From Hydrogenimonas urashimensis (GTDB taxonomy: Bacteria; Campylobacterota; Campylobacteria; Campylobacterales; Hydrogenimonadaceae), in contig NZ_AP023212.1 in the NCBI RefSeq assembly GCF_016593255.1, forward strand, positions 794,001-858,000: a stretch of DNA of 64,000 nucleotides. Direction: 5' to 3'. Of the stretch, positions 1 to 64,000 are shown one piece after another. The notes beneath the pieces were generated by a model. It made no database searches. It was not told where the DNA came from and was given only the letters and a program-made list of their open reading frames with translations. Position 1 is the first letter of the stretch. Each line of letters begins with the position of its first letter. A program made the translations under genes and the position numbers.

Positions 1-165
1 GCGCTGCGCCTTCGAGACTTCCGGCGATACGATCACTTCGGCGAATTTCGGATCTTTGAATGCGCCCGCCACGACAGCGAGCGCTTTTTCCGCTGCGGCG
101 ATCTTCTTCTCGCCCACTGCTTCGATCAGGGCCTTGACATACTTTTTCGCTACAAGCTGCTCCAT
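1..165 (-). CDS. atpH: ATP synthase F1 delta subunit, N-terminal part
   Basis: The first 55 codons are visible; the gene runs off the left edge of the window. It begins MEQLVAKKYVKALIEAV, the usual start of the delta (OSCP) subunit, which links the peripheral stalk to the top of the F1 head. Its ATG abuts the stop codon of the b-subunit gene with no gap, so the two are probably translationally coupled. Order b', b, delta is the usual start of the Campylobacterota atp operon. Identification rests on the short N-terminus plus context. Confidence 0.85.
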   Translation of the reverse strand, partial: MEQLVAKKYVKALIEAVGEKKIAAAEKALAVVAGAFKDPKFAEVIVSPEVSKAQR

Positions 166-687
166 TTATGCCACCTTTTTCATGATGAGATTAACAAATT
201 TCTTCTCATCCATGCCGATCGCATCGCCCTTGAAGAGCTCGTCAAGAACCTCCGCGACGGTTTTGCGGACCATCTGCCGTTTCTCGACTTCCATCTTCTC
301 TTCCTGGAGCTTTTCGAGATTGTGGAGTTCGGCACGAAGCTGCTCATCCAGCTTCTTCGCCAGTAGCTTCGCCTCTTTTTTCGCCGACTCGATGATCTCC
401 GCCGCCGTCGCTTCCGCCGCCTCGTATTCGGCCTGTGCATCCTCTTTGGCCTTTTTCGTCGCTTTCAGACGCTTCTGAACCTCTTCAAGCTTCGCCGCTA
501 TTTCGGCGCTGCGTCCGGTGAAAAAGTTTTTCACCGGCTCCGCGACAAAATAGTAGATGATACCGGCAAAAATGATGAAGTTGACCAGACGCGGAACGAA
601 ATCGGTTTCGTGCTCCGCCGCCTCCCCGCCGGAAGCCAGAACCACCGCAGGAAGAAAAAATGCAGCCATCCATAACAGTTTACGCAC
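166..687 (-). CDS. atpF: ATP synthase F0 subunit b
   Basis: Protein of 173 residues that anchors the peripheral stalk of ATP synthase in the membrane. An N-terminal signal-like hydrophobic stretch is followed by a membrane segment (about residues 32-50, FVPRLVNFIIFAGIIYYFVA) and a long charged Ala/Lys/Glu-rich helix typical of the b dimer coiled coil. The start is GTG, with AAAGGAG five bases upstream. It lies 10 bp after b' and directly abuts atpH. The extra N-terminal hydrophobic segment is common in Campylobacterota b subunits, as I recall. Confidence 0.93.
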   Translation of the reverse strand: MRKLLWMAAFFLPAVVLASGGEAAEHETDFVPRLVNFIIFAGIIYYFVAEPVKNFFTGRSAEIAAKLEEVQKRLKATKKAKEDAQAEYEAAEATAAEIIESAKKEAKLLAKKLDEQLRAELHNLEKLQEEKMEVEKRQMVRKTVAEVLDELFKGDAIGMDEKKFVNLIMKKVA

Positions 688-697
688 ATTTTCTCCT

Positions 698-1120
698 TTA
701 TATTTGGCTGAATTTCGCTTTCAAAGACTCTTTGAAAAGCGGCATTTGCGAAAGAAGCTCGCTCTTGAGCTGTTCTTCCTCTTTTTTGAGTTCTTCCAGA
801 AAATCCTGGTACGACTTCTCAAGCTCCTCTTTTTTCGCCTCGAGTTTGCTCATGGCAAGAAGCTTGGACTCCTCGATCGTCTTGGATCTCAACGCCGCGG
901 CTTCGTTTTTCGCCTGCGCGATCACCGCTTCCGTTTTCGCCTTCAGCTCCTCGATCTCGGAACTGTTGGAACTCACGTTTTCGAGATCTTTGCGAATGCT
1001 CTTGTCGCGCTCGTCCATAAAGGCAAGCAGCGGCTGGTAGAGCCAGCTGTTCAGCAGCGTCAACAGGACAAGAAAGACGACGGCCACCAGAAGCATCAGG
1101 GATAAATGTATATCCAGCAT
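698..1120 (-). CDS. atpF': ATP synthase F0 subunit b'
   Basis: A 140-residue second b-type stalk subunit. The N-terminus carries one membrane helix (MLDIHLSLMLLVAVVFLVLL) and then a long charged coiled coil. I chose the internal ATG at 1120 instead of an upstream in-frame start at 1168 because AGGAG sits just before it and the protein then begins directly at the membrane helix. Heterodimeric b/b' stalks are usual in this phylum. The 127 bp upstream (1121-1247) probably hold the atp promoter, but I see no clear hexamers. Confidence 0.92.
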   Translation of the reverse strand: MLDIHLSLMLLVAVVFLVLLTLLNSWLYQPLLAFMDERDKSIRKDLENVSSNSSEIEELKAKTEAVIAQAKNEAAALRSKTIEESKLLAMSKLEAKKEELEKSYQDFLEELKKEEEQLKSELLSQMPLFKESLKAKFSQI

Positions 1121-1247
1121 GCACACGCTCCTTTCTAAAAATTGGGCAATGTTATCATATTTATCCAAAATTCTAAATTAAGGATATTCTAAAACGCTTG
1201 GCTCACACAAGCGCTTTCGACTCTCCTCAAGCCCGATATTCAGGAGT

Positions 1248-2126
1248 TCATCGCATGAAACTGGCGAGAAACTTCTCGACCTCCTCTTCACTTTCCAATC
1301 GGATTTCTATTTTCGACTGTTTGATATTGATACGAAAAGGAACATGTTCCATGAGACGTTCCCGGTAGGGAGCCAGATCGAAGTCGGTGCCGCTTTTCGT
1401 CTTTTTCTTCGCTTTTCCCTCGGAAGGTTTCATCTCGTTGACGAGCTGTTCCGTTTCTCTCACACTCAACTTCTGTCCGACGATCGTGTCGCAGAGGATG
1501 CGCTGATCCTTTTCGTCCAGGCCCACCAGGACTTTGGCGTGCCCCTGGGTAATCATCGAAGCGGAAAGTTTGTCGATGACGTAGTCGCTCAGCTGAAGAA
1601 GCCTGAGCGTATTGGTAATCTGGCTGCGGCTTTTGTGGATGATTTTGGAAAGCTCTTCTTGCGTAATCCCGTATTCGTCGATCAGCTCTTTGTAGGATCG
1701 TGCCAGTTCAACGGGATTGAGAGCCTCGCGCTGGATATTTTCGATCAGCGCCAGTTCACGGAATTTCGAGCGGTCGATATCGGCGACGATTGCCCGGATA
1801 GTCTCCAGTCCCGCCAGTCTGCTGGCACGTACCCGGCGTTCTCCCGCGATCAGCACATATTCGCCATCTTGTTCGATGACGACCACAGGCTGAAGCAGGC
1901 CGTGCTGCCTGATCGATTCGGAAAGTTCTCTTATCGCTTCTTCGTCGAAATGGGTCCGGGGCTGATAGGGATTGGGAACGATCTCATCCAGCGGGACGTC
2001 GATCACCCGTTCGCGGATGTCGCTCCCACCGCTTTGAAATTCGTTTTCGTACGCTTCGGCCACTTCCCCGAGAATGGCACCAAGGCCTCGTCCCAGAGAT
2101 TTGCTCTTGCCTTTTTTCCCCATCAT
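1248..2126 (-). CDS. parB: Chromosome partitioning protein ParB
   Basis: A 292-residue ParB/Spo0J protein that binds centromere-like parS sites and loads them for segregation by ParA. The N-terminal box has NPYQPRTHF, the CTP-binding motif is GERRVRASRLAG, and the helix-turn-helix covers about residues 150-175 (ITQEELSKIIHKSRSQITNT). A C-terminal dimerisation region follows a lysine-rich linker. It starts 5 bp after the parA stop codon, so both are in one operon. No consensus parS site was noticed in the window. Confidence 0.97.
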   Translation of the reverse strand: MMGKKGKSKSLGRGLGAILGEVAEAYENEFQSGGSDIRERVIDVPLDEIVPNPYQPRTHFDEEAIRELSESIRQHGLLQPVVVIEQDGEYVLIAGERRVRASRLAGLETIRAIVADIDRSKFRELALIENIQREALNPVELARSYKELIDEYGITQEELSKIIHKSRSQITNTLRLLQLSDYVIDKLSASMITQGHAKVLVGLDEKDQRILCDTIVGQKLSVRETEQLVNEMKPSEGKAKKKTKSGTDFDLAPYRERLMEHVPFRINIKQSKIEIRLESEEEVEKFLASFMR

Positions 2127-2131
2127 GCCGC

Positions 2132-2917
2132 CTAGCTTGCCAGAATCGCCTGCGCAAGATGCTGATAAGCCTGCGATCCTGTCGATTTCACATCGTAGAG
2201 TATGACCGGTTTGCCGAAACTTGGGCTCTCCGCGAGTTTGACGTTTCGGGGAATGACGATGAATTCGTCGTCAACCGATTTGAAGAGTTTGCTTTTGAAA
2301 TGCTGTGTCAGATCGGCAAAAACCTGTTTGGAGAGGTTGTTCTGCCCGCTGTACATCGTGGGGAGGAACCCTTTGATCTTCAACTTCGGATTGATTGTCT
2401 TCTTGATCAGGCGAATCGTATTCAGAAGCTGCGCAAGCCCTTCCAGGGCGAAAAATTCGCATTGGATCGGGATAATCACCGAGTGGGCGGCACTCAGGGC
2501 GTTGATCGTGATGGGTCCGAGCGCCGGAGGCGAATCGATGATGATGTAGTCGTAGGATTTTTTGACCTCGTCGATCTTCCGCTTGAGCACAAGTTCGCGC
2601 CCCTTGCGCGTTTCGCTGTCGTAAAACTCTTTTTCCACCCCGACAAGCCCGATATTGGAGGGAACCAGATGCAATGTCGGCAGTGTCGTTTTCAAAATGG
2701 TGTCACTGATCTTTTTCGCCCCGATCAGCACATGGTAGATGTTGTATTCGTAATCGTTACGATGAAATCCCAGGCTCGTCGTCGCATTCGCCTGAGGATC
2801 CGCATCGATCAACAGAACCTTCTTTTCCGCCACGGCGAGCGACGCCGCGAGATTGACCGCCGTCGTCGTCTTGCCCACTCCACCTTTTTGGTTGGCTATC
2901 GTAATAATTTCACTCAT
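2132..2917 (-). CDS. parA: Chromosome partitioning ATPase ParA (Soj)
   Basis: A 261-residue ParA ATPase that moves ParB-bound origin DNA. The deviant Walker A motif is KGGVGKTTT at about residues 10-18. The second motif is IIIDSPPALGPIT, and IDADPQANAT is also present. There is no N-terminal HTH, so it is the chromosomal Soj type, not a plasmid type. Its ATG overlaps the stop codon of birA (ATGA), indicating translational coupling. Confidence 0.97.
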   Translation of the reverse strand: MSEIITIANQKGGVGKTTTAVNLAASLAVAEKKVLLIDADPQANATTSLGFHRNDYEYNIYHVLIGAKKISDTILKTTLPTLHLVPSNIGLVGVEKEFYDSETRKGRELVLKRKIDEVKKSYDYIIIDSPPALGPITINALSAAHSVIIPIQCEFFALEGLAQLLNTIRLIKKTINPKLKIKGFLPTMYSGQNNLSKQVFADLTQHFKSKLFKSVDDEFIVIPRNVKLAESPSFGKPVILYDVKSTGSQAYQHLAQAILAS

Positions 2918-3549
2918 CGCAGACTCACTACCCTTCTTTTTCCTATTATCAACGATCCGTCGTTCTGGAGGACGGCCTCCCTCAAATCCAACGTTTCCCG
3001 GCCGAAATGTGTATGAAAGTTTTTGCTGTTCTCGAATTCTAATCTAAAGTTGCTAAAAATATGCTTCCATGACGGCGTTTTTTTCAAATTTTCCAGATAG
3101 GCTTCCAGAAGTTCATGAGCGGAGATTTTTATGTCCAAAACCCCGAATTCATGGGGTCCGTCGACGATATTGACCCCTATACCCGCCACCACGGTTTTCC
3201 CTTTTTTCGCCGTGATGCAACCCCCTATTTTCCGGCTTTGGATATACAAATCGTTGGGCCATTTCACCCAGGTTTCCGATCCCATGTTTTTCAGTGTTTT
3301 TTTCATGATGCAGGCGAAGTAGATGGAAGCGGCTGCCAGTGGAAGATCCCGGGGAAGTGCATTTTCCGGCAGCGCGACAGAAGAGAAAAAATTTCCAGGT
3401 GAACCGATCCAGCTGTTTTCACGGCTTCCGACACCGTCTGTCTGCATCTGTGCGATCACGGCGCAGGGAGGTTCGACTCTCCCCTCTGAAATTTTTCCTA
3501 TCAGCCACTTCTGGGTCGAAGGAAGGGTATCAAAGGAGTAGATCCGCAA
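2914..3549 (-). CDS. birA: Biotin--[acetyl-CoA-carboxylase] ligase
   Basis: A 211-residue monofunctional biotin protein ligase without the N-terminal DNA-binding domain of E. coli BirA, so it should biotinylate the carboxylase carrier protein but not repress transcription. The GVGSRENSWIGSPGNFFSS stretch is the biotinyl-AMP loop, and KWPNDLYIQSRKIGGC is the catalytic lysine region. The start is TTG, with AAGG seven bases upstream. The first codons overlap the last 20 bp of fmt. Confidence 0.92.
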   Translation of the reverse strand: MRIYSFDTLPSTQKWLIGKISEGRVEPPCAVIAQMQTDGVGSRENSWIGSPGNFFSSVALPENALPRDLPLAAASIYFACIMKKTLKNMGSETWVKWPNDLYIQSRKIGGCITAKKGKTVVAGIGVNIVDGPHEFGVLDIKISAHELLEAYLENLKKTPSWKHIFSNFRLEFENSKNFHTHFGRETLDLREAVLQNDGSLIIGKRRVVSLR

Positions 3550-4462
3550 TCTTCAACCTTTTTCCCCGCAGGTAGCTGAGTGCATCCATCGGCTTTTTCG
3601 AAGGGGGCTGCACGGTTTTGATCCTGACCGCACCTTCGCCGCACGCGACGATGACGCCATCTTTTTCCAGCGAGAGGATACGGCCGGGCTCCCCCTCGCC
3701 GATGGCGGGTTCGATCTCAAGAAGTTTCAGGCCGTTTTCGAGATAGATGCCGGGCCACCCCTCATAGGCACGGAACCGGTTGTAGAGCTCATCCGCCGCT
3801 ATCGCGAACGTGACGCGGCCATCATGCCGGGTAATCTTTCTGCAGTAGGTGGCATCGGCATCGCACTGCGGCAGGGGTTCGATGGCATCGTAGGCTTTTA
3901 TGACCATCGGTGTCAGGTCGGCCGCTTCTGTCGCCAGCTTTTCGAAAAGTTCGTTCTTTCTCGTCTGCGGCGTAACCGAAACGACCCGCCAGGCGAGTAT
4001 CGGTCCGCTGTCAAGCCCCTCTTCCATCAGCATGGCCGTGACACCCGTCACGGCGTCGCCGTGAAGCAGCGCCTCCTGAATGGGGCTGGCACCCCGGTAT
4101 TTCGGCAGCAGCGAGGCGTGGAGGTTGATGCAGGGTGCGATTTTAAGAATCGCCCGGGGCAGCAACTGCCCGTAGGCCGCCACCACGATGAAATCGGGGC
4201 TTTGTGCCGCAATCTCTTCGGCGATCCCCTCCTCTTTCAGCGAAAGGGGCTGGCATACCGGAATGTTGGCAGCCTCCGCCGTCACCTTCACAGGCGGTGG
4301 AGTCATCGTTTTTTTTCGTCCCACGGGCCTGTCGGGCTGGGTATAGACCCCCACAAGCTCCATACCGCTCTCTTTTATCAGACGTTGTAGGATCTTTTGG
4401 GCATATTCCGGTGTTCCCATAAAAAGAATGCGTTTTTTTTCGTTCCCGGCCTCTTTGTTCAC
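3530..4462 (-). CDS. fmt: Methionyl-tRNA formyltransferase
   Basis: A 310-residue enzyme that formylates initiator Met-tRNA using 10-formyl-THF. Visible signatures are LFMGTPEYAQKIL near the N-terminus, the catalytic block INLHASLLPKYRGASPIQ, and DSGPILAWR. A C-terminal OB-fold region follows (about residues 205-310). The start is GTG, preceded by GAGG. The length is normal for the family. It overlaps birA by 20 bp and follows a small coiled-coil gene by 6 bp. Confidence 0.96.
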   Translation of the reverse strand: MNKEAGNEKKRILFMGTPEYAQKILQRLIKESGMELVGVYTQPDRPVGRKKTMTPPPVKVTAEAANIPVCQPLSLKEEGIAEEIAAQSPDFIVVAAYGQLLPRAILKIAPCINLHASLLPKYRGASPIQEALLHGDAVTGVTAMLMEEGLDSGPILAWRVVSVTPQTRKNELFEKLATEAADLTPMVIKAYDAIEPLPQCDADATYCRKITRHDGRVTFAIAADELYNRFRAYEGWPGIYLENGLKLLEIEPAIGEGEPGRILSLEKDGVIVACGEGAVRIKTVQPPSKKPMDALSYLRGKRLKIADLLL

Positions 4463-4468
4463 AATCCT

Positions 4469-4666
4469 CTACCCCGCATTCTCGGTTTTCTGCTCCCGGT
4501 CCCCGATTTTTTTCGTCCCTTCCGCCTGCATCATCCGCTCAAAAACCGTGGCCTCCTCTTCGGCTCTTTTGCGCCTCATCCGCTCTTGCTCCGCTCTTTT
4601 TTCCGCTTCGCTCATCTCTTTTTTGATCGTTTTGAGTTTTTCGAAAACCGTCTCGTCCATCTTCAT
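4469..4666 (-). CDS. Small charged coiled-coil protein, function unknown
   Basis: A 65-residue (or 63-residue, from the second ATG at 4660) highly charged protein, almost entirely Lys/Glu/Arg with heptad-like spacing (KKEMSEAEKRAEQERMRRKR). No signal peptide, cysteine or known motif is present. AAAGGGA lies directly before the first ATG and at better spacing from the second, so 4660 may be the true start. It sits 6 bp upstream of fmt and 39 bp after the twelve-heme cytochrome gene on the same strand. I do not recognise it. Confidence 0.6.
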   Translation of the reverse strand: MKMDETVFEKLKTIKKEMSEAEKRAEQERMRRKRAEEEATVFERMMQAEGTKKIGDREQKTENAG

Positions 4667-4705
4667 TCCCTTTTTCGGCTTCGCGAATCGTCTGAAAGTG
4701 ACATT

Positions 4706-7078
4706 TTACCTTCGTATCCGGCGTCTGTAAAGATACCATAGAAGCAAAAGTCCCGCCACACCGCCGAGAATCTGCGCCCAGGCACCTATTTTGATATTCT
4801 TGTTCAAAATTTCGTTGTGCGTTTTTCTGTCGATCTTTACGCCGGCGACCTCGGCGACATGATGCATCAGCGAAACGGCGAGGTCGCCGCCCGGCACCGT
4901 TTGGTGACACGCCAGGCAGGCCCCTCTGCGGTCGAGCTTCGCCCGTTGCAGGTTGCTGAGCGGTCCCGCCAGGTTCCAGTGGTTGTCCACCGTCTGCAGC
5001 GGCGTGCCGTTTTCGTCGACGAAGCGGCTCCAGTCGGTGTTGAAATTTTCGATTTTCGGCTTCTGGACCGTGTAGCGCGTGGGGATCACCTTTCCGTCGG
5101 CGGTTTTGAGATCGACGATGAAATCTTCGCCCATATCGCCCCACACTTTGCCCCCTTCGATGCCGTACCCCATGGCCGCCGGGTTGCCGTGGCAGCTTTC
5201 GCAGCTTCTGGCCTCTTTTTGCACCGTATGCGAATGGGTCGCCGCCATGACGACGCCGGGGAGTTTGCGCCCGCTTTCGGGGTGCTTGTAGTCGGGCATC
5301 ATGAAGACATGGTTTTTCAACACCGCTTTGCCATCCTTGCCGATGACCGTCAGCACCACCTGGCATCCCGGCATGGCGGGTGAGACGCGCCCTTCGCCGT
5401 TTTGTACCAACGGCGGGTTCTCCCAACGCAGGTAGCTGCGGGTCTCGGTCACTTTGCCAGGAATCAGGTGCTCTCTGAGCGTGCCTCGGCGCATGGCGTC
5501 GGTGCCGTGGATATCACGGTCGTGGGCGGCGGCGAGCCAGTCGACACCTTTTTTGCCGCCGCTGTAGTCGACTTTGACATGGCATCCGTAACATTGCGGC
5601 GCCCAGCTGTCGTGGCAGGCGTAGCACTCCATCCGGTCGTTGTGTTTGGCGATCGTATCCATCGCCGTCAACCCCGCTTTGGAGAGTTTGCCCTCCTCTT
5701 TCAGTTTTTTGAGGGGTTTGAGGCGCAACTTTTTGCCGCTGGCCAGATAGACCAGGACCTCATCCCCGGTTTTGACGACATTCTTGTAGGGATTGCCCCG
5801 GGCGCTCAAGAGATAGCCCTCTTTCTTCTCGAAAGTGGTCCCTTTTTTCAGGTACGCCGCCAGAGTCTGTGAAACCCCTCTGGGTTTTCCTTTGGCCGCA
5901 AAGGTGTCGAACTCGTCGCCGTATCCCAGCGGCAGCTCCCACGGATATCTTTTCGTCGTTCCGTGGCAATCCTGGCACTCGATCTCCACCGGTCCCAGCG
6001 TCGCCCCAGCGAGGAAGCCGTCGCCGTGCAGGTCTCGGGTCGTGTGGCAATCCTGGCAGAGCATCCCCTTTTTCATATGGACATCGGCTTTGAGATGGAG
6101 GTAGTGTTTCGTATGGAGTTTTGGCTGCCCCTCCCCTTTCTCGTCGAATCCGGGTTTGTAGGCCGTCTCCATCAGCCCTTCGTAACTCACGCCGATCCGC
6201 TTGCCGCGATTGTGGCACGTCGAGCAGGTCTCCACCGGAACTCCCGTATAGCTCACGCCATGCACCGTCACTTTGGCGTTGACGGAGCTTTGTATCCGGT
6301 GTACCAGCATGTGGCCTGGTTCTTCTTTCGGAATCGTCGGGTCGTTTCCTTCGTAGAAGCCGTCGTTGCTGTAGGGAATGTGGCAGCTCGAGCACCCCAT
6401 TCCCCGGTAATCGCCCCGTTTCTGGCGCCCTTTGGAGCCGGTGTGGCATCGCAGGCACTCCTGTCGCAGGTAGGTAAAAGCGGCCAGTTTCGGGTTTCTC
6501 TCGACCTCCTCGGGAGTGGGTGCGGGTGGCAGCTCTTTCATCTTCGCCGGGAAGACCTGGGGGTTCAGGTCATGAAGTTTTTCCATATATTTCCGATAGG
6601 TTTCGGTACCCAGCCGTTCGTGGGGATCGGGGTTTTTCGTCGCGTAGTTGCCCACATCGTGGCGGTACCCCTCCAGGCCGCCGAAACTGTAGAGTGTGCC
6701 GTGAATCTTGCCCTGCTCCGTCATCATCAGGGAGTTCATCTGGGCTGCCACCTGCTCTTTGTGGCACATGCCGCAGGTGTGCCGGTTGACCCAAGGGCTG
6801 CCCGGATCGGGATAGAAGGCTTTGGGCCCTTCGTAGGCCTGAAGTTTGCGTGGTGCACCCCGATGGGCGCCCTCTTTGCTCGACGCTTCGGGATCGCCGC
6901 CGTGGCAGACGACACAGGTATTGTCGCCGACACCGGCCTCTTTGGCCTTTTGGGCGATCGCTTTGGCCATCTTCGTGTGGGGTTCGCGGATATCTTCGAT
7001 TCCCCGATGGCACCGAAGGCAGCTGTTCGCTTCCGATACGGCGAGCAGAAGAGAAAGAGTGAGGAAAAATCGCACCAT
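4706..7078 (-). CDS. Membrane-anchored dodecaheme cytochrome c
   Basis: A 790-residue exported protein with an N-terminal signal peptide (MVRFFLTLSLLLAVSEANS), twelve CXXCH heme c motifs and a C-terminal membrane helix (ILGGVAGLLLLWYLY) ending in RRRIRR. The C-terminal anchor would leave the heme domain in the periplasm. The motifs are CLRCH, CVVCH, CGMCH, CLRCH, CSSCH, CSTCH, CQDCH, CQDCH, CYACH, CYGCH, CESCH and CLACH. Motifs 7 and 8 flank a conserved-looking GDGFLAGATLGPVEIE stretch. It is too long and heme-rich for octaheme hydroxylamine or nitrite reductases. The role may be quinol-linked electron transfer or an unknown reductase or oxidase; the substrate cannot be told. No nitrogen-oxide box was seen upstream. 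Confidence 0.9.
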   Translation of the reverse strand: MVRFFLTLSLLLAVSEANSCLRCHRGIEDIREPHTKMAKAIAQKAKEAGVGDNTCVVCHGGDPEASSKEGAHRGAPRKLQAYEGPKAFYPDPGSPWVNRHTCGMCHKEQVAAQMNSLMMTEQGKIHGTLYSFGGLEGYRHDVGNYATKNPDPHERLGTETYRKYMEKLHDLNPQVFPAKMKELPPAPTPEEVERNPKLAAFTYLRQECLRCHTGSKGRQKRGDYRGMGCSSCHIPYSNDGFYEGNDPTIPKEEPGHMLVHRIQSSVNAKVTVHGVSYTGVPVETCSTCHNRGKRIGVSYEGLMETAYKPGFDEKGEGQPKLHTKHYLHLKADVHMKKGMLCQDCHTTRDLHGDGFLAGATLGPVEIECQDCHGTTKRYPWELPLGYGDEFDTFAAKGKPRGVSQTLAAYLKKGTTFEKKEGYLLSARGNPYKNVVKTGDEVLVYLASGKKLRLKPLKKLKEEGKLSKAGLTAMDTIAKHNDRMECYACHDSWAPQCYGCHVKVDYSGGKKGVDWLAAAHDRDIHGTDAMRRGTLREHLIPGKVTETRSYLRWENPPLVQNGEGRVSPAMPGCQVVLTVIGKDGKAVLKNHVFMMPDYKHPESGRKLPGVVMAATHSHTVQKEARSCESCHGNPAAMGYGIEGGKVWGDMGEDFIVDLKTADGKVIPTRYTVQKPKIENFNTDWSRFVDENGTPLQTVDNHWNLAGPLSNLQRAKLDRRGACLACHQTVPGGDLAVSLMHHVAEVAGVKIDRKTHNEILNKNIKIGAWAQILGGVAGLLLLWYLYRRRIRR

Positions 7079-7247
7079 GGCGGCTCCTGGTCAATGCGGT
7101 AGGCAAAATTTTTGGGAAGCGGATCGCGAAAGGTGACCGCGAACGGTTCCGTCAGCCATCATTATAACAAATTTTTATCATCAACAGCTCTTGACGGCTA
7201 CGGTTCAGGGTAAGTTCGGCACTCTTTGGTTTCGTGCCGTCTGCGGG

Positions 7248-7643
7248 TCATCTTGCCATCTCCTCCAGGACGACACCGATGATGTCCGTCATCGTGAGAA
7301 TGCCGTAAATTTCGTTGTCATCGATGACGAGCAGACGTTTGATGCTGTTTTTGACCATCATCCGAGCCGCATACCTGATATCGAGTTTCCTGGAGACGGA
7401 GATCGATGGGGAAGACATGATGTCATAGACGTTGAGCAGGTCGATATCGCCGTCTTCGGCGACAATGGATGTCAGTATGTTTTTGAACGTGACCAGGCCG
7501 TAGGCGCCGTGTTCGCCGTTTTTGTCGACAATCACCGCTTTGACTTTGTGTTTTTCCATCAGATTGAGCGCTTCTCTCACAGGCGCCATCTGCGATACGG
7601 TCACCAGCTTCTCTTTGGGGGTCATGATATTCTCTACCAGCAT
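7248..7643 (-). CDS. CBS-domain pair protein
   Basis: A 131-residue protein made of two CBS motifs only, a Bateman module that usually binds adenine nucleotides. The first motif begins MLVENIMTPKEKLVTVSQM, the second near VYDIMSSPSISVSRKLDIR, with the usual ending LTMTDIIGVVLEEM. It lies 28 bp downstream of a P-II-like gene, which itself overlaps a DUF1538 transporter-like gene. A role as an energy- or nucleotide-sensing regulator of that membrane protein is inferred from context. Confidence 0.9.
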   Translation of the reverse strand: MLVENIMTPKEKLVTVSQMAPVREALNLMEKHKVKAVIVDKNGEHGAYGLVTFKNILTSIVAEDGDIDLLNVYDIMSSPSISVSRKLDIRYAARMMVKNSIKRLLVIDDNEIYGILTMTDIIGVVLEEMAR

Positions 7644-7671
7644 GTTGGCCTCCTTGGTGTTTTTGAATCTC

Positions 7672-8022
7672 TCAAAGCAGATTTTTTATTTCGCGTTCGA
7701 ATTTCTGCAACTCCTCCATATTGATGCCCACGACATGATCGAGCGCCATCGTATACACAAGGCTCACATTGTCGTCGCGCTCCATCTGCAGACCCTTCGC
7801 CAGAGCCTTGAGGACCCTGCGGGATATACGGCGCGGAAGGATGAAGTGCAGAATCGTCACATTCTCTTCGAGTGTCAATCCGAAAAAGATCTTCTTCTCC
7901 TTCAATCCGAGCGTCCGGGCATGGATGATCGTCACCGCGCCGGCACCGGCCCCTTTGGCGATATCGATAGCCTCCTCTTCCCTCTCCTCTGGCACTACGG
8001 CCACCAATGCGACAAATTTCAT
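7672..8022 (-). CDS. P-II-like signalling protein
   Basis: A 116-residue protein of the P-II/GlnB superfamily, short trimeric sensors of nucleotides and metabolites. The stretch [19 protein letters not shown] matches the beginning of the P-II T-loop, and the beta-alpha-beta pattern fits. It lacks the classical Tyr-51 uridylylation context, so it is a P-II-like protein and not GlnB/GlnK. Its ATG overlaps the stop codon of the DUF1538 gene (ATGA), which makes it the probable regulator of that membrane protein. Confidence 0.85.
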
Positions 8023-9530
8023 CCCTCTCTCTCCTTTTTGGCTAGATAATCGGCATAGATGCCATACCCCATCACCGTCATCATCGGAAAAAGCGAAGCG
8101 AAAGCGATCAGGCCGAAACCGTCGACCAGAGGGTTGCGCCCTTCGATATTTTCGGCGAGACCAAGCCCAAGAGCCGCCACCAGCGGTACCGTCACGGTCG
8201 AGGTGGTCACCCCGCCGCTGTCGTAGGCGATGGGAATGATATAGCGGGGGGCGAAATGGGTCAAGACGATGACGATAAGATATCCGACGATGATGTAGTA
8301 GTGCAGCGGACCGCCCGTCACGATGCGGTAGGCTCCCAGAGCGATGCCCACGGCAACCCCCAAAGCCACCGCCACACGCAAAACCGTGTCGTTGATGCGA
8401 CCTTCGCTCACCTCTTCGGCCTTGATGGCGATGGCCAGAAGGGAGGGCTCGGCCATCGTCGTCGAAAAACCAATAAGAAAACCGAAAAGATAGATGAGCA
8501 GATCGTTTTTCATGGCCGTCAGTTGAAAAGCGATGGTCTCGCCGATCGGAAAGAGTCCCATCTCCAGCCCCAGAATGAAAGCGTAAAGCCCCAGTATCAC
8601 CAGAACGATTCCTACGGCGATTCTTTGCAAACGGGGCACCTTTTTGCGTATGACGCCGTATTGGAAAAAGAAGATGACAGCCAGAATCGGTGCCACATCC
8701 TTCACTACCGCGAGCAGATCCCAGAAGACTTCACTCCACTCAAACACCGTACGGGCCTCCACCGTGCCACGCACCGCCTCCTCCATCGCCACCAGACTCT
8801 CGTGGGCACCCTGTGGAAAGAGGGCATAGACGGCGATGCCGTAGATCTGGACAAAGATCATCGGCGTCAAGGAAGCGAAAGCGATAAGTCCAAAGCCGTC
8901 GACAACGGGGTTTCGGCCTTTGATGGAGCCCGCGAGTCCGATGCCCAGAGCCGCCACCAGCGGCACCGTCACGGTCGAGGTGGTCACCCCGCCGCTGTCG
9001 TAGGCGAGGCCCACGATCTCCTCGGGCGCGAAAAACGTGATCAGCACAACCAGTATATAGCCGGCGATGATGTAGTATTGGATCGGATGGCCCGTAAGGA
9101 TGCGCAAAACCCCCAGGGCAATGGCAAATCCCACCGACGATGCGACAGTCATGCGTAGAAAGAAGGCATCGATCTTTCCGGCGCTGATGGAGGCGGCTTT
9201 CTCGGCGATGGCGATAAGCGCCGGTTCGGCCACCGTCGTCGAGAAACCGATAGCAAAAGCGAAGAGCATGAGCCAGAAGAAGGAGCCTTTCCTCGCGAAA
9301 TCGGTGGCCAGGTTTTCTCCGATTGGGAAGATGCCCAGTTCCAGTCCGCGAATGAAAAGAGCGAGCCCTACTGCCACGATGAAGAGTCCCGCCGCGATGG
9401 AGACGAGATTCTCGGGCATCGCGCGGACGACGGCAATCTGGAAAAAGGCGACGACGGCGACGATCGGCACGAGATCTTTGAAGGCGTTTTTCAGATCTTC
9501 CCAAAATATGCGTGCCGATTCGCTTATCAT
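8019..9530 (-). CDS. DUF1538 membrane protein, duplicated
   Basis: A 503-residue polytopic membrane protein of the DUF1538 family, made of two similar halves (about residues 1-240 and 255-495). Each half contains [15 protein letters not shown]-like, [22 protein letters not shown] and [21 protein letters not shown] motifs, suggesting an inverted- or tandem-repeat transporter fold. The DNA coding the last motif is almost identical in both halves (8170-8230 and 8947-9007, 60 of 61 bases). The substrate is unknown. Coupling to P-II-like and CBS proteins suggests a transporter gated by cellular energy or nitrogen state; that is inference. Confidence 0.9.
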
Positions 9531-9558
9531 CCGCCCTGTTCCTCGCGCTGAAAAATCG

Positions 9559-9921
9559 TCAGAAAAGCTTTTTTATCTTTTTCATGACTCTTTTGCCGGG
9601 AGTATCGCTCTTTTCATCCTCTTGTTGCGGGGCATCTTCCCGATAGAGATTGTCCGGAAGGTTGGATTCTTGTCCCGGCTCCACGTTTATCACCTCGAGA
9701 TTGGGATGAATCAGCTCCCTGAGTCGCTTTTCCACGACCATCTTCGTCGTCATCAGACTCATGGAGCAGCCGTGGCACGTTCCGGTAAGCTGTATGTAGA
9801 CACGGCCGTCCGCGACACCGAGCACTTTGATCCCTCCGCCGTGGGACTGAACATATTCGTTGACCGTTGGCAGATGGTGCATCACCGCCGTGTAGATGTC
9901 TTCATCCGAAAAAGGCATCAT
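9559..9921 (-). CDS. NifU C-terminal-domain (Nfu-type) Fe-S carrier
   Basis: A 120-residue Nfu-type scaffold or carrier of Fe-S clusters. The conserved core is [19 protein letters not shown] followed by [12 protein letters not shown], whose CxxC binds a cluster between two subunits. A charged tail of unknown role (residues 85-120) follows the domain. I chose the ATG at 9921, five codons inside the longest frame, because the AAGGGGG ribosome-binding site lies just upstream of it. It sits upstream of the DUF1538 gene on the same strand. Confidence 0.9.
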
Positions 9922-10197
9922 GGTGCCCCCTTCCATTTTTTTGCACCAATAGTAGCCAATCGAAGATTATAAAGAATGAAAATTCCCGATCTAACCCTAA
10001 TATAAGACAGCCCATCAGAAAACCACTCTGCTTCCGCCCCTTTGCGTTCATCAAATCTGCCGGATTTCGCTGCCTGTGTAATACCTTCTGGGCCATCTTT
10101 GCACAAACCCGCGTGGCAAGTTGGCCGTTTCATCCAAGAATTTGTCTCTTTGAGGCTGATATAATACCCTCCCGATTTTTAGAGCAGGTCTGTTTTC

Positions 10198-11100
10198 ATG
10201 AGAGAAACCATCCGATCCATTCACGCCATCGATGCCGGTATTCTTTTCATGCTGGCCAGTGCACTCATCTCCGCCATGAACGGAGCCGTGGCGAAAATGC
10301 TGGGGGATGAGATGAGTGCCATGGAGATTGTCTTTTTCCGAAATCTCATCGGCATGTTCATTATTCTTGCGACCCTGCGCCACACCCCCGCAACACTGCC
10401 GGGCGGGAAGCTTTTGCTGCTGCTTCTGCGGGGGTTTTTCGGATTTGCAGCGATGATTCTCTTTTTCTATACCATTACCACCATCCCACTCGCGGAAGCC
10501 ATTACTCTTAACAAAACATCGCCGCTGTTTGTTGCCATCCTCGCCTTTTTCCTGATGGGCGAACGCCTCAACCGATACGCCCTATTGGCGCTTTTCATCG
10601 GCTTTTTGGGTGTCGCTTTTATCACCAAACCCCTGGGACTTGCCATCGGATACGAACATTTCCTGGGATTGCTGGGCGGTTTTTTCGCCGCGTGTGCCTA
10701 CGCCACCATCAAAACGATACGCCGCATCTACGACGCACGGGTCATCGTTCTCTCTTTCGTGGGCATGGGCACCTTTGTGCCGCTGCTGCTATTTTTGCTG
10801 GCGCCCCACGTCGAAGTTCCCGACCCGCTCGCTTTTCTTTTCCCTCATTTTAGCTTTCCCGTCTCTCTTCATACCTGGACTCTCATCGCTTTCATGGCTC
10901 TTGTCTCCACCCTCTCGCAGTGGCTGCTGACAAAAGCCTACAGCCTGGGGAGAGCAGGCATCGTCGGAGTCGTCAGCTATACCAACATCCCGTTCGCCGT
11001 GGGATTCGGCTGGATGCTGGGCGACCCATTCCCGGATATCTGGGTATGGACGGGCATCGGCTTGATCATCCTGGCGGGCACCCTTTTGAAAAAGAGTTGA
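10198..11100 (+). CDS. EamA/DMT-family permease
   Basis: A 300-residue protein with about ten membrane helices in two EamA repeats (residues about 12-145 and 155-298), characteristic of drug/metabolite exporters. Typical stretches are ALISAMNGAVAKMLG, YTITTIPLAEAITLNKTSPLF and LTKAYSLGRAGIVGVVSYTNIPFA. The transported compound cannot be predicted. A TATAAT (10160-10165) with a short leader provides a likely promoter. Confidence 0.9.
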   Translation: MRETIRSIHAIDAGILFMLASALISAMNGAVAKMLGDEMSAMEIVFFRNLIGMFIILATLRHTPATLPGGKLLLLLLRGFFGFAAMILFFYTITTIPLAEAITLNKTSPLFVAILAFFLMGERLNRYALLALFIGFLGVAFITKPLGLAIGYEHFLGLLGGFFAACAYATIKTIRRIYDARVIVLSFVGMGTFVPLLLFLLAPHVEVPDPLAFLFPHFSFPVSLHTWTLIAFMALVSTLSQWLLTKAYSLGRAGIVGVVSYTNIPFAVGFGWMLGDPFPDIWVWTGIGLIILAGTLLKKS

Positions 11101-11105
11101 AAAGG

Positions 11106-11597
11106 TTACCGCACCCTGCCAGCCAAACGGCTACCGAGCTTCGCCATCGTTTTGGAAAGCTTCGCAATCGATGCACCCTGCCGCTTTGTCAGCTCTTGCG
11201 CCCGCTCCTCCAGCAGCATCTCCTCTTCCACCAGTCTCTCCTCTTTGAGCACGATCTTTTCATACCGTTTCTGCAGTTTCGCATACGCTTTGTCCAGTGC
11301 GCGAAGCTCTTTCATCAGACGCTCGTACTCTTTTTCGAACATCTCCACCTGGCGCTCGGTTTTTGCTTTGAAAATCTCTTTTTTCACCCGTGCAATCTTA
11401 TTGAGCTTTTTGTGGATTTTGCGTTCGGTTTTGCGCATTTTGGAGGTAATATCAATAACCCTCTCTTCCAGTTTCGATATTTTGTCGTGCGATTTTCGTA
11501 TCAGCGTATCGATCGAGTCGATCTCACCTTCCGTCTCCTTCAGCACGTCGAGCAGGTCCCGAATCGCTTTTTGCGTCGCTTTGAGCTCTTTTATCAT
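11106..11597 (-). CDS. Coiled-coil protein, function unknown
   Basis: A 163-residue, strongly basic and acidic, almost wholly helical protein with heptad repeats throughout (for example KLEERVIDITSKMRKTERKI). It has no signal peptide, membrane segment or cysteine. AAGGAG lies five bases before its ATG. It converges with the EamA gene, the stop codons being 5 bp apart. I do not recognise a family; it resembles generic cytoplasmic coiled-coil proteins. Confidence 0.75.
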   Translation of the reverse strand: MIKELKATQKAIRDLLDVLKETEGEIDSIDTLIRKSHDKISKLEERVIDITSKMRKTERKIHKKLNKIARVKKEIFKAKTERQVEMFEKEYERLMKELRALDKAYAKLQKRYEKIVLKEERLVEEEMLLEERAQELTKRQGASIAKLSKTMAKLGSRLAGRVR

Positions 11598-11659
11598 TAC
11601 AACTCCTTTTTTCGCTCATTGTAACGAACTTTTGCCCCAGGCACTGCTACATGGGTATC

Positions 11660-11675
11660 AAAACCCTAGGGTTTT
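11660..11675. repeat. Perfect 16-bp palindrome
   Basis: AAAACCCTAGGGTTTT is perfectly self-complementary and overlaps the last base pairs of the ribbon-helix-helix-like gene. It may be part of a terminator, or an operator for the coiled-coil gene that starts 63 bp downstream on the same strand. The function is not determined. Confidence 0.6.
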
Positions 11676-11901
11676 AGATATCGACGCCGTCCCAGAACTC
11701 CTCGTAGCTGAGATTGGTCTGGGCGTTTTCGTCGACCATACTCTTTTCGAGCATCTTCTTCCGTTTCTCATGGAAGTAGTGTTCAAGAGCCTCTTCCACC
11801 AGTGCCTCCGGCGGACGCTTTTCGATCTCGGCAAAAGCCAGCAACTCCTCCGCCGTCACTTTTTTTAGACGCAGCGGCAGTATAGTTTTCATCTGTTTCA
11901 T
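11674..11901 (-). CDS. Ribbon-helix-helix antitoxin-like protein
   Basis: A small protein of 75 residues. The N-terminal part (MKTILPLRLKKVTAEELLAF, then a second helix PPEALVEEALEHYF) follows the strand-helix-helix pattern of CopG/MetJ-type antitoxins, and the C-terminal tail SYEEFWDGVDI resembles a toxin-neutralising tail. I chose the ATG at 11901 because AAAGGA lies nine bases before it. No toxin gene is adjacent, so it may be a solitary regulator or a decayed toxin-antitoxin pair. Confidence 0.65.
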   Translation of the reverse strand: MKQMKTILPLRLKKVTAEELLAFAEIEKRPPEALVEEALEHYFHEKRKKMLEKSMVDENAQTNLSYEEFWDGVDI

Positions 11902-12083
11902 GCGAATTTTTCCTTTCATTCATCGTCGAACCGGATATATCTGACTTTTGCTGTTTTGGCCGCCGTGCGACCGCTTTTGCAAAAAGCCCCAACCGTAGTT
12001 TTAGGCTATCACAGGGATTCGGTCGACTCTATGCCGTGATTCATGGTACTATTATCGCCAAAAAGCGCAAAAAAGGTCAAAAT

Positions 12084-12803
12084 ATGCTGCAAGAGGGTGA
12101 TTCGCTCTTCGATCTCGCTTCCCTGGGGCCAACTGTTGAAGGAACCTTTCTGGAGCGACCCAACCGCTTCGTGGCCATCGCCGAGGTGAAAGGAGAAAAA
12201 AGACGGGTCCATGTAGCCGATACGGGACGCCTCGAAGAGATACTCACCCCGGCAAGGGCGCTGCTGCTTCTGAAAAACCGCGAAGGCATGAGCACCGACT
12301 ACACGCTTCTGGCCGCCCGAATGGAAGAGGGATGGGTCCTCATCAACACCCGTCTGCACGCACCCATCGCCAAAAAAGCGATCGAGCGCGGGGTACTCGG
12401 ATTCGTGCCCAAACGATTACGAAGCGAGGTTCGTTTCGGGCATAGCCGTTTCGACTATCGCGCAGACGATGCGTTCGTGGAGCTCAAAGGGTGTTCGCTG
12501 GTGCAACAGAACGAATGCCGATTCCCCAATGCTCCCACAATCCGCGGTGTCCGACACCTGCTAGAACTGCTGCAGGCCAAAGAGCAGGGATTTAGAGCCT
12601 TTATTCTCATTATGGCTCTGCGTCCTTGCGACTGTTTTCGCGCGCATCCCCGACGGGATGAAAATTTTCGCCGCACCTTCTACACGGTTTTGAAAAAAGG
12701 AGTCCAATACAAGGGATTTCACATCAGAATCGTAAATGACACCGTGGTCTATGCCGGAGTGCTGAAACTCTGCCAGGACAAAAAAGCCGTGTCCGACAAC
12801 TGA
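12084..12803 (+). CDS. sfsA: SfsA-family DNA/RNA nuclease-like protein
   Basis: A 239-residue SfsA (sugar fermentation stimulation) protein. SfsA proteins have an N-terminal OB-like region and a C-terminal PD-(D/E)XK nuclease-like core; here FLERPNRFVAIAEVKG, HVADTGRLEEIL and the DDAFVELKGCSLV nuclease-like motif are clear. I prefer the ATG at 12084, with AAAGGT upstream, over a GTG at 12036. The region between it and the divergent antitoxin-like gene holds no other gene. Confidence 0.9.
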   Translation: MLQEGDSLFDLASLGPTVEGTFLERPNRFVAIAEVKGEKRRVHVADTGRLEEILTPARALLLLKNREGMSTDYTLLAARMEEGWVLINTRLHAPIAKKAIERGVLGFVPKRLRSEVRFGHSRFDYRADDAFVELKGCSLVQQNECRFPNAPTIRGVRHLLELLQAKEQGFRAFILIMALRPCDCFRAHPRRDENFRRTFYTVLKKGVQYKGFHIRIVNDTVVYAGVLKLCQDKKAVSDN

Positions 12804-12966
12804 TGCGGGCAATCGTCATTGTGCCACTGAAAATCAGGTTTGTTAATCAACGTACAATTTATCGCCTTTTCAACCTCCTTTCAATACAATTTGTATCCAA
12901 ATTTACATTTTCACGATAATGCCGATATTATCGGAGAAATACATTATAATGAAAGGAAGGTGTTCA

Positions 12967-15432
12967 ATGCGTTTTAGTTGGTTAAAAATCATGTTCGCCA
13001 CATTGGCGGTGGCATTTACAGTCGGCTGCGGAGGCGGAGGCGGTGGAGGTGGCGGAAGCAATCCCACCCCAACACCTACATTGGAATTCAGCATGTCAGG
13101 AGACGTGACTGTTCAGGAAAAAACAACCGATGTTGCGACTTTCGAAGTAAAAAATGCATCAGGCGATGTAACATACTCGATAGACGGTGGAGCCGATGCG
13201 GCCAAATTCAAAATCAGCGGCAATATACTCTCATTTGTAACGGCCCCCGATTATGGAAATCCGGACGATGCCAATCATGACAGAATCTACGAGGTTGTTA
13301 TTAAAGCAGAAGATGCGGCAAAGCATTCGGATACACTGACAATGCACGTGGAAGTCACCAATGCCACTCTTTATTTTACGACAAAAAGTGACATCACCGT
13401 CGAGGAAAACACCAGTGCCGTAACCACCCTTTCTGTTACGAATGAATCAGGTGGTGTGACCTATTCAATCAGCGGAGGGGCGGACCAGGACAAATTTCAG
13501 CTTCAGGGCAGTGCACTCTCATTTACCATCCAGCCCGATTATGAACATCCCTCCGATGCAGACAAAGACGGTATTTACGAAGTGGCAATTCAGGCAAAAG
13601 ATGCGGTTGAAAGTGCCATAAAGGTACTGAAAATTACGGTCGTCAATGTCGGAAGTGCAAATCTTGAATTTACGACAAACAATGAAGTTTCCGTCAAAGA
13701 AAAGAGTACAAGTGTTGCGACACTCGCTGTGGCAAATGCGGCAGGTACAGTAACTTTTTCCATTACCGATGGCAGTGACAAAGATAAATTTGTCATCACA
13801 TCCGGCAACGAATTGAAATTCAAAAATGCACCTCTTTACATCCCGGATGCTTCAAATGTTTATCATGTCACCGTTACAGCCATTGACGGCATCGACAGTG
13901 TTGATCTGGCGATAAATGTTTCCGTCGTTCCTTTGCCCATTACGTTTACGAATGAACAGAATGTCACAGTACCCGAACTGACTCAGGAAGTTCAGACACT
14001 GAGTGTGGACAATGCACACGGACGGGTGGAGTTCTTTATCGACAGTGGAGCGGACAAAGACAAATTTACAATCAGCAAAAACAAGCTGATTTTCGTTACT
14101 GCGCCCGATTATGACAATCCAGATGATTCCAACGGCGACCGAATCTATGTTGTCGTCGTCAAAGCGAAGGATGATGCGGGGGTTTCAACAACGCAGAAAA
14201 AATATATCACCATCACATCCTTGGGACATCCCCAATTTGTTTCCGAAGCAAACATCAGCGTTCCCGAATATACAACCAATGTGACCACAGTGAAACTCAA
14301 CAGCAAATATGATGTAACCTCACTGATACTGAGCGGAGACGATGCGGGCTTTTTTGATTTCAATGCATCGTCAAACAATCTTAGTGCCGTTCTTACCTTC
14401 AAAGTCGCACCGAAATTCGATGATCCCCAGGACAAAGATCATAACAACATTTACGAGATTACAATCAATGCAACGGATGCAAACGGAAAAAATGCTTCTT
14501 TGCCGATGCAAATTACAGTCACGGATGTGAAAGGAGAAGATGTCAATATTGCATCTGCCGTATATGACGACAATTTGACGGATACAATGGATGATGACAC
14601 ACTCACTCTCTATTTCTCTGCTGAAATAGATGCCAACAGTATACCTGCTGATCTCAAAACAGCGTTCGAAGGTATCGATTTTATCGGGTCGCCAACCGAC
14701 CACTCCTACATCGAGGGCTGGCCCTATAAACTGATCATTCATCTTGACAGCACGGCCAGCAGACCGGACGAAAACACTACCATTGCGATCAAAAATGAAG
14801 TGCTGAAACTTGCGGACGGCACTACACTAATAGAAGCGAGCCCCGCCAAACAGATCGAATTTGCATTGCCTATCTACAAAACGGGACAGACAAAAAGCTA
14901 CGATGAGAATGGCACTGAAATCAATCCTCCGAATTCTTCTTTGAAAGATGATGCCTATTATGCGGTTATTGAGCATCTTGGAAAAGAAAATATATTGGAA
15001 AGAAATGATACACAGAATGTTGTCATTGACAAATTAAACAAACTCATGTGGCAGGATGATACGGAAGCAAACAGTACCGTAAAAGTGTGGATCACAAAAG
15101 ATAATTTTGACAATCACAATTATTTTGCCAAAGAAGATGGTGACACCGCATTCAATTACTGCCAACAGCTTGACCTTGACGGATTTACCGATTGGAGGCT
15201 TCCAACTATTAAAGAATTGAATACGATTATCGTTAAAGGACAAAATCCGGCATACAGCAGCACATTTAGATATGTCGCTGATGATTGGTACTGGTCCGAT
15301 ACGCCATGCGATGAATGTGACAATTATGCCTGGGCGGCACAACTCTATGAAGGTACCATTAGAGCAGTTGGAAATACAAAATCTCGACATTTCCATGTGC
15401 GATGTGTACGTGATTATAGTGAGGGAGAATGA
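12967..15432 (+). CDS. Cadherin-repeat surface lipoprotein with C-terminal Lcl (DUF1566) domain
   Basis: A lipoprotein of 821 residues. Signal MRFSWLKIMFATLAVAFTVG ends in a lipobox cysteine followed by a run of glycines and a SNPTPTPT linker. Five cadherin-like repeats of about 95 residues follow. Each has a V.E.T..V.TL.V.N..G.VTYSI..GAD..KF start, a calcium-type PDYxNPDDxNxDxIYEV segment and an I.AxD end. A Big/SwmB-like region follows, then an Lcl domain (LNKLMWQDD, DWRLPTIKELN). The start is set by GGAAGG six bases before the ATG at 12967. The DNA is visibly more A+T-rich than its neighbours. A surface or adhesive role is likely. Confidence 0.88.
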   Translation: MRFSWLKIMFATLAVAFTVGCGGGGGGGGGSNPTPTPTLEFSMSGDVTVQEKTTDVATFEVKNASGDVTYSIDGGADAAKFKISGNILSFVTAPDYGNPDDANHDRIYEVVIKAEDAAKHSDTLTMHVEVTNATLYFTTKSDITVEENTSAVTTLSVTNESGGVTYSISGGADQDKFQLQGSALSFTIQPDYEHPSDADKDGIYEVAIQAKDAVESAIKVLKITVVNVGSANLEFTTNNEVSVKEKSTSVATLAVANAAGTVTFSITDGSDKDKFVITSGNELKFKNAPLYIPDASNVYHVTVTAIDGIDSVDLAINVSVVPLPITFTNEQNVTVPELTQEVQTLSVDNAHGRVEFFIDSGADKDKFTISKNKLIFVTAPDYDNPDDSNGDRIYVVVVKAKDDAGVSTTQKKYITITSLGHPQFVSEANISVPEYTTNVTTVKLNSKYDVTSLILSGDDAGFFDFNASSNNLSAVLTFKVAPKFDDPQDKDHNNIYEITINATDANGKNASLPMQITVTDVKGEDVNIASAVYDDNLTDTMDDDTLTLYFSAEIDANSIPADLKTAFEGIDFIGSPTDHSYIEGWPYKLIIHLDSTASRPDENTTIAIKNEVLKLADGTTLIEASPAKQIEFALPIYKTGQTKSYDENGTEINPPNSSLKDDAYYAVIEHLGKENILERNDTQNVVIDKLNKLMWQDDTEANSTVKVWITKDNFDNHNYFAKEDGDTAFNYCQQLDLDGFTDWRLPTIKELNTIIVKGQNPAYSSTFRYVADDWYWSDTPCDECDNYAWAAQLYEGTIRAVGNTKSRHFHVRCVRDYSEGE

Positions 15433-15881
15433 TTATGATGAAAAAAAGTGTACTAATATTGGCATCATTGTTTTTATTTGCCAATGCGGAATATCTCAGA
15501 AATGAAAGTCAGGGTGTGGTACTTGACACCAGAACCAATCTCATGTGGCAGGATGACGCATTAGTAGGAGGAAAAACATGGAAGGAAGCTATCGATTATT
15601 GTGAAAATCTCGACTTGGCGGGATACACAGACTGGAGGCTTCCGAATTTCAACGAATATGACAGTCTCATCGATACAGAGCGTAACAATCCGGCGTTGAG
15701 TCCGGTTTTTGAAAATGTCGCGACCGATGTATACGACAAATACTGGACATCTACAACCTACATGGATGAGAACAAAACCAAAGCGTGGACGCTTCAAACG
15801 CGCAACGGGTGGAATTATCAGTCGGAAAAGTCTGAAAACGACGGAAGTCTATTCATCCGCTGCGTCCGCGGAAAAAATTGA
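15429..15881 (+). CDS. Secreted Lcl (DUF1566) domain protein
   Basis: A 150-residue exported protein with a signal peptide (MKKSVLILASLFLFANA) and a single Lcl/DUF1566 domain (RTNLMWQDDALVGGKTWKE, then LAGYTDWRLPNFNEYDSLI, ending SLFIRCVRG). It overlaps the stop codon of the cadherin lipoprotein gene and shares its terminal domain, so the two form one operon and probably one surface system. DUF1566 domains occur in Legionella collagen-like adhesin and many exported proteins. The start could also be the ATG at 15435. Confidence 0.85.
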   Translation: MIMMKKSVLILASLFLFANAEYLRNESQGVVLDTRTNLMWQDDALVGGKTWKEAIDYCENLDLAGYTDWRLPNFNEYDSLIDTERNNPALSPVFENVATDVYDKYWTSTTYMDENKTKAWTLQTRNGWNYQSEKSENDGSLFIRCVRGKN

Positions 15882-15889
15882 TTTATCCT

Positions 15890-15914
15890 CCTCTTTCCCT
15901 CTGCGGGAAAGAGG
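15890..15914 (+). terminator. Terminator-like hairpin after the surface-protein operon
   Basis: A 10-bp stem CCTCTTTCCC / GGGAAAGAGG with a 5-base loop lies 9 bases after the stop codon of the Lcl gene and can be extended outward by two more pairs after a wobble. No uninterrupted U-tract follows, but TATTTTTCTT is about 35 bases downstream. The next gene (yebC) converges. Confidence 0.65.
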
Positions 15915-16017
15915 GGGCGGGCTTGCTCACTCTCAATCTCTATTTTTCTTCAATCTTCAAAGCGATTCATACTAGTCAGGTCTCTTCTCGCACGGATGGC
16001 ATTAAGCGAATCTGTGC

Positions 16018-16755
16018 TTACGCCAGATTCGTATAGACTGCCTGTACATCCTCGTCATCTTCGAGTTTTTCGATAAGAGTGGCCACTTCGTCCATCTGCT
16101 CGTCGCTCAACGCCAGCGGAACGTTGGGTACCCGTTGCAGCGAGGCTTTGGTGACCTCTATGCCCCGCTCCTCCAGGGCTTTGGCCAGTTCGCCGAAAGA
16201 GGTATATTCACCGAAAACCCGGACGATCGCCTTGTCTTCTCCGTTTTCCTGGGGAATTTTGTCCTCTTCCAGCTCTTCAAGACCGTAATCGATAAGCTCC
16301 AGTTCCAGCTCTTCGAGATCGATAGTTTCACGCCTGTCGAACTCGAAGACCGCTTTGCGGTTGAACATGAAATCGAGCGAGCCGCTTGTTAGCAGTTCGC
16401 CGCTGTTGCGAACCAGTACCGCACGGACGTTGGCGACGGTGCGGGTCGGGTTGTCGGTGGCGCACTCGATCACCATAAGCGTCCCGTAGGGTCCCTTCGC
16501 TTCGTAGGCGATCTCCTTGATATCGGCCGCATCTTTGCCCTGCGCCCGTTTGATCGCCGCTTCGATATTGTCTTTGGGCATATTCTGGGCTTTGGCATTG
16601 AGAATCGCCGTACGCAGTTTCGGGTTCATGTCAGGGTCGGGTCCTCCTTCCCTGGCCGCAATCGTGATGATGCGACCAAGCTTGGGGAAGATGCGTGACA
16701 TCGCTCCCCATCGTTTCAGTTTCGCCGCTTTGCGGTATTCGAATGCGCGTCCCAT
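16018..16755 (-). CDS. YebC/PmpR-family (TACO1) protein
   Basis: A 245-residue protein of the YebC family, formerly called transcriptional regulators and now linked to translation of polyproline stretches. Family blocks seen are [23 protein letters not shown]-like [32 protein letters not shown], and [27 protein letters not shown]. The length is normal. It is a single gene facing the surface-protein operon. Confidence 0.95.
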
Positions 16756-17053
16756 ACTATTTCCTTCGATAAAAAAGTTTCGGCGAATTATAGCATTGCA
16801 GAAAAATTACGCAAATGTTCCTCTCCCATTGCCACTGTCTGCTTTTAACTTACACATTCCACACCTGTTCCTGCAAACTGCTCCTATTGGGTTCTTTCAA
16901 TTTTTACGCCAAAACTCGTATTTGTGCAAGTCTGAATGCCCTATGGCGACGGGGAAACACTCCGTGTCGAATCTATCACGCAAGAAGCGAAAGAGACGGG
17001 ATTTTCAGCGAAATTTTCCATGCTGTGAAATAGGATAATTTTTGTCGGATTTA
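16756..17053. other. Non-coding stretch upstream of the first redox operon
   Basis: About 300 bp between yebC (minus strand) and the FNR-type box at 17054. I see no supported ORF, RNA gene or strong hairpin in it. It should contain the yebC promoter at its left end. Confidence 0.5.
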
Positions 17054-17067
17054 TTGATTTATATCAA
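17054..17067 (+). promoter_or_regulatory. FNR/NNR-type box for the first redox operon
   Basis: TTGATTTATATCAA is a perfect TTGAT-N4-ATCAA site. A TATAAT at 17091-17096 predicts a transcription start near 17103, placing the box centre near -42, the class II activator position. It controls the operon beginning at 17126. Confidence 0.88.
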
Positions 17068-17125
17068 TTGTCATTCGAACTTTTTTAGTATATAATTGCA
17101 TAAATTGACGAAAAAAGGGGAGCAA

Positions 17126-17473
17126 ATGGAAATTTTACCGTCAGACGCAGAAAAGATCGAAGTGCCCGGTGCCACCGTCGACTTCTACAAATACACGAAA
17201 GACGGAATTACGTACTACCAGTTCGATACATCCCGCTGCGGGCCGCCGGAGCCGATGGTCAACGCCATGAGCGGCCTGAAACTTATCGATGGTCCGGATA
17301 AGAAGCTCGTGATGATCAACCACAAGAAACCGATGGGCTTGCTGGATAAAATCGGACAGAATTACGATATAAAAGTCGAAACACTCGAAGACGGGCGCGT
17401 CAAACTTATCTTCAGCTATCAAGAAGGCGCCAGCGAAAAGGCGAATCTAAACGACGCCGCCTGCCACGGATAA
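17126..17473 (+). CDS. DUF2249-type protein
   Basis: A 115-residue protein. Its centre, FDTSRCGPPEPMVNAMSGLK, followed by KKLVMINHKKPMGLLDKIGQNYD, matches the DUF2249/TusA-like fold, with a cysteine just before the conserved PPEPM motif. DUF2249 proteins commonly accompany hemerythrin and DUF1858 domains in nitrogen-oxide-stress loci. The start is the ATG at 17126, with AAGGGGAG before it and a perfect FNR-type promoter 30 bp upstream. It is the first gene of the plus-strand redox operon. A tail ends in DAACHG. The biochemical role is unknown. Confidence 0.8.
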   Translation: MEILPSDAEKIEVPGATVDFYKYTKDGITYYQFDTSRCGPPEPMVNAMSGLKLIDGPDKKLVMINHKKPMGLLDKIGQNYDIKVETLEDGRVKLIFSYQEGASEKANLNDAACHG

Positions 17474-17576
17474 CGGTTGCATGAAAAACGGAAAGTGAAA
17501 GTGAAATTTTTCACCGATCGCTTTTCGTTGTCATCCGTTTAGCTACAACGTTCATTTTTCACCAAAAAGGGTTTTT

Positions 17577-18815
17577 ATGTTCAATGTATCGCGTGAATTC
17601 GCACCGCCTTTTTCACTGATCGCTCCCTTTTTCGTTGCAGGAAGCATCTTCTATCTGCTGGCATCTTCTATGCTGCTTGGCTTCGGCACGGATATTACCC
17701 ATTACGACATCTCCGTTGTCGCATGGGCACACCTTTTCCTGCTGGGATTCGTGATGATGATCATTTTCGGAGCGATGGCGCAGCTGGTACCGGTGGTGTT
17801 GGAAGTGGGGCATTTCAGTGTCGATTTCTACTATCTCATCTGGCCGATACTGGCCCTTGGAACCGTTCTTATGGTCATGGGCTTCCTTTTCATGCCTGGC
17901 ATGCTGCCCTACGGCGGATTGATGGTACTGGTCTCGATGCTCATTTTCCTGGCCGATACGATCATGACCCTCCGGAAAGTGGAACATGTCTCATTGACGG
18001 TCAAAACCGTAGCGGTGACCAACGCCTTTTTGCTGCTGGGCATTCTCGTCGGCTTCGCGATGGCACTGGGTATCGGCACCGGTGTGAATATCGATATCGC
18101 CAAATGGCTGAATGCCCATATCGTCCTGGTGCTGGGCGGTTATGTCACCCTTACCATCATGGGCATGAGCCTGATCCTTCTGCCGATGTTCGGCCTCTCC
18201 CACGGATTTGACGAAAGTCCGATCCGTCTCGGGTTCAAGATCATGGTGGACGGCGTGCTTTTCTATCTGCTCGCCACCCTGTTCGATTCGGAGGATTTGC
18301 GTTTTCTGGCAATGATGACGATGATTGGCGCATTGGGACTCTACCTCTATCAAATCTGGCTCATTTACAAAACCAGGGCTCGAAAAGAGGCCGATGTCTG
18401 GTTCAAATCGATGGTGATCGGATACGCTTCACTGGCCATCGCTTTGATTTTGGGCTTCATCGCTCTTGTCGGACACCTGGAGCGCGTCGGACTGGCCGCC
18501 GCCTGGTTCCTGATTATGGGGTTTTTTACATTCCTCATCAACGGACACCTCTACAAAATCATCCCTTTCCTGGTCTGGTTCGAGCGTTACAGCCCGCTTG
18601 TCGGCAAACAGAAAGTCCCGATGCTGGCCGACATGGTCCCCAAAAAGATGGCGGAATACCAGTTTTGGTTCTCATCCGCCGGCGTCGGCATCGCCGGCCT
18701 GGGACTGCTTCTTGGCAGCGATGAGCTCTTCAAAGCGGGTGTCACATTCATTGCAACCGGTGCCATTTTTCTCGTCACCAGCGTAAAATGGATGATGGGA
18801 TTCGGAAAAAAGTAG
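17577..18815 (+). CDS. Heme-copper-like / NnrS-like polytopic membrane protein
   Basis: A 412-residue protein with about twelve membrane helices. Candidate heme-ligand histidines lie in helices: WAHLFLLGFVMMIIFGAMAQ, NAHIVLVLGGYVTLTIMG and NGHLYKIIPFLVWFERY. The pattern recalls subunit I of heme-copper oxidases and NnrS, but the adjacent HH and H-E copper-site residues of true oxidases or NO reductases are not evident. A paralogue lies at 20581-21843 in the convergent operon and shares YKIIPFLVWF. Expression from the FNR-type promoter at 17054 ties it to nitrogen-oxide respiration. The function is unknown. Confidence 0.75.
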   Translation: MFNVSREFAPPFSLIAPFFVAGSIFYLLASSMLLGFGTDITHYDISVVAWAHLFLLGFVMMIIFGAMAQLVPVVLEVGHFSVDFYYLIWPILALGTVLMVMGFLFMPGMLPYGGLMVLVSMLIFLADTIMTLRKVEHVSLTVKTVAVTNAFLLLGILVGFAMALGIGTGVNIDIAKWLNAHIVLVLGGYVTLTIMGMSLILLPMFGLSHGFDESPIRLGFKIMVDGVLFYLLATLFDSEDLRFLAMMTMIGALGLYLYQIWLIYKTRARKEADVWFKSMVIGYASLAIALILGFIALVGHLERVGLAAAWFLIMGFFTFLINGHLYKIIPFLVWFERYSPLVGKQKVPMLADMVPKKMAEYQFWFSSAGVGIAGLGLLLGSDELFKAGVTFIATGAIFLVTSVKWMMGFGKK

Positions 18816-18898
18816 TTTCGCCGCCAAGTTTTGACAGGCAAAGGCAGAACGAATGAAACGCGATTTGCAAAAATTTTCACTTAAAAAGGAGAAGAGAG

Positions 18899-19210
18899 AT
18901 GTCCGAAAAAATTACAAAAGAGCAGGTTTTCGACGCAATCCGGAAAGTCGTCGACCCGGAAGTCGGGTTCAATCTCGTCGAAATGGGGCTCATTTACGAT
19001 GCCGTTATCGACGATGACAACAATGTCAAAGTGGTCATGACCCTATCCACACGCGGATGCCCTCTGCACCAGATGCTGACCCAGTGGGTCAAGGATGCGG
19101 TCAAGGAGATTCCCGGTGTCGGTGACGTGGAGGTCGAGGTGGTCTGGGAGCCGGCATGGAACATCTCCATGGCGGAAGATCATGTGAAACAGAAACTCGG
19201 AGCCCTCTGA
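18899..19210 (+). CDS. MIP18/PaaD-family (DUF59) metal-sulfur cluster assembly protein
   Basis: A 103-residue DUF59 protein. It has the family core VVDPEVGFNLVEMGLIYD and the reactive-cysteine motif TLSTRGCPLHQML, followed by VEVEVVWEPAWNISMAED. Such proteins (SufT, PaaD, MIP18) help load Fe-S clusters on targets. Here it sits between a heme-copper-like membrane protein and a DUF1858 protein in an FNR-type-controlled operon, suggesting repair or maturation of a metal centre under NO stress (inference). Confidence 0.9.
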   Translation: MSEKITKEQVFDAIRKVVDPEVGFNLVEMGLIYDAVIDDDNNVKVVMTLSTRGCPLHQMLTQWVKDAVKEIPGVGDVEVEVVWEPAWNISMAEDHVKQKLGAL

Positions 19211-19211
19211 A

Positions 19212-19514
19212 GTGGGGGAAGAAAAGTCCAACCACAACCCATGGCTGCATGAGCTCCGCCACCTCTACGGCGCGGGTATTCTGCTCTTCTACTACGCCAA
19301 ATGGCCCATCCTTGTCGGGTGGCCCCTTTTGCGACTTTATCTCGATTATCCCGACAACTGGATCATCGACGCACTCTGGATATGGTGCCTGATTCTTGTC
19401 ATAAAAGACTTTTACGTCTGGTTTATTAAAAAAGAGAGTTACTGTACTGCAAAATCGTGCAAAAACGAAAAAGAGGAAAAAAATGGAGATTCGTCCGAAC
19501 ACGAAAGTCAATGA
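19212..19514 (+). CDS. Small two-helix membrane protein, function unknown
   Basis: A 100-residue protein starting at GTG one base after the MIP18 stop codon. It has two membrane helices (about residues 20-40 and 48-70; LRLYLDYPDNWIIDALWIW between them) and a charged C-terminal tail with two cysteines (YCTAKSCKNEK). Its last 32 bases overlap the start of the DUF1858 gene. I do not recognise the family. It may be a small partner of the twelve-helix protein. Confidence 0.7.
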   Translation: MGEEKSNHNPWLHELRHLYGAGILLFYYAKWPILVGWPLLRLYLDYPDNWIIDALWIWCLILVIKDFYVWFIKKESYCTAKSCKNEKEEKNGDSSEHESQ

Positions 19515-19995
19515 CCTGTTAAACGCCTATCCCGAACTGGAAGCGTTTTTGATGAAGCTCAACCCCAAATACAAAAAACTCAAAAACCCGATTCTGCGCC
19601 GTACTGTCGCCAGAATCGCCACGCTGACACAGGTTGCCGGAATCGGCGGGTATGAGACGCTGGAATTGGTCAATCTTTTACGAAAAGAGGTGGGCCAGCC
19701 GCCACTGGACGCTTCGGGCCATCCCAAAGAGACAGAAGAGACCCGAAAGGCGCCGCAATGGCTTCAAAATGAACCCAAAACCATCCTCGACGCCAACCAA
19801 CTCCTCGATGAAGAGAAAAACCCTCTGGCGGAAGTGAGCAAAGTACTCAAAACACTCGATAGCGGCGAGATTGTCATGATTCGAAGCGACTTTTTGCCAT
19901 CTCCTCTCATCGACACTTTCAAAGAACAGGGCTACGATGTCTACGCGAGCGAAGCAGAAAAGGGACGTTTCCTGACCTATATCAGGAAACCGTGA
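19483..19995 (+). CDS. DUF1858 plus DUF2249 fusion protein
   Basis: A 170-residue cytoplasmic protein. Residues 1-65 form a DUF1858 domain (NTKVNDLLNAYPELEAFL, then NPILRRTVARIATLTQVA), the domain found at the N-terminus of the Fe-S repair protein ScdA. The C-terminal 70 residues look like a DUF2249 domain (SGEIVMIRSDFLPSPLID, KEQGYDVYASE). It ends the plus-strand operon and overlaps the 3' end of the convergent FmdE-like gene by 14 bp. An accessory role in NO-damage repair is inferred. Confidence 0.82.
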   Translation: MEIRPNTKVNDLLNAYPELEAFLMKLNPKYKKLKNPILRRTVARIATLTQVAGIGGYETLELVNLLRKEVGQPPLDASGHPKETEETRKAPQWLQNEPKTILDANQLLDEEKNPLAEVSKVLKTLDSGEIVMIRSDFLPSPLIDTFKEQGYDVYASEAEKGRFLTYIRKP

Positions 19996-20584
19996 GAATC
20001 GCCGGCCAAAGATCGGTCTCCAGAAGTATCTTTTTCACCCGCTCCTGCCACAATTGGCCGAAACGCTGCTTCTCCTGCTGCGTTGCGGTCCCCTGCATCA
20101 GTTTCTGCATCAGTGGCTGCATATCGGGGTGAGCCGGTACGATGGAGGGGTTGTAGACCATCTCCACATGGGCGGCATTGTCCAGGCGTGTCAGCCGCAC
20201 TTCGGCACCCAATTCCACCCCGTAGAAAAGACGGTTGTTGCGGGCAAATTTGCCGCCAAGGCCTTTGAAGCCTCCCTCGTTCGAAGCTCCCGTCACCAGG
20301 CCGATGCAACTGCCGATGACTCCGGCGACTCCCTCATCCAGTGCCTCGCGTATTTCCACTTTGACATTTCCGCGTACCGGAAGATCATCTTGGTAGAGCT
20401 TTTTCAGGCCCATCTTGGTCATCAGCCACGCCCCCGCCACGGTGGGACAGGAGTGGCCGGCCAGTTTGACCATGTCAAGATAGTCGTACGTGATGCGTCC
20501 ATTCTCCACGGCGCCGAGAATGTCGGCCAGCGGGTCGATGGTTTCGATCGGTTCGACTTCGTCGAAAAAAGCGGGATAGTTCAT
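19982..20584 (-). CDS. FmdE-like protein
   Basis: A 200-residue protein resembling the N-terminal domain of FmdE, a metal-binding protein first seen with formylmethanofuran dehydrogenase. The key motif is LAGHSCPTVAGAWLMTKMG (Cys-His metal site), with GVIGSCIGLVTGASNEGGF later. The ATG at 20584 overlaps the stop of the membrane-protein gene (ATGA) and has AGGAATTTT before it; the longer upstream frame is within that gene. It is the last gene of the minus-strand redox operon. No methanogenesis or other formylmethanofuran genes are nearby, so the partner is unknown. Confidence 0.8.
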   Translation of the reverse strand: MNYPAFFDEVEPIETIDPLADILGAVENGRITYDYLDMVKLAGHSCPTVAGAWLMTKMGLKKLYQDDLPVRGNVKVEIREALDEGVAGVIGSCIGLVTGASNEGGFKGLGGKFARNNRLFYGVELGAEVRLTRLDNAAHVEMVYNPSIVPAHPDMQPLMQKLMQGTATQQEKQRFGQLWQERVKKILLETDLWPAILTVS

Positions 20585-21843
20585 AAAATTCCTTTGTTTT
20601 TGAATTGGTGGTAGATTTTTGCGGCACCCAGCAGATTGGCGCCGTAAAGAAGGGATTCGATGAAAAAAAGGAGTGCCGTCACCTTCCACAGCAGCGGCAT
20701 GAAAAACGACGCGATACCGAAAACCGGCAACGCCCAATGAATCCAAAGATGCGGTTTCATCCCCTTGGCCGGTATGATGTCTCCCATCATAGGGCACTCC
20801 AAAACTCCTTTGGCATTCAGGTGGAACCAGACCAGAAAGGGGATGATTTTATAACTCATGGCAAAAATGATACTGAGAAAAAAGTACCCAAAGAGCAACG
20901 CCCCCGTATCGAAAAATGTTTCTAACTGAAAACCGTAGTATAGAAACAGCGATATCGAGGAGGCTGCCAGAGAGACAAGGCCTGTGCGCCAGAGCCAAAC
21001 CGTCGTATCGGCGACGGGTCGCTTTCTCTGGGAGAGGCGTCTGAGCGTCACCAGCGCAAAGGCGAGCAGCAATACTCCCACTGCCGCATCGAACAGTGTC
21101 ACTGCCGACTGGGAGACGATATAGAAAGGTACCTGCAGTACCAAAAGAGCCAGTATACTCATCGGAAACCATCGCCGCACCGCTTCGGGATACGGCGGTG
21201 TGACATAAAACATTTCAATGACCTGGAAGGCCACCGCCATGATCAGCACGGCGATCCATCCGAAAAGCATGAAATGCATGTGGACCGTGCGAAGCCCCTG
21301 GGGCGGCAGGCCGATATCGACACCCAGGAAGGCCAGCATCACCAGCAGGGCAAAAAAGAGGCCAAAGCCCAATCCCCCGACGGCGACCATCATGCCGATG
21401 ACGGAGGGCGTTTTGTTCTCGACACGCAGCAGTTTCGAGAACATCAGGAAAACGACGAAACCGAGGGAGCCAAGAAGCAGTGCCAGCGCCGTATGGAACA
21501 GGGCCGTTTTCGCAAAAACAAACCCTCCGACGAGCATCAACGTGCCCAAAGCCATGAAAGCATGGATCCATCGAGCATGGTACATCGGATCTTTGATCGA
21601 TGCTCCGGCAATGACCGGAAGCATCTGAAAGAGTGCCCCCACCATCGCCATGCCTGCCATGCCGAGCACGACGAGATGGACGACGGCCACCGTATCCGGT
21701 GCATCCCAGAGACCCAAAGCGGCCGGGTCGGCAATGAAGAGCGCTATGGCCGTCAACAGACCGAAAGCCGGAATGGTAAGAAAAAAGCGAAGAATCACTT
21801 CAAACGGCGGCGCCTGATCGAGCGAAAGTCCCTGATTAAACAT
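20581..21843 (-). CDS. Heme-copper-like / NnrS-like polytopic membrane protein, paralogue
   Basis: A 420-residue, about twelve-helix membrane protein, a paralogue of the protein at 17577-18815. Shared features are VVHLVVLGMAGMAMVGALFQ against WAHLFLLGFVMMIIFGAMAQ, a histidine-bearing RTVHMHFMLFGWIAVLIM helix, and MSYKIIPFLVWFHLNAKG. The HMH motif in this copy could bind heme or copper, while the diagnostic NO-reductase glutamates and HH pair are absent. It overlaps DUF2249 upstream and the FmdE-like gene downstream. A role in NO sensing, defence or electron transfer is inferred from the FNR-type promoter and neighbours. Confidence 0.75.
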   Translation of the reverse strand: MFNQGLSLDQAPPFEVILRFFLTIPAFGLLTAIALFIADPAALGLWDAPDTVAVVHLVVLGMAGMAMVGALFQMLPVIAGASIKDPMYHARWIHAFMALGTLMLVGGFVFAKTALFHTALALLLGSLGFVVFLMFSKLLRVENKTPSVIGMMVAVGGLGFGLFFALLVMLAFLGVDIGLPPQGLRTVHMHFMLFGWIAVLIMAVAFQVIEMFYVTPPYPEAVRRWFPMSILALLVLQVPFYIVSQSAVTLFDAAVGVLLLAFALVTLRRLSQRKRPVADTTVWLWRTGLVSLAASSISLFLYYGFQLETFFDTGALLFGYFFLSIIFAMSYKIIPFLVWFHLNAKGVLECPMMGDIIPAKGMKPHLWIHWALPVFGIASFFMPLLWKVTALLFFIESLLYGANLLGAAKIYHQFKNKGIL

Positions 21844-22108
21844 CGCAGAAATCCTGTAACATTCTTTTCAGATCGAAAGATGGGTTTTTCGTAAAGAGTA
21901 TGTGCCACTCCCCCGACTCCGTTTCACACGCATCGAAACGGATGCCCTGTTTTTGGGCGATCATCAGAAGAGGACGGGGATACCGGTGAATTTGCAGATG
22001 CAGACAGTTTCTGCCGTCCAGCCGCTTCATCATTTCAACACTGCGTTCAAGGGGTTCGGGGTGGTTCAGGCCCCGAACATCCAGTTCGATCACTTCGACA
22101 GGGCTCAA
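21836..22108 (-). CDS. DUF2249 protein
   Basis: A 90-residue single-domain DUF2249 protein (ELDVRGLNHPEPLERSVEMM, then MIAQKQGIRFDACETESGEW). Unlike the 17126 protein, it lacks the cysteine before the PEP motif. It overlaps both its neighbours by 4-8 bp, hemerythrin upstream and the twelve-helix protein downstream. DUF2249 with hemerythrin is a recurrent pairing in nitrogen-oxide-response loci. Confidence 0.85.
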   Translation of the reverse strand: MSPVEVIELDVRGLNHPEPLERSVEMMKRLDGRNCLHLQIHRYPRPLLMIAQKQGIRFDACETESGEWHILFTKNPSFDLKRMLQDFCDV

Positions 22109-22536
22109 CGGGCTTTCATCTTTTCGACAAGATCCTTTGCCTGCTCACCGAGCACATTGTCGCACATCGCATAAAGCATCTGCTCCTCTTTCATGTTGTG
22201 CTGCTGCAGCAGAATCATCAATGTATCGGCTACGGAAAAAAAACGCTCCTTGTCCGCTTTGTCAATGGCATCCTTGAGCTGTTCGAGAAGTCCGCGCACC
22301 TGATTGTGCTCGTAGCGCATCACCTGCGTAGGCCCCTCTGTGCTCAGCGTCGCCGCTTCGAAAGCGGGAAAGAGTATCTCCTCCTCTTTGTCAAAATGCT
22401 TCAGCGTATCGACCATGAACTCTTCGAAATGTCTGAACGCCTCGTCGAAATCGCCGCTGCTGACAGCCTGCTCGGCTTTGGCGAACTCTTCGTCACAAAG
22501 GCGATGCTCATCTTTCATATAGTTCGATATCTCCAT
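22105..22536 (-). CDS. Hemerythrin-like (HHE) protein
   Basis: A 143-residue di-iron protein. Ligand motifs in order: KDEHRLCDEEF (H, E), LKHFDKEEEILFPAFE (H, E), RYEHNQVRGLLEQL (H) and QQHNMKEEQMLYAM (H, E), the standard hemerythrin/HHE set. Such domains bind O2 or NO and form the core of the Fe-S repair protein YtfE/ScdA. The ATG at 22536 is preferred because AAGGAG lies five bases before it. It lies downstream of a 24-codon micro-ORF and an FNR-type box. Confidence 0.92.
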   Translation of the reverse strand: MEISNYMKDEHRLCDEEFAKAEQAVSSGDFDEAFRHFEEFMVDTLKHFDKEEEILFPAFEAATLSTEGPTQVMRYEHNQVRGLLEQLKDAIDKADKERFFSVADTLMILLQQHNMKEEQMLYAMCDNVLGEQAKDLVEKMKAR

Positions 22537-22564
22537 TTTCACTCCTTCTAAATTTTGGGCGGCT

Positions 22565-22639
22565 CTATTTGAACATCAGAAAAATTTTGCCCATCAGCAC
22601 TGCGGTGAGGGCAAGAAACGAAACCAGAATCCAGTCCAT
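22565..22639 (-). CDS. 24-residue membrane micro-protein
   Basis: A short ORF starting MDWILVSFLALTAV and ending KIFLMFK, a single hydrophobic helix with a lysine near each end of the second half. GGAAGG is seven bases before its ATG. It is the first ORF after the FNR-type promoter at 22696 and lies 28 bp before hemerythrin. The predicted transcription start (about 22661) puts it inside the transcript. Conservation cannot be tested here, so the call is tentative. Confidence 0.55.
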   Translation of the reverse strand: MDWILVSFLALTAVLMGKIFLMFK

Positions 22640-22695
22640 TGTCCATCCTTCCGATTGATTATCTAAGATTTTACAAAAAAAGAGTTTTCAAAAGA

Positions 22696-22709
22696 TTGAT
22701 ACGGGTCAA
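22696..22709 (-). promoter_or_regulatory. FNR/NNR-type box for the second redox operon
   Basis: On the minus strand this reads TTGACCCGTATCAA, a TTGAC-N4-ATCAA site. TAAAAT at 22673-22668 predicts a start near 22661, so the box centre lies at about -41.5. It drives the micro-ORF, hemerythrin, DUF2249, membrane protein and FmdE-like genes. Confidence 0.82.
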
Positions 22710-22816
22710 CGCATGTCACACAGATGTCACGGAAGCCCTTTCAAACCGGTTTTCGTGACAATTTTGTGATGATTTTTTTTATGGCATGGAAAGTGGTTTC
22801 GTCCTATCATTTCACT

Positions 22817-22931
22817 AGCCGGAAAGATCCGGCTCCTACTCCGCCTGCCATAGGAAGGCAGGTTTTTACAGCTTGCATCGAAGGGCAGGAGCCGAAGCCT
22901 CCTCTCCCCGGGCTTCGGCTCCTGCCCTTCG
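22817..22931 (+). promoter_or_regulatory. Structured leader of nrdD (three consecutive hairpins)
   Basis: Three inverted repeats stand in a row. (a) AGCCGGA-AAGA-TCCGGCT at 22817-22834. (b) CCTGCC at 22844-22849 with GGCAGG at 22857-22862, followed by TTTTT, terminator-like. (c) A perfect 21-bp inverted repeat, arms 22879-22899 and 22911-22931, with an 11-base loop. The left arm of (c) contains AGGAGCCG and GGCAGG, which could instead pair with CGGCTCCT (22830-22837) and CCTGCC, so alternative folds are possible. No B12-box is seen. The nrdD ATG is 26 bases downstream. It could be a riboswitch or attenuator, or an inserted repeat. Confidence 0.65.
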
Positions 22932-22957
22932 CAAAACTTGACCGTAAAGACTTTAGA

Positions 22958-25096
22958 ATGATACTCAAAGAGATACTCAAACGCGACGGCTCGAAAGAGA
23001 ACTTCGCCCCCTATAAAATCGAAGATGCGATCAAGGCGGCCTTCAAAAGCCAAAACACCCAATACGACAGCACCATCTTTTTCAATGTGCTTGAACGGCT
23101 CAAGACAAAACGGATCGCCGCTGTCGAAGATATCCAGGATATGATCGAGCAGGAGCTCTTCAAAGCACGCTATTTCGAAGTGATGCGCGCCTTCATGATC
23201 TACCGCCATACCCACAAGATGCAGCGCGAGCACATCTACGGCCTGAGCGAAGACACCACCTACATCAATTCGACCGAAACGATCGAAGAATACATTGGAA
23301 AAAGCGACTGGCGCATCAATGCAAACTCCAATACCGGCTACTCCCATGCCGGCCTCATCAACAACACAGCGGGCAAGGTGATCGCCAACTACTGGCTCGA
23401 CAGGGTCTATTCCAAAGAGGAAGGATACGCCCACCGCAACGGGGACTACCACATCCACGACCTCGACTGCCTCAGCGGCTACTGCGCCGGCTGGAGTCTG
23501 CGCGTGCTGCTGGACGAGGGATTCAACGGGGTCCGCGGACGTGTCGAAAGCCGTCCGCCCAGCCACTTCCGCGAAGCGCTTGGGCAGATGGCCAACTTCC
23601 TGGGCATTCTCCAGAGCGAGTGGGCCGGCGCACAGGCGTTCAGCTCCTTTGACACCTATCTCGCACCCTATGTTTTCAAGGACCGACTCCCTTACAATGA
23701 GATCAAAAAGGCGATACGCAGTTTCGTCTACAACCTCAATGTCCCCGCCAGGTGGGGGCAGTCGCCTTTTACCAACATTACCATCGACTGGACGGTGCCG
23801 GAAGATCTGAAAGATCAGATCCCCACCCGTGCCCAGCGCCACCTTTTCAAGGATCTGGAAGACGAAACCCTACTGGCCCTCGCCAAGGAGCGCGACCCTT
23901 CCGTTACATCGCTGGAGGATCTGCGCTACCGCCATTTTCAGAAAGAGATGAACCTCATCAACCGCGCCTATTACGAAGTGATGACCGAAGGGGACAGCAC
24001 CGGCCAGCCCTTCACCTTTCCGATTCCCACCGTCAACATCACCGAAGATTTCGACTGGTACGGGGAAAATACGGACATCCTTTTCGAAAATACGGCAAAA
24101 ATCGGCTCATCCTATTTTCAGAACTTCATCGGAAGCCAGTATAGACGGGATGAAAATGGCAATCTCATCCCCAACGAGGAAGCCTACAAACCTGGTCACG
24201 TCCGAAGCATGTGCTGTCGGCTGCAGCTCGATCTCCGTGAACTTCTAAAACGGGGCGGCGGCCTATTCGGCAGCGCTGAAATGACCGGCAGCATCGGCGT
24301 CGTCACGATCAATATGGCGCGGCTTGGCTTCGTCCATAAAGGGGACAAAAAAGGGCTCTACGCCCGGTTGGAAGAGCTGATGGATATGGCCTCTTCCACG
24401 CTGGAAAAGAAACGGCGATTCATCCAGGAGCTCTATGATCGGGGGCTTTTCCCCTATACCAGACGCTACCTGCCCGGTTTCAACAACCACTTCTCCACGA
24501 TCGGCGTCAACGGAATGAACGAGATGATCCGCAATTTCACCGGCGACAGAGATCATATCGCCACCGAAAGCGGGCAGCGGTTCGCCCTCGAAATTCTTGA
24601 TTTCATGAGGGAAAAGCTCAAAACCTACCAGGAGAAAACGGGCAATCTCTACAACCTGGAGGCCACCCCTGCGGAAGGGACCACCTACCGGTTCGCCAAA
24701 GAGGACAAGAAACGCTATCCGGGCATCATCCAGGCCGGAATGGACGAGAATATCTACTACACCAATTCGTCCCAGATTCCCGTCGACTGGACGGAAGATC
24801 CTTTCGAAGCGCTCGAACTGCAGGATACGCTGCAGTGCAAGTACACGGGCGGCACCGTATTGCACCTGTACATGCGCGAACGTATCAGCTCCGCCGAAAC
24901 GTGCCGCAATCTCGTCAAAAAGGTGATCACCAATTTCAGACTGCCCTATATCACGATCACCCCGCTTTTTTCGGTCTGCCCCAAACACGGCTACATCCCG
25001 GGAGAGCACGAGTACTGCCCAAGATGCGACGAAGAGCTGCTTCTGACATTCGACGAAGAGGAGATCACAACAAAGGAGGAAAAAGATGCATCGTGA
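22958..25096 (+). CDS. nrdD: Anaerobic (class III) ribonucleoside-triphosphate reductase, catalytic part without the glycyl-radical tail
   Basis: A 712-residue NrdD that makes deoxynucleotides without oxygen. An N-terminal ATP-cone (MILKEILKRDGSKENFAPYK onward) is followed by the barrel. The conserved block VRSMCCRLQLDL and a zinc-ribbon-type CPKHGYIPGEHEYCPRCDEE are clear. The chain stops about 26 residues after the zinc site, so the RVxGY glycyl-radical loop is missing and is encoded by the next ORF. I chose the ATG at 22958, where the ATP-cone begins; the open frame continues upstream through hairpin DNA. Confidence 0.9.
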   Translation: MILKEILKRDGSKENFAPYKIEDAIKAAFKSQNTQYDSTIFFNVLERLKTKRIAAVEDIQDMIEQELFKARYFEVMRAFMIYRHTHKMQREHIYGLSEDTTYINSTETIEEYIGKSDWRINANSNTGYSHAGLINNTAGKVIANYWLDRVYSKEEGYAHRNGDYHIHDLDCLSGYCAGWSLRVLLDEGFNGVRGRVESRPPSHFREALGQMANFLGILQSEWAGAQAFSSFDTYLAPYVFKDRLPYNEIKKAIRSFVYNLNVPARWGQSPFTNITIDWTVPEDLKDQIPTRAQRHLFKDLEDETLLALAKERDPSVTSLEDLRYRHFQKEMNLINRAYYEVMTEGDSTGQPFTFPIPTVNITEDFDWYGENTDILFENTAKIGSSYFQNFIGSQYRRDENGNLIPNEEAYKPGHVRSMCCRLQLDLRELLKRGGGLFGSAEMTGSIGVVTINMARLGFVHKGDKKGLYARLEELMDMASSTLEKKRRFIQELYDRGLFPYTRRYLPGFNNHFSTIGVNGMNEMIRNFTGDRDHIATESGQRFALEILDFMREKLKTYQEKTGNLYNLEATPAEGTTYRFAKEDKKRYPGIIQAGMDENIYYTNSSQIPVDWTEDPFEALELQDTLQCKYTGGTVLHLYMRERISSAETCRNLVKKVITNFRLPYITITPLFSVCPKHGYIPGEHEYCPRCDEELLLTFDEEEITTKEEKDAS

Positions 25097-25238
25097 AGAG
25101 ATTTTGAAAAAACTGGCAAATAAACGCACCCGCTGTACCGTCTATACCCGTGTAATGGGATACCACAGGCCGGTGGAGAGTTTCAACATCGGCAAAAAAG
25201 GGGAACATCGTCAGAGGAAACCCTTTGTCGAGCGATAG
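25086..25238 (+). CDS. Glycyl-radical domain of NrdD as a separate 50-residue protein
   Basis: A 50-residue ORF that overlaps the end of nrdD by 11 bp in another frame. Its centre, RTRCTVYTRVMGYHRPVESF, then NIGKKGEHRQRKPF, matches the C-terminus of class III NrdD, with RVMGY carrying the glycine that NrdG converts to a radical. AAAGGAGG is six bases before its ATG, within the end of nrdD, so it has its own translation start. The product should dock with NrdD, as YfiD/GrcA does for pyruvate formate-lyase. Its stop overlaps the start of nrdG. Confidence 0.85.
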   Translation: MHREEILKKLANKRTRCTVYTRVMGYHRPVESFNIGKKGEHRQRKPFVER

Positions 25239-25905
25239 ACTGATTTATGACATCACCCCATTTACGCATCTGGACTATCCCGGAAAACTGGCCGCGGTCG
25301 CCTGGTTCGCCGGATGCAATATGCGCTGCATGTACTGCTACAACAGTGACATCGTCTTTTCTAAAGAGGGGTCTTACACGGTGGACGATCTGCTCGCGTT
25401 ACTGAAGAGGCGGATCGGACTGCTGGACGCTGTCGTACTCAGCGGCGGCGAACCGACTCTGCATGAACTGGAGCCCATCTGTCGCGCCATCAAGACGATG
25501 GGATTTTCTATCAAGCTCGATACCAACGGCCTCAGACCCGATCGTATCGCCGATCTGGTTGCAAAGAAGCTGGTCGATTACATAGCGCTCGATTTCAAGG
25601 CCGGAAGCGAAAAATTCGGATACATCACCGGATCGAGCCGATACGAGCGGTTCCGCGAAACGCTCGACTTTCTGATCGGCAGAGATTTCGATTTCGAAGT
25701 ACGTACGACGGTACATGCCGACTTGTTGAGTCCCGACGATATCAACAACATGATGAAAGTACTCAAAAACAGAGGCTACAACCGTACCTACTATCTTCAG
25801 AATTTCATCGAAACACCCAACAATATCGCCAACATCACAAAACCCTCGGCAGAATTCGACAGACAATCCCTTGGCGATCTGCTGCCAACTAAGTGGCGCA
25901 ACTGA
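25225..25905 (+). CDS. nrdG: NrdG-type anaerobic ribonucleotide reductase activating protein
   Basis: A 226-residue radical SAM enzyme. The cluster motif is FAGCNMRCMYCYNSD (CxxxCxxC), followed by LSGGEPTLHELEPICRAIK and LDTNGLRPDRIADLV. It should use SAM to make the glycyl radical on the small NrdD tail protein. The start is TTG at 25225, overlapping the tail ORF, with AGAGGAA seven bases before. The length and order match NrdD-associated activases of this phylum. Confidence 0.9.
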   Translation: MSSDRLIYDITPFTHLDYPGKLAAVAWFAGCNMRCMYCYNSDIVFSKEGSYTVDDLLALLKRRIGLLDAVVLSGGEPTLHELEPICRAIKTMGFSIKLDTNGLRPDRIADLVAKKLVDYIALDFKAGSEKFGYITGSSRYERFRETLDFLIGRDFDFEVRTTVHADLLSPDDINNMMKVLKNRGYNRTYYLQNFIETPNNIANITKPSAEFDRQSLGDLLPTKWRN

Positions 25906-25913
25906 TACAGCTC

Positions 25914-26594
25914 CTATCGAACGATCAGCACATACCCCTGGCCCGAAACGTTCTCTATGAGACCTTTGTCGCTCTTTTGACGCACCCTCTTGATGAAAGT
26001 CCGCAGCCGCTCGTCGCTGACCTCCTCCCCTTCCCAGAGGCGCTCTTTAATCGCTTCGTTGGAGAGATAGTGGTTGGGGCTGTGATAGAGCAGCGAGATG
26101 AAACGGCTCTCCCGCTTGCTCAAATGGACCAGCACCCCTTTTTTGAAAAGCTGCTCGCTCTGAAGATCAAAGCTAAAAGGCGGCAACAATTGCACCAGAC
26201 TCTGTTTTTTGATTTTTTCCGCCAGAGAACAGAGATACTCCAACAGCTCTTCGGGGTCGAAGGGCTTGATGAAATATTTCACGACCCCCACATCGATGGC
26301 ACCCAGGAGTTTTTCTTTGTCGCTGTAGGCACTTAAAATGACGATGGGCATGTGGGGATTTTCTTTTTTGATCTTTTCGGCCAGTTCGAGTCCTGTCATT
26401 TTGGGCATCGTAATATCGGTTATGACGACATCGGGTTTCATCTTTCTGAACTGTTTCAACCCTTCGATGCCGTCATAGGCGATTTCGAACTCGGCAAAAT
26501 AATCACCCACCGCATTTTTCAAAAGTTGCGCAAGACGTTTTTCGTCTTCGACGAGAAGGACTTTCAGTTTCGAGAGTCTACTCTGACACGACAT
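25914..26594 (-). CDS. OmpR-family response regulator
   Basis: A 226-residue two-domain regulator. The receiver (residues about 10-125) has VEDEKRL, the phospho-acceptor aspartate in VVITDITMPKMTGLELAE and the conserved lysine of YFIKPFDPEEL. The C-terminal winged helix (about 150-226) ends KSDKGLIENVSGQGYVL. The start at 26594 is supported by GGAGG six bases upstream. It overlaps the end of the histidine-kinase gene. The stimulus is unknown. Confidence 0.93.
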   Translation of the reverse strand: MSCQSRLSKLKVLLVEDEKRLAQLLKNAVGDYFAEFEIAYDGIEGLKQFRKMKPDVVITDITMPKMTGLELAEKIKKENPHMPIVILSAYSDKEKLLGAIDVGVVKYFIKPFDPEELLEYLCSLAEKIKKQSLVQLLPPFSFDLQSEQLFKKGVLVHLSKRESRFISLLYHSPNHYLSNEAIKERLWEGEEVSDERLRTFIKRVRQKSDKGLIENVSGQGYVLIVR

Positions 26595-27801
26595 CACCAC
26601 CCTCCAGCGGTACCCTGATCGCGAATTTCGCTCCGCCGTTCACGTTTTCGACATCGATACTTCCGCCAAAACTTTTTTCTATGATCATCTTCGACATGAA
26701 AAGTCCCAGACCTGTTCCCTGTGCGGCGTGTTTGGTTGTAAAATAGGGCTCGAATATCCGTTCCATTGCCTCCGGCTCGATGCCTCCCGCATTGTCTTCG
26801 ATCTCGATGAGTGCCCAATTCGCCTCCCTGCGGACACGGATATCGATGCGGCGCTCTTTGACATTCCGCTGCCTGAAAGCATCTTTCGCGTTCTGCAGAA
26901 GGTTAATAAGAACATGGGAGAATTCGTTGGAGACACCGACGATTCTCAAAGTGGCATCGACCTCTTTGCGGATATCGATGTACTCTTTTTCCAGCGTCTT
27001 TTCCACTATCTGAAGGGCTTCCTCCAGGCTCGCGGAAACGGCGAACGGGACTTTGGGCTTGCCGGGTTTGAAAAAGTTGATGAAATCCTCGATCGTCTGC
27101 GACATGTTCTGAATCAGCGTTTTCGCATCGTCGTAGGCTTCGTTCAGCTGGGTTTCATCCCCCCTCTGGGCCGCCTTTTTGAGGTTGAAGAGGGAGAGGG
27201 CCAGTTCGGTCAGCGGCTGGCGCCACTGATGGGCGATATTGGCCATCATCTGCCCCAGACTCGCAAGGCGCGACTGCAGAAAGAGCATCTTCTGTTTCTC
27301 TTCGTTCTTTCGGACCTCTTCGCGTACCCGCTCCTCCAGGTAACGATTGAGATCGTAGAGTTTTCTGGTCTGCAGCTGCACGCGCTTCTCGAGGGTTCTG
27401 TTGAGCATCTCCAGCTCTCTCTCTTTCTTCTCGAGGGCCATTTTGAGCTCGACCTCTTTGGTGACATCGTAGCGGATGGCGATGAACTCTTCAATCTCCC
27501 CTTTTTCGTCGAGAATGGGAATAATCGTCGTGTTGACATAGAAAGTGCTGCCGTCTTTCGCCCGGTTTTTCACGGTCGTTTTGTAGGTTTTCTTGGCGAG
27601 AATCGTATCCCAGAGCCGTTTGAATTTCTCCTTGGGCACGTCGGGATGGCGGACGATATTGTGGTTTTGCCCGATCAGCTCTTCGCGGGAATAACCCGAT
27701 ATTTTGCAGAATTCGTCGTTGACGAAAGTGATAATCCCGTCAATATCGGTCTTGGATACGATATTGGAACTCTCGATCGCTTCTTTGTACTGCTGGAACA
27801 T
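26578..27801 (-). CDS. PAS-domain sensor histidine kinase
   Basis: A 407-residue cytosolic kinase with no membrane helices. An N-terminal PAS domain of the Aer/flavin-like type (residues about 10-130; ITFVNDEFCKISGYSREEL, QNHNIVRHPDVPKEKFKRLW) is followed by a coiled coil. The phospho-acceptor box is MANIAHQWRQPLTELALSLF, and the HATPase region has VLINLLQNAKDAF, DNAGGIEPEAMERIFEPYF and GTGLGLFMSKMIIEKSFGG. It pairs with the response regulator it overlaps. The PAS signature suggests redox or energy sensing. Confidence 0.93.
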   Translation of the reverse strand: MFQQYKEAIESSNIVSKTDIDGIITFVNDEFCKISGYSREELIGQNHNIVRHPDVPKEKFKRLWDTILAKKTYKTTVKNRAKDGSTFYVNTTIIPILDEKGEIEEFIAIRYDVTKEVELKMALEKKERELEMLNRTLEKRVQLQTRKLYDLNRYLEERVREEVRKNEEKQKMLFLQSRLASLGQMMANIAHQWRQPLTELALSLFNLKKAAQRGDETQLNEAYDDAKTLIQNMSQTIEDFINFFKPGKPKVPFAVSASLEEALQIVEKTLEKEYIDIRKEVDATLRIVGVSNEFSHVLINLLQNAKDAFRQRNVKERRIDIRVRREANWALIEIEDNAGGIEPEAMERIFEPYFTTKHAAQGTGLGLFMSKMIIEKSFGGSIDVENVNGGAKFAIRVPLEGGDVVSE

Positions 27802-27892
27802 CAGATCGGTCTCCGAAGGCAGTGATGGGTCGTTGGCAGTCGGTTAGGAGAAGCTCTCATCGCAAAACGCCTCTTTTGCCAATGAACGAAGA

Positions 27893-28888
27893 CTAACGAC
27901 CAACGACTCTTTTCTCCCACTTCTCGAATTCCGGTGAAAAATACTCAATCCTCACTTTTTTGAATTCTCTTGTTGAGTAGAGATAATTATACTCTTTTAT
28001 TCCGATTTCGCCGGCCATCTCTTCGACGATGCTTTCGACCTCCTCCTTCGATTTGCCGTGAACCATCGAAAAGAGGGGATAGGGCCACTCGGGATAGACG
28101 GGACGCAGATAGCAGTGGCTCACGGCACTGTAGGCGGCCACCGTCTCCCCGATGGCTTCGGCCCGCTCCTCGGGTACTTTCCAGACCACCATCGCGTTGG
28201 CGGTGAAACCGGCCTTTCGGTGATAGAGAATCGCGGCGAAGCGGCGCATCAGACCCGCCTTTTTCATCCGTTCCGCTTCCGAAGCCAGCGTTTCATAATC
28301 GATGCCGAGGGCCTCGACAAGCGCTTTGAAAGGCTCTTTCATGGGCTCTATATCTTTTTGCAGCCCTTTGATCATCTCGTAATGCACGGGCTCCAGCACC
28401 ATCGGCTCTTTCTTGGCCCGCTTGAGCTTCTCTTTCTTGGCACGGTCCCCTTTGACATCGAGCTGCACCGAAATTTTGAACATCTTTTTCGTCGGAAGAA
28501 CGATGAAACTTTCGGCTTCCGACTTTTCCGCCAGAATCTCCACCGTCTTTTCCAGACCCAGTTTCGAATCGGGCGCAACCGCGATGGTAAACCAGAGATT
28601 GTAGGGATTGTCGCGTTCGTAATTGTGGCTCACGCCCGGATGCGCGTTGATTATGGCCGCGGCCTTTTCGATATTTTCCACCTTGAACGCGACCAGGGAG
28701 GATTTGTACCCGAGCGACTTCGTATCGAAAATCGCCGATGTCTGGCGGATCACTTTCTGCTCTTTCAATGCTCTGTAAAGATCCAGCACCTCTTTTTCAC
28801 TGCTTCCGAGCGTCTCGGCCAGTTCGGCGAAGGGGCGTCTGGCGATCGGAAAATTTTTCTGTATCAGGGTCAAAAACTCTTTTTCCAT
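27893..28888 (-). CDS. Siroheme decarboxylase, AhbA/AhbB (NirDL-type) fusion
   Basis: A 331-residue protein with two Lrp/AsnC-like halves, each a siroheme decarboxylase module (residues about 1-150 and 165-325). The first half has FPIARRPFAELAETLG and NYERDNPYNLWFTIAVAPD, the second HCYLRPVYPEWPYPLFSMVH. The enzyme converts siroheme to didecarboxysiroheme in heme d1 synthesis. The ATG at 28888 is chosen because the TATAAT on this strand at 28922-28917 predicts transcription from about 28910, downstream of the alternative ATG at 28918. The promoter is shared, divergent, and carries one FNR-type box. Confidence 0.88.
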   Translation of the reverse strand: MEKEFLTLIQKNFPIARRPFAELAETLGSSEKEVLDLYRALKEQKVIRQTSAIFDTKSLGYKSSLVAFKVENIEKAAAIINAHPGVSHNYERDNPYNLWFTIAVAPDSKLGLEKTVEILAEKSEAESFIVLPTKKMFKISVQLDVKGDRAKKEKLKRAKKEPMVLEPVHYEMIKGLQKDIEPMKEPFKALVEALGIDYETLASEAERMKKAGLMRRFAAILYHRKAGFTANAMVVWKVPEERAEAIGETVAAYSAVSHCYLRPVYPEWPYPLFSMVHGKSKEEVESIVEEMAGEIGIKEYNYLYSTREFKKVRIEYFSPEFEKWEKRVVGR

Positions 28889-28945
28889 CGTGTGCTGCAA
28901 CCTGTTTTTAGCGCCCATTATAAAGGTTTGTAGTTTATACTTTCC

Positions 28946-28959
28946 TTGATGTGCATCAA
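28946..28959. promoter_or_regulatory. FNR/NNR-type box in a divergent heme d1 promoter
   Basis: TTGATGTGCATCAA is a perfect palindrome. It lies about 41.5 bp from plausible starts on both strands: TAAGAT at 28982-28987 on plus and TATAAT at 28922-28917 on minus. One regulator dimer could therefore activate both the siroheme-decarboxylase gene and the cysG-type gene. Confidence 0.88.
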
Positions 28960-29013
28960 CCGGCTCTCAACGACTCTGTGTTAAGATATCCGCATCCCTT
29001 TGCAAGGTATTGG

Positions 29014-29595
29014 ATGACCTTTTTCCCGGCATTTATCAAACTCGACAACCGAAAGATTCTTCTTGTAGGAGGCGGATTCATCGCTGGCGAAAAGCTGGAG
29101 AAACTGCTCGATTTCACCCGCGATGTCACCATAGTGGCTCCCGAAATCTCCGAAGAAATCGAGGCGATGGCCAAGGCCCACACTCTTTGCGTGCACCGCC
29201 GCCGCTACACCCCTGAAGATCTTGAGGATGTTTTCGTCGTCATTGTCGCCGTCGACGATATCGGACTTCAAAAAGAGATATACGAGGCGTGTCAGAGTCG
29301 CCACATCCTCTGCAACAGTGTCGATTCGGTCGATTACTGCGACTTCATTTTCCCCTCCTACACCAAAAAAGGGGCCCTCACTGTCGCCTTTTCGACATCG
29401 GGCATCTCCCCTTCGGTGGCCAAATATCTCCGCAGGGCCATCGCGCGCATGATTCCCGACTCGATCGCCGACTTTCTCGAAGAGATGAAAAGCCTGCGGG
29501 CATCCCTTCCCAAAGGGAAAGAACGGATGCGGCTTCTTGATGAAAAAGCCAAAGCCTATATCGACAATCTATTCAACAAAAAGGACACGGAGTAA
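29014..29595 (+). CDS. Precorrin-2 dehydrogenase / sirohydrochlorin ferrochelatase-type protein
   Basis: A 193-residue protein matching the N-terminal half of CysG (Met8-like). The NAD-binding start is FIKLDNRKILLVGGGFIAGE, with FVVIVAVDD and SYTKKGALTVAFSTSGISPSVAKYLRR later. It turns precorrin-2 into sirohydrochlorin and possibly siroheme, the precursor of heme d1. It is divergently transcribed from the decarboxylase fusion and complements cobA (31521-32267), which makes precorrin-2. The ATG at 29014 has AAGGT upstream and removes an unsupported N-terminal extension. Confidence 0.9.
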   Translation: MTFFPAFIKLDNRKILLVGGGFIAGEKLEKLLDFTRDVTIVAPEISEEIEAMAKAHTLCVHRRRYTPEDLEDVFVVIVAVDDIGLQKEIYEACQSRHILCNSVDSVDYCDFIFPSYTKKGALTVAFSTSGISPSVAKYLRRAIARMIPDSIADFLEEMKSLRASLPKGKERMRLLDEKAKAYIDNLFNKKDTE

Positions 29596-29978
29596 TGTTC
29601 AACAAAAAAACCGCCTATCTTCTGATGATTGTTTTCGCGTTTCTCTCCATCTCCGCACTCATCGTCAACATGCCTGAAAAAAAAGATCCCGACGTTATAG
29701 CGAAAATCACACCCTATTTTCCTTACGAAATGACCAAGACATTCGGTGGTCTCGATATCGTGGACAAACGTACGGGCGAAAAACTGAAACTCGACAATGC
29801 CAAAGTTTTTCTCGCGTACGACCACTACCTGAAAAAATGGGGGAAAACCCATCTTAAACTGCAGGAAAACAACCTGATCATCCTCGACGACAACGGATCC
29901 AGGATCGATTCGATGGCCTTGACACCCAAGCAGTTATCGTTCGTTAGAGAATTTTTCTTCGAGAATCCGCCGAAGTAG
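29595..29978 (+). CDS. Membrane-anchored protein of unknown function
   Basis: A 127-residue protein with one N-terminal membrane helix (TAYLLMIVFAFLSISALIV) and a hydrophilic outer part. No cysteines or known motif are present. Its ATG overlaps the stop codon of the cysG-type gene, so it belongs to that operon and may help heme d1 delivery; this is only context. Its last 45 bp overlap the end of the convergent thioredoxin-like gene, which is long but both frames look coding. Confidence 0.7.
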   Translation: MFNKKTAYLLMIVFAFLSISALIVNMPEKKDPDVIAKITPYFPYEMTKTFGGLDIVDKRTGEKLKLDNAKVFLAYDHYLKKWGKTHLKLQENNLIILDDNGSRIDSMALTPKQLSFVREFFFENPPK

Positions 29979-30335
29979 CGCTTTGTCCACCTCCCCTCTG
30001 AGGGGCTCCATCATAAAATTCTCTTCCGGAGAGAGCAGAAAAAGTGTGGGAAAACGTGTCGAGTAGAGAAGCTCTATCGGATAATCTTCGTTCTCTTTCG
30101 TCACGATCACCGCGATAGCATTTTCGTTCACCAAATGCGCAATCTGGGAATCGCCGAATGTTTTCACCAGCAGATGGCGGCATGCATCGCACTCTTTGGT
30201 CACCAGCAGCACCAGCATCGGCTTTTTCGTGCGCTGCGACACTTCCAACGCAGCGTCGAATCTCCCGTACCAGTGCACCCTCTCTGCAGCCACTACAACC
30301 TGTATTGCAAAAAGCATCCAGAAAATTCGAACCAT
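29934..30335 (-). CDS. Thioredoxin-fold periplasmic protein
   Basis: A 133-residue exported protein with an N-terminal signal (MVRIFWMLFAIQVVVAA) and a thioredoxin-like core holding a CDAC motif in LLVTKECDACRHLLVKTFGD, plus the cis-proline-type stretch STRFPTLFLLSP. This fits thiol-disulfide handling of c-type cytochromes in the periplasm. It lies just downstream of the di-heme peroxidase gene. A GTG at 30344 is an alternative start. Confidence 0.8.
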   Translation of the reverse strand: MVRIFWMLFAIQVVVAAERVHWYGRFDAALEVSQRTKKPMLVLLVTKECDACRHLLVKTFGDSQIAHLVNENAIAVIVTKENEDYPIELLYSTRFPTLFLLSPEENFMMEPLRGEVDKALLRRILEEKFSNER

Positions 30336-30355
30336 TCTTCTCACACTCTCACTCT

Positions 30356-31477
30356 CTAATAGATCTCATACCCCACCGGATCCCCCTCCAACGTTTTCAA
30401 AAATGCGACAATTTCGTCAATCTGTTTCTTCGTCAGTGTCAAACCGAGCTGATGCCGTGCCATGATGCGCACCGCCTCTTCGATCCTCTTGATCGATCCG
30501 TTATGGAAATAGGGCGCAGTCCGTGTCACGTTGCGAAGAATGGGAACACGGAAAAGGAACTGACCGTTGGCACCGTGGAATCCTCCGATATCGTCGAACG
30601 GATAGGGTTCGTCCCCCCTGGGTTTCTGCCAGTCGAAACCGGCGAAATAGCGCTTGCCGTTGACGATGACCGATTTGGGTACCAGTATACTGTTGTAACG
30701 CCGCAACGGGAAGTGTTGCAGGCTCTGACCGCCCACACTCATACCGGTGTGGCACCCTTTGCATCCGATTCTCATAAAAAGGTTCAGGCCCGCTTTGGCC
30801 TTCTTGGAGATGGCATCGTCATCCCCCTCGAGAAACCGATCGAAAGCACCGCGCGTCAGGAGCGTCCGTTCGTAGGCGCCTATCGCTTTGGTCACCGTAT
30901 CGAATGTGATCCCCTCTTTCGGGAAGACGGATTGGAACATCTTTACGTAATCGGGGCGCTTTTTCAGCCGAGAAACGACCTCCTGTGGCGTCATTGCCAT
31001 CTCGAAAGGCGCTTGAATGGGTCCCTTGGCCTGATCCTCCACATCGGGACTCCTGCCGTCCCAGAACTCCCGCTTTGCCAGTGCGGCATTGAGGACCGTG
31101 GGGGAGTTGAGATGTTTGGGATTGGGCTGGTTGTGATAGCCGATGGCGGTGGGGCGGTTGTCGTCACCGCCGTCTTCGAGAATATGGCACGATGCGCAGT
31201 TGATGGTTTGATCCTTCGAGAGGATCGGATCGAAATAGAGCCGTTCTCCCAGTGCGATCTTTTCGGCCGTCAAAGGGTTGTCCGGATTGCCTACATAAAC
31301 GGATGCTTGCGCCCATGAAGCCGGCACGGGCGCAAGGCCGCGTCGAAGCGCTTTGGCTCGCAGCTCCTTGGCTTCCGGTATCCGGGTATGGCTGGAAGGT
31401 TCAGGAATGAAAAAACCCTTGAAGTAGAGAGTGAAGACGATGAAAGAGATAAACAGTACCGTAGCATGGGTTTTCAT
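30356..31477 (-). CDS. Di-heme cytochrome c peroxidase-type protein
   Basis: A 373-residue CcpA/MauG-family protein with an N-terminal membrane anchor (VLFISFIVFTLYFKGFFI). The first heme motif is CASCH (in INCASCHILEDGGDDNRPT), the second CKGCH (GCKGCHTGMSVGG). FDPILSKDQTINCASC, PTVLNAALAKREFWDGR and PYFHNGSIKRIEEAVRIM are family blocks. It probably reduces peroxide with electrons from cytochrome c. It is 20 bp upstream of the thioredoxin-like gene and 43 bp after cobA. Confidence 0.92.
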   Translation of the reverse strand: MKTHATVLFISFIVFTLYFKGFFIPEPSSHTRIPEAKELRAKALRRGLAPVPASWAQASVYVGNPDNPLTAEKIALGERLYFDPILSKDQTINCASCHILEDGGDDNRPTAIGYHNQPNPKHLNSPTVLNAALAKREFWDGRSPDVEDQAKGPIQAPFEMAMTPQEVVSRLKKRPDYVKMFQSVFPKEGITFDTVTKAIGAYERTLLTRGAFDRFLEGDDDAISKKAKAGLNLFMRIGCKGCHTGMSVGGQSLQHFPLRRYNSILVPKSVIVNGKRYFAGFDWQKPRGDEPYPFDDIGGFHGANGQFLFRVPILRNVTRTAPYFHNGSIKRIEEAVRIMARHQLGLTLTKKQIDEIVAFLKTLEGDPVGYEIY

Positions 31478-31520
31478 AGCGACTCCTTTGCTATGAAATT
31501 AACCCATCGTGACGAAAAAA

Positions 31521-32267
31521 TCAATGACTTTCGTCAACCCACTCCAAATCGTCTTTGAGATTCACGACATTGCCCACGACGATAAGCGCCGGGGTTTTGA
31601 TTCCGGCCTCCTTGACCTTTTTCGCGATGGTCTCCAGTGTTCCGACAACACTCTTTTGTTCAGGCGTCGTCCCCTTGCTGATGACCGCCACGGGAGTTTC
31701 GGCCGACCTGCCGATACGGATAAGATTTTTGGCGATATTGGGAAGATTGTGGAGTCCCATCAGAAAAACAATCGTCTCGTCCGCTCGCATCGCTTCCCAG
31801 TCGACCTGGGAGTGTTCCTTGTTGGGTGCCTCATGGCCTGTCACGACTTTGAAAGACACTGCCACCCCGCGATGGGTCACGGGAATTCCCGCATAGGCGG
31901 GGACCGAAATGGCCGACGTGACACCCGGAATGAATTCGAAAGGAATCCCCCGCTCTTTGAGATACTTCGCCTCTTCGCCGCCCCGGCCGAACACCAGCGG
32001 ATCACCCCCTTTGAGTCGGACGACCTTTTCATGTTTCAAAGCGTTCTGATAGATCACTTCGTTGATTTGATCCTGCGGCAGCGTATGCCGGCCATCCTCT
32101 TTGCCCACATAGACAAATTCGCACTCCGGCTTCGCCTCTTTGAGAATGTCGGGATTGGCCAGACGATCGTAGATGATGACATCGGCTTCGCGCACCACGC
32201 GCAGCGCCTTGACCGTCAGCAGATCGATATCGCCGGGGCCGGCACCAGTCAAATAAACTTTTCCCAT
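31521..32267 (-). CDS. cobA: Uroporphyrinogen-III C-methyltransferase
   Basis: A 248-residue SAM-dependent enzyme that makes precorrin-2, the branch point to siroheme, heme d1 and cobalamin. Signatures are VYLTGAGPGDIDLLTVKALR, RLKGGDPLVFGRGGEEAKYL and TSAISVPAYAGIPVTHRGVAVSF. AAGGAAAG precedes the ATG. It follows nirJ on the same strand with a 128-bp non-coding gap carrying a long inverted repeat. Confidence 0.95.
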   Translation of the reverse strand: MGKVYLTGAGPGDIDLLTVKALRVVREADVIIYDRLANPDILKEAKPECEFVYVGKEDGRHTLPQDQINEVIYQNALKHEKVVRLKGGDPLVFGRGGEEAKYLKERGIPFEFIPGVTSAISVPAYAGIPVTHRGVAVSFKVVTGHEAPNKEHSQVDWEAMRADETIVFLMGLHNLPNIAKNLIRIGRSAETPVAVISKGTTPEQKSVVGTLETIAKKVKEAGIKTPALIVVGNVVNLKDDLEWVDESH

Positions 32268-32297
32268 TTCTTTCCTTCTTACAGCGAATGCTTTTTC

Positions 32298-32408
32298 AAC
32301 TAAAAACTAAAATTTGAGGAAAAGGCGCTACGTTTCTCTTTATTTTTAAAAAGAGTAATTTTAATCAATGTCTGCGTAGCAGTTCACAACAATTTTTAGT
32401 TTTTAGTT
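32298..32408. repeat. Nested inverted repeat between nirJ and cobA
   Basis: An A+T-rich element with a nested hairpin architecture. The outer arms (32298-32314 and 32391-32408) pair over 17 bp with one bulged T. Inside are GCTACG/CGTAGC (32327-32332, 32375-32380) and CTCTTT/AAAGAG (32336-32341, 32350-32355). The right arm covers the last codons and stop of nirJ. It could be a processing or termination structure, or a miniature inverted-repeat element; no target duplication is visible. Confidence 0.6.
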
Positions 32409-33535
32409 TTTAACTTTTCTGACCTCTCACTTTCCGTGAGATAGCAAGACGGGTCTTCCGCCCACAGGTCGCCGTGAATCGCCCAGGCGCGGCTGCGACT
32501 GCCGCCGTTGCAGATGTCGATGACGCCGCAGTCGGCACATTTTCCGCTCAGTTTTCTGGGATGTTCCCGCAGTTTGGTGAGCAGTTCGTTCTCTTTATCC
32601 AGCCATATCTCATCAAAGGGGCGTTCGGTTATGTTGCCGATAGTGACGGGGAAGAAGGGGTCGGGTTTGACATGTCCCATCCAGTCGATGTTGACCAGTT
32701 TGCGTCCGGCGCTGTTGCCCCCCCAGTTTCGCAGGCGCCTGAGCATCTCGTCACGCATTTGGGGGTATTTTTGCGAAAACTTCTCCAGAAACAAAATGGC
32801 ATCCATCTCCATGTTGCCCGTGACGACATCGATGTCGCGCCCCTCTTCATGGTAAGCAAACGCCTTGTCGATGATGAATTCGACGAATTTCCGCCGCTCC
32901 TCTTTGGAGATGTCGATTTTGAGATTGTCGAGTCCCCGGCCGCTGTAGACCAGATGGGAGATGTAGATTTTGTCCACCCCGATATTCTCGGCCAGGTCGA
33001 AAATGTCATAAAGATTCTCTTTCGTCTCGTCGGTGATCGTGAAACGGATGCCCGCATTGCCGCCATGTTTCTGGATGAGGTCGATGGCATCCAGGCTTTT
33101 TCTGTACGCCCCTTCCAGACCCCTGAAACGGTCATGCACCTCTTCGATGCCGTCGATACTGATGCCGATGTAATTGAACGTGCCGATAATGCGGTCCACA
33201 TTCTTTTCAGTGACATAAAGGCCATTGGTCGAGAGATAGGTAACGATACCCTGCTCGCGCATCGCTTCGGCAATCTGAAAGATGTCCCGACGAATCAGCG
33301 GTTCGCCGCCGCTGAAAATGACGAATCGTATTCCTGCCCTCTTCAACTCGGCAATGGCCCCCAGTATGAACTCCGTCGTCAGGAAATCTTCCGAATTGGG
33401 ATCGGCATAGCTGTAGCAATGGTGACAGGCGAGATTGCATCGGTTGGTGAAATTCCAGATGGCGATGCTCCCGTTCAGGGAGCGCTCTTTTTTCCCTTCT
33501 GTCACCGACTTGATGAGATTGGAGAGACGAAACAC
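32396..33535 (-). CDS. nirJ: Heme d1 biosynthesis radical SAM protein NirJ
   Basis: A 379-residue radical SAM enzyme with the cluster motif FTNRCNLACHHCYSYAD and GGEPLIRRDIF. A C-terminal SPASM-like cysteine set (GKCADCGVIDICNGGSRSR, later a cysteine in DPSCYL) follows. NirJ removes propionate side chains and introduces the oxo groups of heme d1. The start is GTG, one base after the nirF stop codon. It is the last gene before the inverted-repeat gap. Confidence 0.95.
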   Translation of the reverse strand: MFRLSNLIKSVTEGKKERSLNGSIAIWNFTNRCNLACHHCYSYADPNSEDFLTTEFILGAIAELKRAGIRFVIFSGGEPLIRRDIFQIAEAMREQGIVTYLSTNGLYVTEKNVDRIIGTFNYIGISIDGIEEVHDRFRGLEGAYRKSLDAIDLIQKHGGNAGIRFTITDETKENLYDIFDLAENIGVDKIYISHLVYSGRGLDNLKIDISKEERRKFVEFIIDKAFAYHEEGRDIDVVTGNMEMDAILFLEKFSQKYPQMRDEMLRRLRNWGGNSAGRKLVNIDWMGHVKPDPFFPVTIGNITERPFDEIWLDKENELLTKLREHPRKLSGKCADCGVIDICNGGSRSRAWAIHGDLWAEDPSCYLTESERSEKLKTKN

Positions 33536-33536
33536 G

Positions 33537-34679
33537 TCAATGACTCACTTTTCGTATCTTGGGTGCCGGCTCATCGGGTGCTTCAAAAAGAAATATGCCT
33601 GACGGTTTCGGAACCGGCCACATATAATGCTTCCACCACTTTTTCGGATCCGGATCGGAGACGTTGTAGGCGAGCACTTCATCCTTCGTGTTGACACTGA
33701 AATAAAGATGCGGGGTGTCATTCGACCAGCGAAGGTGCAAAATCCATCCGGGGAACTTTAGAGTACGGGCGATTTCAAAGGTTTTGGCATCGATGATCTG
33801 TACATACGGGAAATCTTTGCCGCTAAACGATACGGCAAGCCACTTTTTGTCGGGGCTCAGCGCCGTAAATACCGGATTTCCCTTGACATCGATGGAGGTT
33901 ATCGGATTGAATTTGTGATCGAAAACAAAAACCTTCCTGTTGCCCACTGCCGGAATGAAGAAATAATCGCCGCTGATGCTCCAGAAACCAAAGTGGGGCA
34001 CTTTCAGTATACGCTCCTTTTTGCCCAGTTTCAAAGGCACTTTGCGATACTCCATCGTATCGAGATTCAATACGCCGATATCGGGAGAGTTGAAGAGGCC
34101 GACAACATAGAGATTTTTGTCGATCATCGCATCGAAAGGGACTTTGCCTATGTTTGTCACCTTTTTTTCGAGCACGAAATGAGGTTTTTTCTTGCCGGCG
34201 TTTTCGTCATGCATCACCCAGATTTCGTCACTGTCCATACATGCGAAAATCAGTTTGTCGCCATACTCTTTGATGCCGACATTCCGGCTGCCTGTTTTGA
34301 TCGTCTGCAGCGGATTGAGATCGCGGTCGAGTATTTCGACCGTTTTATTGTCGTAATTGGCCACTGCGACATAGTTGTCTCCCACGATGAAACCGATCGC
34401 ACTTTCGGATGTTTTGTACTCTTTGACCTTTTTGTCGTTGATAGGATCGAATTTTATGACATAACCGTCGCGGGTGATCACATAGCCGTCATTGTCCCGA
34501 AATTTTACGACAGCATGGTTGAAGTTGTGCATATTCTTGATCTCGTCCCAAACGAGGTTGTGCTTGATAACCGCGAGAGCCGAATTTTCCCTCTCGACAA
34601 CGAATATCTTCTCTCCCGCCGTCACCGTTGCGGCAGCAAAAAGCAGCGAAGTGACAATCAGATGGACGACTCTTTTCAT
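33537..34679 (-). CDS. nirF: Heme d1 biosynthesis protein NirF
   Basis: A 380-residue periplasmic beta-propeller protein resembling the heme d1 domain of NirS. The signal peptide is MKRVVHLIVTSLLFAAATVT. Propeller stretches include FNHAVVKFRDNDGYVITRDG and FTALSPDKKWLAVSFSGKDF. It binds a heme d1 precursor late in the pathway. It overlaps nirC at its start and is followed by nirJ after one base. Confidence 0.93.
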   Translation of the reverse strand: MKRVVHLIVTSLLFAAATVTAGEKIFVVERENSALAVIKHNLVWDEIKNMHNFNHAVVKFRDNDGYVITRDGYVIKFDPINDKKVKEYKTSESAIGFIVGDNYVAVANYDNKTVEILDRDLNPLQTIKTGSRNVGIKEYGDKLIFACMDSDEIWVMHDENAGKKKPHFVLEKKVTNIGKVPFDAMIDKNLYVVGLFNSPDIGVLNLDTMEYRKVPLKLGKKERILKVPHFGFWSISGDYFFIPAVGNRKVFVFDHKFNPITSIDVKGNPVFTALSPDKKWLAVSFSGKDFPYVQIIDAKTFEIARTLKFPGWILHLRWSNDTPHLYFSVNTKDEVLAYNVSDPDPKKWWKHYMWPVPKPSGIFLFEAPDEPAPKIRKVSH

Positions 34680-35005
34680 TTTTTATCCTTGAATTGCATA
34701 ATGTAGTCTGTGAGCGCTTCAAGCTGCGAAGCGTTCAAATCGTCAAAGGCAGGCATTGAATTTCTTGTATAGCCAAGCTGCCTGTAGGTATGATCCGGAT
34801 CGGCGATTTGGGCGATGATCTCACTGCGATCACGCTTGTTCGCAATGGTTTTGAATGACGGTCCAAAGGCTTCGGCAGTCTGGTGGTGGCATCCCCAGCA
34901 GTAGGCTTTGAAAAGCTTTTCACCCCTCTTGTGGTTTTCTGCATTCATCACAGCAGGAGCAACGAGCAGCAGCAGCACCGGTACGGCCGATCCGAAAATT
35001 TTCAT
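34676..35005 (-). CDS. Monoheme cytochrome c, NirC-like
   Basis: A 109-residue exported cytochrome c with a signal peptide (MKIFGSAVPVLLLLVAPAVM) and one heme motif CWGCH. The axial methionine is probably in TRNSMPAFDDL. It lies between the pentaheme gene and nirF, the usual place of NirC, which donates electrons to or matures cytochrome cd1. I chose the ATG at 35005, one base after the upstream stop codon, with GAGG nine bases before it. Confidence 0.85.
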   Translation of the reverse strand: MKIFGSAVPVLLLLVAPAVMNAENHKRGEKLFKAYCWGCHHQTAEAFGPSFKTIANKRDRSEIIAQIADPDHTYRQLGYTRNSMPAFDDLNASQLEALTDYIMQFKDKK

Positions 35006-35006
35006 T

Positions 35007-36125
35007 CTATTTGACCTCATAGACAATCTTTTTCATGAGATAGGGCTCCATTAAACTTTTTTCTTTCAACTGCAAAGTGTCCCAGCAACTTGGTTTTGTC
35101 AAGTATGCCCACATTGAAACGATGATTTTATCATCTCTCTTCAAAGAAGAAACTTTATAATGGAGACTTCTGCTCTCTTTTGCACGTAAATTGTTTTTAA
35201 AACCGTAGCCGTAAGCTTTCGAGGGTATCACAACAGGCTCGCCATCTTTGCCGGTGAATTCTATGACAAAACAGCCCTTACTGTCCTCATACGGACTCTT
35301 TTTGAAATTTCTCCATATTGTCTTGCCGTTTCGCATGATACTGATATCGAGATACTTCATTCTTGCGGCCTGGATAATCAACGGATGTGCCATCTGGTTG
35401 GTGATCTTGATTACAATTTCATCGCCTCCCGCGGATGCGGTCACATTCATCTCCACGCTCTTTTCGCGCATCTGCCTGCTGTGGATACCGGGAAACCTGT
35501 GGCTTCGGTGTTTTGTCCGTGCGCGTTTGTTCATTTTCTCGACTCCGCCGCGAACGTACGGCATGTGGCATTTGATACACTCTTTGCTCTCTTGCTTTTC
35601 GTCCATACCTTGGAAAATTAATAGGTCATGATCATTGTATTTGTGTGAATGGCATCCCATACAGACATAGCGGTCGTATATCGGACTCTTTACCATGGCA
35701 TGCTTGTCGCTTTCATCCGGATTTTCAAGCGAGCCGTACAGTGTGGGTTTGTATCCCGCGGCCTGTTTTGCCAGAACGATAATGTTTCTTTTATGGGCCT
35801 TTTTGACGTAGGCGATCTCATGACAATAGAAACATGATATGGCGTCTTTTTGTTCCTGATGAATGGGATTGGGCCTGGCCTTTCCCTGATCCATCGCATC
35901 GATATTGGTGGCCGCAGGCATATGACAGGCACCGCAGTCATATTTTTTCATGCTTGCTCTGTCTGCCACTTTTCTATGCAGTTCGTCATTGAAATAGGTT
36001 TTCGAATGATACGAGTGTTCATATTCGTCATAAATCTCTTCATGGCACTCTTTGCATGATTTGTTTGTAAGGTAGACTGCATACAAAAGTGGAGCAATGA
36101 CGACCAACAATACTGTTTTTTTCAT
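35007..36125 (-). CDS. Pentaheme cytochrome c
   Basis: A 372-residue exported protein with five CXXCH motifs (CKECH, CGACH, CFYCH, CMGCH, CIKCH) confined to about residues 20-190, then a heme-free beta-rich C-terminal half (about 200-372). The first 20 residues are a signal or anchor. The architecture recalls cytochrome c-554-like donors plus a second domain. It lies in the nir operon between nirS and nirC. An electron donor to NirS or NorC is likely, but the role is inference. Confidence 0.85.
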   Translation of the reverse strand: MKKTVLLVVIAPLLYAVYLTNKSCKECHEEIYDEYEHSYHSKTYFNDELHRKVADRASMKKYDCGACHMPAATNIDAMDQGKARPNPIHQEQKDAISCFYCHEIAYVKKAHKRNIIVLAKQAAGYKPTLYGSLENPDESDKHAMVKSPIYDRYVCMGCHSHKYNDHDLLIFQGMDEKQESKECIKCHMPYVRGGVEKMNKRARTKHRSHRFPGIHSRQMREKSVEMNVTASAGGDEIVIKITNQMAHPLIIQAARMKYLDISIMRNGKTIWRNFKKSPYEDSKGCFVIEFTGKDGEPVVIPSKAYGYGFKNNLRAKESRSLHYKVSSLKRDDKIIVSMWAYLTKPSCWDTLQLKEKSLMEPYLMKKIVYEVK

Positions 36126-36168
36126 TGTCGATCCTCTAAAGGATGGGATGTATCTTCTTCTCGCAGAA

Positions 36169-36189
36169 GTCTCCCCCGTCGGGGGAGAC
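36169..36189 (-). promoter_or_regulatory. Hairpin immediately 3' of nirS
   Basis: GTCTCCCCC and GGGGGAGAC form a perfect 9-bp stem with a 3-base loop, 11 bases after the nirS stop codon and 44 bp before the next gene. There is no U-run on the minus strand, so it looks like a processing or 3'-stabilising hairpin within the operon. Confidence 0.7.
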
Positions 36190-36199
36190 GAAGGGACGA

Positions 36200-37909
36200 T
36201 TACGCGCCCGGAATCTCCTGTCGGTGTTCGACAGAATAGGTGAAGGTAGGCGTCGTCATATTGTAGATATACTTGATGAACTTGCCTGTTTTGGCATCAT
36301 AGATACCGATACGGCCGGTTGTCCACTCGGAAATGAATGTCCATTTGCCATGGTTGGCAGGTTCGGCATGCAGCAGCCTCGGCTGAACCGGATGCTTGAC
36401 CTTTTTGCCTTTTTTGGGTGTATAGGTCACAAGCTTCTCTTTGGAAAGCTTGGATGCCTTTTCTTTACCCTTGACAGTCTGATACTGCGTTGCATCCCAT
36501 GTCTGCAGAATTTTGCCGGTATGGGCATCGATCAGGTGGCCTTTTTTCTTGCCGACTTCAATGATGCGGTCGGTTTTGAGTGTCTGTTTGTTGATCAGAT
36601 AGACTTTGTTGTAATTGGCCGGTCCGCCAAGTACACAGTCTGACCAGATATAGGGTGTATCTTTGCTTGTACCGACAAAGAGACCGCCGCCCGCAGTCGG
36701 CACGTTGGCCACGACTTCGTTGTTCATGTTCCAGATAACGACATTACCGACATTCATGCTGTTTGTCGCATTGAGCTGGCCGTACTTGTCATTATGCCAG
36801 GAACTTCCCTGTCCCGGGTGCGGTTTTGTGCCAGGTCCTGTATAGATCTTGGCTGCCAGTTTTTTCGTTTTGAGGTCGATGACGCCCATCAGGTCGCTTC
36901 CCTGGGATGCGACGTAAACGAACCGTCCATAATCGACACCTTCGTTTTCGAACGCATCATGCAGAATTTTACCGATATTGGGAATATCTCCGACAATCGG
37001 GAAATCGGGTTTGCTGTAGTCTACGATGTAGACGTGTCCGGCATCTTTAAGAGCGAAGCTGAAATAGGGCGCATAGGGCGTATCCGCAATATAGGCGACA
37101 CGGCTCGGGCCGATGTTGCCATCCGGATCGATAACGCTGGAAGTCGGGTAAACTTTGAGCGGTTCAAGCGTTTTGGCGTCACAAAGTACCGCACCGCCCG
37201 GATTGTAATCACCGGCCATCACATATTTGCCATCGGGAGAAACTGCCAGACCGCGGGACTCCTGTCCTACCTGTACACTCGCGATAGCAGGCTGACCCGG
37301 AGCGTTGAGGTCGAACATCGTCAAACGGCCGGATCGGCTGATGGAATAGGCGTAGCGGGGCATACGCTTGTTGGTCACCGTAACGTGAACCGCAAATCCC
37401 GCTTTATGGCGTGAAAGCACTTTTCCGGTCGTACCGTCGATAAAGTCGACCAGTGAAGCGTCACGCTCTGTGGCGAAAACGATATCTTTGACATCTTTGA
37501 CATCGACCGGTTTCGGATACTTCTTGTAGAGCGCATCCCGGTCAGCCAGTTTTTTCCACGTCTTTTTGACTTCATCAAGAGAGAGTTTGAGCTCGACTGT
37601 GTTTTTCCAGTTCATGAGCCAATCGACCATGCCTGCCGCATCGTCTCGGCTGAACATATGCTTCCATGAAGGCATCGCCGTACCTTCACGCCCGTTCAGG
37701 ATCGTGTCGGCAAGCATCTGGGCATTTTTCTTTTTCAGCGCCTTGGGACGAAGGTCGGAACCGACACCACCCTGGTGGATCGGACCGTGACATCCCTGAC
37801 ACTCTTTTTCGTAGGTTTTGGCAAAGTCCATTTTCGATGTACCGGCATACAGTGAACCGGTCACCATGGAAACAGCGGCAGCCATACCAAGAAGTTTTGC
37901 AATCTTCAT
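36200..37909 (-). CDS. nirS: Cytochrome cd1 nitrite reductase
   Basis: A 569-residue periplasmic enzyme that reduces nitrite to NO. The signal peptide is MKIAKLLGMAAAVSMVTGSL, and the heme c domain holds CQGCH (ECQGCHGPIHQGG) with the methionine region GTAMPSWKHMFS. An eight-bladed heme d1 propeller follows (about residues 140-569; GPGTKPHPGQGSSWHNDKYG carries catalytic-type histidines). It is flanked by hairpins on both sides and has AAGGAG before its ATG. It lies in the same operon as norCB. Confidence 0.97.
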   Translation of the reverse strand: MKIAKLLGMAAAVSMVTGSLYAGTSKMDFAKTYEKECQGCHGPIHQGGVGSDLRPKALKKKNAQMLADTILNGREGTAMPSWKHMFSRDDAAGMVDWLMNWKNTVELKLSLDEVKKTWKKLADRDALYKKYPKPVDVKDVKDIVFATERDASLVDFIDGTTGKVLSRHKAGFAVHVTVTNKRMPRYAYSISRSGRLTMFDLNAPGQPAIASVQVGQESRGLAVSPDGKYVMAGDYNPGGAVLCDAKTLEPLKVYPTSSVIDPDGNIGPSRVAYIADTPYAPYFSFALKDAGHVYIVDYSKPDFPIVGDIPNIGKILHDAFENEGVDYGRFVYVASQGSDLMGVIDLKTKKLAAKIYTGPGTKPHPGQGSSWHNDKYGQLNATNSMNVGNVVIWNMNNEVVANVPTAGGGLFVGTSKDTPYIWSDCVLGGPANYNKVYLINKQTLKTDRIIEVGKKKGHLIDAHTGKILQTWDATQYQTVKGKEKASKLSKEKLVTYTPKKGKKVKHPVQPRLLHAEPANHGKWTFISEWTTGRIGIYDAKTGKFIKYIYNMTTPTFTYSVEHRQEIPGA

Positions 37910-37920
37910 ATTTTCTCCTT

Positions 37921-37949
37921 CGTTTTGAGATTTCCTCCCCTCAAAAACG
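37921..37949 (-). promoter_or_regulatory. Hairpin just upstream of the nirS ribosome-binding site
   Basis: CGTTTTGAG (37921-37929) pairs with CTCAAAAACG (37940-37949) with one bulged A. It lies directly before the AAGGAG of nirS, downstream of the 51-residue ORF. Together with the hairpin at 36169-36189 it could mark a stable nirS mRNA. Confidence 0.6.
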
Positions 37950-37987
37950 GAGCCATGCGACTCACCTTACCACTCACCCTCCGGCTA

Positions 37988-38143
37988 CTATCTTCCCTCT
38001 TCCAGTTTTTTCTTTTCCTGGAAGTAGATGAAGAACATGGGAATAATCAGAACCGTATGCAAAAAGATGGTCAATGTCAACGGACCCTGATTCAACCATG
38101 CGAAAAAGTTGCCACATGCAATGTCAGAGCATGTACTCCACAT
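37988..38143 (-). CDS. 51-residue membrane protein between norB and nirS
   Basis: A small ORF beginning MWSTCSDIACGNFFAWLNQG with one membrane helix (LTLTIFLHTVLIIPMFFIYF) and a charged end EKKKLEEGR. AAAGGAG lies five bases before the ATG. Two cysteines lie before the helix. The size and topology recall small subunits of heme-copper oxidases (CcoQ-like), so it may be a subunit or assembly factor of NorBC. I know no name for it. Confidence 0.7.
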   Translation of the reverse strand: MWSTCSDIACGNFFAWLNQGPLTLTIFLHTVLIIPMFFIYFQEKKKLEEGR

Positions 38144-38176
38144 AGTATACTCCTTTCATTCTTATATTAAATATAA

Positions 38177-38208
38177 ATCGTAAGGAAGAGTTGCCCCTTC
38201 CTTGCGAT
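38177..38208 (-). promoter_or_regulatory. Hairpin immediately 3' of norB
   Basis: ATCGTAAGGAAG and CTTCCTTGCGAT form a 12-bp stem (one G-U pair) with an 8-base loop, beginning at the norB stop codon. No U-run follows in the minus direction. It resembles the hairpins after nirS and napA. Confidence 0.68.
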
Positions 38209-39662
38209 CAGGCCGCTGCGGCAGCGACCGCCTCACTCTTCTCTTCGGCCGATTCAACGGCACCGATGGTCAAAAGATCCCATGCCAGATAGACGAATCC
38301 GATGAAAGTGACCAGCCCCATAACCAGACGCCATGCCTGGGCCTGCAGCATCCAAGGCAGCTCCTGGGCAACGAAGTAGGCATCCCATCCGCCGCCGAGA
38401 TCGGCGCGTTCGACAAGGACCTGTTCGTAACCGGCTATGGTCAGCGCAACAGTCATACCCAGAACACCGAAGGTCACCAGAACGATCGCCATTTTACTTT
38501 TGAATGTCATCGTCATTTTCTTGATGCCGTAGGAGCCCTGGACACCCAGGTACATCATACCGATCAGGATCGTCGCGTAGGCGCCGAAGAAGGCCAGGTG
38601 GCCGTGCGCTGCCGTGAACTGTGTGCCGTGGGTATAGATATTGACCTGCGGCAATGTATGGAAGAAGCCCCAGATACCGGCACCCAGGAAGTTACCGAAT
38701 GCGTTGAGCGCGATCCATCCCATCGCAGGTGTGTTGTTGACGGCATGTCCGGTCTGACCCGCTTCACAGTGGCCCTGCTCTTTACCCCAGTCGTAGAGGA
38801 CATGGACGAACATCGCGACCAGCGGCACAGGCTCGAGTGCGGAGAAGAGCGCACCGATCTCCCACCAGTATTCGGGTGTTCCGATCCAGAAGTAGTGGTG
38901 TCCAAGACCGAGGATACCGGAACCAAACAGCATCAATACTTCGATCCAGAGCCACATCTCGACGATTTCGCGTTTCGCTCCAAGGATTTTGATCAGTCCG
39001 TAGGCCGCCAGTGAACCGACGAAAACTTCCCAGGTCGCCTCGACCCACAGGTGGATAACCCACCACCACCAGTACTGATCCATGGAGATGTTGTCGGTAA
39101 AGAACATACCGCACAGATAAAGGCCGGCCAGTGCGAAGAGGTCCGCGACCATAACGGTCATGATGCCCGTTTTTTTGCCTTTCATAAAGGTGGCGAAGAC
39201 ATTCCAGTAGAAAATCAATACGACGACGACAATACCGATATCCGCCCAGCGGGGTGCTTCGATATATTCACGTCCTTCGTTGATGAACCAGATGGTCGAC
39301 TCGTTGCCCGGTCCGACCTGAATGAAAATATAGACAAGAACCACTACGGTTACGGCTGCCGTCAATACCCAGAAGGCAAGTTTGCCAAGGCCGATTGCCA
39401 CGGCTTCTTCACCCGTTTCATCGGGTATCATATAATAGACTGAACCGATCATGGCATAAAGCATCCAGACAACCAACGCGTTGATATGCACCATACGCGC
39501 TACGTTGAAATCGAACAGTTCAAACAGAAAACCCGGATAGAGAAATTGAATGGCAGCTATCAGTCCCATCAGCAGCTGTGCGCCGAAAAGGACAAGCGCC
39601 ACACGAAAATAGTTCATCGCCAGTTTTTGCGATTCATATTTCAAATGAGCACTAGTGAGCAT
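38208..39662 (-). CDS. norB: Cytochrome c-dependent nitric oxide reductase subunit B
   Basis: A 484-residue, twelve-helix member of the heme-copper superfamily that reduces two NO to N2O. Typical cNOR segments are ARMVHINALVVWMLYAMIGS, VIHLWVEATWEVFVGSLAAY (histidine and glutamates), HHYFWIGTPEYWWEIG with the HH pair, and AAHGHLAFFGAYATI with the heme ligands. There is no N-terminal quinol-type extension, and norC lies upstream, so it is the cNOR type. It overlaps norC by 11 bp. Confidence 0.97.
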   Translation of the reverse strand: MLTSAHLKYESQKLAMNYFRVALVLFGAQLLMGLIAAIQFLYPGFLFELFDFNVARMVHINALVVWMLYAMIGSVYYMIPDETGEEAVAIGLGKLAFWVLTAAVTVVVLVYIFIQVGPGNESTIWFINEGREYIEAPRWADIGIVVVVLIFYWNVFATFMKGKKTGIMTVMVADLFALAGLYLCGMFFTDNISMDQYWWWWVIHLWVEATWEVFVGSLAAYGLIKILGAKREIVEMWLWIEVLMLFGSGILGLGHHYFWIGTPEYWWEIGALFSALEPVPLVAMFVHVLYDWGKEQGHCEAGQTGHAVNNTPAMGWIALNAFGNFLGAGIWGFFHTLPQVNIYTHGTQFTAAHGHLAFFGAYATILIGMMYLGVQGSYGIKKMTMTFKSKMAIVLVTFGVLGMTVALTIAGYEQVLVERADLGGGWDAYFVAQELPWMLQAQAWRLVMGLVTFIGFVYLAWDLLTIGAVESAEEKSEAVAAAAA

Positions 39663-40317
39663 GTGTACCTCCTGCTAAACGTTTCGCATTCTGGGAGAAG
39701 TTGCGAGGGAAACCATTGGTATCAATCGCACTCATATGTTTGAGAAATGCTACGACTGCGATTGCTTCATCTTTTGTAATCCCGAGATTCGGCATCATGC
39801 GTGCATGCGTAGGATATTGCGAGGGATGCATCAAAAATTCCGCCATCGCCTCTTCTTTCGACTCTTTGCCGGTGATTCCGGTCATCGTGCCGTCGTTCCA
39901 TTTCGGATCGAGCCACGCTTTTGTGAGATCTGGCGCAAAATACGCACCGTTGCCCAGCAGTGTGTGACAATCCATACAGTTTTTTGCCTGAACAGTCAGT
40001 TTGCCGTGATGCAGAAGCGCCGCAGCCTCTTCATTGCTCCACTCTTTACCGAAGAAAGGCTCTTTTTCACCGATTACCGGCACCTCGTGACCACGTTTGT
40101 CGTCCATTACATAGTCAATATGGTAGTTGATGACCGAAGCTGCCGGAATACGCTTTTTAATCCCTTTCGCCAGATCCTCATCGCTTCCCATACTGATCTG
40201 CCCCATCGTGTTGAACGTCAGCCAGATAAGCAATACGGTCGCCGTTCCTGTGACCCATGCAGCCGAACGACGCCAGAACCGTATGCTCGTCCAGACCGAA
40301 GCACTCTTCTTGCTCAT
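39652..40317 (-). CDS. norC: Nitric oxide reductase subunit C
   Basis: A 221-residue membrane-anchored cytochrome c. It has one N-terminal helix (AAWVTGTATVLLIWLTFNTM), then the heme motif CMDCH in VQAKNCMDCHTLLGNGAYFA and the methionine region HARMMPNLGIT. It carries electrons to NorB. The ATG at 40317 has AGGAG just upstream; a GTG one codon earlier is less likely. The C-terminus is histidine-rich (GGTHAH). Confidence 0.96.
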   Translation of the reverse strand: MSKKSASVWTSIRFWRRSAAWVTGTATVLLIWLTFNTMGQISMGSDEDLAKGIKKRIPAASVINYHIDYVMDDKRGHEVPVIGEKEPFFGKEWSNEEAAALLHHGKLTVQAKNCMDCHTLLGNGAYFAPDLTKAWLDPKWNDGTMTGITGKESKEEAMAEFLMHPSQYPTHARMMPNLGITKDEAIAVVAFLKHMSAIDTNGFPRNFSQNAKRLAGGTHAH

Positions 40318-40327
40318 CACTCCTCCT

Positions 40328-40675
40328 TTAATTTATTGGTTGACTATCTTCCGCCGATTCATAGCGTTTTTCCGACTCCTCCACAAGATAAAAGTACAAA
40401 TGTGGCGCAATGAGATAGATCATCATTGCCACCGTCAGTACTTTTGCCGTGAAAGGGTTGCTGTGAATCCGTATCGAAAGATCGTACAAACTGTAAGCCT
40501 GCAATATCCAGAATATATAGCCGAAAGGCTGCCATTTCCTGGGAACAAACCCCATTTTGGACAAGGTGATCAACGCAGCATAACCGACTCCGAACACAAG
40601 AACCAGCGTCGCTACGATGAATATTCCCAAAAACTCATCCGGTGCCAGCTGAGGCATATAGATGACCGTTTCCAT
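40328..40675 (-). CDS. Small membrane protein before norC
   Basis: A 115-residue protein with three predicted membrane helices (about residues 16-38, 48-66 and 78-98). It is the first gene of the nor/nir operon, 11 bp before norC, with the FNR-type box about 100 bp upstream of its start. It may be a NorC/NorB assembly or accessory factor, perhaps a local substitute for NorD/NorE/NorF proteins, none of which is seen. I do not recognise a family. Confidence 0.75.
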   Translation of the reverse strand: METVIYMPQLAPDEFLGIFIVATLVLVFGVGYAALITLSKMGFVPRKWQPFGYIFWILQAYSLYDLSIRIHSNPFTAKVLTVAMMIYLIAPHLYFYLVEESEKRYESAEDSQPIN

Positions 40676-40770
40676 GACACTCCTTTCTTAAAAGTCCTTT
40701 TTAAAAGTGACTTTTCAATATACCCGGATAAGGCATGGAGATATTATGACAATATTTATCGTTGATCGGA

Positions 40771-40784
40771 TTGACATGCATCAA
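40771..40784 (-). promoter_or_regulatory. FNR/NNR-type box for the nor/nir operon
   Basis: TTGACATGCATCAA (TTGAC-N4-ATCAA; minus strand TTGATGCATGTCAA). CATAAT at 40748-40743 on the minus strand predicts a start near 40736, placing the box at about -41.5. It should control the 115-residue ORF, norC, norB, the 51-residue ORF, nirS and downstream genes. Confidence 0.85.
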
Positions 40785-40881
40785 GAAAATGCGTTTTTTT
40801 TGTTGTTTTGAAGATGAAGAGAAATTTTCAGAATTTTTTAATCAAAGCAGCCGGGATCCCAAAACATGGGGTTTGGATAAA

Positions 40882-41256
40882 TTATCGATTTTTGTAGGGA
40901 ATACAGCGGGCGGCAAAAAAAGGACGGACATAGGCATCGGATACAAAATTGTCACCTTCCAATCTCCATCCGCTGGATTTTTTCAAAATCAAAGACTGTG
41001 CTCCTTTGCGCACCATTCGGCTTTCACAGATGATCGGCTCCCCCTTTTCGAAAGCCTCTTTCACCTCTTTCATTCGGGTAGTGGTAACCCAGTAATGCGC
41101 GCCGATCGCCAGGGCGAGAAAGAGCGCAACCGAAGTCAAACCGGTTTTTTTGGCATTTTTTCCCATAAAAGGCCGTGTTGTTACGAAAAGTGTCACCAAA
41201 AGAATGATTGCAGCCAGTATAAGATAGGCACCTTCAATATAAAAAAAATTTCCCAT
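40882..41256 (-). CDS. Membrane protein of unknown function near nor
   Basis: A 124-residue protein with two membrane helices (IEGAYLILAAIILLVTLFVT and about residues 38-56) and a soluble C-terminal domain with two cysteines (PIICESRMVRKG, FFAARCIPYKN). It has its own FNR-type box at 41323, giving it nitrogen-oxide regulation. The cysteines may hold a metal or a disulfide. It is not a known Nor or Nos protein that I can recognise. Confidence 0.7.
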   Translation of the reverse strand: MGNFFYIEGAYLILAAIILLVTLFVTTRPFMGKNAKKTGLTSVALFLALAIGAHYWVTTTRMKEVKEAFEKGEPIICESRMVRKGAQSLILKKSSGWRLEGDNFVSDAYVRPFFAARCIPYKNR

Positions 41257-41322
41257 TTTTTAACCTCACCTTGAATCTACGATATTAATCTACTAATATT
41301 ATCAAAATAGGGAAACCAAACA

Positions 41323-41336
41323 TTGACCTATGTCAA
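41323..41336 (-). promoter_or_regulatory. FNR/NNR-type box for the 124-residue membrane protein
   Basis: TTGACCTATGTCAA is a palindromic TTGAC-N4-GTCAA site. On the minus strand TAATAT at 41301-41296 fits a start near 41289 with the box at about -40.5. No comparable -10 is seen in the plus direction toward the regulator gene. Confidence 0.72.
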
Positions 41337-41416
41337 TTGCTTCATGTCATCTAAACTGTTTCTCAGTCACAAATCCCTATACTTTTCCATTCAGTTATAT
41401 GTTTTAAGGAAACAGT

Positions 41417-41602
41417 TTGGATGTAATTCTTACCCTGGTTTTCAGTATCGTGATGCTTTTTTTCATGATTTTTCCTGCCATGAAAATCACGGAATGGATC
41501 GATACACGCTTTCCGATTCCCCGGAAACTCTACACGCCGGTGATGCTGACAATAGTTGTGCTTCTATCCCTTTGTATCGGACTTTTTTTAAAATTTGCAT
41601 GA
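41417..41602 (+). CDS. Small two-helix membrane protein
   Basis: A 61-residue ORF starting at TTG with AAGGA upstream. Two hydrophobic helices (VILTLVFSIVMLFFMIF and TPVMLTIVVLLSLCIGLFL) flank a polar turn ITEWIDTRFPIPRK. It ends 22 bp before the preferred start of the Crp/Fnr gene and is probably co-transcribed with it. The function is unknown; it could be a small accessory of the nor system. Confidence 0.6.
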   Translation: MDVILTLVFSIVMLFFMIFPAMKITEWIDTRFPIPRKLYTPVMLTIVVLLSLCIGLFLKFA

Positions 41603-41624
41603 AAGAAAACGGAAACAGAAAATC

Positions 41625-42266
41625 ATGATGAAAAAACTGAAAAAATTTTACCTCTTCAGACACATGAGTGAAGAGAAGCTTGCCCGGCTCGAGGAGATTT
41701 CCAACATCGTCGAATACAAAAAAGGGACCATCCTCTTCTTCGAAGGTGACGAAGCAAAAAATATGATCGTGCTTATCGATGGCATCCTGCAGGTTTACAA
41801 AACGGACCAGAAGGGAAACAAGGTGATTTTGCACCATTTCTTCCCCATCGATGTTATCGCCGAAATCGTCAATCTCGAACATATGCGTTATCCGGCCTCG
41901 GCAGAGTTCGAAACGGACGGCAGGGCGCTTGTGATCAACTACGAACTTTTCGAAAAGGAATTTCTCAAAGATCCGGAAGTCTCCTTTGCATTCATCAAAT
42001 CGCTTTCGAAGAAGATCAAATATCTCGAAAACGTCATTGCCACCAACATGGTGATGAATTCGACGGCACGGGTTGCCAAATTCATCTGCGAACACGGTCA
42101 TGAAATCTCATCTTTGAAAAAGAGCATGATCGCCGCTGATTTGAACATGACTCCCGAAACGCTTTCGCGCATATTGAAAAAGCTTTCGACACTCGGCCTT
42201 ATCGAAAAGAAAAAAGACGAAATTATCGTTCTGGACAAAGAGGGGCTTGAAACCTTCTATCTGTAA
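41625..42266 (+). CDS. Crp/Fnr-family regulator, probable nitrogen-oxide regulator
   Basis: A 213-residue regulator. The N-terminal cyclic-nucleotide-type sensor (about residues 8-125) has KGTILFFEGDEAKNMIVLID. The C-terminal HTH has TARVAKFICEHG and the recognition helix MTPETLSRILKKL, with the E..SR residues that in FNR contact TTGAT. There is no cysteine cluster for an Fe-S switch, so it belongs to the Nnr/Dnr/NssR-like group that senses NO, probably by heme. It sits among the boxes it is predicted to bind. An ATG one codon later is also possible. Confidence 0.88.
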   Translation: MMKKLKKFYLFRHMSEEKLARLEEISNIVEYKKGTILFFEGDEAKNMIVLIDGILQVYKTDQKGNKVILHHFFPIDVIAEIVNLEHMRYPASAEFETDGRALVINYELFEKEFLKDPEVSFAFIKSLSKKIKYLENVIATNMVMNSTARVAKFICEHGHEISSLKKSMIAADLNMTPETLSRILKKLSTLGLIEKKKDEIIVLDKEGLETFYL

Positions 42267-42466
42267 CAATTTCGTTATTCGGATAAGGGCAGTTTTTCAG
42301 ATTGTTTGCTTTCTATTGTTCCGGTATCGATTCTGCCTCTTTTTTTCTTGGAACAAAACCTTACTCAATATTCCCACTGCAAACAACGTTTTCAAACATT
42401 CTATCGGGCTCACTAAAAATTCTTAAACCGTCTCTTTAGTTGTATTTCTGACTTTTATCAATTTCA
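42267..42466. other. Non-coding stretch before the nap promoter
   Basis: About 200 bp after the Crp/Fnr gene, A+T-rich, with no supported ORF or strong hairpin. The nap promoter region starts at 42467. Confidence 0.5.
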
Positions 42467-42480
42467 TTGACCAATATCAA
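42467..42480 (+). promoter_or_regulatory. FNR/NNR-type box for the nap operon
   Basis: TTGACCAATATCAA (TTGAC-N4-ATCAA). TAGAAT at 42503-42508 predicts a start near 42515, so the box centre is at about -41.5 (class II). The transcript would begin just before the leader hairpin at 42520. Confidence 0.87.
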
Positions 42481-42519
42481 GAATAATTCAGGCGGACTTC
42501 TGTAGAATTATTTTGTGTT

Positions 42520-42589
42520 GGAATCCTAGTGTCCAGACTCAAGAAATATTTAATCAAATATTTCTGGGCTCTGGGCGCTTGGTGATTCC
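42520..42589 (+). promoter_or_regulatory. Large structured 5' leader of napA
   Basis: A multi-stem hairpin begins about five bases after the predicted transcription start. The outer stem is GGAATC (42520-42525) with GATTCC (42584-42589). A middle stem is CCAGA (42533-42537) with TCTGG (42570-42574). The apical stem AGAAATATTT/AAATATTTCT (42542-42551, 42556-42565) has a 4-base loop. The AGGAGG ribosome-binding site of napA is free downstream. It could be a riboswitch-like element or a 5' stabiliser. I cannot match it to a known class. Confidence 0.7.
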
Positions 42590-42619
42590 AGAAACGTGCA
42601 AATTTATTAGGAGGTAAAT

Positions 42620-45424
42620 ATGTCATCTATGTCACGACGTGACTTCCTCAAGAGTGCAGCGGCCGCAACGGCTGCCAGCGCGGTGGGGATGTCTGTTCCT
42701 AGCGAAGTAGAGGCCGAAGCCAATTCTGCTGAAGCAGGATGGCGATGGGACAAGGCGGTCTGCCGCTTCTGTGGTACCGGATGCGGTATTATGGTTGCAA
42801 CCAAAGACGGTAAAATCGTTGCCGTCAAAGGCGACCCTGCGGCACCGGTCAATCGCGGTCTGAACTGTATCAAAGGATACTTCAACGCGAAAATCATGTA
42901 CGGTGCCGACCGTCTGACCGTGCCGCTACTGCGGATGGATGAAAAGGGCAATTTCGACAAACATGGAAAATTCCGCCCTGTCAGCTGGAAGCGCGCTTTC
43001 GACGAAATGGAAAAGCATATCCGCAAAGCGCTCAAAGAGGGTGGTCCGGAAGCGGTCGCGGTATTCGCATCCGGTCAGTATACGATTCAGGAAGGGTATG
43101 CCGCCCATAAAATGATGAAAGCGGGATTCCGCTCCAACGCGATCGACCCCAACGCTCGCCACTGTATGGCATCGGCGGTTGTCGGTTTCTTCCAGACATT
43201 TGGTATCGACGAACCGTCCGGATGTTACGACGACATCGAAATCACCGACACGATCGTCACCTGGGGTGCGAACATGGCGGAAATGCACCCGATTCTGTGG
43301 GCGCGCGTCACCGACCGTAAACTCTCCGATCCCGATCGCGTCAAAGTCGTCAACATCTCAACCTATCGACACCGATGTTCCGACCTGGCCGATATGGAAA
43401 TCATCTTCCGACCGGGTTCCGACCTGGCGATGTGGAACTATCTCGCACGCGAAATCGTCTACAACCATCCGGAAGTGATCGACTGGGATTTCGTCAAAAA
43501 ACACATCATTTTTGCCACCGGTTTCGTCGAGACAGGTTACGGAATGCGCATGCCCGACGAAGCGAAAAAACTGGGTTACAGCGACAAAGAACTCGAAACG
43601 ATCAAACAGGAAGCCAATCATACCGTTTCCGAAAGAGAAGCTCCGGGTCTCGCACCGCTGGGCTACAAAGCGGGCGACAACATGAAAATGGTTCACCGCG
43701 GCCATGCACTCGGACACTGGGAGATCAGCTTCGAAGAGTTCAAAAAAGGCCTCGAGCCCTACACACTCGACTATGTCGCAAGCGTTGCAAAAGGCGATCC
43801 CGACGAAAGTATCGAATCGTTCAAGAAAAAACTTGAAACGCTCCGTGATCTTTACATCGACAAGAGCCGAAAGATGGTCAGCTTCTGGACGATGGGTATG
43901 AACCAGCACTATCGGGGTTCCTGGGTCAACGAGCAGTCCTATATGGTCCACTTCCTTCTTGGAAAGCAGGCCAAGCCGGGCATGGGAGCTTTCTCGCTGA
44001 CCGGTCAGCCTTCTGCTTGCGGTACGGCACGCGAAGTCGGTACCTTTACCCACCGTCTGCCGGCCGACATGCTGGTCAAGATTCCAAAACACCGAAAGAT
44101 CGCGGAAAAAATCTGGAAAATTCCGGAAGGTACGATCAACCCGGTCGGTTATCAGCACATCATGAATATCCACCGCCAGATCGAAAGTGGAAAGATCAAG
44201 TTCGCCTGGGTCAATGTCTGCAACGCCTACCACGATTCCGCCAACGCCAACCATTGGATCAAAGCGGCGCGCGAAAAAGATGTCTTCATCGTCACGTCCG
44301 ACGGATACCCGGGTATTTCGGCAAAAGTCTCCGACCTGGTCCTTCCTTCTGCGATGATCTACGAAAAATGGGGCGCCTACGGAAACGCCGAACGACGAAC
44401 GCAGCACTGGCGGCAGCAGGTTCTTCCCGTCGGTGACGCCATGAGCGACACGTGGCAGTGGGTCGAACTCTCCAAACGCTTCACTGTCAAAGACCTGTGG
44501 GGCGAATGGACCATCAAAGGCGGCAAAAAGCTGCCCAACGTCATCGAAAAAGCGAAGAAGATGGGCTACAAAGAGGACACAACGATGTTCGAGATTCTCT
44601 TCGCCAACGACTATTATAGAAGCTTCAAAGCCGACGACCCGATCATGGAAGGGTTCGACAACTCCGAAGTTTTCGGCGACAGCCGCAACGTTGTCGGCAG
44701 CGACGGCAAAGTCTTCAAAGGATACGGATTCTTCATCCAAAAAGCGCTCTGGGAAGAGTATCGCAAATTCGGTATCGGACACGGACACGACCTGGCCGAT
44801 TTCGATACCTACCACCGTGTACGCGGTCTGCGCTGGCCTGTCGTCAACGGAAAAGATACGCCCTGGCGCTTCAACGTCAAATACGACCCGTATGCGCGAA
44901 AACATGCGAAACCGGGAGAAGAGTTCGCCTTCTACGGACCGGCGCTCAAAACAATCAAACGGGGTAACCTCAAGAAAATCGATCCGAAGGCGGGCAAGAT
45001 TCATCTTCCGAACAAAGCGAAGATCTTCTTCCGCCCCTATCTGGATCCGACCGAACAGCCGGATAAAGAGTACGATACCTGGCTCTGTACGGGTCGTGTT
45101 ATCGAACACTGGCATTCCGGTACGATGACAATGCGTGTTCCCGAACTCTTCCGTGCGATGCCGGAGGCGTTCTGCTACATGAACCCCAAAGATGCGAAAG
45201 CCAAAGGCTTCAAAGACGGCGATCTCGTCTGGATCGAGAGTCGACGCGGCAAAGTCAAAGCCCACATCCAGACACGCGGACGGAACCGACCGCCCAGAGG
45301 GCTGGTCTTCGTACCCTGGTTCGACGAGCGCGTCTTCATCAACAAGGTGTGCCTCGACCATACGTGTCCGATGTCCAAACAGACCGACTACAAAAAGTGT
45401 GCGGTCAAAATATACAAAGCGTAA
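42620..45424 (+). CDS. napA: Periplasmic nitrate reductase, catalytic subunit
   Basis: A 934-residue molybdoenzyme reducing nitrate to nitrite in the periplasm. A Tat signal ([18 protein letters not shown]) leads to the [4Fe-4S] motif [18 protein letters not shown] with its distant fourth cysteine in [10 protein letters not shown]. The bis-MGD molybdenum ligand cysteine is in [14 protein letters not shown]. The length matches Campylobacterota NapA, which is longer than E. coli NapA. AGGAGG precedes the ATG. It leads the operon napAGHBFLD. Confidence 0.98.
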
Positions 45425-45435
45425 ACCGCTTCGTC

Positions 45436-45456
45436 GCCGGGAGAGCTGCTCCCGGC
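45436..45456 (+). promoter_or_regulatory. Hairpin immediately 3' of napA
   Basis: GCCGGGAG and CTCCCGGC form an 8-bp stem with a 5-base loop, about 12 bases after the napA stop codon. A weaker hairpin, CAACC/GGTTG, follows at 45465-45481. No U-tract is present, so it seems to be an intercistronic processing or stabilising structure. Confidence 0.7.
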
Positions 45457-45512
45457 CGAATCACCAACCTCGAGAGGGTTGAAATTTCAATGGAAAAAGG
45501 TGGATTGAGTCT

Positions 45513-46346
45513 TTGAACACTCAAAATCCGAAAAAAGAGAACAAACCCAAAATCACCGAAAGACGGCGTTTTCTGACCATCATGGCGCAAAGCGTCGGAC
45601 TCTCGGCGCTGGGCGGTATCGTCTGGATGGGGTATGTGGAGGAGGCGAAGGCTTCGCCGCTTTTGCTGCGTCCGCCGGCAGCGTTGCCGGAGCAGGATTT
45701 TCTGCGCACCTGCATCAAATGCGGACAGTGCGCGGAAGCCTGTCCATACGATACGCTTTTGATGGCCAAGCCGGGTGACGGCGTGCCGATGGGTACACCC
45801 TATTTTATTCCAAGAGATGTTCCGTGCTACATGTGCACGGACATTCCCTGTGTGCCGCCCTGCCCGACAGGCGCACTCGATCAAAAGAGCGTGACGACCG
45901 TCAAGGATGGCAAGGAAGAGCTCGATATCAACAAGGCCAGGATGGGCCTGGCGGTGGTCGATCACGAGTCGTGTATCGCATTCTGGGGTATCCAGTGCGA
46001 TGCGTGCTACCGCGCCTGCCCCGTTCTGGGTGAAGCGATAACGATCGATTTTATACGGAATGAACGGACGGGAAAACATGCCAAACTGGTGCCGGTGGTC
46101 CATGCGGATCACTGCACGGGATGCGGCCTGTGCGAGCATGCCTGCGTGACGGAGAAAGCGGCGATATTCGTTCTGCCAAGGGAAGTCGCCATGGGCAAAC
46201 CGGGCGACTACTACGTCAAAGGATGGAGCAAAAAGGATCAGGAGCGCATCAAACAGCGCAGTCTGGAAAACCTGAAGACGAAAACCGAGCGGAGCAAAAA
46301 GAAACCGCAGGAGTATCTGAATATGGATGAGGAGCTCTACGAATGA
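45513..46346 (+). CDS. napG: NapG ferredoxin-type quinol dehydrogenase subunit
   Basis: A 277-residue periplasmic Fe-S protein with a Tat-type signal (ERRRFLTIMAQSVGLSALGG) and four [4Fe-4S] sets: CIKCGQCAEACP, CYMCTDIPCVPPCP, CIAFWGIQCDACYRACP and CTGCGLCEHAC. With NapH it moves electrons from menaquinol to NapB/NapA. The start is TTG, with AAAGGTGGA upstream. It overlaps napH by 4 bp. Confidence 0.95.
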   Translation: MNTQNPKKENKPKITERRRFLTIMAQSVGLSALGGIVWMGYVEEAKASPLLLRPPAALPEQDFLRTCIKCGQCAEACPYDTLLMAKPGDGVPMGTPYFIPRDVPCYMCTDIPCVPPCPTGALDQKSVTTVKDGKEELDINKARMGLAVVDHESCIAFWGIQCDACYRACPVLGEAITIDFIRNERTGKHAKLVPVVHADHCTGCGLCEHACVTEKAAIFVLPREVAMGKPGDYYVKGWSKKDQERIKQRSLENLKTKTERSKKKPQEYLNMDEELYE

Positions 46347-47173
46347 AAAAGCTCTTTAAAATGCGGTATCTGATACTTCGCAGGATCGTCCAAATCGGCC
46401 TCCTTTTTCTCTATTTCGCGGGAAACGCCTACGGATGGAGTATTCTGAAAGGAACACTCAGCGCATCCGTACTGTTTGACACTATTCCGCTGGCCGATCC
46501 CTTTGCGATACTGCAGATGCTTTCGGCCGGGGCGATGATGGGCATCGACGTTTTTGTCGGTGCCGCCATCATTGTCCTCTTCTACGGCATCGTCGGCGGC
46601 AGGGCTTTTTGCAGCTGGGTCTGTCCGGTCAACCTGATAACCGACCTTGCCAACTGGCTGCGCCGAAAACTTCTGCTCGACAAAGTGGAGAGAAAAGTGT
46701 GGGTAAGCCGAAATGCCAGATACTGGGTACTGGGCTTGTCCCTTATCGTCTCAGCACTTTCGGGACTGGCGGCGTTCGAACTTGTCAGTCCCATTACGAT
46801 ATTCAACCGGGGTGTCATCTTCGGCATGGGCATGAGCGGCGGTGTACTGCTGGCGATTTTTCTGTTCGATCTCTTCGGGGTCAAGAACGGATGGTGCGGA
46901 CATATCTGCCCGCTTGGCGGCTTCTATTCGCTGATCGGGCGTTTCAGTCTGATACGTGTACGCCATAACGAACCCAACTGTACGCTCTGCATGAAATGCA
47001 AAGAGGTGTGTCCCGAAAGTCAGGTCCTGTTCATGATCGGAAAAAAGAGCACGACCGTCAACATGGGTGAATGCGTCAACTGCGCCCGCTGTATCGAAGT
47101 GTGCGATGATGATGCGCTCGGGTTTAGTCTAAGAGATTTTGCAACTACCAAAGCCAAAGGAGACAACAAATGA
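46343..47173 (+). CDS. napH: NapH membrane quinol dehydrogenase subunit
   Basis: A 276-residue protein with about four membrane helices and cytoplasmic Fe-S sites. CSWVCPVNLI and CGHICPLGGF are the conserved CxxxCP motifs; CTLCMKCKEVCP and CVNCARCIEVC are two [4Fe-4S] clusters. It oxidises menaquinol together with NapG. It overlaps both neighbours at ATGA-type junctions. Confidence 0.95.
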   Translation: MKKLFKMRYLILRRIVQIGLLFLYFAGNAYGWSILKGTLSASVLFDTIPLADPFAILQMLSAGAMMGIDVFVGAAIIVLFYGIVGGRAFCSWVCPVNLITDLANWLRRKLLLDKVERKVWVSRNARYWVLGLSLIVSALSGLAAFELVSPITIFNRGVIFGMGMSGGVLLAIFLFDLFGVKNGWCGHICPLGGFYSLIGRFSLIRVRHNEPNCTLCMKCKEVCPESQVLFMIGKKSTTVNMGECVNCARCIEVCDDDALGFSLRDFATTKAKGDNK

Positions 47174-47742
47174 AAAAATTGATTCTAACGGCTCTGTCTG
47201 CTGTGTTGGTACTGGGCATTAGTGCCTGTGCCGGCAAAAGCGGAGAGAGTGCGACTAAAATGGATGAGCAAGAGCTGAACAGCAAAGCTGCTCCGATCGT
47301 AACCGAAGAGGAACTTGGACTGCGTAAAGAGAATCTTTACTCAGAAGAGACAAAGCCGGTCAAAGCAGAATTCAACCGGCCGGCACCGGGTGCGGCAAAA
47401 ACATTCGAGCGTTCCTATGAAAACGCACCGCCGCTCATTCCCCACAGTGTCGACGGTCTGCTTCCTATCACCAAGAAAAATAACGCATGTCTGGGATGCC
47501 ATATGCCGGATGTCGCGCCGAGCGTCAAAGCGACTCCTATTCCGCCGACCCATTTCATGGATTTCCGCACACAGAAAAAACTGGACCATCTGGCGCAGCA
47601 GCGTTTCAACTGTTCCCAGTGCCACGTACCGCAGGCGAACGTCAAACCGCTTGTCAAAAACAACTTCAAGCCCGACTATCGACGGCCTGAAGACAAAAGC
47701 AGATCCTTCCTGATCCACGACCTCAACGAAGGTGTCAAGTAA
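47170..47742 (+). CDS. napB: NapB di-heme cytochrome c subunit, with lipobox
   Basis: A 190-residue di-heme cytochrome. Heme motifs are CLGCH (NNACLGCHMPDVAPS) and CSQCH (FNCSQCHVPQANV). The family stretch PPLIPHSVDGLLPITKKNNA is clear. The signal MKKLILTALSAVLVLGISAC ends in LGISAC, a lipobox, so this NapB may be a lipoprotein held at the membrane and not a soluble periplasmic protein. It transfers electrons to NapA. Confidence 0.95.
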   Translation: MKKLILTALSAVLVLGISACAGKSGESATKMDEQELNSKAAPIVTEEELGLRKENLYSEETKPVKAEFNRPAPGAAKTFERSYENAPPLIPHSVDGLLPITKKNNACLGCHMPDVAPSVKATPIPPTHFMDFRTQKKLDHLAQQRFNCSQCHVPQANVKPLVKNNFKPDYRRPEDKSRSFLIHDLNEGVK

Positions 47743-47743
47743 G

Positions 47744-48262
47744 ATGATCGACGAAGAGAGACGGGGGCTTTTCGCCTCCCTCTCCTCGGCGATAAAAAAA
47801 GAGAAACAACGCGAAAAACCGGTTGTCCGGCCTCCCTACAATACCGATCCGTCTCTTTTTTACAAACTGTGTCCAGACTGCTCCGACAAGCGGTGTGCCG
47901 GAGTGTGTGAAGAGGAGATTATCGTCATTGACGAGAGGGGAACCCCGACACTCGATTTTTCCAAAAACGGGTGCACCTTTTGCGACGCCTGCGCCGACGC
48001 GTGTGACAGCGGAGTTTTAAGCGACAAAACGCTAAACTTCGTCGATACGACGGTCGAAATCGATGTTCTAAAATGTGTCGCGTGGCACCAGGTACTTTGC
48101 AGCAGCTGCAAAGATCCATGTCTTGAAAACGCCATCGTGTTTCTCGGACTGTTCCGGCCGGAAATCGATATGGACCGTTGCACGGGTTGCGGATGGTGTC
48201 GTCCGGTCTGTCCGGCCGATGCCATTTTGTTCATTCCCCCAAAAAGGAGAAAGGAAGCATGA
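47744..48262 (+). CDS. napF: NapF ferredoxin-type protein
   Basis: A 172-residue cytoplasmic Fe-S protein. Cysteine sets include CTFCDACADAC, CVAWHQVLCSSCKDPC and CTGCGWCRPVCP, with an extra N-terminal set CPDCSDKRCAGVC. NapF is thought to help NapA maturation. The ATG at 47744, one base after the napB stop, is preferred to a GTG inside napB. Its stop overlaps the ATG of napL. Confidence 0.92.
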   Translation: MIDEERRGLFASLSSAIKKEKQREKPVVRPPYNTDPSLFYKLCPDCSDKRCAGVCEEEIIVIDERGTPTLDFSKNGCTFCDACADACDSGVLSDKTLNFVDTTVEIDVLKCVAWHQVLCSSCKDPCLENAIVFLGLFRPEIDMDRCTGCGWCRPVCPADAILFIPPKRRKEA

Positions 48263-49221
48263 TGAAAAAGCTGTTTCTGCTTGTGTTGGCACCTCTGCTG
48301 CTCTTTGCAGCTTCCATCATCAAGCCGGCTTCGACCATCGATGTCGATGGCAATGTCATCGATTCGATCGTTGTCGGAGATCTCCTCTATGTCACGACTG
48401 ATGCCGGCACACTGGAGACATACAACTGGAAAAGCAGAAAGCTACTCAATAAAATCTCTTATCCCAAAATCCACGATTTCATGGGCGATCTGATGCTTCC
48501 TAAAGTATTCGGTGTGGATGTCGATCCGAAAACGGGCGCGATTGTCGTTCAGGTACAGGCCGAAGAGGGGGCGCGTGTTCTTTATATCTACGACGCAAAG
48601 GGTCATCGTCAAACATTGCTTGATGAAAAATCGCACATACAGATGCGCGAGGTACGCTTTGTCGACAGCGGCCATCTGCTGATTTCGACAATGAGCAACG
48701 ACCTGATTCTCTTCGATATCGCAAAAAAGAAGATTTTATATCGCGAGCAGATCAGTCCCTCGACATTTTCCGACTATCAGCTGAACGAAGATCATACGAA
48801 AGTGGCGAGCAGCTGCGAATCGGGCGATCTGTTCATTACCGATGTCATGAGCGGGAAACGTCTCAAAACATACAGCGGCATCAACAAAGACAACGTCTTC
48901 AAGGTCGATTACAAAAACAACAGGGTCCTCACCTGCGGCAAGGACAAAAAAGCGGTGCTCTACAATATTGACAACGACAGGCAAACCGTTTTTCCGACCG
49001 ACTTTTTCGTCTACGCCGGCGCATTGAACGCCGATGCGTCTATGAGCGCATTCCAGATAGACATCGACAACGATATCGCTCTATACGACAACCAAACAAA
49101 AGAGATGAAATATAAACTTGTCGGGGCAAGCTCGACACTCAACAATATCATTTTCATTGATGACAAAACACTCATCAGTTCTAGCGATGACAACCATATT
49201 TTAATCTGGAGGATTCCATGA
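48259..49221 (+). CDS. napL: NapL beta-propeller protein
   Basis: A 320-residue exported beta-propeller. The signal is MKKLFLLVLAPLLLFAASI, and WD40-type repeats include FDIAKKKILYREQISPSTF and the ending SSDDNHILIWRIP. NapL is a Campylobacterota nap-operon protein of ill-defined role in nitrate reductase assembly. GGAGAAAGGA precedes the ATG, which overlaps the napF stop codon (ATGA). Confidence 0.9.
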   Translation: MMKKLFLLVLAPLLLFAASIIKPASTIDVDGNVIDSIVVGDLLYVTTDAGTLETYNWKSRKLLNKISYPKIHDFMGDLMLPKVFGVDVDPKTGAIVVQVQAEEGARVLYIYDAKGHRQTLLDEKSHIQMREVRFVDSGHLLISTMSNDLILFDIAKKKILYREQISPSTFSDYQLNEDHTKVASSCESGDLFITDVMSGKRLKTYSGINKDNVFKVDYKNNRVLTCGKDKKAVLYNIDNDRQTVFPTDFFVYAGALNADASMSAFQIDIDNDIALYDNQTKEMKYKLVGASSTLNNIIFIDDKTLISSSDDNHILIWRIP

Positions 49222-49580
49222 ATATTTCAAGTATCGTAGTACAGGTACGCCAGGAGCATGTCGACGAAGTGGTCGAAACGCTAAAAAATTCGGATTTTTG
49301 CGATTATCATTTTCATGACAAATCGATCGGAAAAATCATCGTGACCGTCGAAGGAGAAGGCGTCGAAGAGGAGATCGCGAAGGTCAAACAGATTCAGGCC
49401 GTCCCCCACGTGATAGCAGCGGACATGATGATGGCATACAGCGAAGACGAACTCGACAAGGAGCGTTCCAAGCTCGAAATGGGCGGTCCAAACGTCCCCG
49501 AAATGCTCAACGACGATTCCATACGCGCCGAAGATATCGTCTACCATGGTGACTTGAAAAAGAAAGATTTCGGTTTTTAG
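49218..49580 (+). CDS. napD: NapD maturation chaperone
   Basis: A 120-residue cytoplasmic protein that binds the Tat signal of NapA. ISSIVVQVRQEHVDEVVETL and HVIAADMMMAYSEDELD fit the ferredoxin-like NapD fold. It closes the operon with a 4-bp overlap with napL. A C-terminal extension of about 35 residues is usual in this phylum. Confidence 0.9.
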   Translation: MNISSIVVQVRQEHVDEVVETLKNSDFCDYHFHDKSIGKIIVTVEGEGVEEEIAKVKQIQAVPHVIAADMMMAYSEDELDKERSKLEMGGPNVPEMLNDDSIRAEDIVYHGDLKKKDFGF

Positions 49581-49587
49581 TCCCTAC

Positions 49588-49606
49588 GCATCGCCATTGG
49601 CGATGC
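49588..49606 (+). terminator. Hairpin after napD
   Basis: GCATCGCC and GGCGATGC form an 8-bp stem with a 3-base loop, 7 bases after the napD stop codon. There is no U-run directly after it, so its role as a terminator is uncertain. Confidence 0.55.
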
Positions 49607-49722
49607 CCTCATCGTGCAGCGCGACGGTATCCCTTTTGGGATTAAACAAAAACGCATCGTTCACACACTCTTTGCCTCATCCTGCTTGCAAGTCGGCAGG
49701 ATGACGCAATCTGTCTTGTTGA

Positions 49723-50196
49723 CTATTTGGAAGGAAGAGTTCGGGGAGCTTGGGCAAGGGGAACGAGTTCCGAAATTTCCGCCTGGCGAAGAATCTCGAA
49801 TCGGTTTTCAACCTGGAGGAATCGTATCACTTCCGCCGTACTCATGATTTTCTTGAACTTCTTGACATACGCTCTTTTCAAAGCGATGGCATCCTCTTCC
49901 GTTTTGAACCATTCGTCGATAAGTTTCTGTGCCTTGGCATCATCAAGCTGTTTGTAATTTTTCGCATATTCCACGATGATATTGAGGCGCTTGGCGAGAA
50001 TATCGTTAATCTTCTCCTGGAATTCGTCGTAAAGTGTGCCGAATGCCTCTTTCTTTTTGCCCTCCAGGTTCATCGTAGCGAGTACGATCGCCTTTTTTTG
50101 TGCCATTTTGGACAGCATCGCCAATTGAACTTCATCGTTGGGCAGTGCAAAAGCGGTAACGGCAGCGATTGTGAAAGCGGTAATCCATTTCTTCAT
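49723..50196 (-). CDS. Periplasmic helical protein, function unknown
   Basis: A 157-residue exported protein with a signal (MKKWITAFTIAAVTAFA) and a helical body rich in Lys, Glu and Ala. Its size and helical pattern are a little like Spy/CpxP, but their LTxxQ motifs are not seen. It follows the 199-residue gene on the same strand and converges with napD. Confidence 0.75.
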   Translation of the reverse strand: MKKWITAFTIAAVTAFALPNDEVQLAMLSKMAQKKAIVLATMNLEGKKKEAFGTLYDEFQEKINDILAKRLNIIVEYAKNYKQLDDAKAQKLIDEWFKTEEDAIALKRAYVKKFKKIMSTAEVIRFLQVENRFEILRQAEISELVPLAQAPRTLPSK

Positions 50197-50279
50197 GGAA
50201 ACTCCTTTTGTTTGATTTTGTAAAATTATACCGATATTCGAACGAAATTCGCCCTCTTTTCGAACTTAGTTGTTCTTTA

Positions 50280-50879
50280 TCAAAGTTGGCGAAGTTTTAC
50301 GATGGCAAAAAGACCCTCCGGAGTCTGCTCTACATGGTAATCCGAATCGATCGGCGGTTTACGGTTTTCCAGGATTTCCGAAAGTTCATGAAGAACCATG
50401 CCGAAATGGTTCAACAAAGGTACGCGGATCTCCTTGATCTTCGCTTTGTGGATCTCGTCCGCGATACGGTTCAAAACGCACTCGTATGCGGCTTCGTTCG
50501 TGACGTATTGGAGGTAGTAGTCGAACATGGCGTCGATATTTTTCAGCCATGCCTGTCGCGCTTCTTCGGTCAGGGTTGTCGCCTCCTTGATATGGGTGCG
50601 CAGATCATCCACCATCGCTTTGGCTTTCTCTTCTCGTGACTGGACATAATCGTCGAGATTTTTGCAGTATTTCTGCATCAAATCCATAATCTGCGTTTCG
50701 CTCAGCTCACTGGTTTTGGCCCGATAGACAATATCCTGCGTGCCTTCCGGTACATCGAATGCCTGAGCAAGCTGCAATGCCACTCCAAGATAGATGTATT
50801 TGTCCGGTTTACCTGTATCGAATCGAACCCCTTTGTCCGTAACGATAGGTTTGGGACCGACGAATTTGATGGTTGTCAT
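50280..50879 (-). CDS. Conserved-looking cytoplasmic protein, function unknown
   Basis: A 199-residue soluble protein without signal, cysteine-rich site or membrane helix. The N-terminus is strand-rich (MTTIKFVGPKPIVTDKGVRF), the centre helical and charged. One cysteine in KYCKNLDDYV and one in AAYECVLNRI are present. I do not recognise it. Confidence 0.75.
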   Translation of the reverse strand: MTTIKFVGPKPIVTDKGVRFDTGKPDKYIYLGVALQLAQAFDVPEGTQDIVYRAKTSELSETQIMDLMQKYCKNLDDYVQSREEKAKAMVDDLRTHIKEATTLTEEARQAWLKNIDAMFDYYLQYVTNEAAYECVLNRIADEIHKAKIKEIRVPLLNHFGMVLHELSEILENRKPPIDSDYHVEQTPEGLFAIVKLRQL

Positions 50880-50999
50880 GATTTACTCCGATAGTGTAAT
50901 TTCTATGCTGATATAGTACCGTAAACGATGTTTGTATGCGATTAAAATCATCGGAAACAGTGAATGCAGAGCAATACATGGAAATACCGTGGATGGGTG

Positions 51000-51419
51000 T
51001 CAGACCACCCACATAATCTGGGAAAGAACAATAATGACGACGACCAGTGTGAAAGGGAAATAGTGGCTTTTGAAAACCCAGGGGTTGATCTTGAAAACCT
51101 TTTGCATGAAGCCCCTCACTCCCAGCCACAGTCCCAAAAAGGCTTTGATCAAGAGAACAATTTGCAGATGGCTCAGACCCTCCGGAGCGACCTTGCCGAA
51201 AACATAGGGGAACATGACGATACCCGTTCCCACGACGACGAAAAGAGCATAGGGGACCACTTTCCTCACATGCACCATGATCGCTTCGCGGCAGGCCGCC
51301 CCTTCCTCGGCGGACAGGGACTTTTGCATCTTCTGCATGAAAAGGATGTCGGTGAAAAGGAAACCGCCGTAGACAAAAGCGGCGAGCAGATGGATTGTAT
51401 GGATCAGGGTGAAAAACAT
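51000..51419 (-). CDS. Four-helix membrane protein (CopD/DUF2269-like)
   Basis: A 139-residue protein with four membrane helices. Histidines lie in helix 1 (LIHTIHLLAAFVYGGFLF) and after helix 3 (SHLQIVLLIKAFLGLW), as in small CopD-like or heme-binding proteins. AAAGGTG lies before the ATG. It may be a small membrane heme protein. It is not clearly linked to the neighbouring genes. Confidence 0.75.
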   Translation of the reverse strand: MFFTLIHTIHLLAAFVYGGFLFTDILFMQKMQKSLSAEEGAACREAIMVHVRKVVPYALFVVVGTGIVMFPYVFGKVAPEGLSHLQIVLLIKAFLGLWLGVRGFMQKVFKINPWVFKSHYFPFTLVVVIIVLSQIMWVV

Positions 51420-51478
51420 CGGAACACCTTTTTAGGCGCGATTATATCCGATAGGAGATAAAAAAGAGTTGTCCGCCG

Positions 51479-52096
51479 TCAACGGGCACGGCGGACAGGA
51501 CGGGGGCGGGGTCTTGGCCGCGGGGCGGGACGCGGTCTTTGGACAGGCCTTGGGCGAACGGCCGGTTTCTGCGGACGTGCCACCGGTTTCGTCGAAGGCC
51601 GCTGGATGGGCTGCGTGGAGGGTCGCTCGGGGCGCGGACGGTTGAAAAAAGGATTCTCTGTCGGCTGGATCGTCACCGGATTTTTCCCAGGCCTGTGCGG
51701 CGGCTTTTCTCCCGGATGATGCGGTGGCTTCTCCTCGGGATGGTGAGGGTGTTCATGGTGGGGGTGATCGTCCCAATAGTAGGGCGGATAGGCGTAGATG
51801 GGATGGGGCCAGTAGACACCGCCATAATACCCCCTTTCGTCCCGCAAATCTTCATGCCGCTCTTCCTCCTCGTGCCCCTCGCCTATCTTGATCATTCGCT
51901 CGATCCGTGCCTTGGAGAGGTCATGCTTTTTTGCCACTTCGACGAATTTGTCCCGCTTGCTGTACATCTGCACCCGTTCTTTGCCATCCTCGACAACAAA
52001 ACAGTTGGAGCGCTGTTTGTAGCAATGGGACGTGGCATGCAGCGCATTTCCTGTCAACAGCAACAGCAAGGCCCATCCCGCCATTCTGGTTCTCAA
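51479..52096 (-). CDS. Secreted His/Pro/Arg-rich low-complexity protein
   Basis: A 205-residue exported protein. After a signal (MAGWALLLLLTGNALHA) come two cysteines, a charged helical region, then a His/Pro-rich stretch (HHEHPHHPEEKPPHHP) and a long Arg-Pro repeat at the C-terminus (RPRPVQRPRPAPRPRP). The start is TTG with AAAGGAG upstream. The histidine clusters could bind metal and the RP tail could bind polyanions or cell wall. No family is recognised. Confidence 0.7.
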   Translation of the reverse strand: MRTRMAGWALLLLLTGNALHATSHCYKQRSNCFVVEDGKERVQMYSKRDKFVEVAKKHDLSKARIERMIKIGEGHEEEERHEDLRDERGYYGGVYWPHPIYAYPPYYWDDHPHHEHPHHPEEKPPHHPGEKPPHRPGKNPVTIQPTENPFFNRPRPERPSTQPIQRPSTKPVARPQKPAVRPRPVQRPRPAPRPRPRPRPVRRAR

Positions 52097-52154
52097 GAGA
52101 CTCCTTTCACTATCTTTATTACAACAATTTATTTATTCTAGATTTGTCGTGCAA

Positions 52155-53381
52155 TCATTCCAACATGGAGGGAGCCCAGTCGATTACGCCGAAATTGTCG
52201 ACGACGTAGTCGATATCTTTGTCGCCGCGGCCGGAGAGGTTGACCAAAATGGCATCGTGGGGGACCTCCTTGGCCAGTTTCATCGCGTAGGCGATGGCAT
52301 GAGCGCTTTCGAGTGCCGGAATGATCCCCTCCATCTGGCTGATAGCGTAAAACGCTTCCACCGTCTCTTCATCCGTCGCGCCACGAACATGAACCCGTCC
52401 GATATCGTGCAGATAGGCCTGCTCCGGCCCTACGCCCGGGTAGTCGAGACCGCTGGCGATGGAGTGCACCGGCGCCGGTTCCCCCTCTTCCGTCTGGAGC
52501 ATGATCGATTTGAAGCCGTGCAACACCCCCTCTTTGCCATATTCCAGCGTCGCGGCATGGTCACCCAGCCGGGTGCTTTTGCCCAGCGGCTCCACGGCGT
52601 AGAGTTGCACCGGATCGTCGATGAAGCCGCTGAAGATCCCCATGGCGTTGGAGCCGCCGCCGACACAGGCGACCACATGATCCGGCAGCTCTCCGTCGGT
52701 CATCTGCATATACTGTTCCCGCGCCTCGATGCCGACGATGCTCTGAAAATCGCGCACCATCAGAGGAAACGGATGGGGACCGACAACCGAACCGATGGCG
52801 TACATCGCCGTATCAAGCTGTGAAAGGTAGGCTTCGAAAGCCGAATCGACCGCCTCTTTGAGGGTTTTGAGACCGTGGGTCGCTGGGACCACTTTTGCGC
52901 CGAGTATCTTCATTCTGACCACGTTGGGATGCTCTTTCTCGATATCGACCTCGCCCATGTGGATCTCGCATTCGAGTCCGAAAAAGGCACATGCCGTCGC
53001 CAGCGCCACGCCGTGCTGCCCCGCCCCGGTTTCGGCGATGAGTTTGCGCTTCCCCATGCTTTTGGCAAGCAGCGCTTCGGCCATGCAGTGGTTGAGCTTG
53101 TGGGCACCGGTATGGTTCAGGTCTTCGCGCTTGAAATAGATCTGTGCCCCGCCCACCGCGTCGCTGAGGCGTGTGGCGTGATAGACCGGCGTGGGACGCC
53201 CCTGGTAATGTTTGCGGATACGGCGCAGTTCGGCAAGGAATTCGTGGGATTTTCGAAGCTTCATATACGCTTCGGTTATACGTTCGAACTCTTCGACCAG
53301 CTGAGGTGGAAGAAAAGCACCGCCAAACTTGCCGAAATACCCTTTTTCATCGGGCTGGGATTTGAGATAGGTGTGTTTCAT
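52155..53381 (-). CDS. trpB: Tryptophan synthase beta chain
   Basis: A 408-residue PLP enzyme joining indole and serine. The catalytic lysine lies in [20 protein letters not shown], the phosphate-binding glycines in [18 protein letters not shown], and [11 protein letters not shown]-type [15 protein letters not shown] is present. No trpA gene is adjacent, and some positions ([20 protein letters not shown]) differ from standard TrpB1. The ATG at 53381 has CAGGAG seven bases upstream. It may be an orphan or secondary copy. Confidence 0.93.
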
Positions 53382-53457
53382 CGAAACTCCTGGAAAACGG
53401 AATCTGTTTTCCAAGAGTGTAGTACGAAGTGGATTAGAGAGGATTTAAACGATCATT

Positions 53458-53667
53458 TCAGATCAGACCGAGCTCGGCGAAAATGGGCTCCAAAACGGCG
53501 AACTTCTGTGTCAGCTCTTCGATGAGACTGCCAAAGGCTTTGTCCTCCTCATACCACTCCTCGATATGGGCGATGGCATTGTTTTTCTCCTCTTCGCTCA
53601 GTTTGTCGGACTTGCGAATCGCCTCTTTGAGTTTTTCCAGTTTTTCATGATGTTTGTGATGGGCCAT
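53458..53667 (-). CDS. Small helical protein, function unknown
   Basis: A 69-residue protein of charged helices (KLEKLKEAIRKSDKLSEEEK, then IEEWYEEDKAFGSLIEEL). It starts MAHHKHHE, so it has a histidine-rich N-terminus. AAGGAT lies before its ATG. It lies upstream of trpB on the same strand, 76 bp apart. I know no function for it. Confidence 0.7.
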   Translation of the reverse strand: MAHHKHHEKLEKLKEAIRKSDKLSEEEKNNAIAHIEEWYEEDKAFGSLIEELTQKFAVLEPIFAELGLI

Positions 53668-53782
53668 GATGATCCTTTTTTTCTGTAATCTTACACCAAT
53701 TTGATTAAAAGTTTCTCTTTCTTACGGTATGATTGCGCTATGACACAGAATCGGTACAATATCCATCACAAAGAGTCGCATC

Positions 53783-54838
53783 GTGTTTGAACTTTTGAAC
53801 AAGACATTCTACGGCAACACCATTCTGGAGTGGTCGATCGCGGCGGGAGGCATCATCCTCTCCTTCATCATCGCCAGGACCCTCTACTGGCTCATCGGCC
53901 ACTTCTTCAAAAAGGTGACAAAAAGAACGCAAAACCGATTCGACGACATTCTCGTCGATATGCTCGAAGAGCCCATCGTCTTCGTACTGGTCATTACCGG
54001 CATCTGGTACTCACTCCACTTCCTCCATCTAAGCGATATGGCGGAAACGATCGTCTCCAGAGCCTACTATGTCCTTTTCATCATCGCGGCAGCATGGCTC
54101 ATCACCCGGTTGTCGGACGCCACGATTGAAACCTACCTCGTCCCCTACGTACGCCAGACCGAGGGGAAACTCGACGACCAGCTGCTTCCGATCATCCGCA
54201 AAGGGATCAAACTCTCCGTCTGGAGCATTGCGATCATCGTCGCTCTCGACAATGCAGGCTACGACGTCAAAGCGGTCTTGGCGAGTCTGGGTATCGGCGG
54301 TCTGGCACTGGCTCTGGCCGCCAAAGACACGGTCGCCAACCTCTTCGGCAGTTTCACGATATTCGTCGACAAACCTTTCGTGGTGGGTGATCGCATCAAG
54401 GTCAAGGGGTACGACGGTTTCGTCCGTGAAGTGGGCATCCGAAGTACCCGCCTGCAGACGCTCGACGGGCGTATGGTGACCATTCCCAACCAGTTCGTCG
54501 CCAACGAAAGCATCATCAACGTTACCAGCGAACCGAGCCGGAAGATAACGATGGACCTGGGACTTACCTACGACACCACGCCCGAAAAGATGGAACTGGC
54601 GATGAAAACCCTCAGAGATATCGCCGCATCCCACCCCAACGTGGAGGATAGAATCGTCACCGCCTTCACCGAATTTCTCGACTCGGCACTCAACATCCGT
54701 TTTATCTACTACATCCAAAAAGGCAAGCCCGTTTTCGATACGCAAAACGACATCAACATGCAGATTCTGCACCGTTTCAACGAGTTGGGACTGGAGTTCG
54801 CTTTCCCCACCCACACGGTCTATACGAAAACGGTTTAA
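53783..54838 (+). CDS. MscS-family mechanosensitive channel
   Basis: A 351-residue channel protein. N-terminal helices lead to the pore-lining TM3, VLASLGIGGLALALAAKDTV, and the beta domain GSFTIFVDKPFVVGDRIKVK, with VREVGIRSTRLQTLDGRMV. It protects against osmotic downshock. The start is GTG. It converges with the monoheme cytochrome gene, the ends overlapping by 4 bp. Confidence 0.95.
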   Translation: MFELLNKTFYGNTILEWSIAAGGIILSFIIARTLYWLIGHFFKKVTKRTQNRFDDILVDMLEEPIVFVLVITGIWYSLHFLHLSDMAETIVSRAYYVLFIIAAAWLITRLSDATIETYLVPYVRQTEGKLDDQLLPIIRKGIKLSVWSIAIIVALDNAGYDVKAVLASLGIGGLALALAAKDTVANLFGSFTIFVDKPFVVGDRIKVKGYDGFVREVGIRSTRLQTLDGRMVTIPNQFVANESIINVTSEPSRKITMDLGLTYDTTPEKMELAMKTLRDIAASHPNVEDRIVTAFTEFLDSALNIRFIYYIQKGKPVFDTQNDINMQILHRFNELGLEFAFPTHTVYTKTV

Positions 54839-55173
54839 TCTTTCCGGGTGGCCATCCACTTTTTGAAAGGCTGCAGCGCATCGATGAAATCGGCGACATC
54901 CTCGATTTCTTTGGGTGTGAGGGGCAATGTGGGCATGGCATTGGCGCTGTATCCGAATTGTCGATACATACTGCCGGGATCGCCGGCGTAAGCTATGATC
55001 TCCTTCTTTGTCCGGGTGTAGGAGACGAGGTTGAAATCCCGTCCCATTCCGCCTGTCATGTGAATGCTGTGGCATTGGGAACAGTTGGCTTGATAGACTT
55101 TTTCCCCCGCTTTCGGATCGGCCAGAAGCAGTGTGGCCACGGAAAGAATCGACAATCTGATAATGTTTCTCAT
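54835..55173 (-). CDS. Monoheme cytochrome c
   Basis: A 112-residue exported cytochrome c with a signal (MRNIIRLSILSVATLLLA) and heme motif CSQCH (ANCSQCHSIHMTGGMGRDF). The methionine region is YSANAMPTLPLTPKEIED. It is similar to the NirC-like protein at 34676 (both have a YRQxGYxxNxMP motif). The ATG at 55173 has AAAGGAG upstream. An FNR-type box at 55225 makes it part of the nitrogen-oxide regulon, perhaps as an electron donor to NirS or NorC. Confidence 0.88.
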   Translation of the reverse strand: MRNIIRLSILSVATLLLADPKAGEKVYQANCSQCHSIHMTGGMGRDFNLVSYTRTKKEIIAYAGDPGSMYRQFGYSANAMPTLPLTPKEIEDVADFIDALQPFKKWMATRKD

Positions 55174-55224
55174 TACTATCACTCCTTTTGGCCGGAATGA
55201 TAGTTAAATAAGACAATTTTTGTC

Positions 55225-55238
55225 TTGATTAAGATCAA
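55225..55238 (-). promoter_or_regulatory. FNR/NNR-type box for the monoheme cytochrome
   Basis: TTGATTAAGATCAA is a perfect TTGAT-N4-ATCAA site overlapping the stop codon of feoB. On the minus strand TATCAT at 55202-55197 predicts a start near 55190, placing the box at about -41.5 for the cytochrome gene. Confidence 0.85.
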
Positions 55239-57376
55239 GAGGTGAAAATCGTGCCTGCCTGATAGATGGCGACGCTGATACCATAGGCAAGAAACGGCAG
55301 AAACAACACTTCAAAAAGCAGCCATCGCCAGCCGAATTCGTGTTTGATCGCCGCCATCGTCGAGACACAGGGAATATAAAGAAGCACGAATACCATATAG
55401 CTGTAGGCATTCAGCGGCGACGGAAAGTGCGCTTTCAGTTTCGATTTCAGCGGTGTCGATTGCCCATCCGTGTGAAGGGTTTCTATCCGAATGTTGCCCA
55501 GATGGAGCGCAGCATCGATCAGCGCATTTTTCAGACGGCGAAGCTCTTCGAATGTATCTGAAACAAAATCGTATCTTTGAGGCCGGTCGGTTCGCGATGC
55601 CGTCTCGACCCCGTAAATGGTCCCGAGCGATCCTATCACCACCTCTTTGGCGAGGGTGCCGGGTATCAGTGCCGCCACCGGTTCCCAATGATCGCCGAAA
55701 CCTGCGGGTTTGAAAATCGGCGTGACGCTTTTGGCCGCCTTTGCGAGGTAGGAGTTTTGGGGCTCGGTGCCCGAGGGAAGATTGACGATGGCCCACAGTG
55801 CGATCGAAGCTGCGACGATAAGCGTGCCGGCCCGAACGATGAAATCCGCGAGTTTCGGTTTCATCAGTGCCCAAACGGCGCGCATGGTGGGCATATGGTA
55901 GGTCGGAAGCTCCAGCAAAAAAGGTTTCTCCCCGCTCACGGGAAGCAGCTTGTCGGCGATAAAGGCGATCAGAAGCGCCAGCGCGACACCCAATCCATAG
56001 AGCGACATGATCACGAGCGCCTGATGCGAAGCGAAAAAGAGTGCGGTAAAAAGGGCGTAGATCGGCAGCCTTGCGCTGCAGCTCATCAGGGGAATCATCA
56101 GCATCGTGACGATTCTCTCCCGGCGGCTCGTGAGTGCCCGTGTCGAATAGACAGCCGGCACGTTGCATCCGAACCCCACGATCAAAGAGATGAACGCGTT
56201 TCCCTTGATGCCCAGTTTCGAGGCGAGTTTGTCGAGCAGAAAACTGACCCGCGCCATGTACCCGCTCTCTTCCAGAAGCGCCATGAAAAAATAGAGAAAA
56301 AAGAGCAGCGGCAGAAAGGAGAGCACCAGACCCACACCCCCGACAAGACCCTCTGTCACCAGCGACACGGCCCAGGGCGGCGCGAATCCCTCCATCCAGA
56401 AACGCAGATATTTTCCGACATATCCGTCGAAAAAACCGCCCATCCACTCCACCAGCGGCGCACTTCCGTCAAACGTGAATTTGAACATCAGATACATGGT
56501 GAGGAGAAAAACAGGGATGGCCGCATATCTGTTCAGCACGATATTGTCGATCCGTTCGCTCAGAACCACCTTGTCAACCATCGGCTTCGTCAAAACTTCG
56601 TCGAGTATGCGGTCGATCACCTCGTAGCGCGCCCGGGTGACAATCGTTTTTATCGGCAGCTTCATATGCCGCTCCAGCCGTCCCCTCGCCTCCTTCGCGA
56701 AATCGAGAATATCGCCGGCTCCCGCTCTTTTTGCCCGTTGAATCGCGAACTCATCCCCCTCGATCAATTTGATCGAAAAAAGACGCGGCGGATAGGGAAC
56801 GTCGGGATATTGGGCCAATCTCTTCTGCAGAAAGGCGATCTCCTTTTCGATATGCTCCTGATAGGGCTGGATACGCGGCACCCTTTTCTCTTTCACAGCC
56901 TTCACCGCCGAAGCGATCACTCTTTTTGCGCCCACGCCTTTGGAAGCGATGGTCGCCACGGCATCGACTCCCAGTATCTTTTCGAGTTTTCCGATATCCA
57001 GAGCGTATCCCCGACGTGTGAAATCGTCGAACATGTTCAGGGCGAGCACCATCGGTTTTTGCATATCTACCAGCTCCAGCGTCAGATAGAGATTGCGTGA
57101 GAGATTGGTCGTGTCGATCACATCGATGATGCCGTCGATCTTTCCTAAAGCCAGCGTGTCCCTGGTAATCTTCTCTTCCATGCTGTAGGGGCTAAGCGTA
57201 TAGGTGCCGGGGAGATCGACCAGGGATACCTCCTCTTTTTCGTAGAGGAAACGGGCCTCTTTCTTTTCGACCGTCACACCCGGCCAGTTGCCCACTTCAA
57301 GATCGCTGCCGGCGATGGCGTTGATGAGGGCTGTCTTGCCGGTGTTGGGATTGCCGACGAATGCCAACGAGATCAT
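55235..57376 (-). CDS. feoB: Ferrous iron transporter FeoB
   Basis: A 713-residue protein. The N-terminal G domain has the P-loop GNPNTGKTALINAIAG, VDLPGTYTLSPYSMEEKITR and LALNMFDD. A membrane part of about eight or more helices follows, with Gate motifs (GFGCNVPAVYSTRALTSRRE). It imports Fe2+ using GTP. The ATG at 57376 overlaps the feoA stop codon; the longer frame upstream is in feoA. It ends a five-gene operon. Confidence 0.95.
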   Translation of the reverse strand: MISLAFVGNPNTGKTALINAIAGSDLEVGNWPGVTVEKKEARFLYEKEEVSLVDLPGTYTLSPYSMEEKITRDTLALGKIDGIIDVIDTTNLSRNLYLTLELVDMQKPMVLALNMFDDFTRRGYALDIGKLEKILGVDAVATIASKGVGAKRVIASAVKAVKEKRVPRIQPYQEHIEKEIAFLQKRLAQYPDVPYPPRLFSIKLIEGDEFAIQRAKRAGAGDILDFAKEARGRLERHMKLPIKTIVTRARYEVIDRILDEVLTKPMVDKVVLSERIDNIVLNRYAAIPVFLLTMYLMFKFTFDGSAPLVEWMGGFFDGYVGKYLRFWMEGFAPPWAVSLVTEGLVGGVGLVLSFLPLLFFLYFFMALLEESGYMARVSFLLDKLASKLGIKGNAFISLIVGFGCNVPAVYSTRALTSRRERIVTMLMIPLMSCSARLPIYALFTALFFASHQALVIMSLYGLGVALALLIAFIADKLLPVSGEKPFLLELPTYHMPTMRAVWALMKPKLADFIVRAGTLIVAASIALWAIVNLPSGTEPQNSYLAKAAKSVTPIFKPAGFGDHWEPVAALIPGTLAKEVVIGSLGTIYGVETASRTDRPQRYDFVSDTFEELRRLKNALIDAALHLGNIRIETLHTDGQSTPLKSKLKAHFPSPLNAYSYMVFVLLYIPCVSTMAAIKHEFGWRWLLFEVLFLPFLAYGISVAIYQAGTIFTS

Positions 57377-57633
57377 CTCATTTTTTCTCTTTTCGTACGG
57401 TGAGCGTGCGATATGGGCTCCACTTCGATCTTTTCGGCATCCTCTTCGCGGATGGCCAGATGGGTATCGGCCACCTTGATCTCCAGAGGATCGCCGAAGG
57501 GGGATCGGCGCACTAACTGAATCGGTTCGCCGCAAAACACTCCCAGTTCCATCAGACGTGCCCTGAGTTCGCCCAGTTGCCCCACTTTTTTGACGATCGC
57601 CTTCTGTTTTGTCTGCAGATCAGCCAGCGTCAT
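57373..57633 (-). CDS. feoA: FeoA ferrous iron transport accessory protein
   Basis: An 86-residue SH3-like FeoA protein (GELRARLMELGVFCGEPIQL, then LEIKVADTHLAIREEDAEKI). It supports FeoB. Its ATG overlaps the stop codon of the ATP-grasp gene upstream, and its stop overlaps the feoB start, which puts iron uptake in one coupled unit with the gshB-like operon. Confidence 0.93.
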   Translation of the reverse strand: MTLADLQTKQKAIVKKVGQLGELRARLMELGVFCGEPIQLVRRSPFGDPLEIKVADTHLAIREEDAEKIEVEPISHAHRTKREKMR

Positions 57634-58673
57634 AAAGTGTTCATTTCGATGTTGTCGAAATTGCGCCGGTAGTACCGCATATAGAGCACCTTCTTCTCGA
57701 GCGCCTCGATCACCGTCTCACAGAAATCGACATCTTTGAAAAGATGGGAATGGTGCAGTCCGCCGGGGCTGAAGACATTGATTTCGAGCAGTTTGTCTCC
57801 GACAATATCGAGTCCGACAAGAAACATGCCGTCCTGGACGAGTTTCGGCCGGACAATCTCTGCGATGCGAAGCATCCCGTCGGTCACTTCGACCGCTTCC
57901 GCATGGCCGCCGGCATGGATGTTGGAGCGGATGTCTCCTTGGCCCGGAACACGGCGGAAGGCGCAGTATTTTCCCTTCGACTGCAGGGGTTCGGCATTCA
58001 TCAGAAAAAACCGGACATCGCCATGGACCGCTTCGGGTATGAAAGCTTCCGCGATCGCATAGCCGTCGCGGAAGATTGCGGCAGCCATCTGGTGAAGGTT
58101 CGCCGCATCCGTCGGCTGGACGAAAAAGACATTGTGTCCCGCCGACCCCATCAGCGGTTTGAGGATGATGCATCTTTCGTGTTTTTCATAAAAACGTTCG
58201 ATTTCGGAGAATGTTCGTGTAATCACCTTTTCGACCCGCACTTCGGAAGGGAAATGCTGAAAATACATTTTGTTGATCGCCCGGCTGAGACCGTCGGGGT
58301 CGTTGAGTACGACAACACCGTGGCGCATGGCGGTCCGGCCGAAAACGATCGCGGCGTGCTGGGCCCACGAAGAGTGAATATCCTGGGCCGGGTCGTTTCT
58401 GAGCATCAGGATGTCGAGGTCGTCTACGGTGATTCTCTCCTCTCGCGCGTTCTGCGAGCAGATCGCCGCGTAATACTCCTTCTGGTCCGCGTACTTTCTA
58501 CCGTCGGCGCTTCTGGCATAGGCGTGCACCAGTTCATCACGGTTATAGACGAAATCGCCGACACCCATCAGCCACACCTCGTGTCCCATCCTCGTGGCGG
58601 TCAGCGCCAGCTGGATTGTCGAGCTCGGCAGCGCTTCGTTCAGCAGTTCGTTGATGACAAACCCCAGTCTCAT
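57630..58673 (-). CDS. Glutathione synthetase-like ATP-grasp ligase
   Basis: A 347-residue ATP-grasp enzyme resembling GshB. The N-terminal substrate domain starts MRLGFVINELLNEALPSSTI. ATP-grasp motifs are ILKPLMGSAGHNVFFV, AIAEAFIPEAVHGDVRFFLM, RRVPGQGDIRSNIHAGGHAE and LLEINVFSPGGLHH. It joins an acyl-amino acid or peptide to an amine. It is coupled (ATGA) to DUF1704 upstream and feoA downstream. No gshA is visible, so the product may not be glutathione. Confidence 0.85.
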   Translation of the reverse strand: MRLGFVINELLNEALPSSTIQLALTATRMGHEVWLMGVGDFVYNRDELVHAYARSADGRKYADQKEYYAAICSQNAREERITVDDLDILMLRNDPAQDIHSSWAQHAAIVFGRTAMRHGVVVLNDPDGLSRAINKMYFQHFPSEVRVEKVITRTFSEIERFYEKHERCIILKPLMGSAGHNVFFVQPTDAANLHQMAAAIFRDGYAIAEAFIPEAVHGDVRFFLMNAEPLQSKGKYCAFRRVPGQGDIRSNIHAGGHAEAVEVTDGMLRIAEIVRPKLVQDGMFLVGLDIVGDKLLEINVFSPGGLHHSHLFKDVDFCETVIEALEKKVLYMRYYRRNFDNIEMNTL

Positions 58674-60580
58674 AGGTATCCTTTTTCAATCAGATCAAGA
58701 AGCGTCAGTTTTTTCTCCCGTATCTCTTTCAGCCGCCTTTTCGCTTCCGGCTCTTCGAGCCAGCGCGGCCAAAGAGGAGGTTTTTTCAAAATGTTTCGAT
58801 ACTGCAGCTCTTCGATCAGAGGAATGTGTTCTGCCGCGATCTTTCCGACAAAGAGCGGTTCAAGAGGCCCCTCTTTGTGCAGATAGTCGAAAATCCCGAT
58901 GAGGCCCCGCAGATAGATCGCATCTTTGCTCAGGCCTCCCCCACGGTAAACCCGTGTCGTGACGGTAAAGGCGCTCTTTGCGCCGAAATCGTACTCTTCA
59001 TACAGCGTTTTGAATGTCTCTTCGAAACTTTTTCCCTCGCAGAGCAGATGCACCGCGATCACACGGGCCGCCAGCACCCGCAGGCGCGCCTTGCTTATGC
59101 CGCCGCAAAGATATTCGGATAGCACGGCGATCCCCTCCTGCATCTCGTCGTAACCGCTGAGGCCCGTATGGAGCTGTTTGAAAGGCTGCGACAGACCATT
59201 GGTATAGGTGAGGATGTGGGTTCCGATCTCATGATGCAGCAGCGCTTCGATCCGGTGTTTGGGAAAGTGTGCCGACCGGGCGATCAGAAAATTTCCGCCG
59301 GAGACCATCGCACCGGCAACGATGTCGTCGCGTATCTCTACACGCGAGGCCATCTGCGGACAGAAGGCCCTGTAATAGTCGATCTCCTTTCTCGCGTAAT
59401 CGGCGAATGTCTCCGCATCGACCGCATCCTCCTGTGCGTCGGCTTCGACATTTCTCTTGTCATGGGGAAGAAGTTCGAGCGTTCGCCGGGCCGTTTCGAG
59501 CAGTCCCTCCTCCACCTTCCCGTAGACGGGAATGCTTTCATAAAGAAAATTCTCCGTATCGCGGTCAAAGAGCAGTGTCAGTTTGCGGTCGAGTTCCGAA
59601 ACTTTTTCGCCGAAGAGCTCAAAGAGGGTCGGATCTTCGATTCTGTCGATGGGAATGTCGAAAAGAGCCCGCTTCATGTGGCCGATACAAAAGGGTCTCG
59701 GCCGGTAGAGAAAACGGGGTGTCCCTCTGAAACCGTTCGCCTTGAACTCTCGCCATGCGGCTTCGGTATTGACCGGTGTTATCTGCAGAAGAAAATCGAA
59801 CGCATCCTCGATACTCGCCAGCGCGCTGTCGACCCTCCATACCGCTTTGGTCACGAGGCGGCGTCCCATCATCGCGTAATGGGTGGGACAGATACGGGTC
59901 ATGTCGGCGGCGAACCGGAAAAACGTTTTTTTGAAAGCGGTACCCAAATCTCTTCGAAGGGCGTACAATTCGAGTGGGAAAAGCTCGCTGCCCGTTTCGT
60001 CGTGATAGATGGGCAATACCCCGAGCCCGACGATATGGATTCGGTGCCGCTGCCGCTTCGCTTCCGCAAGCACCTGTGGCAGTCCGGGAGGTGCCACGGT
60101 GTCGTTCCGCACGATTTCCACCTCGGCTTTCAGCCGGTGCACCGACACTTTTTTCAACCCGGACTGGAGGGTCTCGATGCTTGAGAGAAGCACTTCCGGT
60201 TCTTTGGCAACAATACGGAACCTGGGGCGATGCCTGCTTTCGATATCCTCGAAAGATAGTTCATCAAACGGAAGCGACCAGAGTTCGAGTATCAAAAAAG
60301 TGCCGAAAACATCCGCCATCGTCGAGGCGACCGCTTCGATCAGCATCGAGACATCCTGACCTCCCAGCGCGGTGATGTAGGAGGCTTCGCTCTGCACCAG
60401 TCTGTCGGTTCCCACATCCTCTCTTCCAAACGGTTTTCTATAAAGGCACAGGAACGGAAGCTGCCGGTCGATATGGATCCGCCCGCCGCCGGGTATTTTT
60501 TCGCGAACCGCCCGGTTGGCTTTGAGGCTTTCGGTCACCTTCCCAACAAAATCTTCCATGATCATCCGATCGGCTTTCAA
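58670..60580 (-). CDS. DUF1704 QEGLA-motif metallopeptidase-like protein
   Basis: A 636-residue protein of the family called flavohemoglobin expression-modulating QEGLA motif protein (DUF1704). The metal motif HHEIGTHILTYTNGLSQPF contains HExxxH, and GYDEMQEGIAVLSEYL carries the QEGLA-type motif (here QEGIA). The start is uncertain: I prefer TTG at 60580, coupled to the upstream stop (TTGA) with GGAG seven bases before; ATG at 60565 is the alternative. The frame upstream overlaps the amidohydrolase gene. Substrate unknown. Confidence 0.85.
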   Translation of the reverse strand: MKADRMIMEDFVGKVTESLKANRAVREKIPGGGRIHIDRQLPFLCLYRKPFGREDVGTDRLVQSEASYITALGGQDVSMLIEAVASTMADVFGTFLILELWSLPFDELSFEDIESRHRPRFRIVAKEPEVLLSSIETLQSGLKKVSVHRLKAEVEIVRNDTVAPPGLPQVLAEAKRQRHRIHIVGLGVLPIYHDETGSELFPLELYALRRDLGTAFKKTFFRFAADMTRICPTHYAMMGRRLVTKAVWRVDSALASIEDAFDFLLQITPVNTEAAWREFKANGFRGTPRFLYRPRPFCIGHMKRALFDIPIDRIEDPTLFELFGEKVSELDRKLTLLFDRDTENFLYESIPVYGKVEEGLLETARRTLELLPHDKRNVEADAQEDAVDAETFADYARKEIDYYRAFCPQMASRVEIRDDIVAGAMVSGGNFLIARSAHFPKHRIEALLHHEIGTHILTYTNGLSQPFKQLHTGLSGYDEMQEGIAVLSEYLCGGISKARLRVLAARVIAVHLLCEGKSFEETFKTLYEEYDFGAKSAFTVTTRVYRGGGLSKDAIYLRGLIGIFDYLHKEGPLEPLFVGKIAAEHIPLIEELQYRNILKKPPLWPRWLEEPEAKRRLKEIREKKLTLLDLIEKGYL

Positions 60581-61422
60581 AGCCTGGCTCCCATCTGCAG
60601 CAATGAGTTTTCGATACCCGGCATGGCGGATTTGATCATCGTATGAAGCCTTTCTGTCAGCATAAGCTCGACGGTCCCTTTCCACTCGTCCATGAAAATT
60701 TTTTTGAATTCCACGGAAAGGACGCAGGCGGAGTCTTTGAAGTTTCTGTGGATCCATTCCGCCATGTATCCGCCCTGGAACTTGACATTTTCCCGCACAT
60801 CCAGTCTCTGTCCGAAATAGTCGAATTTCCGAAGATCGTCAATAAATCGGTCAATCAGCCGCTGCCACGGTCGGCGATCGAGCAGCGTCGCGGTTCCTAC
60901 GTTGATGTCGGGGTTGGCTTTCGGATCTTCCGGCGGCGCATCGGGCCCGCCGCGTTTGTGATTGTAACTGTGAAGATCGAGCACGACAAAAAAACCGTAC
61001 CGCGATTCGATCTCCTGAAGATAGCCGCGAAGCTCGTCGTAAAAGGCGTCGTAAAGGCTAAGAGCGTGATCGACCATCCCGGCTGTCGGCGGACTTTTCC
61101 ACAGATCGAGCCCCCAGGCATCTTCGGGCGTGCGGTAGATCGCTTTCTCTCTTGGACGGTTGAAATCGACGACGAACCGGGAGACGGAGACCGTGATGCG
61201 GTTGTCGGCGACCGAAGTCATACGGTAGGTGCAGGGATCCTCCTCCCGAAGCCGAAGCGCTTCATCAAGGGTAAGCCGTTCCGCCACTTCGTGGGTGAGG
61301 TCGTGGCCGTCGTGGATCGAAGCCGCAACGATCGGCCCTTCGCCCGGACACATCATCCACTGGCGCCTCTGCATCGCGTAATGGCGCGCCAGCGTTTCGG
61401 GTTCATACTCCGGATAATGCAA
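60577..61422 (-). CDS. N-formylglutamate amidohydrolase-family protein
   Basis: A 281-residue member of the FGase family. Metal-site-like residues occur in GPIVAASIHDGHDLTHEVAE, EEDPCTYRMTSVADNRITVS and FVVLDLHSYNHKRGGPDAP. Members cleave N-formylglutamate or related N-acyl amino acids. It is the first gene of the coupled operon with DUF1704, the gshB-like gene and feoAB. No histidine-degradation genes are near, so the substrate may be a peptide product of the neighbouring enzymes. Confidence 0.88.
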   Translation of the reverse strand: MHYPEYEPETLARHYAMQRRQWMMCPGEGPIVAASIHDGHDLTHEVAERLTLDEALRLREEDPCTYRMTSVADNRITVSVSRFVVDFNRPREKAIYRTPEDAWGLDLWKSPPTAGMVDHALSLYDAFYDELRGYLQEIESRYGFFVVLDLHSYNHKRGGPDAPPEDPKANPDINVGTATLLDRRPWQRLIDRFIDDLRKFDYFGQRLDVRENVKFQGGYMAEWIHRNFKDSACVLSVEFKKIFMDEWKGTVELMLTERLHTMIKSAMPGIENSLLQMGARL

Positions 61423-61454
61423 TGTTTCCTCCTTTGCGAACCTTCTTCATGTTA

Positions 61455-61784
61455 TCACTTTTTCATCTGTTCGACCAGCCGATGCAGATCATCGTGCATT
61501 TGAAAGTAGCCGATCATCGTTTCAAACATTATTCGCCACATCAGTTCGGTCATGAGAAAGAGCCCGAGTACCAGGAGAATCACCACCGTTTTTCGGATCG
61601 GCTTCGATGCGGCGAAAAGCCGCTTCGCCATCTCATCCGATTTTCGACAGAATGGAACTCTTTCAACCAGATATTGGCGAAAAAGCCACAGCGCCGCCGG
61701 CACCACGACGGCTCCAAGATAGTAGAAAAAGATCAATACATCCGGCGTGACAAAGGTTTTGAAGGTAAGAAAATCCTTCACCAC
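61455..61784 (-). CDS. Two-helix membrane protein (DUF4282-like)
   Basis: A 109-residue protein with two membrane helices (VLIFFYYLGAVVVPAALWLF and VVILLVLGLFLMTELMWRIM) and the FLTFKTFVTPDVLIFFYYLG start seen in DUF4282-type proteins. It lies between the ArsC-like gene and the FGase operon on the same strand, 7 bp after the former. The function is unknown. Confidence 0.75.
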   Translation of the reverse strand: MVKDFLTFKTFVTPDVLIFFYYLGAVVVPAALWLFRQYLVERVPFCRKSDEMAKRLFAASKPIRKTVVILLVLGLFLMTELMWRIMFETMIGYFQMHDDLHRLVEQMKK

Positions 61785-61791
61785 AGCATCC

Positions 61792-62205
61792 TCATTCCTC
61801 GCAGAGTTCTTCGCGAATCCTCGGAATCAGCAGATTTTTCATCTGGTGCAGTTCCCGTTCGTAGGCTTCGAAGGGTTTGCCGCTGGGATCGTCGAAGCCG
61901 ATATGGATCTCCTTTTTCGCTCCCGGAAACGTGGGGCAGACCTCTTTTACATTGTCACAGACCGTGACGACCAGGTCGTAATCGGTCTCCTTCAGATCGT
62001 CGACACTTTTGGACCACAGATGCTCCGTTTCGATGCCGTCCTCGGCCAGCACCTGCAACGTTTCGTGATCGATGCTTCCTTTCGGCGCCAGACCGGCACT
62101 CTCGGCGTGCACATCACACGGACGGCCCAGATACCGGTTGACAAGCGCCTGCGCCATGATCGAACGGGCTGCGTTGCCGTTGTCGATGATCAATACTTTT
62201 TTCAT
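61792..62205 (-). CDS. ArsC/low-molecular-weight phosphatase-like protein lacking the nucleophile
   Basis: A 137-residue protein with the fold signature of thioredoxin-type arsenate reductase. The P-loop, normally CxxNxCRS, reads DNGNAARS here: the nucleophilic cysteine at position 8 is aspartate and the second cysteine at 13 is alanine, while the arginine is kept. The distal redox pair (VTVCDNVKEVCPTFPGA) is present. It should not reduce arsenate by the usual mechanism. It may be a regulatory or binding protein, or have a changed activity. Confidence 0.82.
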   Translation of the reverse strand: MKKVLIIDNGNAARSIMAQALVNRYLGRPCDVHAESAGLAPKGSIDHETLQVLAEDGIETEHLWSKSVDDLKETDYDLVVTVCDNVKEVCPTFPGAKKEIHIGFDDPSGKPFEAYERELHQMKNLLIPRIREELCEE

Positions 62206-62270
62206 GCTATCATTCTCCGAGACTGGTTTTGATGTATCATAACAATTAAATGATTTAAAAAGGTTTTACC

Positions 62271-63143
62271 GTGCGTCCGAGACCGCAGATGAACAAAGCC
62301 CTCAGGCAGCAGCAGAACGAAATCGATGACTACCTCATCTATACGGCACTCTCCCGTATCGAAAAGGATCAAAAAAACAAAAAGATCCTGAAAGATATCG
62401 CCGCCGAAGAGAAGCGCCATTACGAATTCTGGAAAAAAATCACCCGCAAAGAGCGTAAAGCCCGTCGCTGGATCGTCGTACTCTACGCCCTGATGGCCAG
62501 ATATCTGGGAACCTCCTTCGCTCTGAAACTGCTGGAGCGGCGCGAAGAGGGTGCCGAAGAGTTCTACCGAGAACTTTTCGATATCTATCCCGAAGCGAAA
62601 ACCATCTACGAGCAGGAGTCCCATCACGAAAAGCTGCTCATCGATATGCTCAGCGACAGGAAACTTCTTTATGCCGGTGCCATCGTACTGGGTATGAACG
62701 ATGCGCTGGTGGAGCTGACGGGCACGCTCAGCGGCATCGCCCTGGCGTTCGACAAAAGTGCCCTTGTTGGTATCACCGGGCTCATCATGGGCATCGCCGC
62801 TTCGCTCTCGATGGCGGGGTCGGCCTATCTGGAGTCGAAGGAGAGTCCCGCGGAGGGTATCGATCCAGCGGTCTACGCTCTTTACACCGGTATCGCCTAC
62901 ATTTTTACCACGATTCTTCTGGTGGGCCCCTTTTTCCTTTTCGAAACCACTCTGCCGGCACTGCTTTTGATGTTTGCTGCAGCCGTCGCCGCCATCGTGC
63001 TCTACAACTTCTACATCTCTGTCGCCCGCGACCAGCCGTTCTGGAAACGGCTCAAAGAGATGTCTCTCATCACTTTCGGTGTCGCGCTTGTCTCGTTCGG
63101 CATCGGCTACACGGTGCGGACCTGGTTTGGAATCGACATTTGA
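62271..63143 (+). CDS. Ferritin-like domain plus VIT1/CCC1 metal transporter
   Basis: A 290-residue protein. Residues about 10-130 form a rubrerythrin-type di-iron domain with E/ExxH motifs (NEIDDYLIYTALSRIEKD, AAEEKRHYEFWKKIT, EQESHHEKLLIDML). A VIT1/CCC1 membrane domain with about five helices follows (GMNDALVELTGTLSGIALAF, IMGIAASLSMAGSAYLESKE). It probably exports or stores Fe2+ or Mn2+. The start is GTG with AAAGG eight bases upstream; an ATG at 62289 is less likely. Confidence 0.9.
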   Translation: MRPRPQMNKALRQQQNEIDDYLIYTALSRIEKDQKNKKILKDIAAEEKRHYEFWKKITRKERKARRWIVVLYALMARYLGTSFALKLLERREEGAEEFYRELFDIYPEAKTIYEQESHHEKLLIDMLSDRKLLYAGAIVLGMNDALVELTGTLSGIALAFDKSALVGITGLIMGIAASLSMAGSAYLESKESPAEGIDPAVYALYTGIAYIFTTILLVGPFFLFETTLPALLLMFAAAVAAIVLYNFYISVARDQPFWKRLKEMSLITFGVALVSFGIGYTVRTWFGIDI

Positions 63144-63189
63144 CCCATATCCTTAATGACCGACATTTGGCCATTTTGAAATCATGACC

Positions 63190-63219
63190 GACGGTACGCG
63201 TCGCGCACCGCGTACCGTC
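63190..63219. terminator. Bidirectional-looking hairpin between convergent genes
   Basis: A perfect 11-bp inverted repeat GACGGTACGCG / CGCGTACCGTC with an 8-base loop lies between the VIT1-type gene and the GGDEF/EAL-type gene and touches the stop codon of the latter. There is no clear U-tract on either strand. Confidence 0.6.
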
Positions 63220-64000
63220 AGATAATAAAGTAATCGGCACCGAGTTCACTCAGTTTTTCGAGATCTTCGGAAGATTCCGCCCCGCTGATCAGCAGTTTCG
63301 TACCGATGCTTCCAAGCAGGAGCGTCAGGGAATCTCTGAGTGTATCGCTCATGTCGAGGAACTGGCCGATATGGAGTTTGACATAGATCGGCCGTACTTT
63401 GTGAAGCAGCTCAAGCATCTGGGTATCCGCGTTGAATCGGGCGATCGCGATGGGAATGGCTTGACGATGCAACTCTTCGACGATCGCTTCGATCGCCGAG
63501 AAGTTTTTTCTGATCAGGTCGTTCTGACCGATTTCGACAACGAAACCGCGATGCATCGCTTTGAGTCGCTTGATGTATTCGAGCATCTTTTCGAATTCGT
63601 GGGTCGTATCCAGGTAACGGATGGGAAGCTCCATCGAAATGCGGCTGCACGAAAACGTCGGCTGTGAGATGAGATATTCGAATGCATATTCGGCGTAGCG
63701 GGAAAAGAGATCAAGCTGCGTGAGCATGGGCGCGTAGATGCGGTAGGGTATCCTTTCTCCGCTGCCGGTGGTCAGGTCGAAAATCAGCTCGGCCGAAATG
63801 TCTACGCCGTTTTCCGAGAAAATGTTGGTCAGTACCGGTTCGAGGGTTCCCTTCTCCATCGCCTCCACGATAAGCTTTCGCCACTGCGATTTTCTCGTGG
63901 GCAGGCCGTCTTCGTAGGTCAGTTTTTTGAGGGCGTCGCGGTTTTGGCTCATCGCATCGTTGAGAGCGAGGTCGATGGAAGCGAAGAGTTTTTCCAGCGG
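63218..64000 (-). CDS. GGDEF/EAL-type protein, C-terminal part, degenerate EAL domain
   Basis: The reading frame continues to the right edge, so only the C-terminal 260 residues are visible. The first residues (PLEKLFASIDLALNDAMSQN) look like the end of a GGDEF domain. The rest is EAL-like (SRISMELPIRYLDTTHEFEK, KVRPIYVKLHIGQFLDMSDT) but the EAL and DDFG catalytic motifs are not found: GFVVEIGQNDL and AIARFNADTQML stand there. It is probably a c-di-GMP-binding or inactive regulator. Confidence 0.8.
   Translation of the reverse strand, partial: PLEKLFASIDLALNDAMSQNRDALKKLTYEDGLPTRKSQWRKLIVEAMEKGTLEPVLTNIFSENGVDISAELIFDLTTGSGERIPYRIYAPMLTQLDLFSRYAEYAFEYLISQPTFSCSRISMELPIRYLDTTHEFEKMLEYIKRLKAMHRGFVVEIGQNDLIRKNFSAIEAIVEELHRQAIPIAIARFNADTQMLELLHKVRPIYVKLHIGQFLDMSDTLRDSLTLLLGSIGTKLLISGAESSEDLEKLSELGADYFII

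Follow-up and report, generated by a model that had tools for sequence, protein, structure and literature searches.

A class of heme-copper oxidase (HCO) homologues, termed HCOH, was reportedly described by Pei et al. in 2014. Its members are said to be homologous to the HCOs, to have 12 transmembrane (TM) helices and two conserved histidines, from which one heme was suggested, and to occur in a denitrification or NO context. The two membrane proteins of the locus analysed here, MemA and MemB, show HCO homology, 12 TM helices, two conserved histidines and a denitrification context, which fits this class. Their HCO fold is therefore not new, and the word "unknown" in the original prediction was too strong for a class that reportedly dates from 2014. 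Relative to that class, the Campylobacterota gene triad and hemerythrin cassette come from the present analysis, as do the Nss box and the connection to Drp. Pei et al. 2014 (Protein Sci 23:1220) is cited in PMC11218638.

Other described systems share single parts with the locus. NnrS (PF05940) likewise belongs to NO regulons and is a heme protein with 12 TM helices and HCO homology; however, its invariant histidines lie in TM2 and TM10 whereas those of MemA and MemB lie in TM2 and TM6, and neither protein gave a Pfam match to NnrS. A link between DUF2249 genes (COG4309) and nor genes dates back to 2005: they are co-regulated, and COG4309 was proposed to be important for NO reductase; the passages on COG4309 in that paper leave membrane and DUF59 partners unmentioned (PMC1274295). 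In Thermus, loss of drpAB leaves NarG still made but with one tenth of its activity (PMC6282519), which points to enzyme maturation or maintenance.

The locus lies in a 64,000-nucleotide stretch of the Hydrogenimonas urashimensis genome (the window) and comprises two convergent operons (Table 1). Its anatomy was confirmed as originally predicted in its coordinates, the 14-bp overlap, one box per promoter, the common YKIIPFLVWF of the membrane proteins and the 24-aa ORF. Codon differences in this ORF among five relatives fell mostly at third positions (147 vs 63 and 21).

Table 1. Features of the two operons (positions within the window).
Feature	Position	Strand	Basis or remark
Crp/Fnr (Nss/Dnr-type) box, plus operon, TTGATTTATATCAA	17054..17067	+	sequence; exact
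-10 hexamer TATAAT, plus operon	17092..17097	+	sequence; spacing kept in 51 relatives
p1, DUF2249-like, 115 aa	17126..17473	+	Pfam PF10006 E 0.004
MemA, 12-TM HCO homologue (HCOH)	17577..18815	+	invariant H52 (TM2), H181 (TM6)
DUF59/MIP18 (SufT-like) protein	18899..19210	+	Pfam PF01883 2.5e-20
p4, small membrane protein, GTG start	19212..19514	+	recurs in related loci
p5, DUF1858-DUF2249, DrpB-like	19483..19995	+	Pfam 3.9e-14 and 5.7e-6
Convergent 14-bp overlap, stop ends of both last genes	19982..19995	.	sequence
Hairpin at convergent overlap	19967-19990		
FmdE-like protein	19982..20584	-	Pfam PF02663 3.8e-7
MemB, 12-TM HCO homologue	20581..21843	-	invariant H56 (TM2), H188 (TM6)
DUF2249 protein, minus operon	21836..22108	-	Pfam 1.4e-9
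Hemerythrin-like diiron protein	22105..22542	-	Pfam 5.1e-22
24-aa single-TM ORF, MDWILVSFLALTAVLMGKIFLMFK	22565..22639	-	conserved in 5 Hydrogenimonas relatives
-10 hexamer TAAAAT, minus operon	22668..22673	-	sequence
Crp/Fnr box, minus operon, TTGACCCGTATCAA	22696..22709	-	box in 21/26 related cassettes

MemA and MemB are homologous to each other (hhalign 99.9%, E 1e-36), which bears out the paralogy first proposed for them. Their AlphaFold models were confident (pLDDT 91.5 and 92.5, respectively) and had CcoN as best PDB match in Foldseek (MemA, E 4e-7, TMq up to 0.78; MemB, E 1e-6, TMq up to 0.71), in agreement with the predicted heme-copper-like fold. The family profile A5 also matched CcoN (3mk7) among PDB sequences at 2e-8; the search of PDB sequences with A1 gave no match, that with A2 a single weak and spurious one (E 0.045), and tblastn of plasmids with the single MemB sequence gave none. 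In the A5 match, four-helix units EU1 and EU2 of MemA corresponded to EU3 and EU1 of CcoN, and the last CcoN unit was the best match of both histidine-bearing units. A circular permutation of the HCO fold was rejected, since permuted profiles did no better than the native order against NnrS, NorB and CcoN.

Across 129 sequences, exactly two histidines, in TM2 and TM6, are invariant and common to both families, and the pair is kept in homologues from Thermus, rhizobia and haloarchaea. The HCO/NOR catalytic set (six histidines including the TM7 HH and the TM10 HxH, and the NorB glutamates) is absent from MemA and MemB, as foreseen for the HH pair and catalytic residues of NorB. On their models, the two proteins are divergent HCO folds that lack the catalytic ligands. 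Conservation on their predicted cytoplasmic face comprises an RxxxD loop, YKIxPFxxW and a P/K-rich loop.

Among the small partner proteins, p1 scored 17 bits against Pfam DUF2249, under the cut-off of 29.5, yet aligns to the family; PPEPM, H66 and the C-terminal C113 are conserved in 88 sequences. Invariant residues are C54 and H57 in the DUF59 protein, GHSCPTVAG in the FmdE-like protein (H43 and C45, numbered without the start Met), H16 and H69 in the DUF2249 protein of the minus operon, and H13, C16, H49, E53/E54, H79, H115 and E119 in the hemerythrin. For the hemerythrin, the PDB hits were to TAL repeats and spurious. The original proposal that ScdA/YtfE is split here into DUF1858 and hemerythrin on separate genes did not hold. 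In that family, ScdA_N/DUF542, which carries a CC motif, makes up the N-terminal half; p5 has no cysteine and instead resembles a Thermus DrpB-type protein (3e-22 over 153 aa), although DrpB of Thermus joins DUF1858 to two DUF2249 domains and p5 to one. In the hemerythrin, as in YtfE/ScdA/DnrN (RIC), the set of likely diiron ligands is complete. Unlike them, the hemerythrin stands alone, with no ScdA_N domain or CC motif, and it scores 41.5 bits against the YtfE equivalog, whose cut-off is 254.

The promoter boxes are centred at about -43.5 (plus operon) and -41.5 (minus operon), as placed from the -10 hexamers. TTGA-N6-TCAA is the Crp/Fnr consensus that a study of Nitrosophilus applied, following work on Wolinella by Kern and Simon (PMC11539149); nitrate, NO and N2O are the signals for Nss factors (PMC6682613). 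By itself the motif is not rare within the window. Upstream of the first gene (≤160 bp) it occurs in 62 of 72 plus-type cassettes, compared with 0.58 (max 4) in shuffles, and in 51 of these 62 a TATAAT-like hexamer lies exactly 29 bp past the box centre, the spacing of a class II -41.5 layout. The box is also upstream of 21/26 minus-type cassettes. The comparison of cassettes found the feature of Nss/Dnr regulons, TTGA-N6-TCAA at about -41.5. From these upstream sequences, both cassettes appear to belong to one regulon with an Nss/Dnr-type box, which is new here.

The triad p1-MemA-DUF59 (DUF2249-HCOH-DUF59) is conserved across Campylobacterota, including Campylobacter and Arcobacter. The second cassette, (FmdE)-hemerythrin-DUF2249-HCOH, is new, as is its apparent sharing of a regulon with the triad cassette; in one Arcobacteraceae MAG the two are joined in a single run, p1-MemA-DUF59-FmdE-Hr-MemB (L046). 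Neighbours of related loci include nap, heme d1 genes and Crp regulators. In Thermus the nar operon is followed by DUF2249, DrpB-type, protoglobin, HCOH and DUF59 genes, so that the genes of the Drp system (PMC6282519) share a run with homologues of MemA and DUF59 adjoining nar. Differences from the present locus are the protoglobin and a short HCO-like protein, which are extra, and the lack of hemerythrin and FmdE. Rhizobial loci contain norCBQD, DUF2249-HCOH-DUF2249x2-DUF59, nnrS and nirK, and DUF2249 genes flank the HCOH gene in R. etli and S. meliloti. Judged by homology and gene order, the triad recurs in nar/drp loci of Thermus and nor/nirK loci of rhizobia, accompanied by a gene for either a DrpB-like DUF1858-DUF2249 or a tandem DUF2249 protein, a further new result.

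In a survey of 298 genomes, with statistics that ignore phylogeny, core co-occurrence of MemA with NirS was 39/43, the odds ratio (OR) was 47 for MemA-NosZ and 71 for MemB-cNor, and MemB was present in 41 of 48 cNor genomes. This strong co-occurrence of the modules with NirS, NorB and NosZ is new. The original prediction would have fallen had these genes not co-occurred in other denitrifiers, and they do; together with box conservation and gene context, this supports its link to denitrification and NO regulation. NorB, NirS and NosZ had no match in 24/109 MemA genomes, and therefore the module is not strictly bound to full denitrification. Neither HCOH family was found in three genomes with NirS and cNor (G008, G187 and G276).

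With a probability of roughly one half, each operon is a cassette of a common accessory module, induced by NO or nitrogen oxides, which protects, repairs or matures the metallocofactors of nitrate, nitrite, NO and N2O respiration. The same gene sets occur in distant denitrifying microbes and therefore probably form a kit, as yet uncharacterised, that maintains the function of metal enzymes during NO production. MemA and MemB have the HCO fold but have lost its binuclear centre, and the histidines of TM2 and TM6 are predicted to hold one b-type heme between them. Each may act as a one-heme hub that offers its conserved cytoplasmic face to small soluble partners, with NO binding to the heme, or the heme redox state, as the putative trigger or sink. 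The DUF2249 (TusA-like), DUF59 (SufT/MIP18), DrpB-like DUF1858-DUF2249, hemerythrin and FmdE proteins would handle iron, Fe-S or sulfur, and the module would protect, repair or mature metallocofactors while NO is produced. SufT (DUF59) is an Fe-S protein maturation factor; however, ROS-damaged clusters are not repaired by it (PMC4982691), which counts against this reading. In rhizobia the module coexists with NnrS and NorQD, and hence it is not merely a substitute for them. More tentatively, and with the odds somewhat against it, there may be an unnamed, widespread NO-regulated maturation and repair complex in Campylobacterota, Thermus and rhizobia. In such a complex a one-heme degenerate HCO would sense or sink NO at the membrane and gate the DUF2249, DrpB, DUF59 and hemerythrin partners, which in turn would maintain the function of Nap/Nar, Nir, Nor and Nos.

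In drpAB mutants, nitrate also no longer controls the expression of nar and dnr (PMC6282519). The authors of the Drp work favour nitrate sensing, which counts against a role in maturation or repair. A Drp-like relay, with the heme membrane protein as the sensor of nitrate or NO and with DUF2249 and DrpB-like proteins signalling to Crp/Fnr regulators, would suit this loss of control, the DrpA/DrpB-type genes that open the Thermus gene run with HCOH and DUF59, and the Crp-family genes near 34/80 loci. It is nevertheless unlikely. DNA-binding, kinase and receiver domains are absent from both operons, metal handling better fits DUF59, hemerythrin and FmdE, drpAB mutants also have low enzyme activity though the protein is made, and the Campylobacter triad stands on its own with no regulator adjoining.

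Less probable still is a machine dedicated to assembling a single denitrification enzyme, such as one that inserts non-heme iron into cNorB in place of NorQ/NorD. NorB is absent from many triad genomes, cNor occurs in the three genomes mentioned without either HCOH family, and norQD adjoins the rhizobial modules; substitution for NorQD as the sole role was rejected because of this coexistence. Such a machine would fit the frequency of MemB among cNor genomes, the proposed relevance of COG4309 to NO reductase (PMC1274295) and the distribution of NorQ. A NorQ-type (CbbQ_C) gene is absent from the host genome and from all 43 genomes with Campylobacterota-type cNorB only; NorQ is confined to 5 genomes that carry a second NorB class. 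Quinol NORs, however, usually lack NorQD too.

Trafficking of sulfur or persulfide, with DUF2249 proteins as TusA-like carriers, a membrane protein that handles sulfur and an indirect link to nitrogen, is quite improbable. In its favour are weak TusA matches of the DUF2249 proteins (stronger for the Ensifer tandem protein, 9.7e-8) and the conserved cysteines of p1, DUF59 and FmdE. The DUF2249 proteins here other than p1, however, have no conserved cysteine. The NO-type regulon box, the nitrogen-oxide gene context and the presence of the module in rhizobia, Thermus and Campylobacter also argue against it. That MemA and MemB are themselves new NO or O2 reductases, for which their HCO fold and denitrification context could speak, is very improbable and was rejected, since the TM7 histidine pair, TM10 HxH and NorB glutamates are absent and the host genome, besides a separate NnrS, already has a canonical cNorB.

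An accessory module for metallocofactors would matter since denitrifiers produce NO yet depend on Fe-S, heme and copper enzymes, and DUF2249, DUF1858 and HCOH genes are conserved beside nar, nap, nir and nor in distant phyla. If a membrane-gated maturation and repair complex exists, it would also account for the Thermus drpAB phenotype. Treating the Drp locus of Thermus, the nor/nirK genes of rhizobia and the cassettes of Campylobacterota as a single module makes the function of these proteins testable in model strains, and it bears on how Campylobacterota operate cNOR without NorQ.

MemA (412 aa) and MemB (420 aa), the twelve-helix membrane proteins of the two convergent operons, were found to be homologous to each other. 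Neither has a significant match in Pfam or NCBIfam; some of their homologues match COX1 weakly. AlphaFold gave confident alignment-based models of both (pLDDT 91.5 and 92.5, respectively), and Foldseek searches with these models led to CcoN and other catalytic subunits of heme-copper oxidases (HCO). The A5 profile of the wider family of HCO homologues (HCOH; members from Campylobacterota, Thermus, rhizobia, Paracoccus, and Haloprofundus) matches CcoN at the sequence level (2e-8), and with it CcoN-size proteins were found in 24 of 24 genomes searched, two being confirmed as CcoN. Only two histidines, H52/H56 in TM2 and H181/H188 in TM6, are both invariant across the 129 sequences and common to both families. 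The original statement that the HH pair is lacking was borne out, as the TM7 HH of HCO/NOR enzymes is missing from these sequences, and so is the TM10 HxH. In NnrS of the same phylum, by contrast, the histidine pair lies in TM2 and TM10. Further common invariants (Q69/Q73, R269/R275, D273/D279, and Y326-K-I-x-P-F-L-x-W334) are predicted to face the cytoplasm; from loop charge, we read the N-terminus as inside.

Of 80 related loci in Campylobacterota, almost all have DUF2249-MemA-DUF59 as contiguous genes, and divergent MemA homologues of Campylobacter and Arcobacter are also flanked by DUF2249 and DUF59. The (FmdE)-hemerythrin-DUF2249-MemB set recurs as regularly. In one Arcobacteraceae MAG (L046) both sets are joined in a single run, p1-MemA-DUF59-FmdE-Hr-MemB, which argues that the two operons would serve one common function. 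The MemA set often has genes for Crp-family regulators nearby, as well as napA/G/H (identified from their sequence) and siroheme/heme d1 genes, including those for NirJ and AhbA-AhbB-like proteins. In two Campylobacter loci (L144, L145) the DUF2249-HCOH-DUF59 triad adjoins not nap or nir but a gene that, judged by eye, resembles methionine sulfoxide reductase. On an Aliarcobacter butzleri plasmid the triad (L182:5664-7537) lies between Tn3-family and IS21 transposase genes, which suggests that it can move.

Related runs occur in other phyla. T. thermophilus carries narCGHJIK, DUF2249, DUF1858-DUF2249-DUF2249, a short HCO-like protein, protoglobin, HCOH, and DUF59; R. etli and S. meliloti carry norQ-norD, hemN, DUF2249-HCOH-DUF2249x2-DUF59 (the tandem DUF2249 observed in the Ensifer homologue), nnrS, and nirK; and Paracoccus sp. 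TOH carries HCOH-DUF2249-DUF59-nirK. The Thermus HCOH is homologous to MemA (3e-30), the DUF59 protein to that of Hydrogenimonas (1e-20), and the DrpB-type protein to p5 (3e-22). A hydrophobic 144-aa protein of the plasmid-borne Thermus drp run (L179:10530-10964, L183:14521-14955), apparently 4-TM and matching the last part of COX1, is possibly a single-unit HCO homologue.

Invariant residues of the soluble partners suggest metal or thiol chemistry: C54/H57 in DUF59, H43/C45 in FmdE, H13, H49, E53/E54, H79, H115, E119, and C16 in hemerythrin, H66 and the C-terminal C113 in p1, and H16/H69 in the minus-operon DUF2249. DUF1858 had been taken for one half of ScdA/YtfE; p5 lacks any cysteine and is therefore not an ScdA_N equivalent.

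The window sequence contains every feature of the operon anatomy first described, and both promoters are of class II type. Among 72 plus-type cassettes, 62 have TTGA-N6-TCAA, the consensus for Crp/Fnr-type regulators of Campylobacterota (PMC11539149), 5' of their first gene, as against a mean of 0.58 and at most 4 in shuffles; 51 of the 62 also show a TATAAT-like hexamer that begins 29 bp past the box center. Of 26 minus-type cassettes, 21 have the box too, ahead of hemerythrin or, where FmdE is the leading gene, ahead of FmdE. Nss regulators of Wolinella respond to nitrate, NO, and N2O (PMC6682613). The 24-residue ORF is kept in five relatives, with differences mostly at third codon positions. 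A hairpin across the convergent gene ends is possibly a terminator shared by both operons. Another box, an exact TTGATGTGCATCAA, lies beside siroheme-synthase-like and AhbA-AhbB-like genes, and the regulon therefore probably extends to heme d1 genes. The window is 794001-858000 of the complete 2.30-Mb chromosome of a Hydrogenimonas-like member of the Campylobacterota, which encodes NosZ and one NnrS elsewhere. With these and with NirS, cNorB, and nap in the window, the organism is, judged by gene content, a full denitrifier.

Features located in the window
Feature	Position	Remark
Hairpin	19967-19990	terminator-like on minus strand
Opposite-strand gene by box	27893-28918	resembles AhbA-AhbB-like fusions of related loci
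Exact box	28946-28959	just 5' of siroheme-synthase-like gene
Siroheme-synthase-like gene	28951	
Cytochrome cd1 nitrite reductase	36200-37909	
Canonical cNorB	38208-39662	2e-93 to P. aeruginosa cNOR
Crp/Fnr regulator	41595-42266	
nap cluster	about 42620-49580	

Co-occurrence was examined in 298 Campylobacterota genomes from a single even draw, with presence lists compiled by hand from search tables. MemA is present in 109 and MemB in 60. NosZ accompanies MemA in 79 of the 109 (odds ratio 47), NirS is found in 39 of 43 core-MemA genomes, and MemB has odds ratios of 77 with NirS and 71 with cNor; the p-values ignore relatedness. Within this draw, 24 MemA genomes gave no match for NirS, NorB, or NosZ, and three NirS+cNor genomes have neither HCOH family; the module is thus not restricted to denitrification, nor does denitrification strictly require it. 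One genome (L110/G167) has a boxed Hr-DUF2249-MemB cassette and NosZ, with no MemA and no NorB match.

Both the fold class of the membrane proteins and the association of DUF2249 with nor have been published, and the finding is thus not new as a category. What appears to extend the open literature examined is the definition of the cassettes and of their regulon, together with the grouping of these cassettes with Drp and with the nor/nirK locus of rhizobia. Most economically, the two operons would form an accessory module keeping the metal enzymes of nitrogen-oxide respiration functional. Outside support comes from SufT/DUF59, which acts in Fe-S protein maturation when demand is high (PMC4982691), and from a Thermus drpAB mutant, in which NarG is produced and one tenth of its activity is left (PMC6282519). 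Sensing instead of upkeep, the main rival, is preferred by the Drp authors (PMC6282519). Replacement of NorQD was considered because a CbbQ_C search found NorQ neither in the source genome nor in the 43 genomes whose cNorB is of the Campylobacterota type only; as a general role it is opposed by rhizobia, where the module coexists with NorQD. NorQ was seen only in the five genomes with a second NorB class, about 40% identical. Under the enzyme-upkeep reading, the TM2/TM6 histidine pair may bind heme, NO may be a ligand, and the parts may contact one another directly; nitrogen oxides would switch the module on, and it would then maintain the metal enzymes of nitrogen-oxide respiration.
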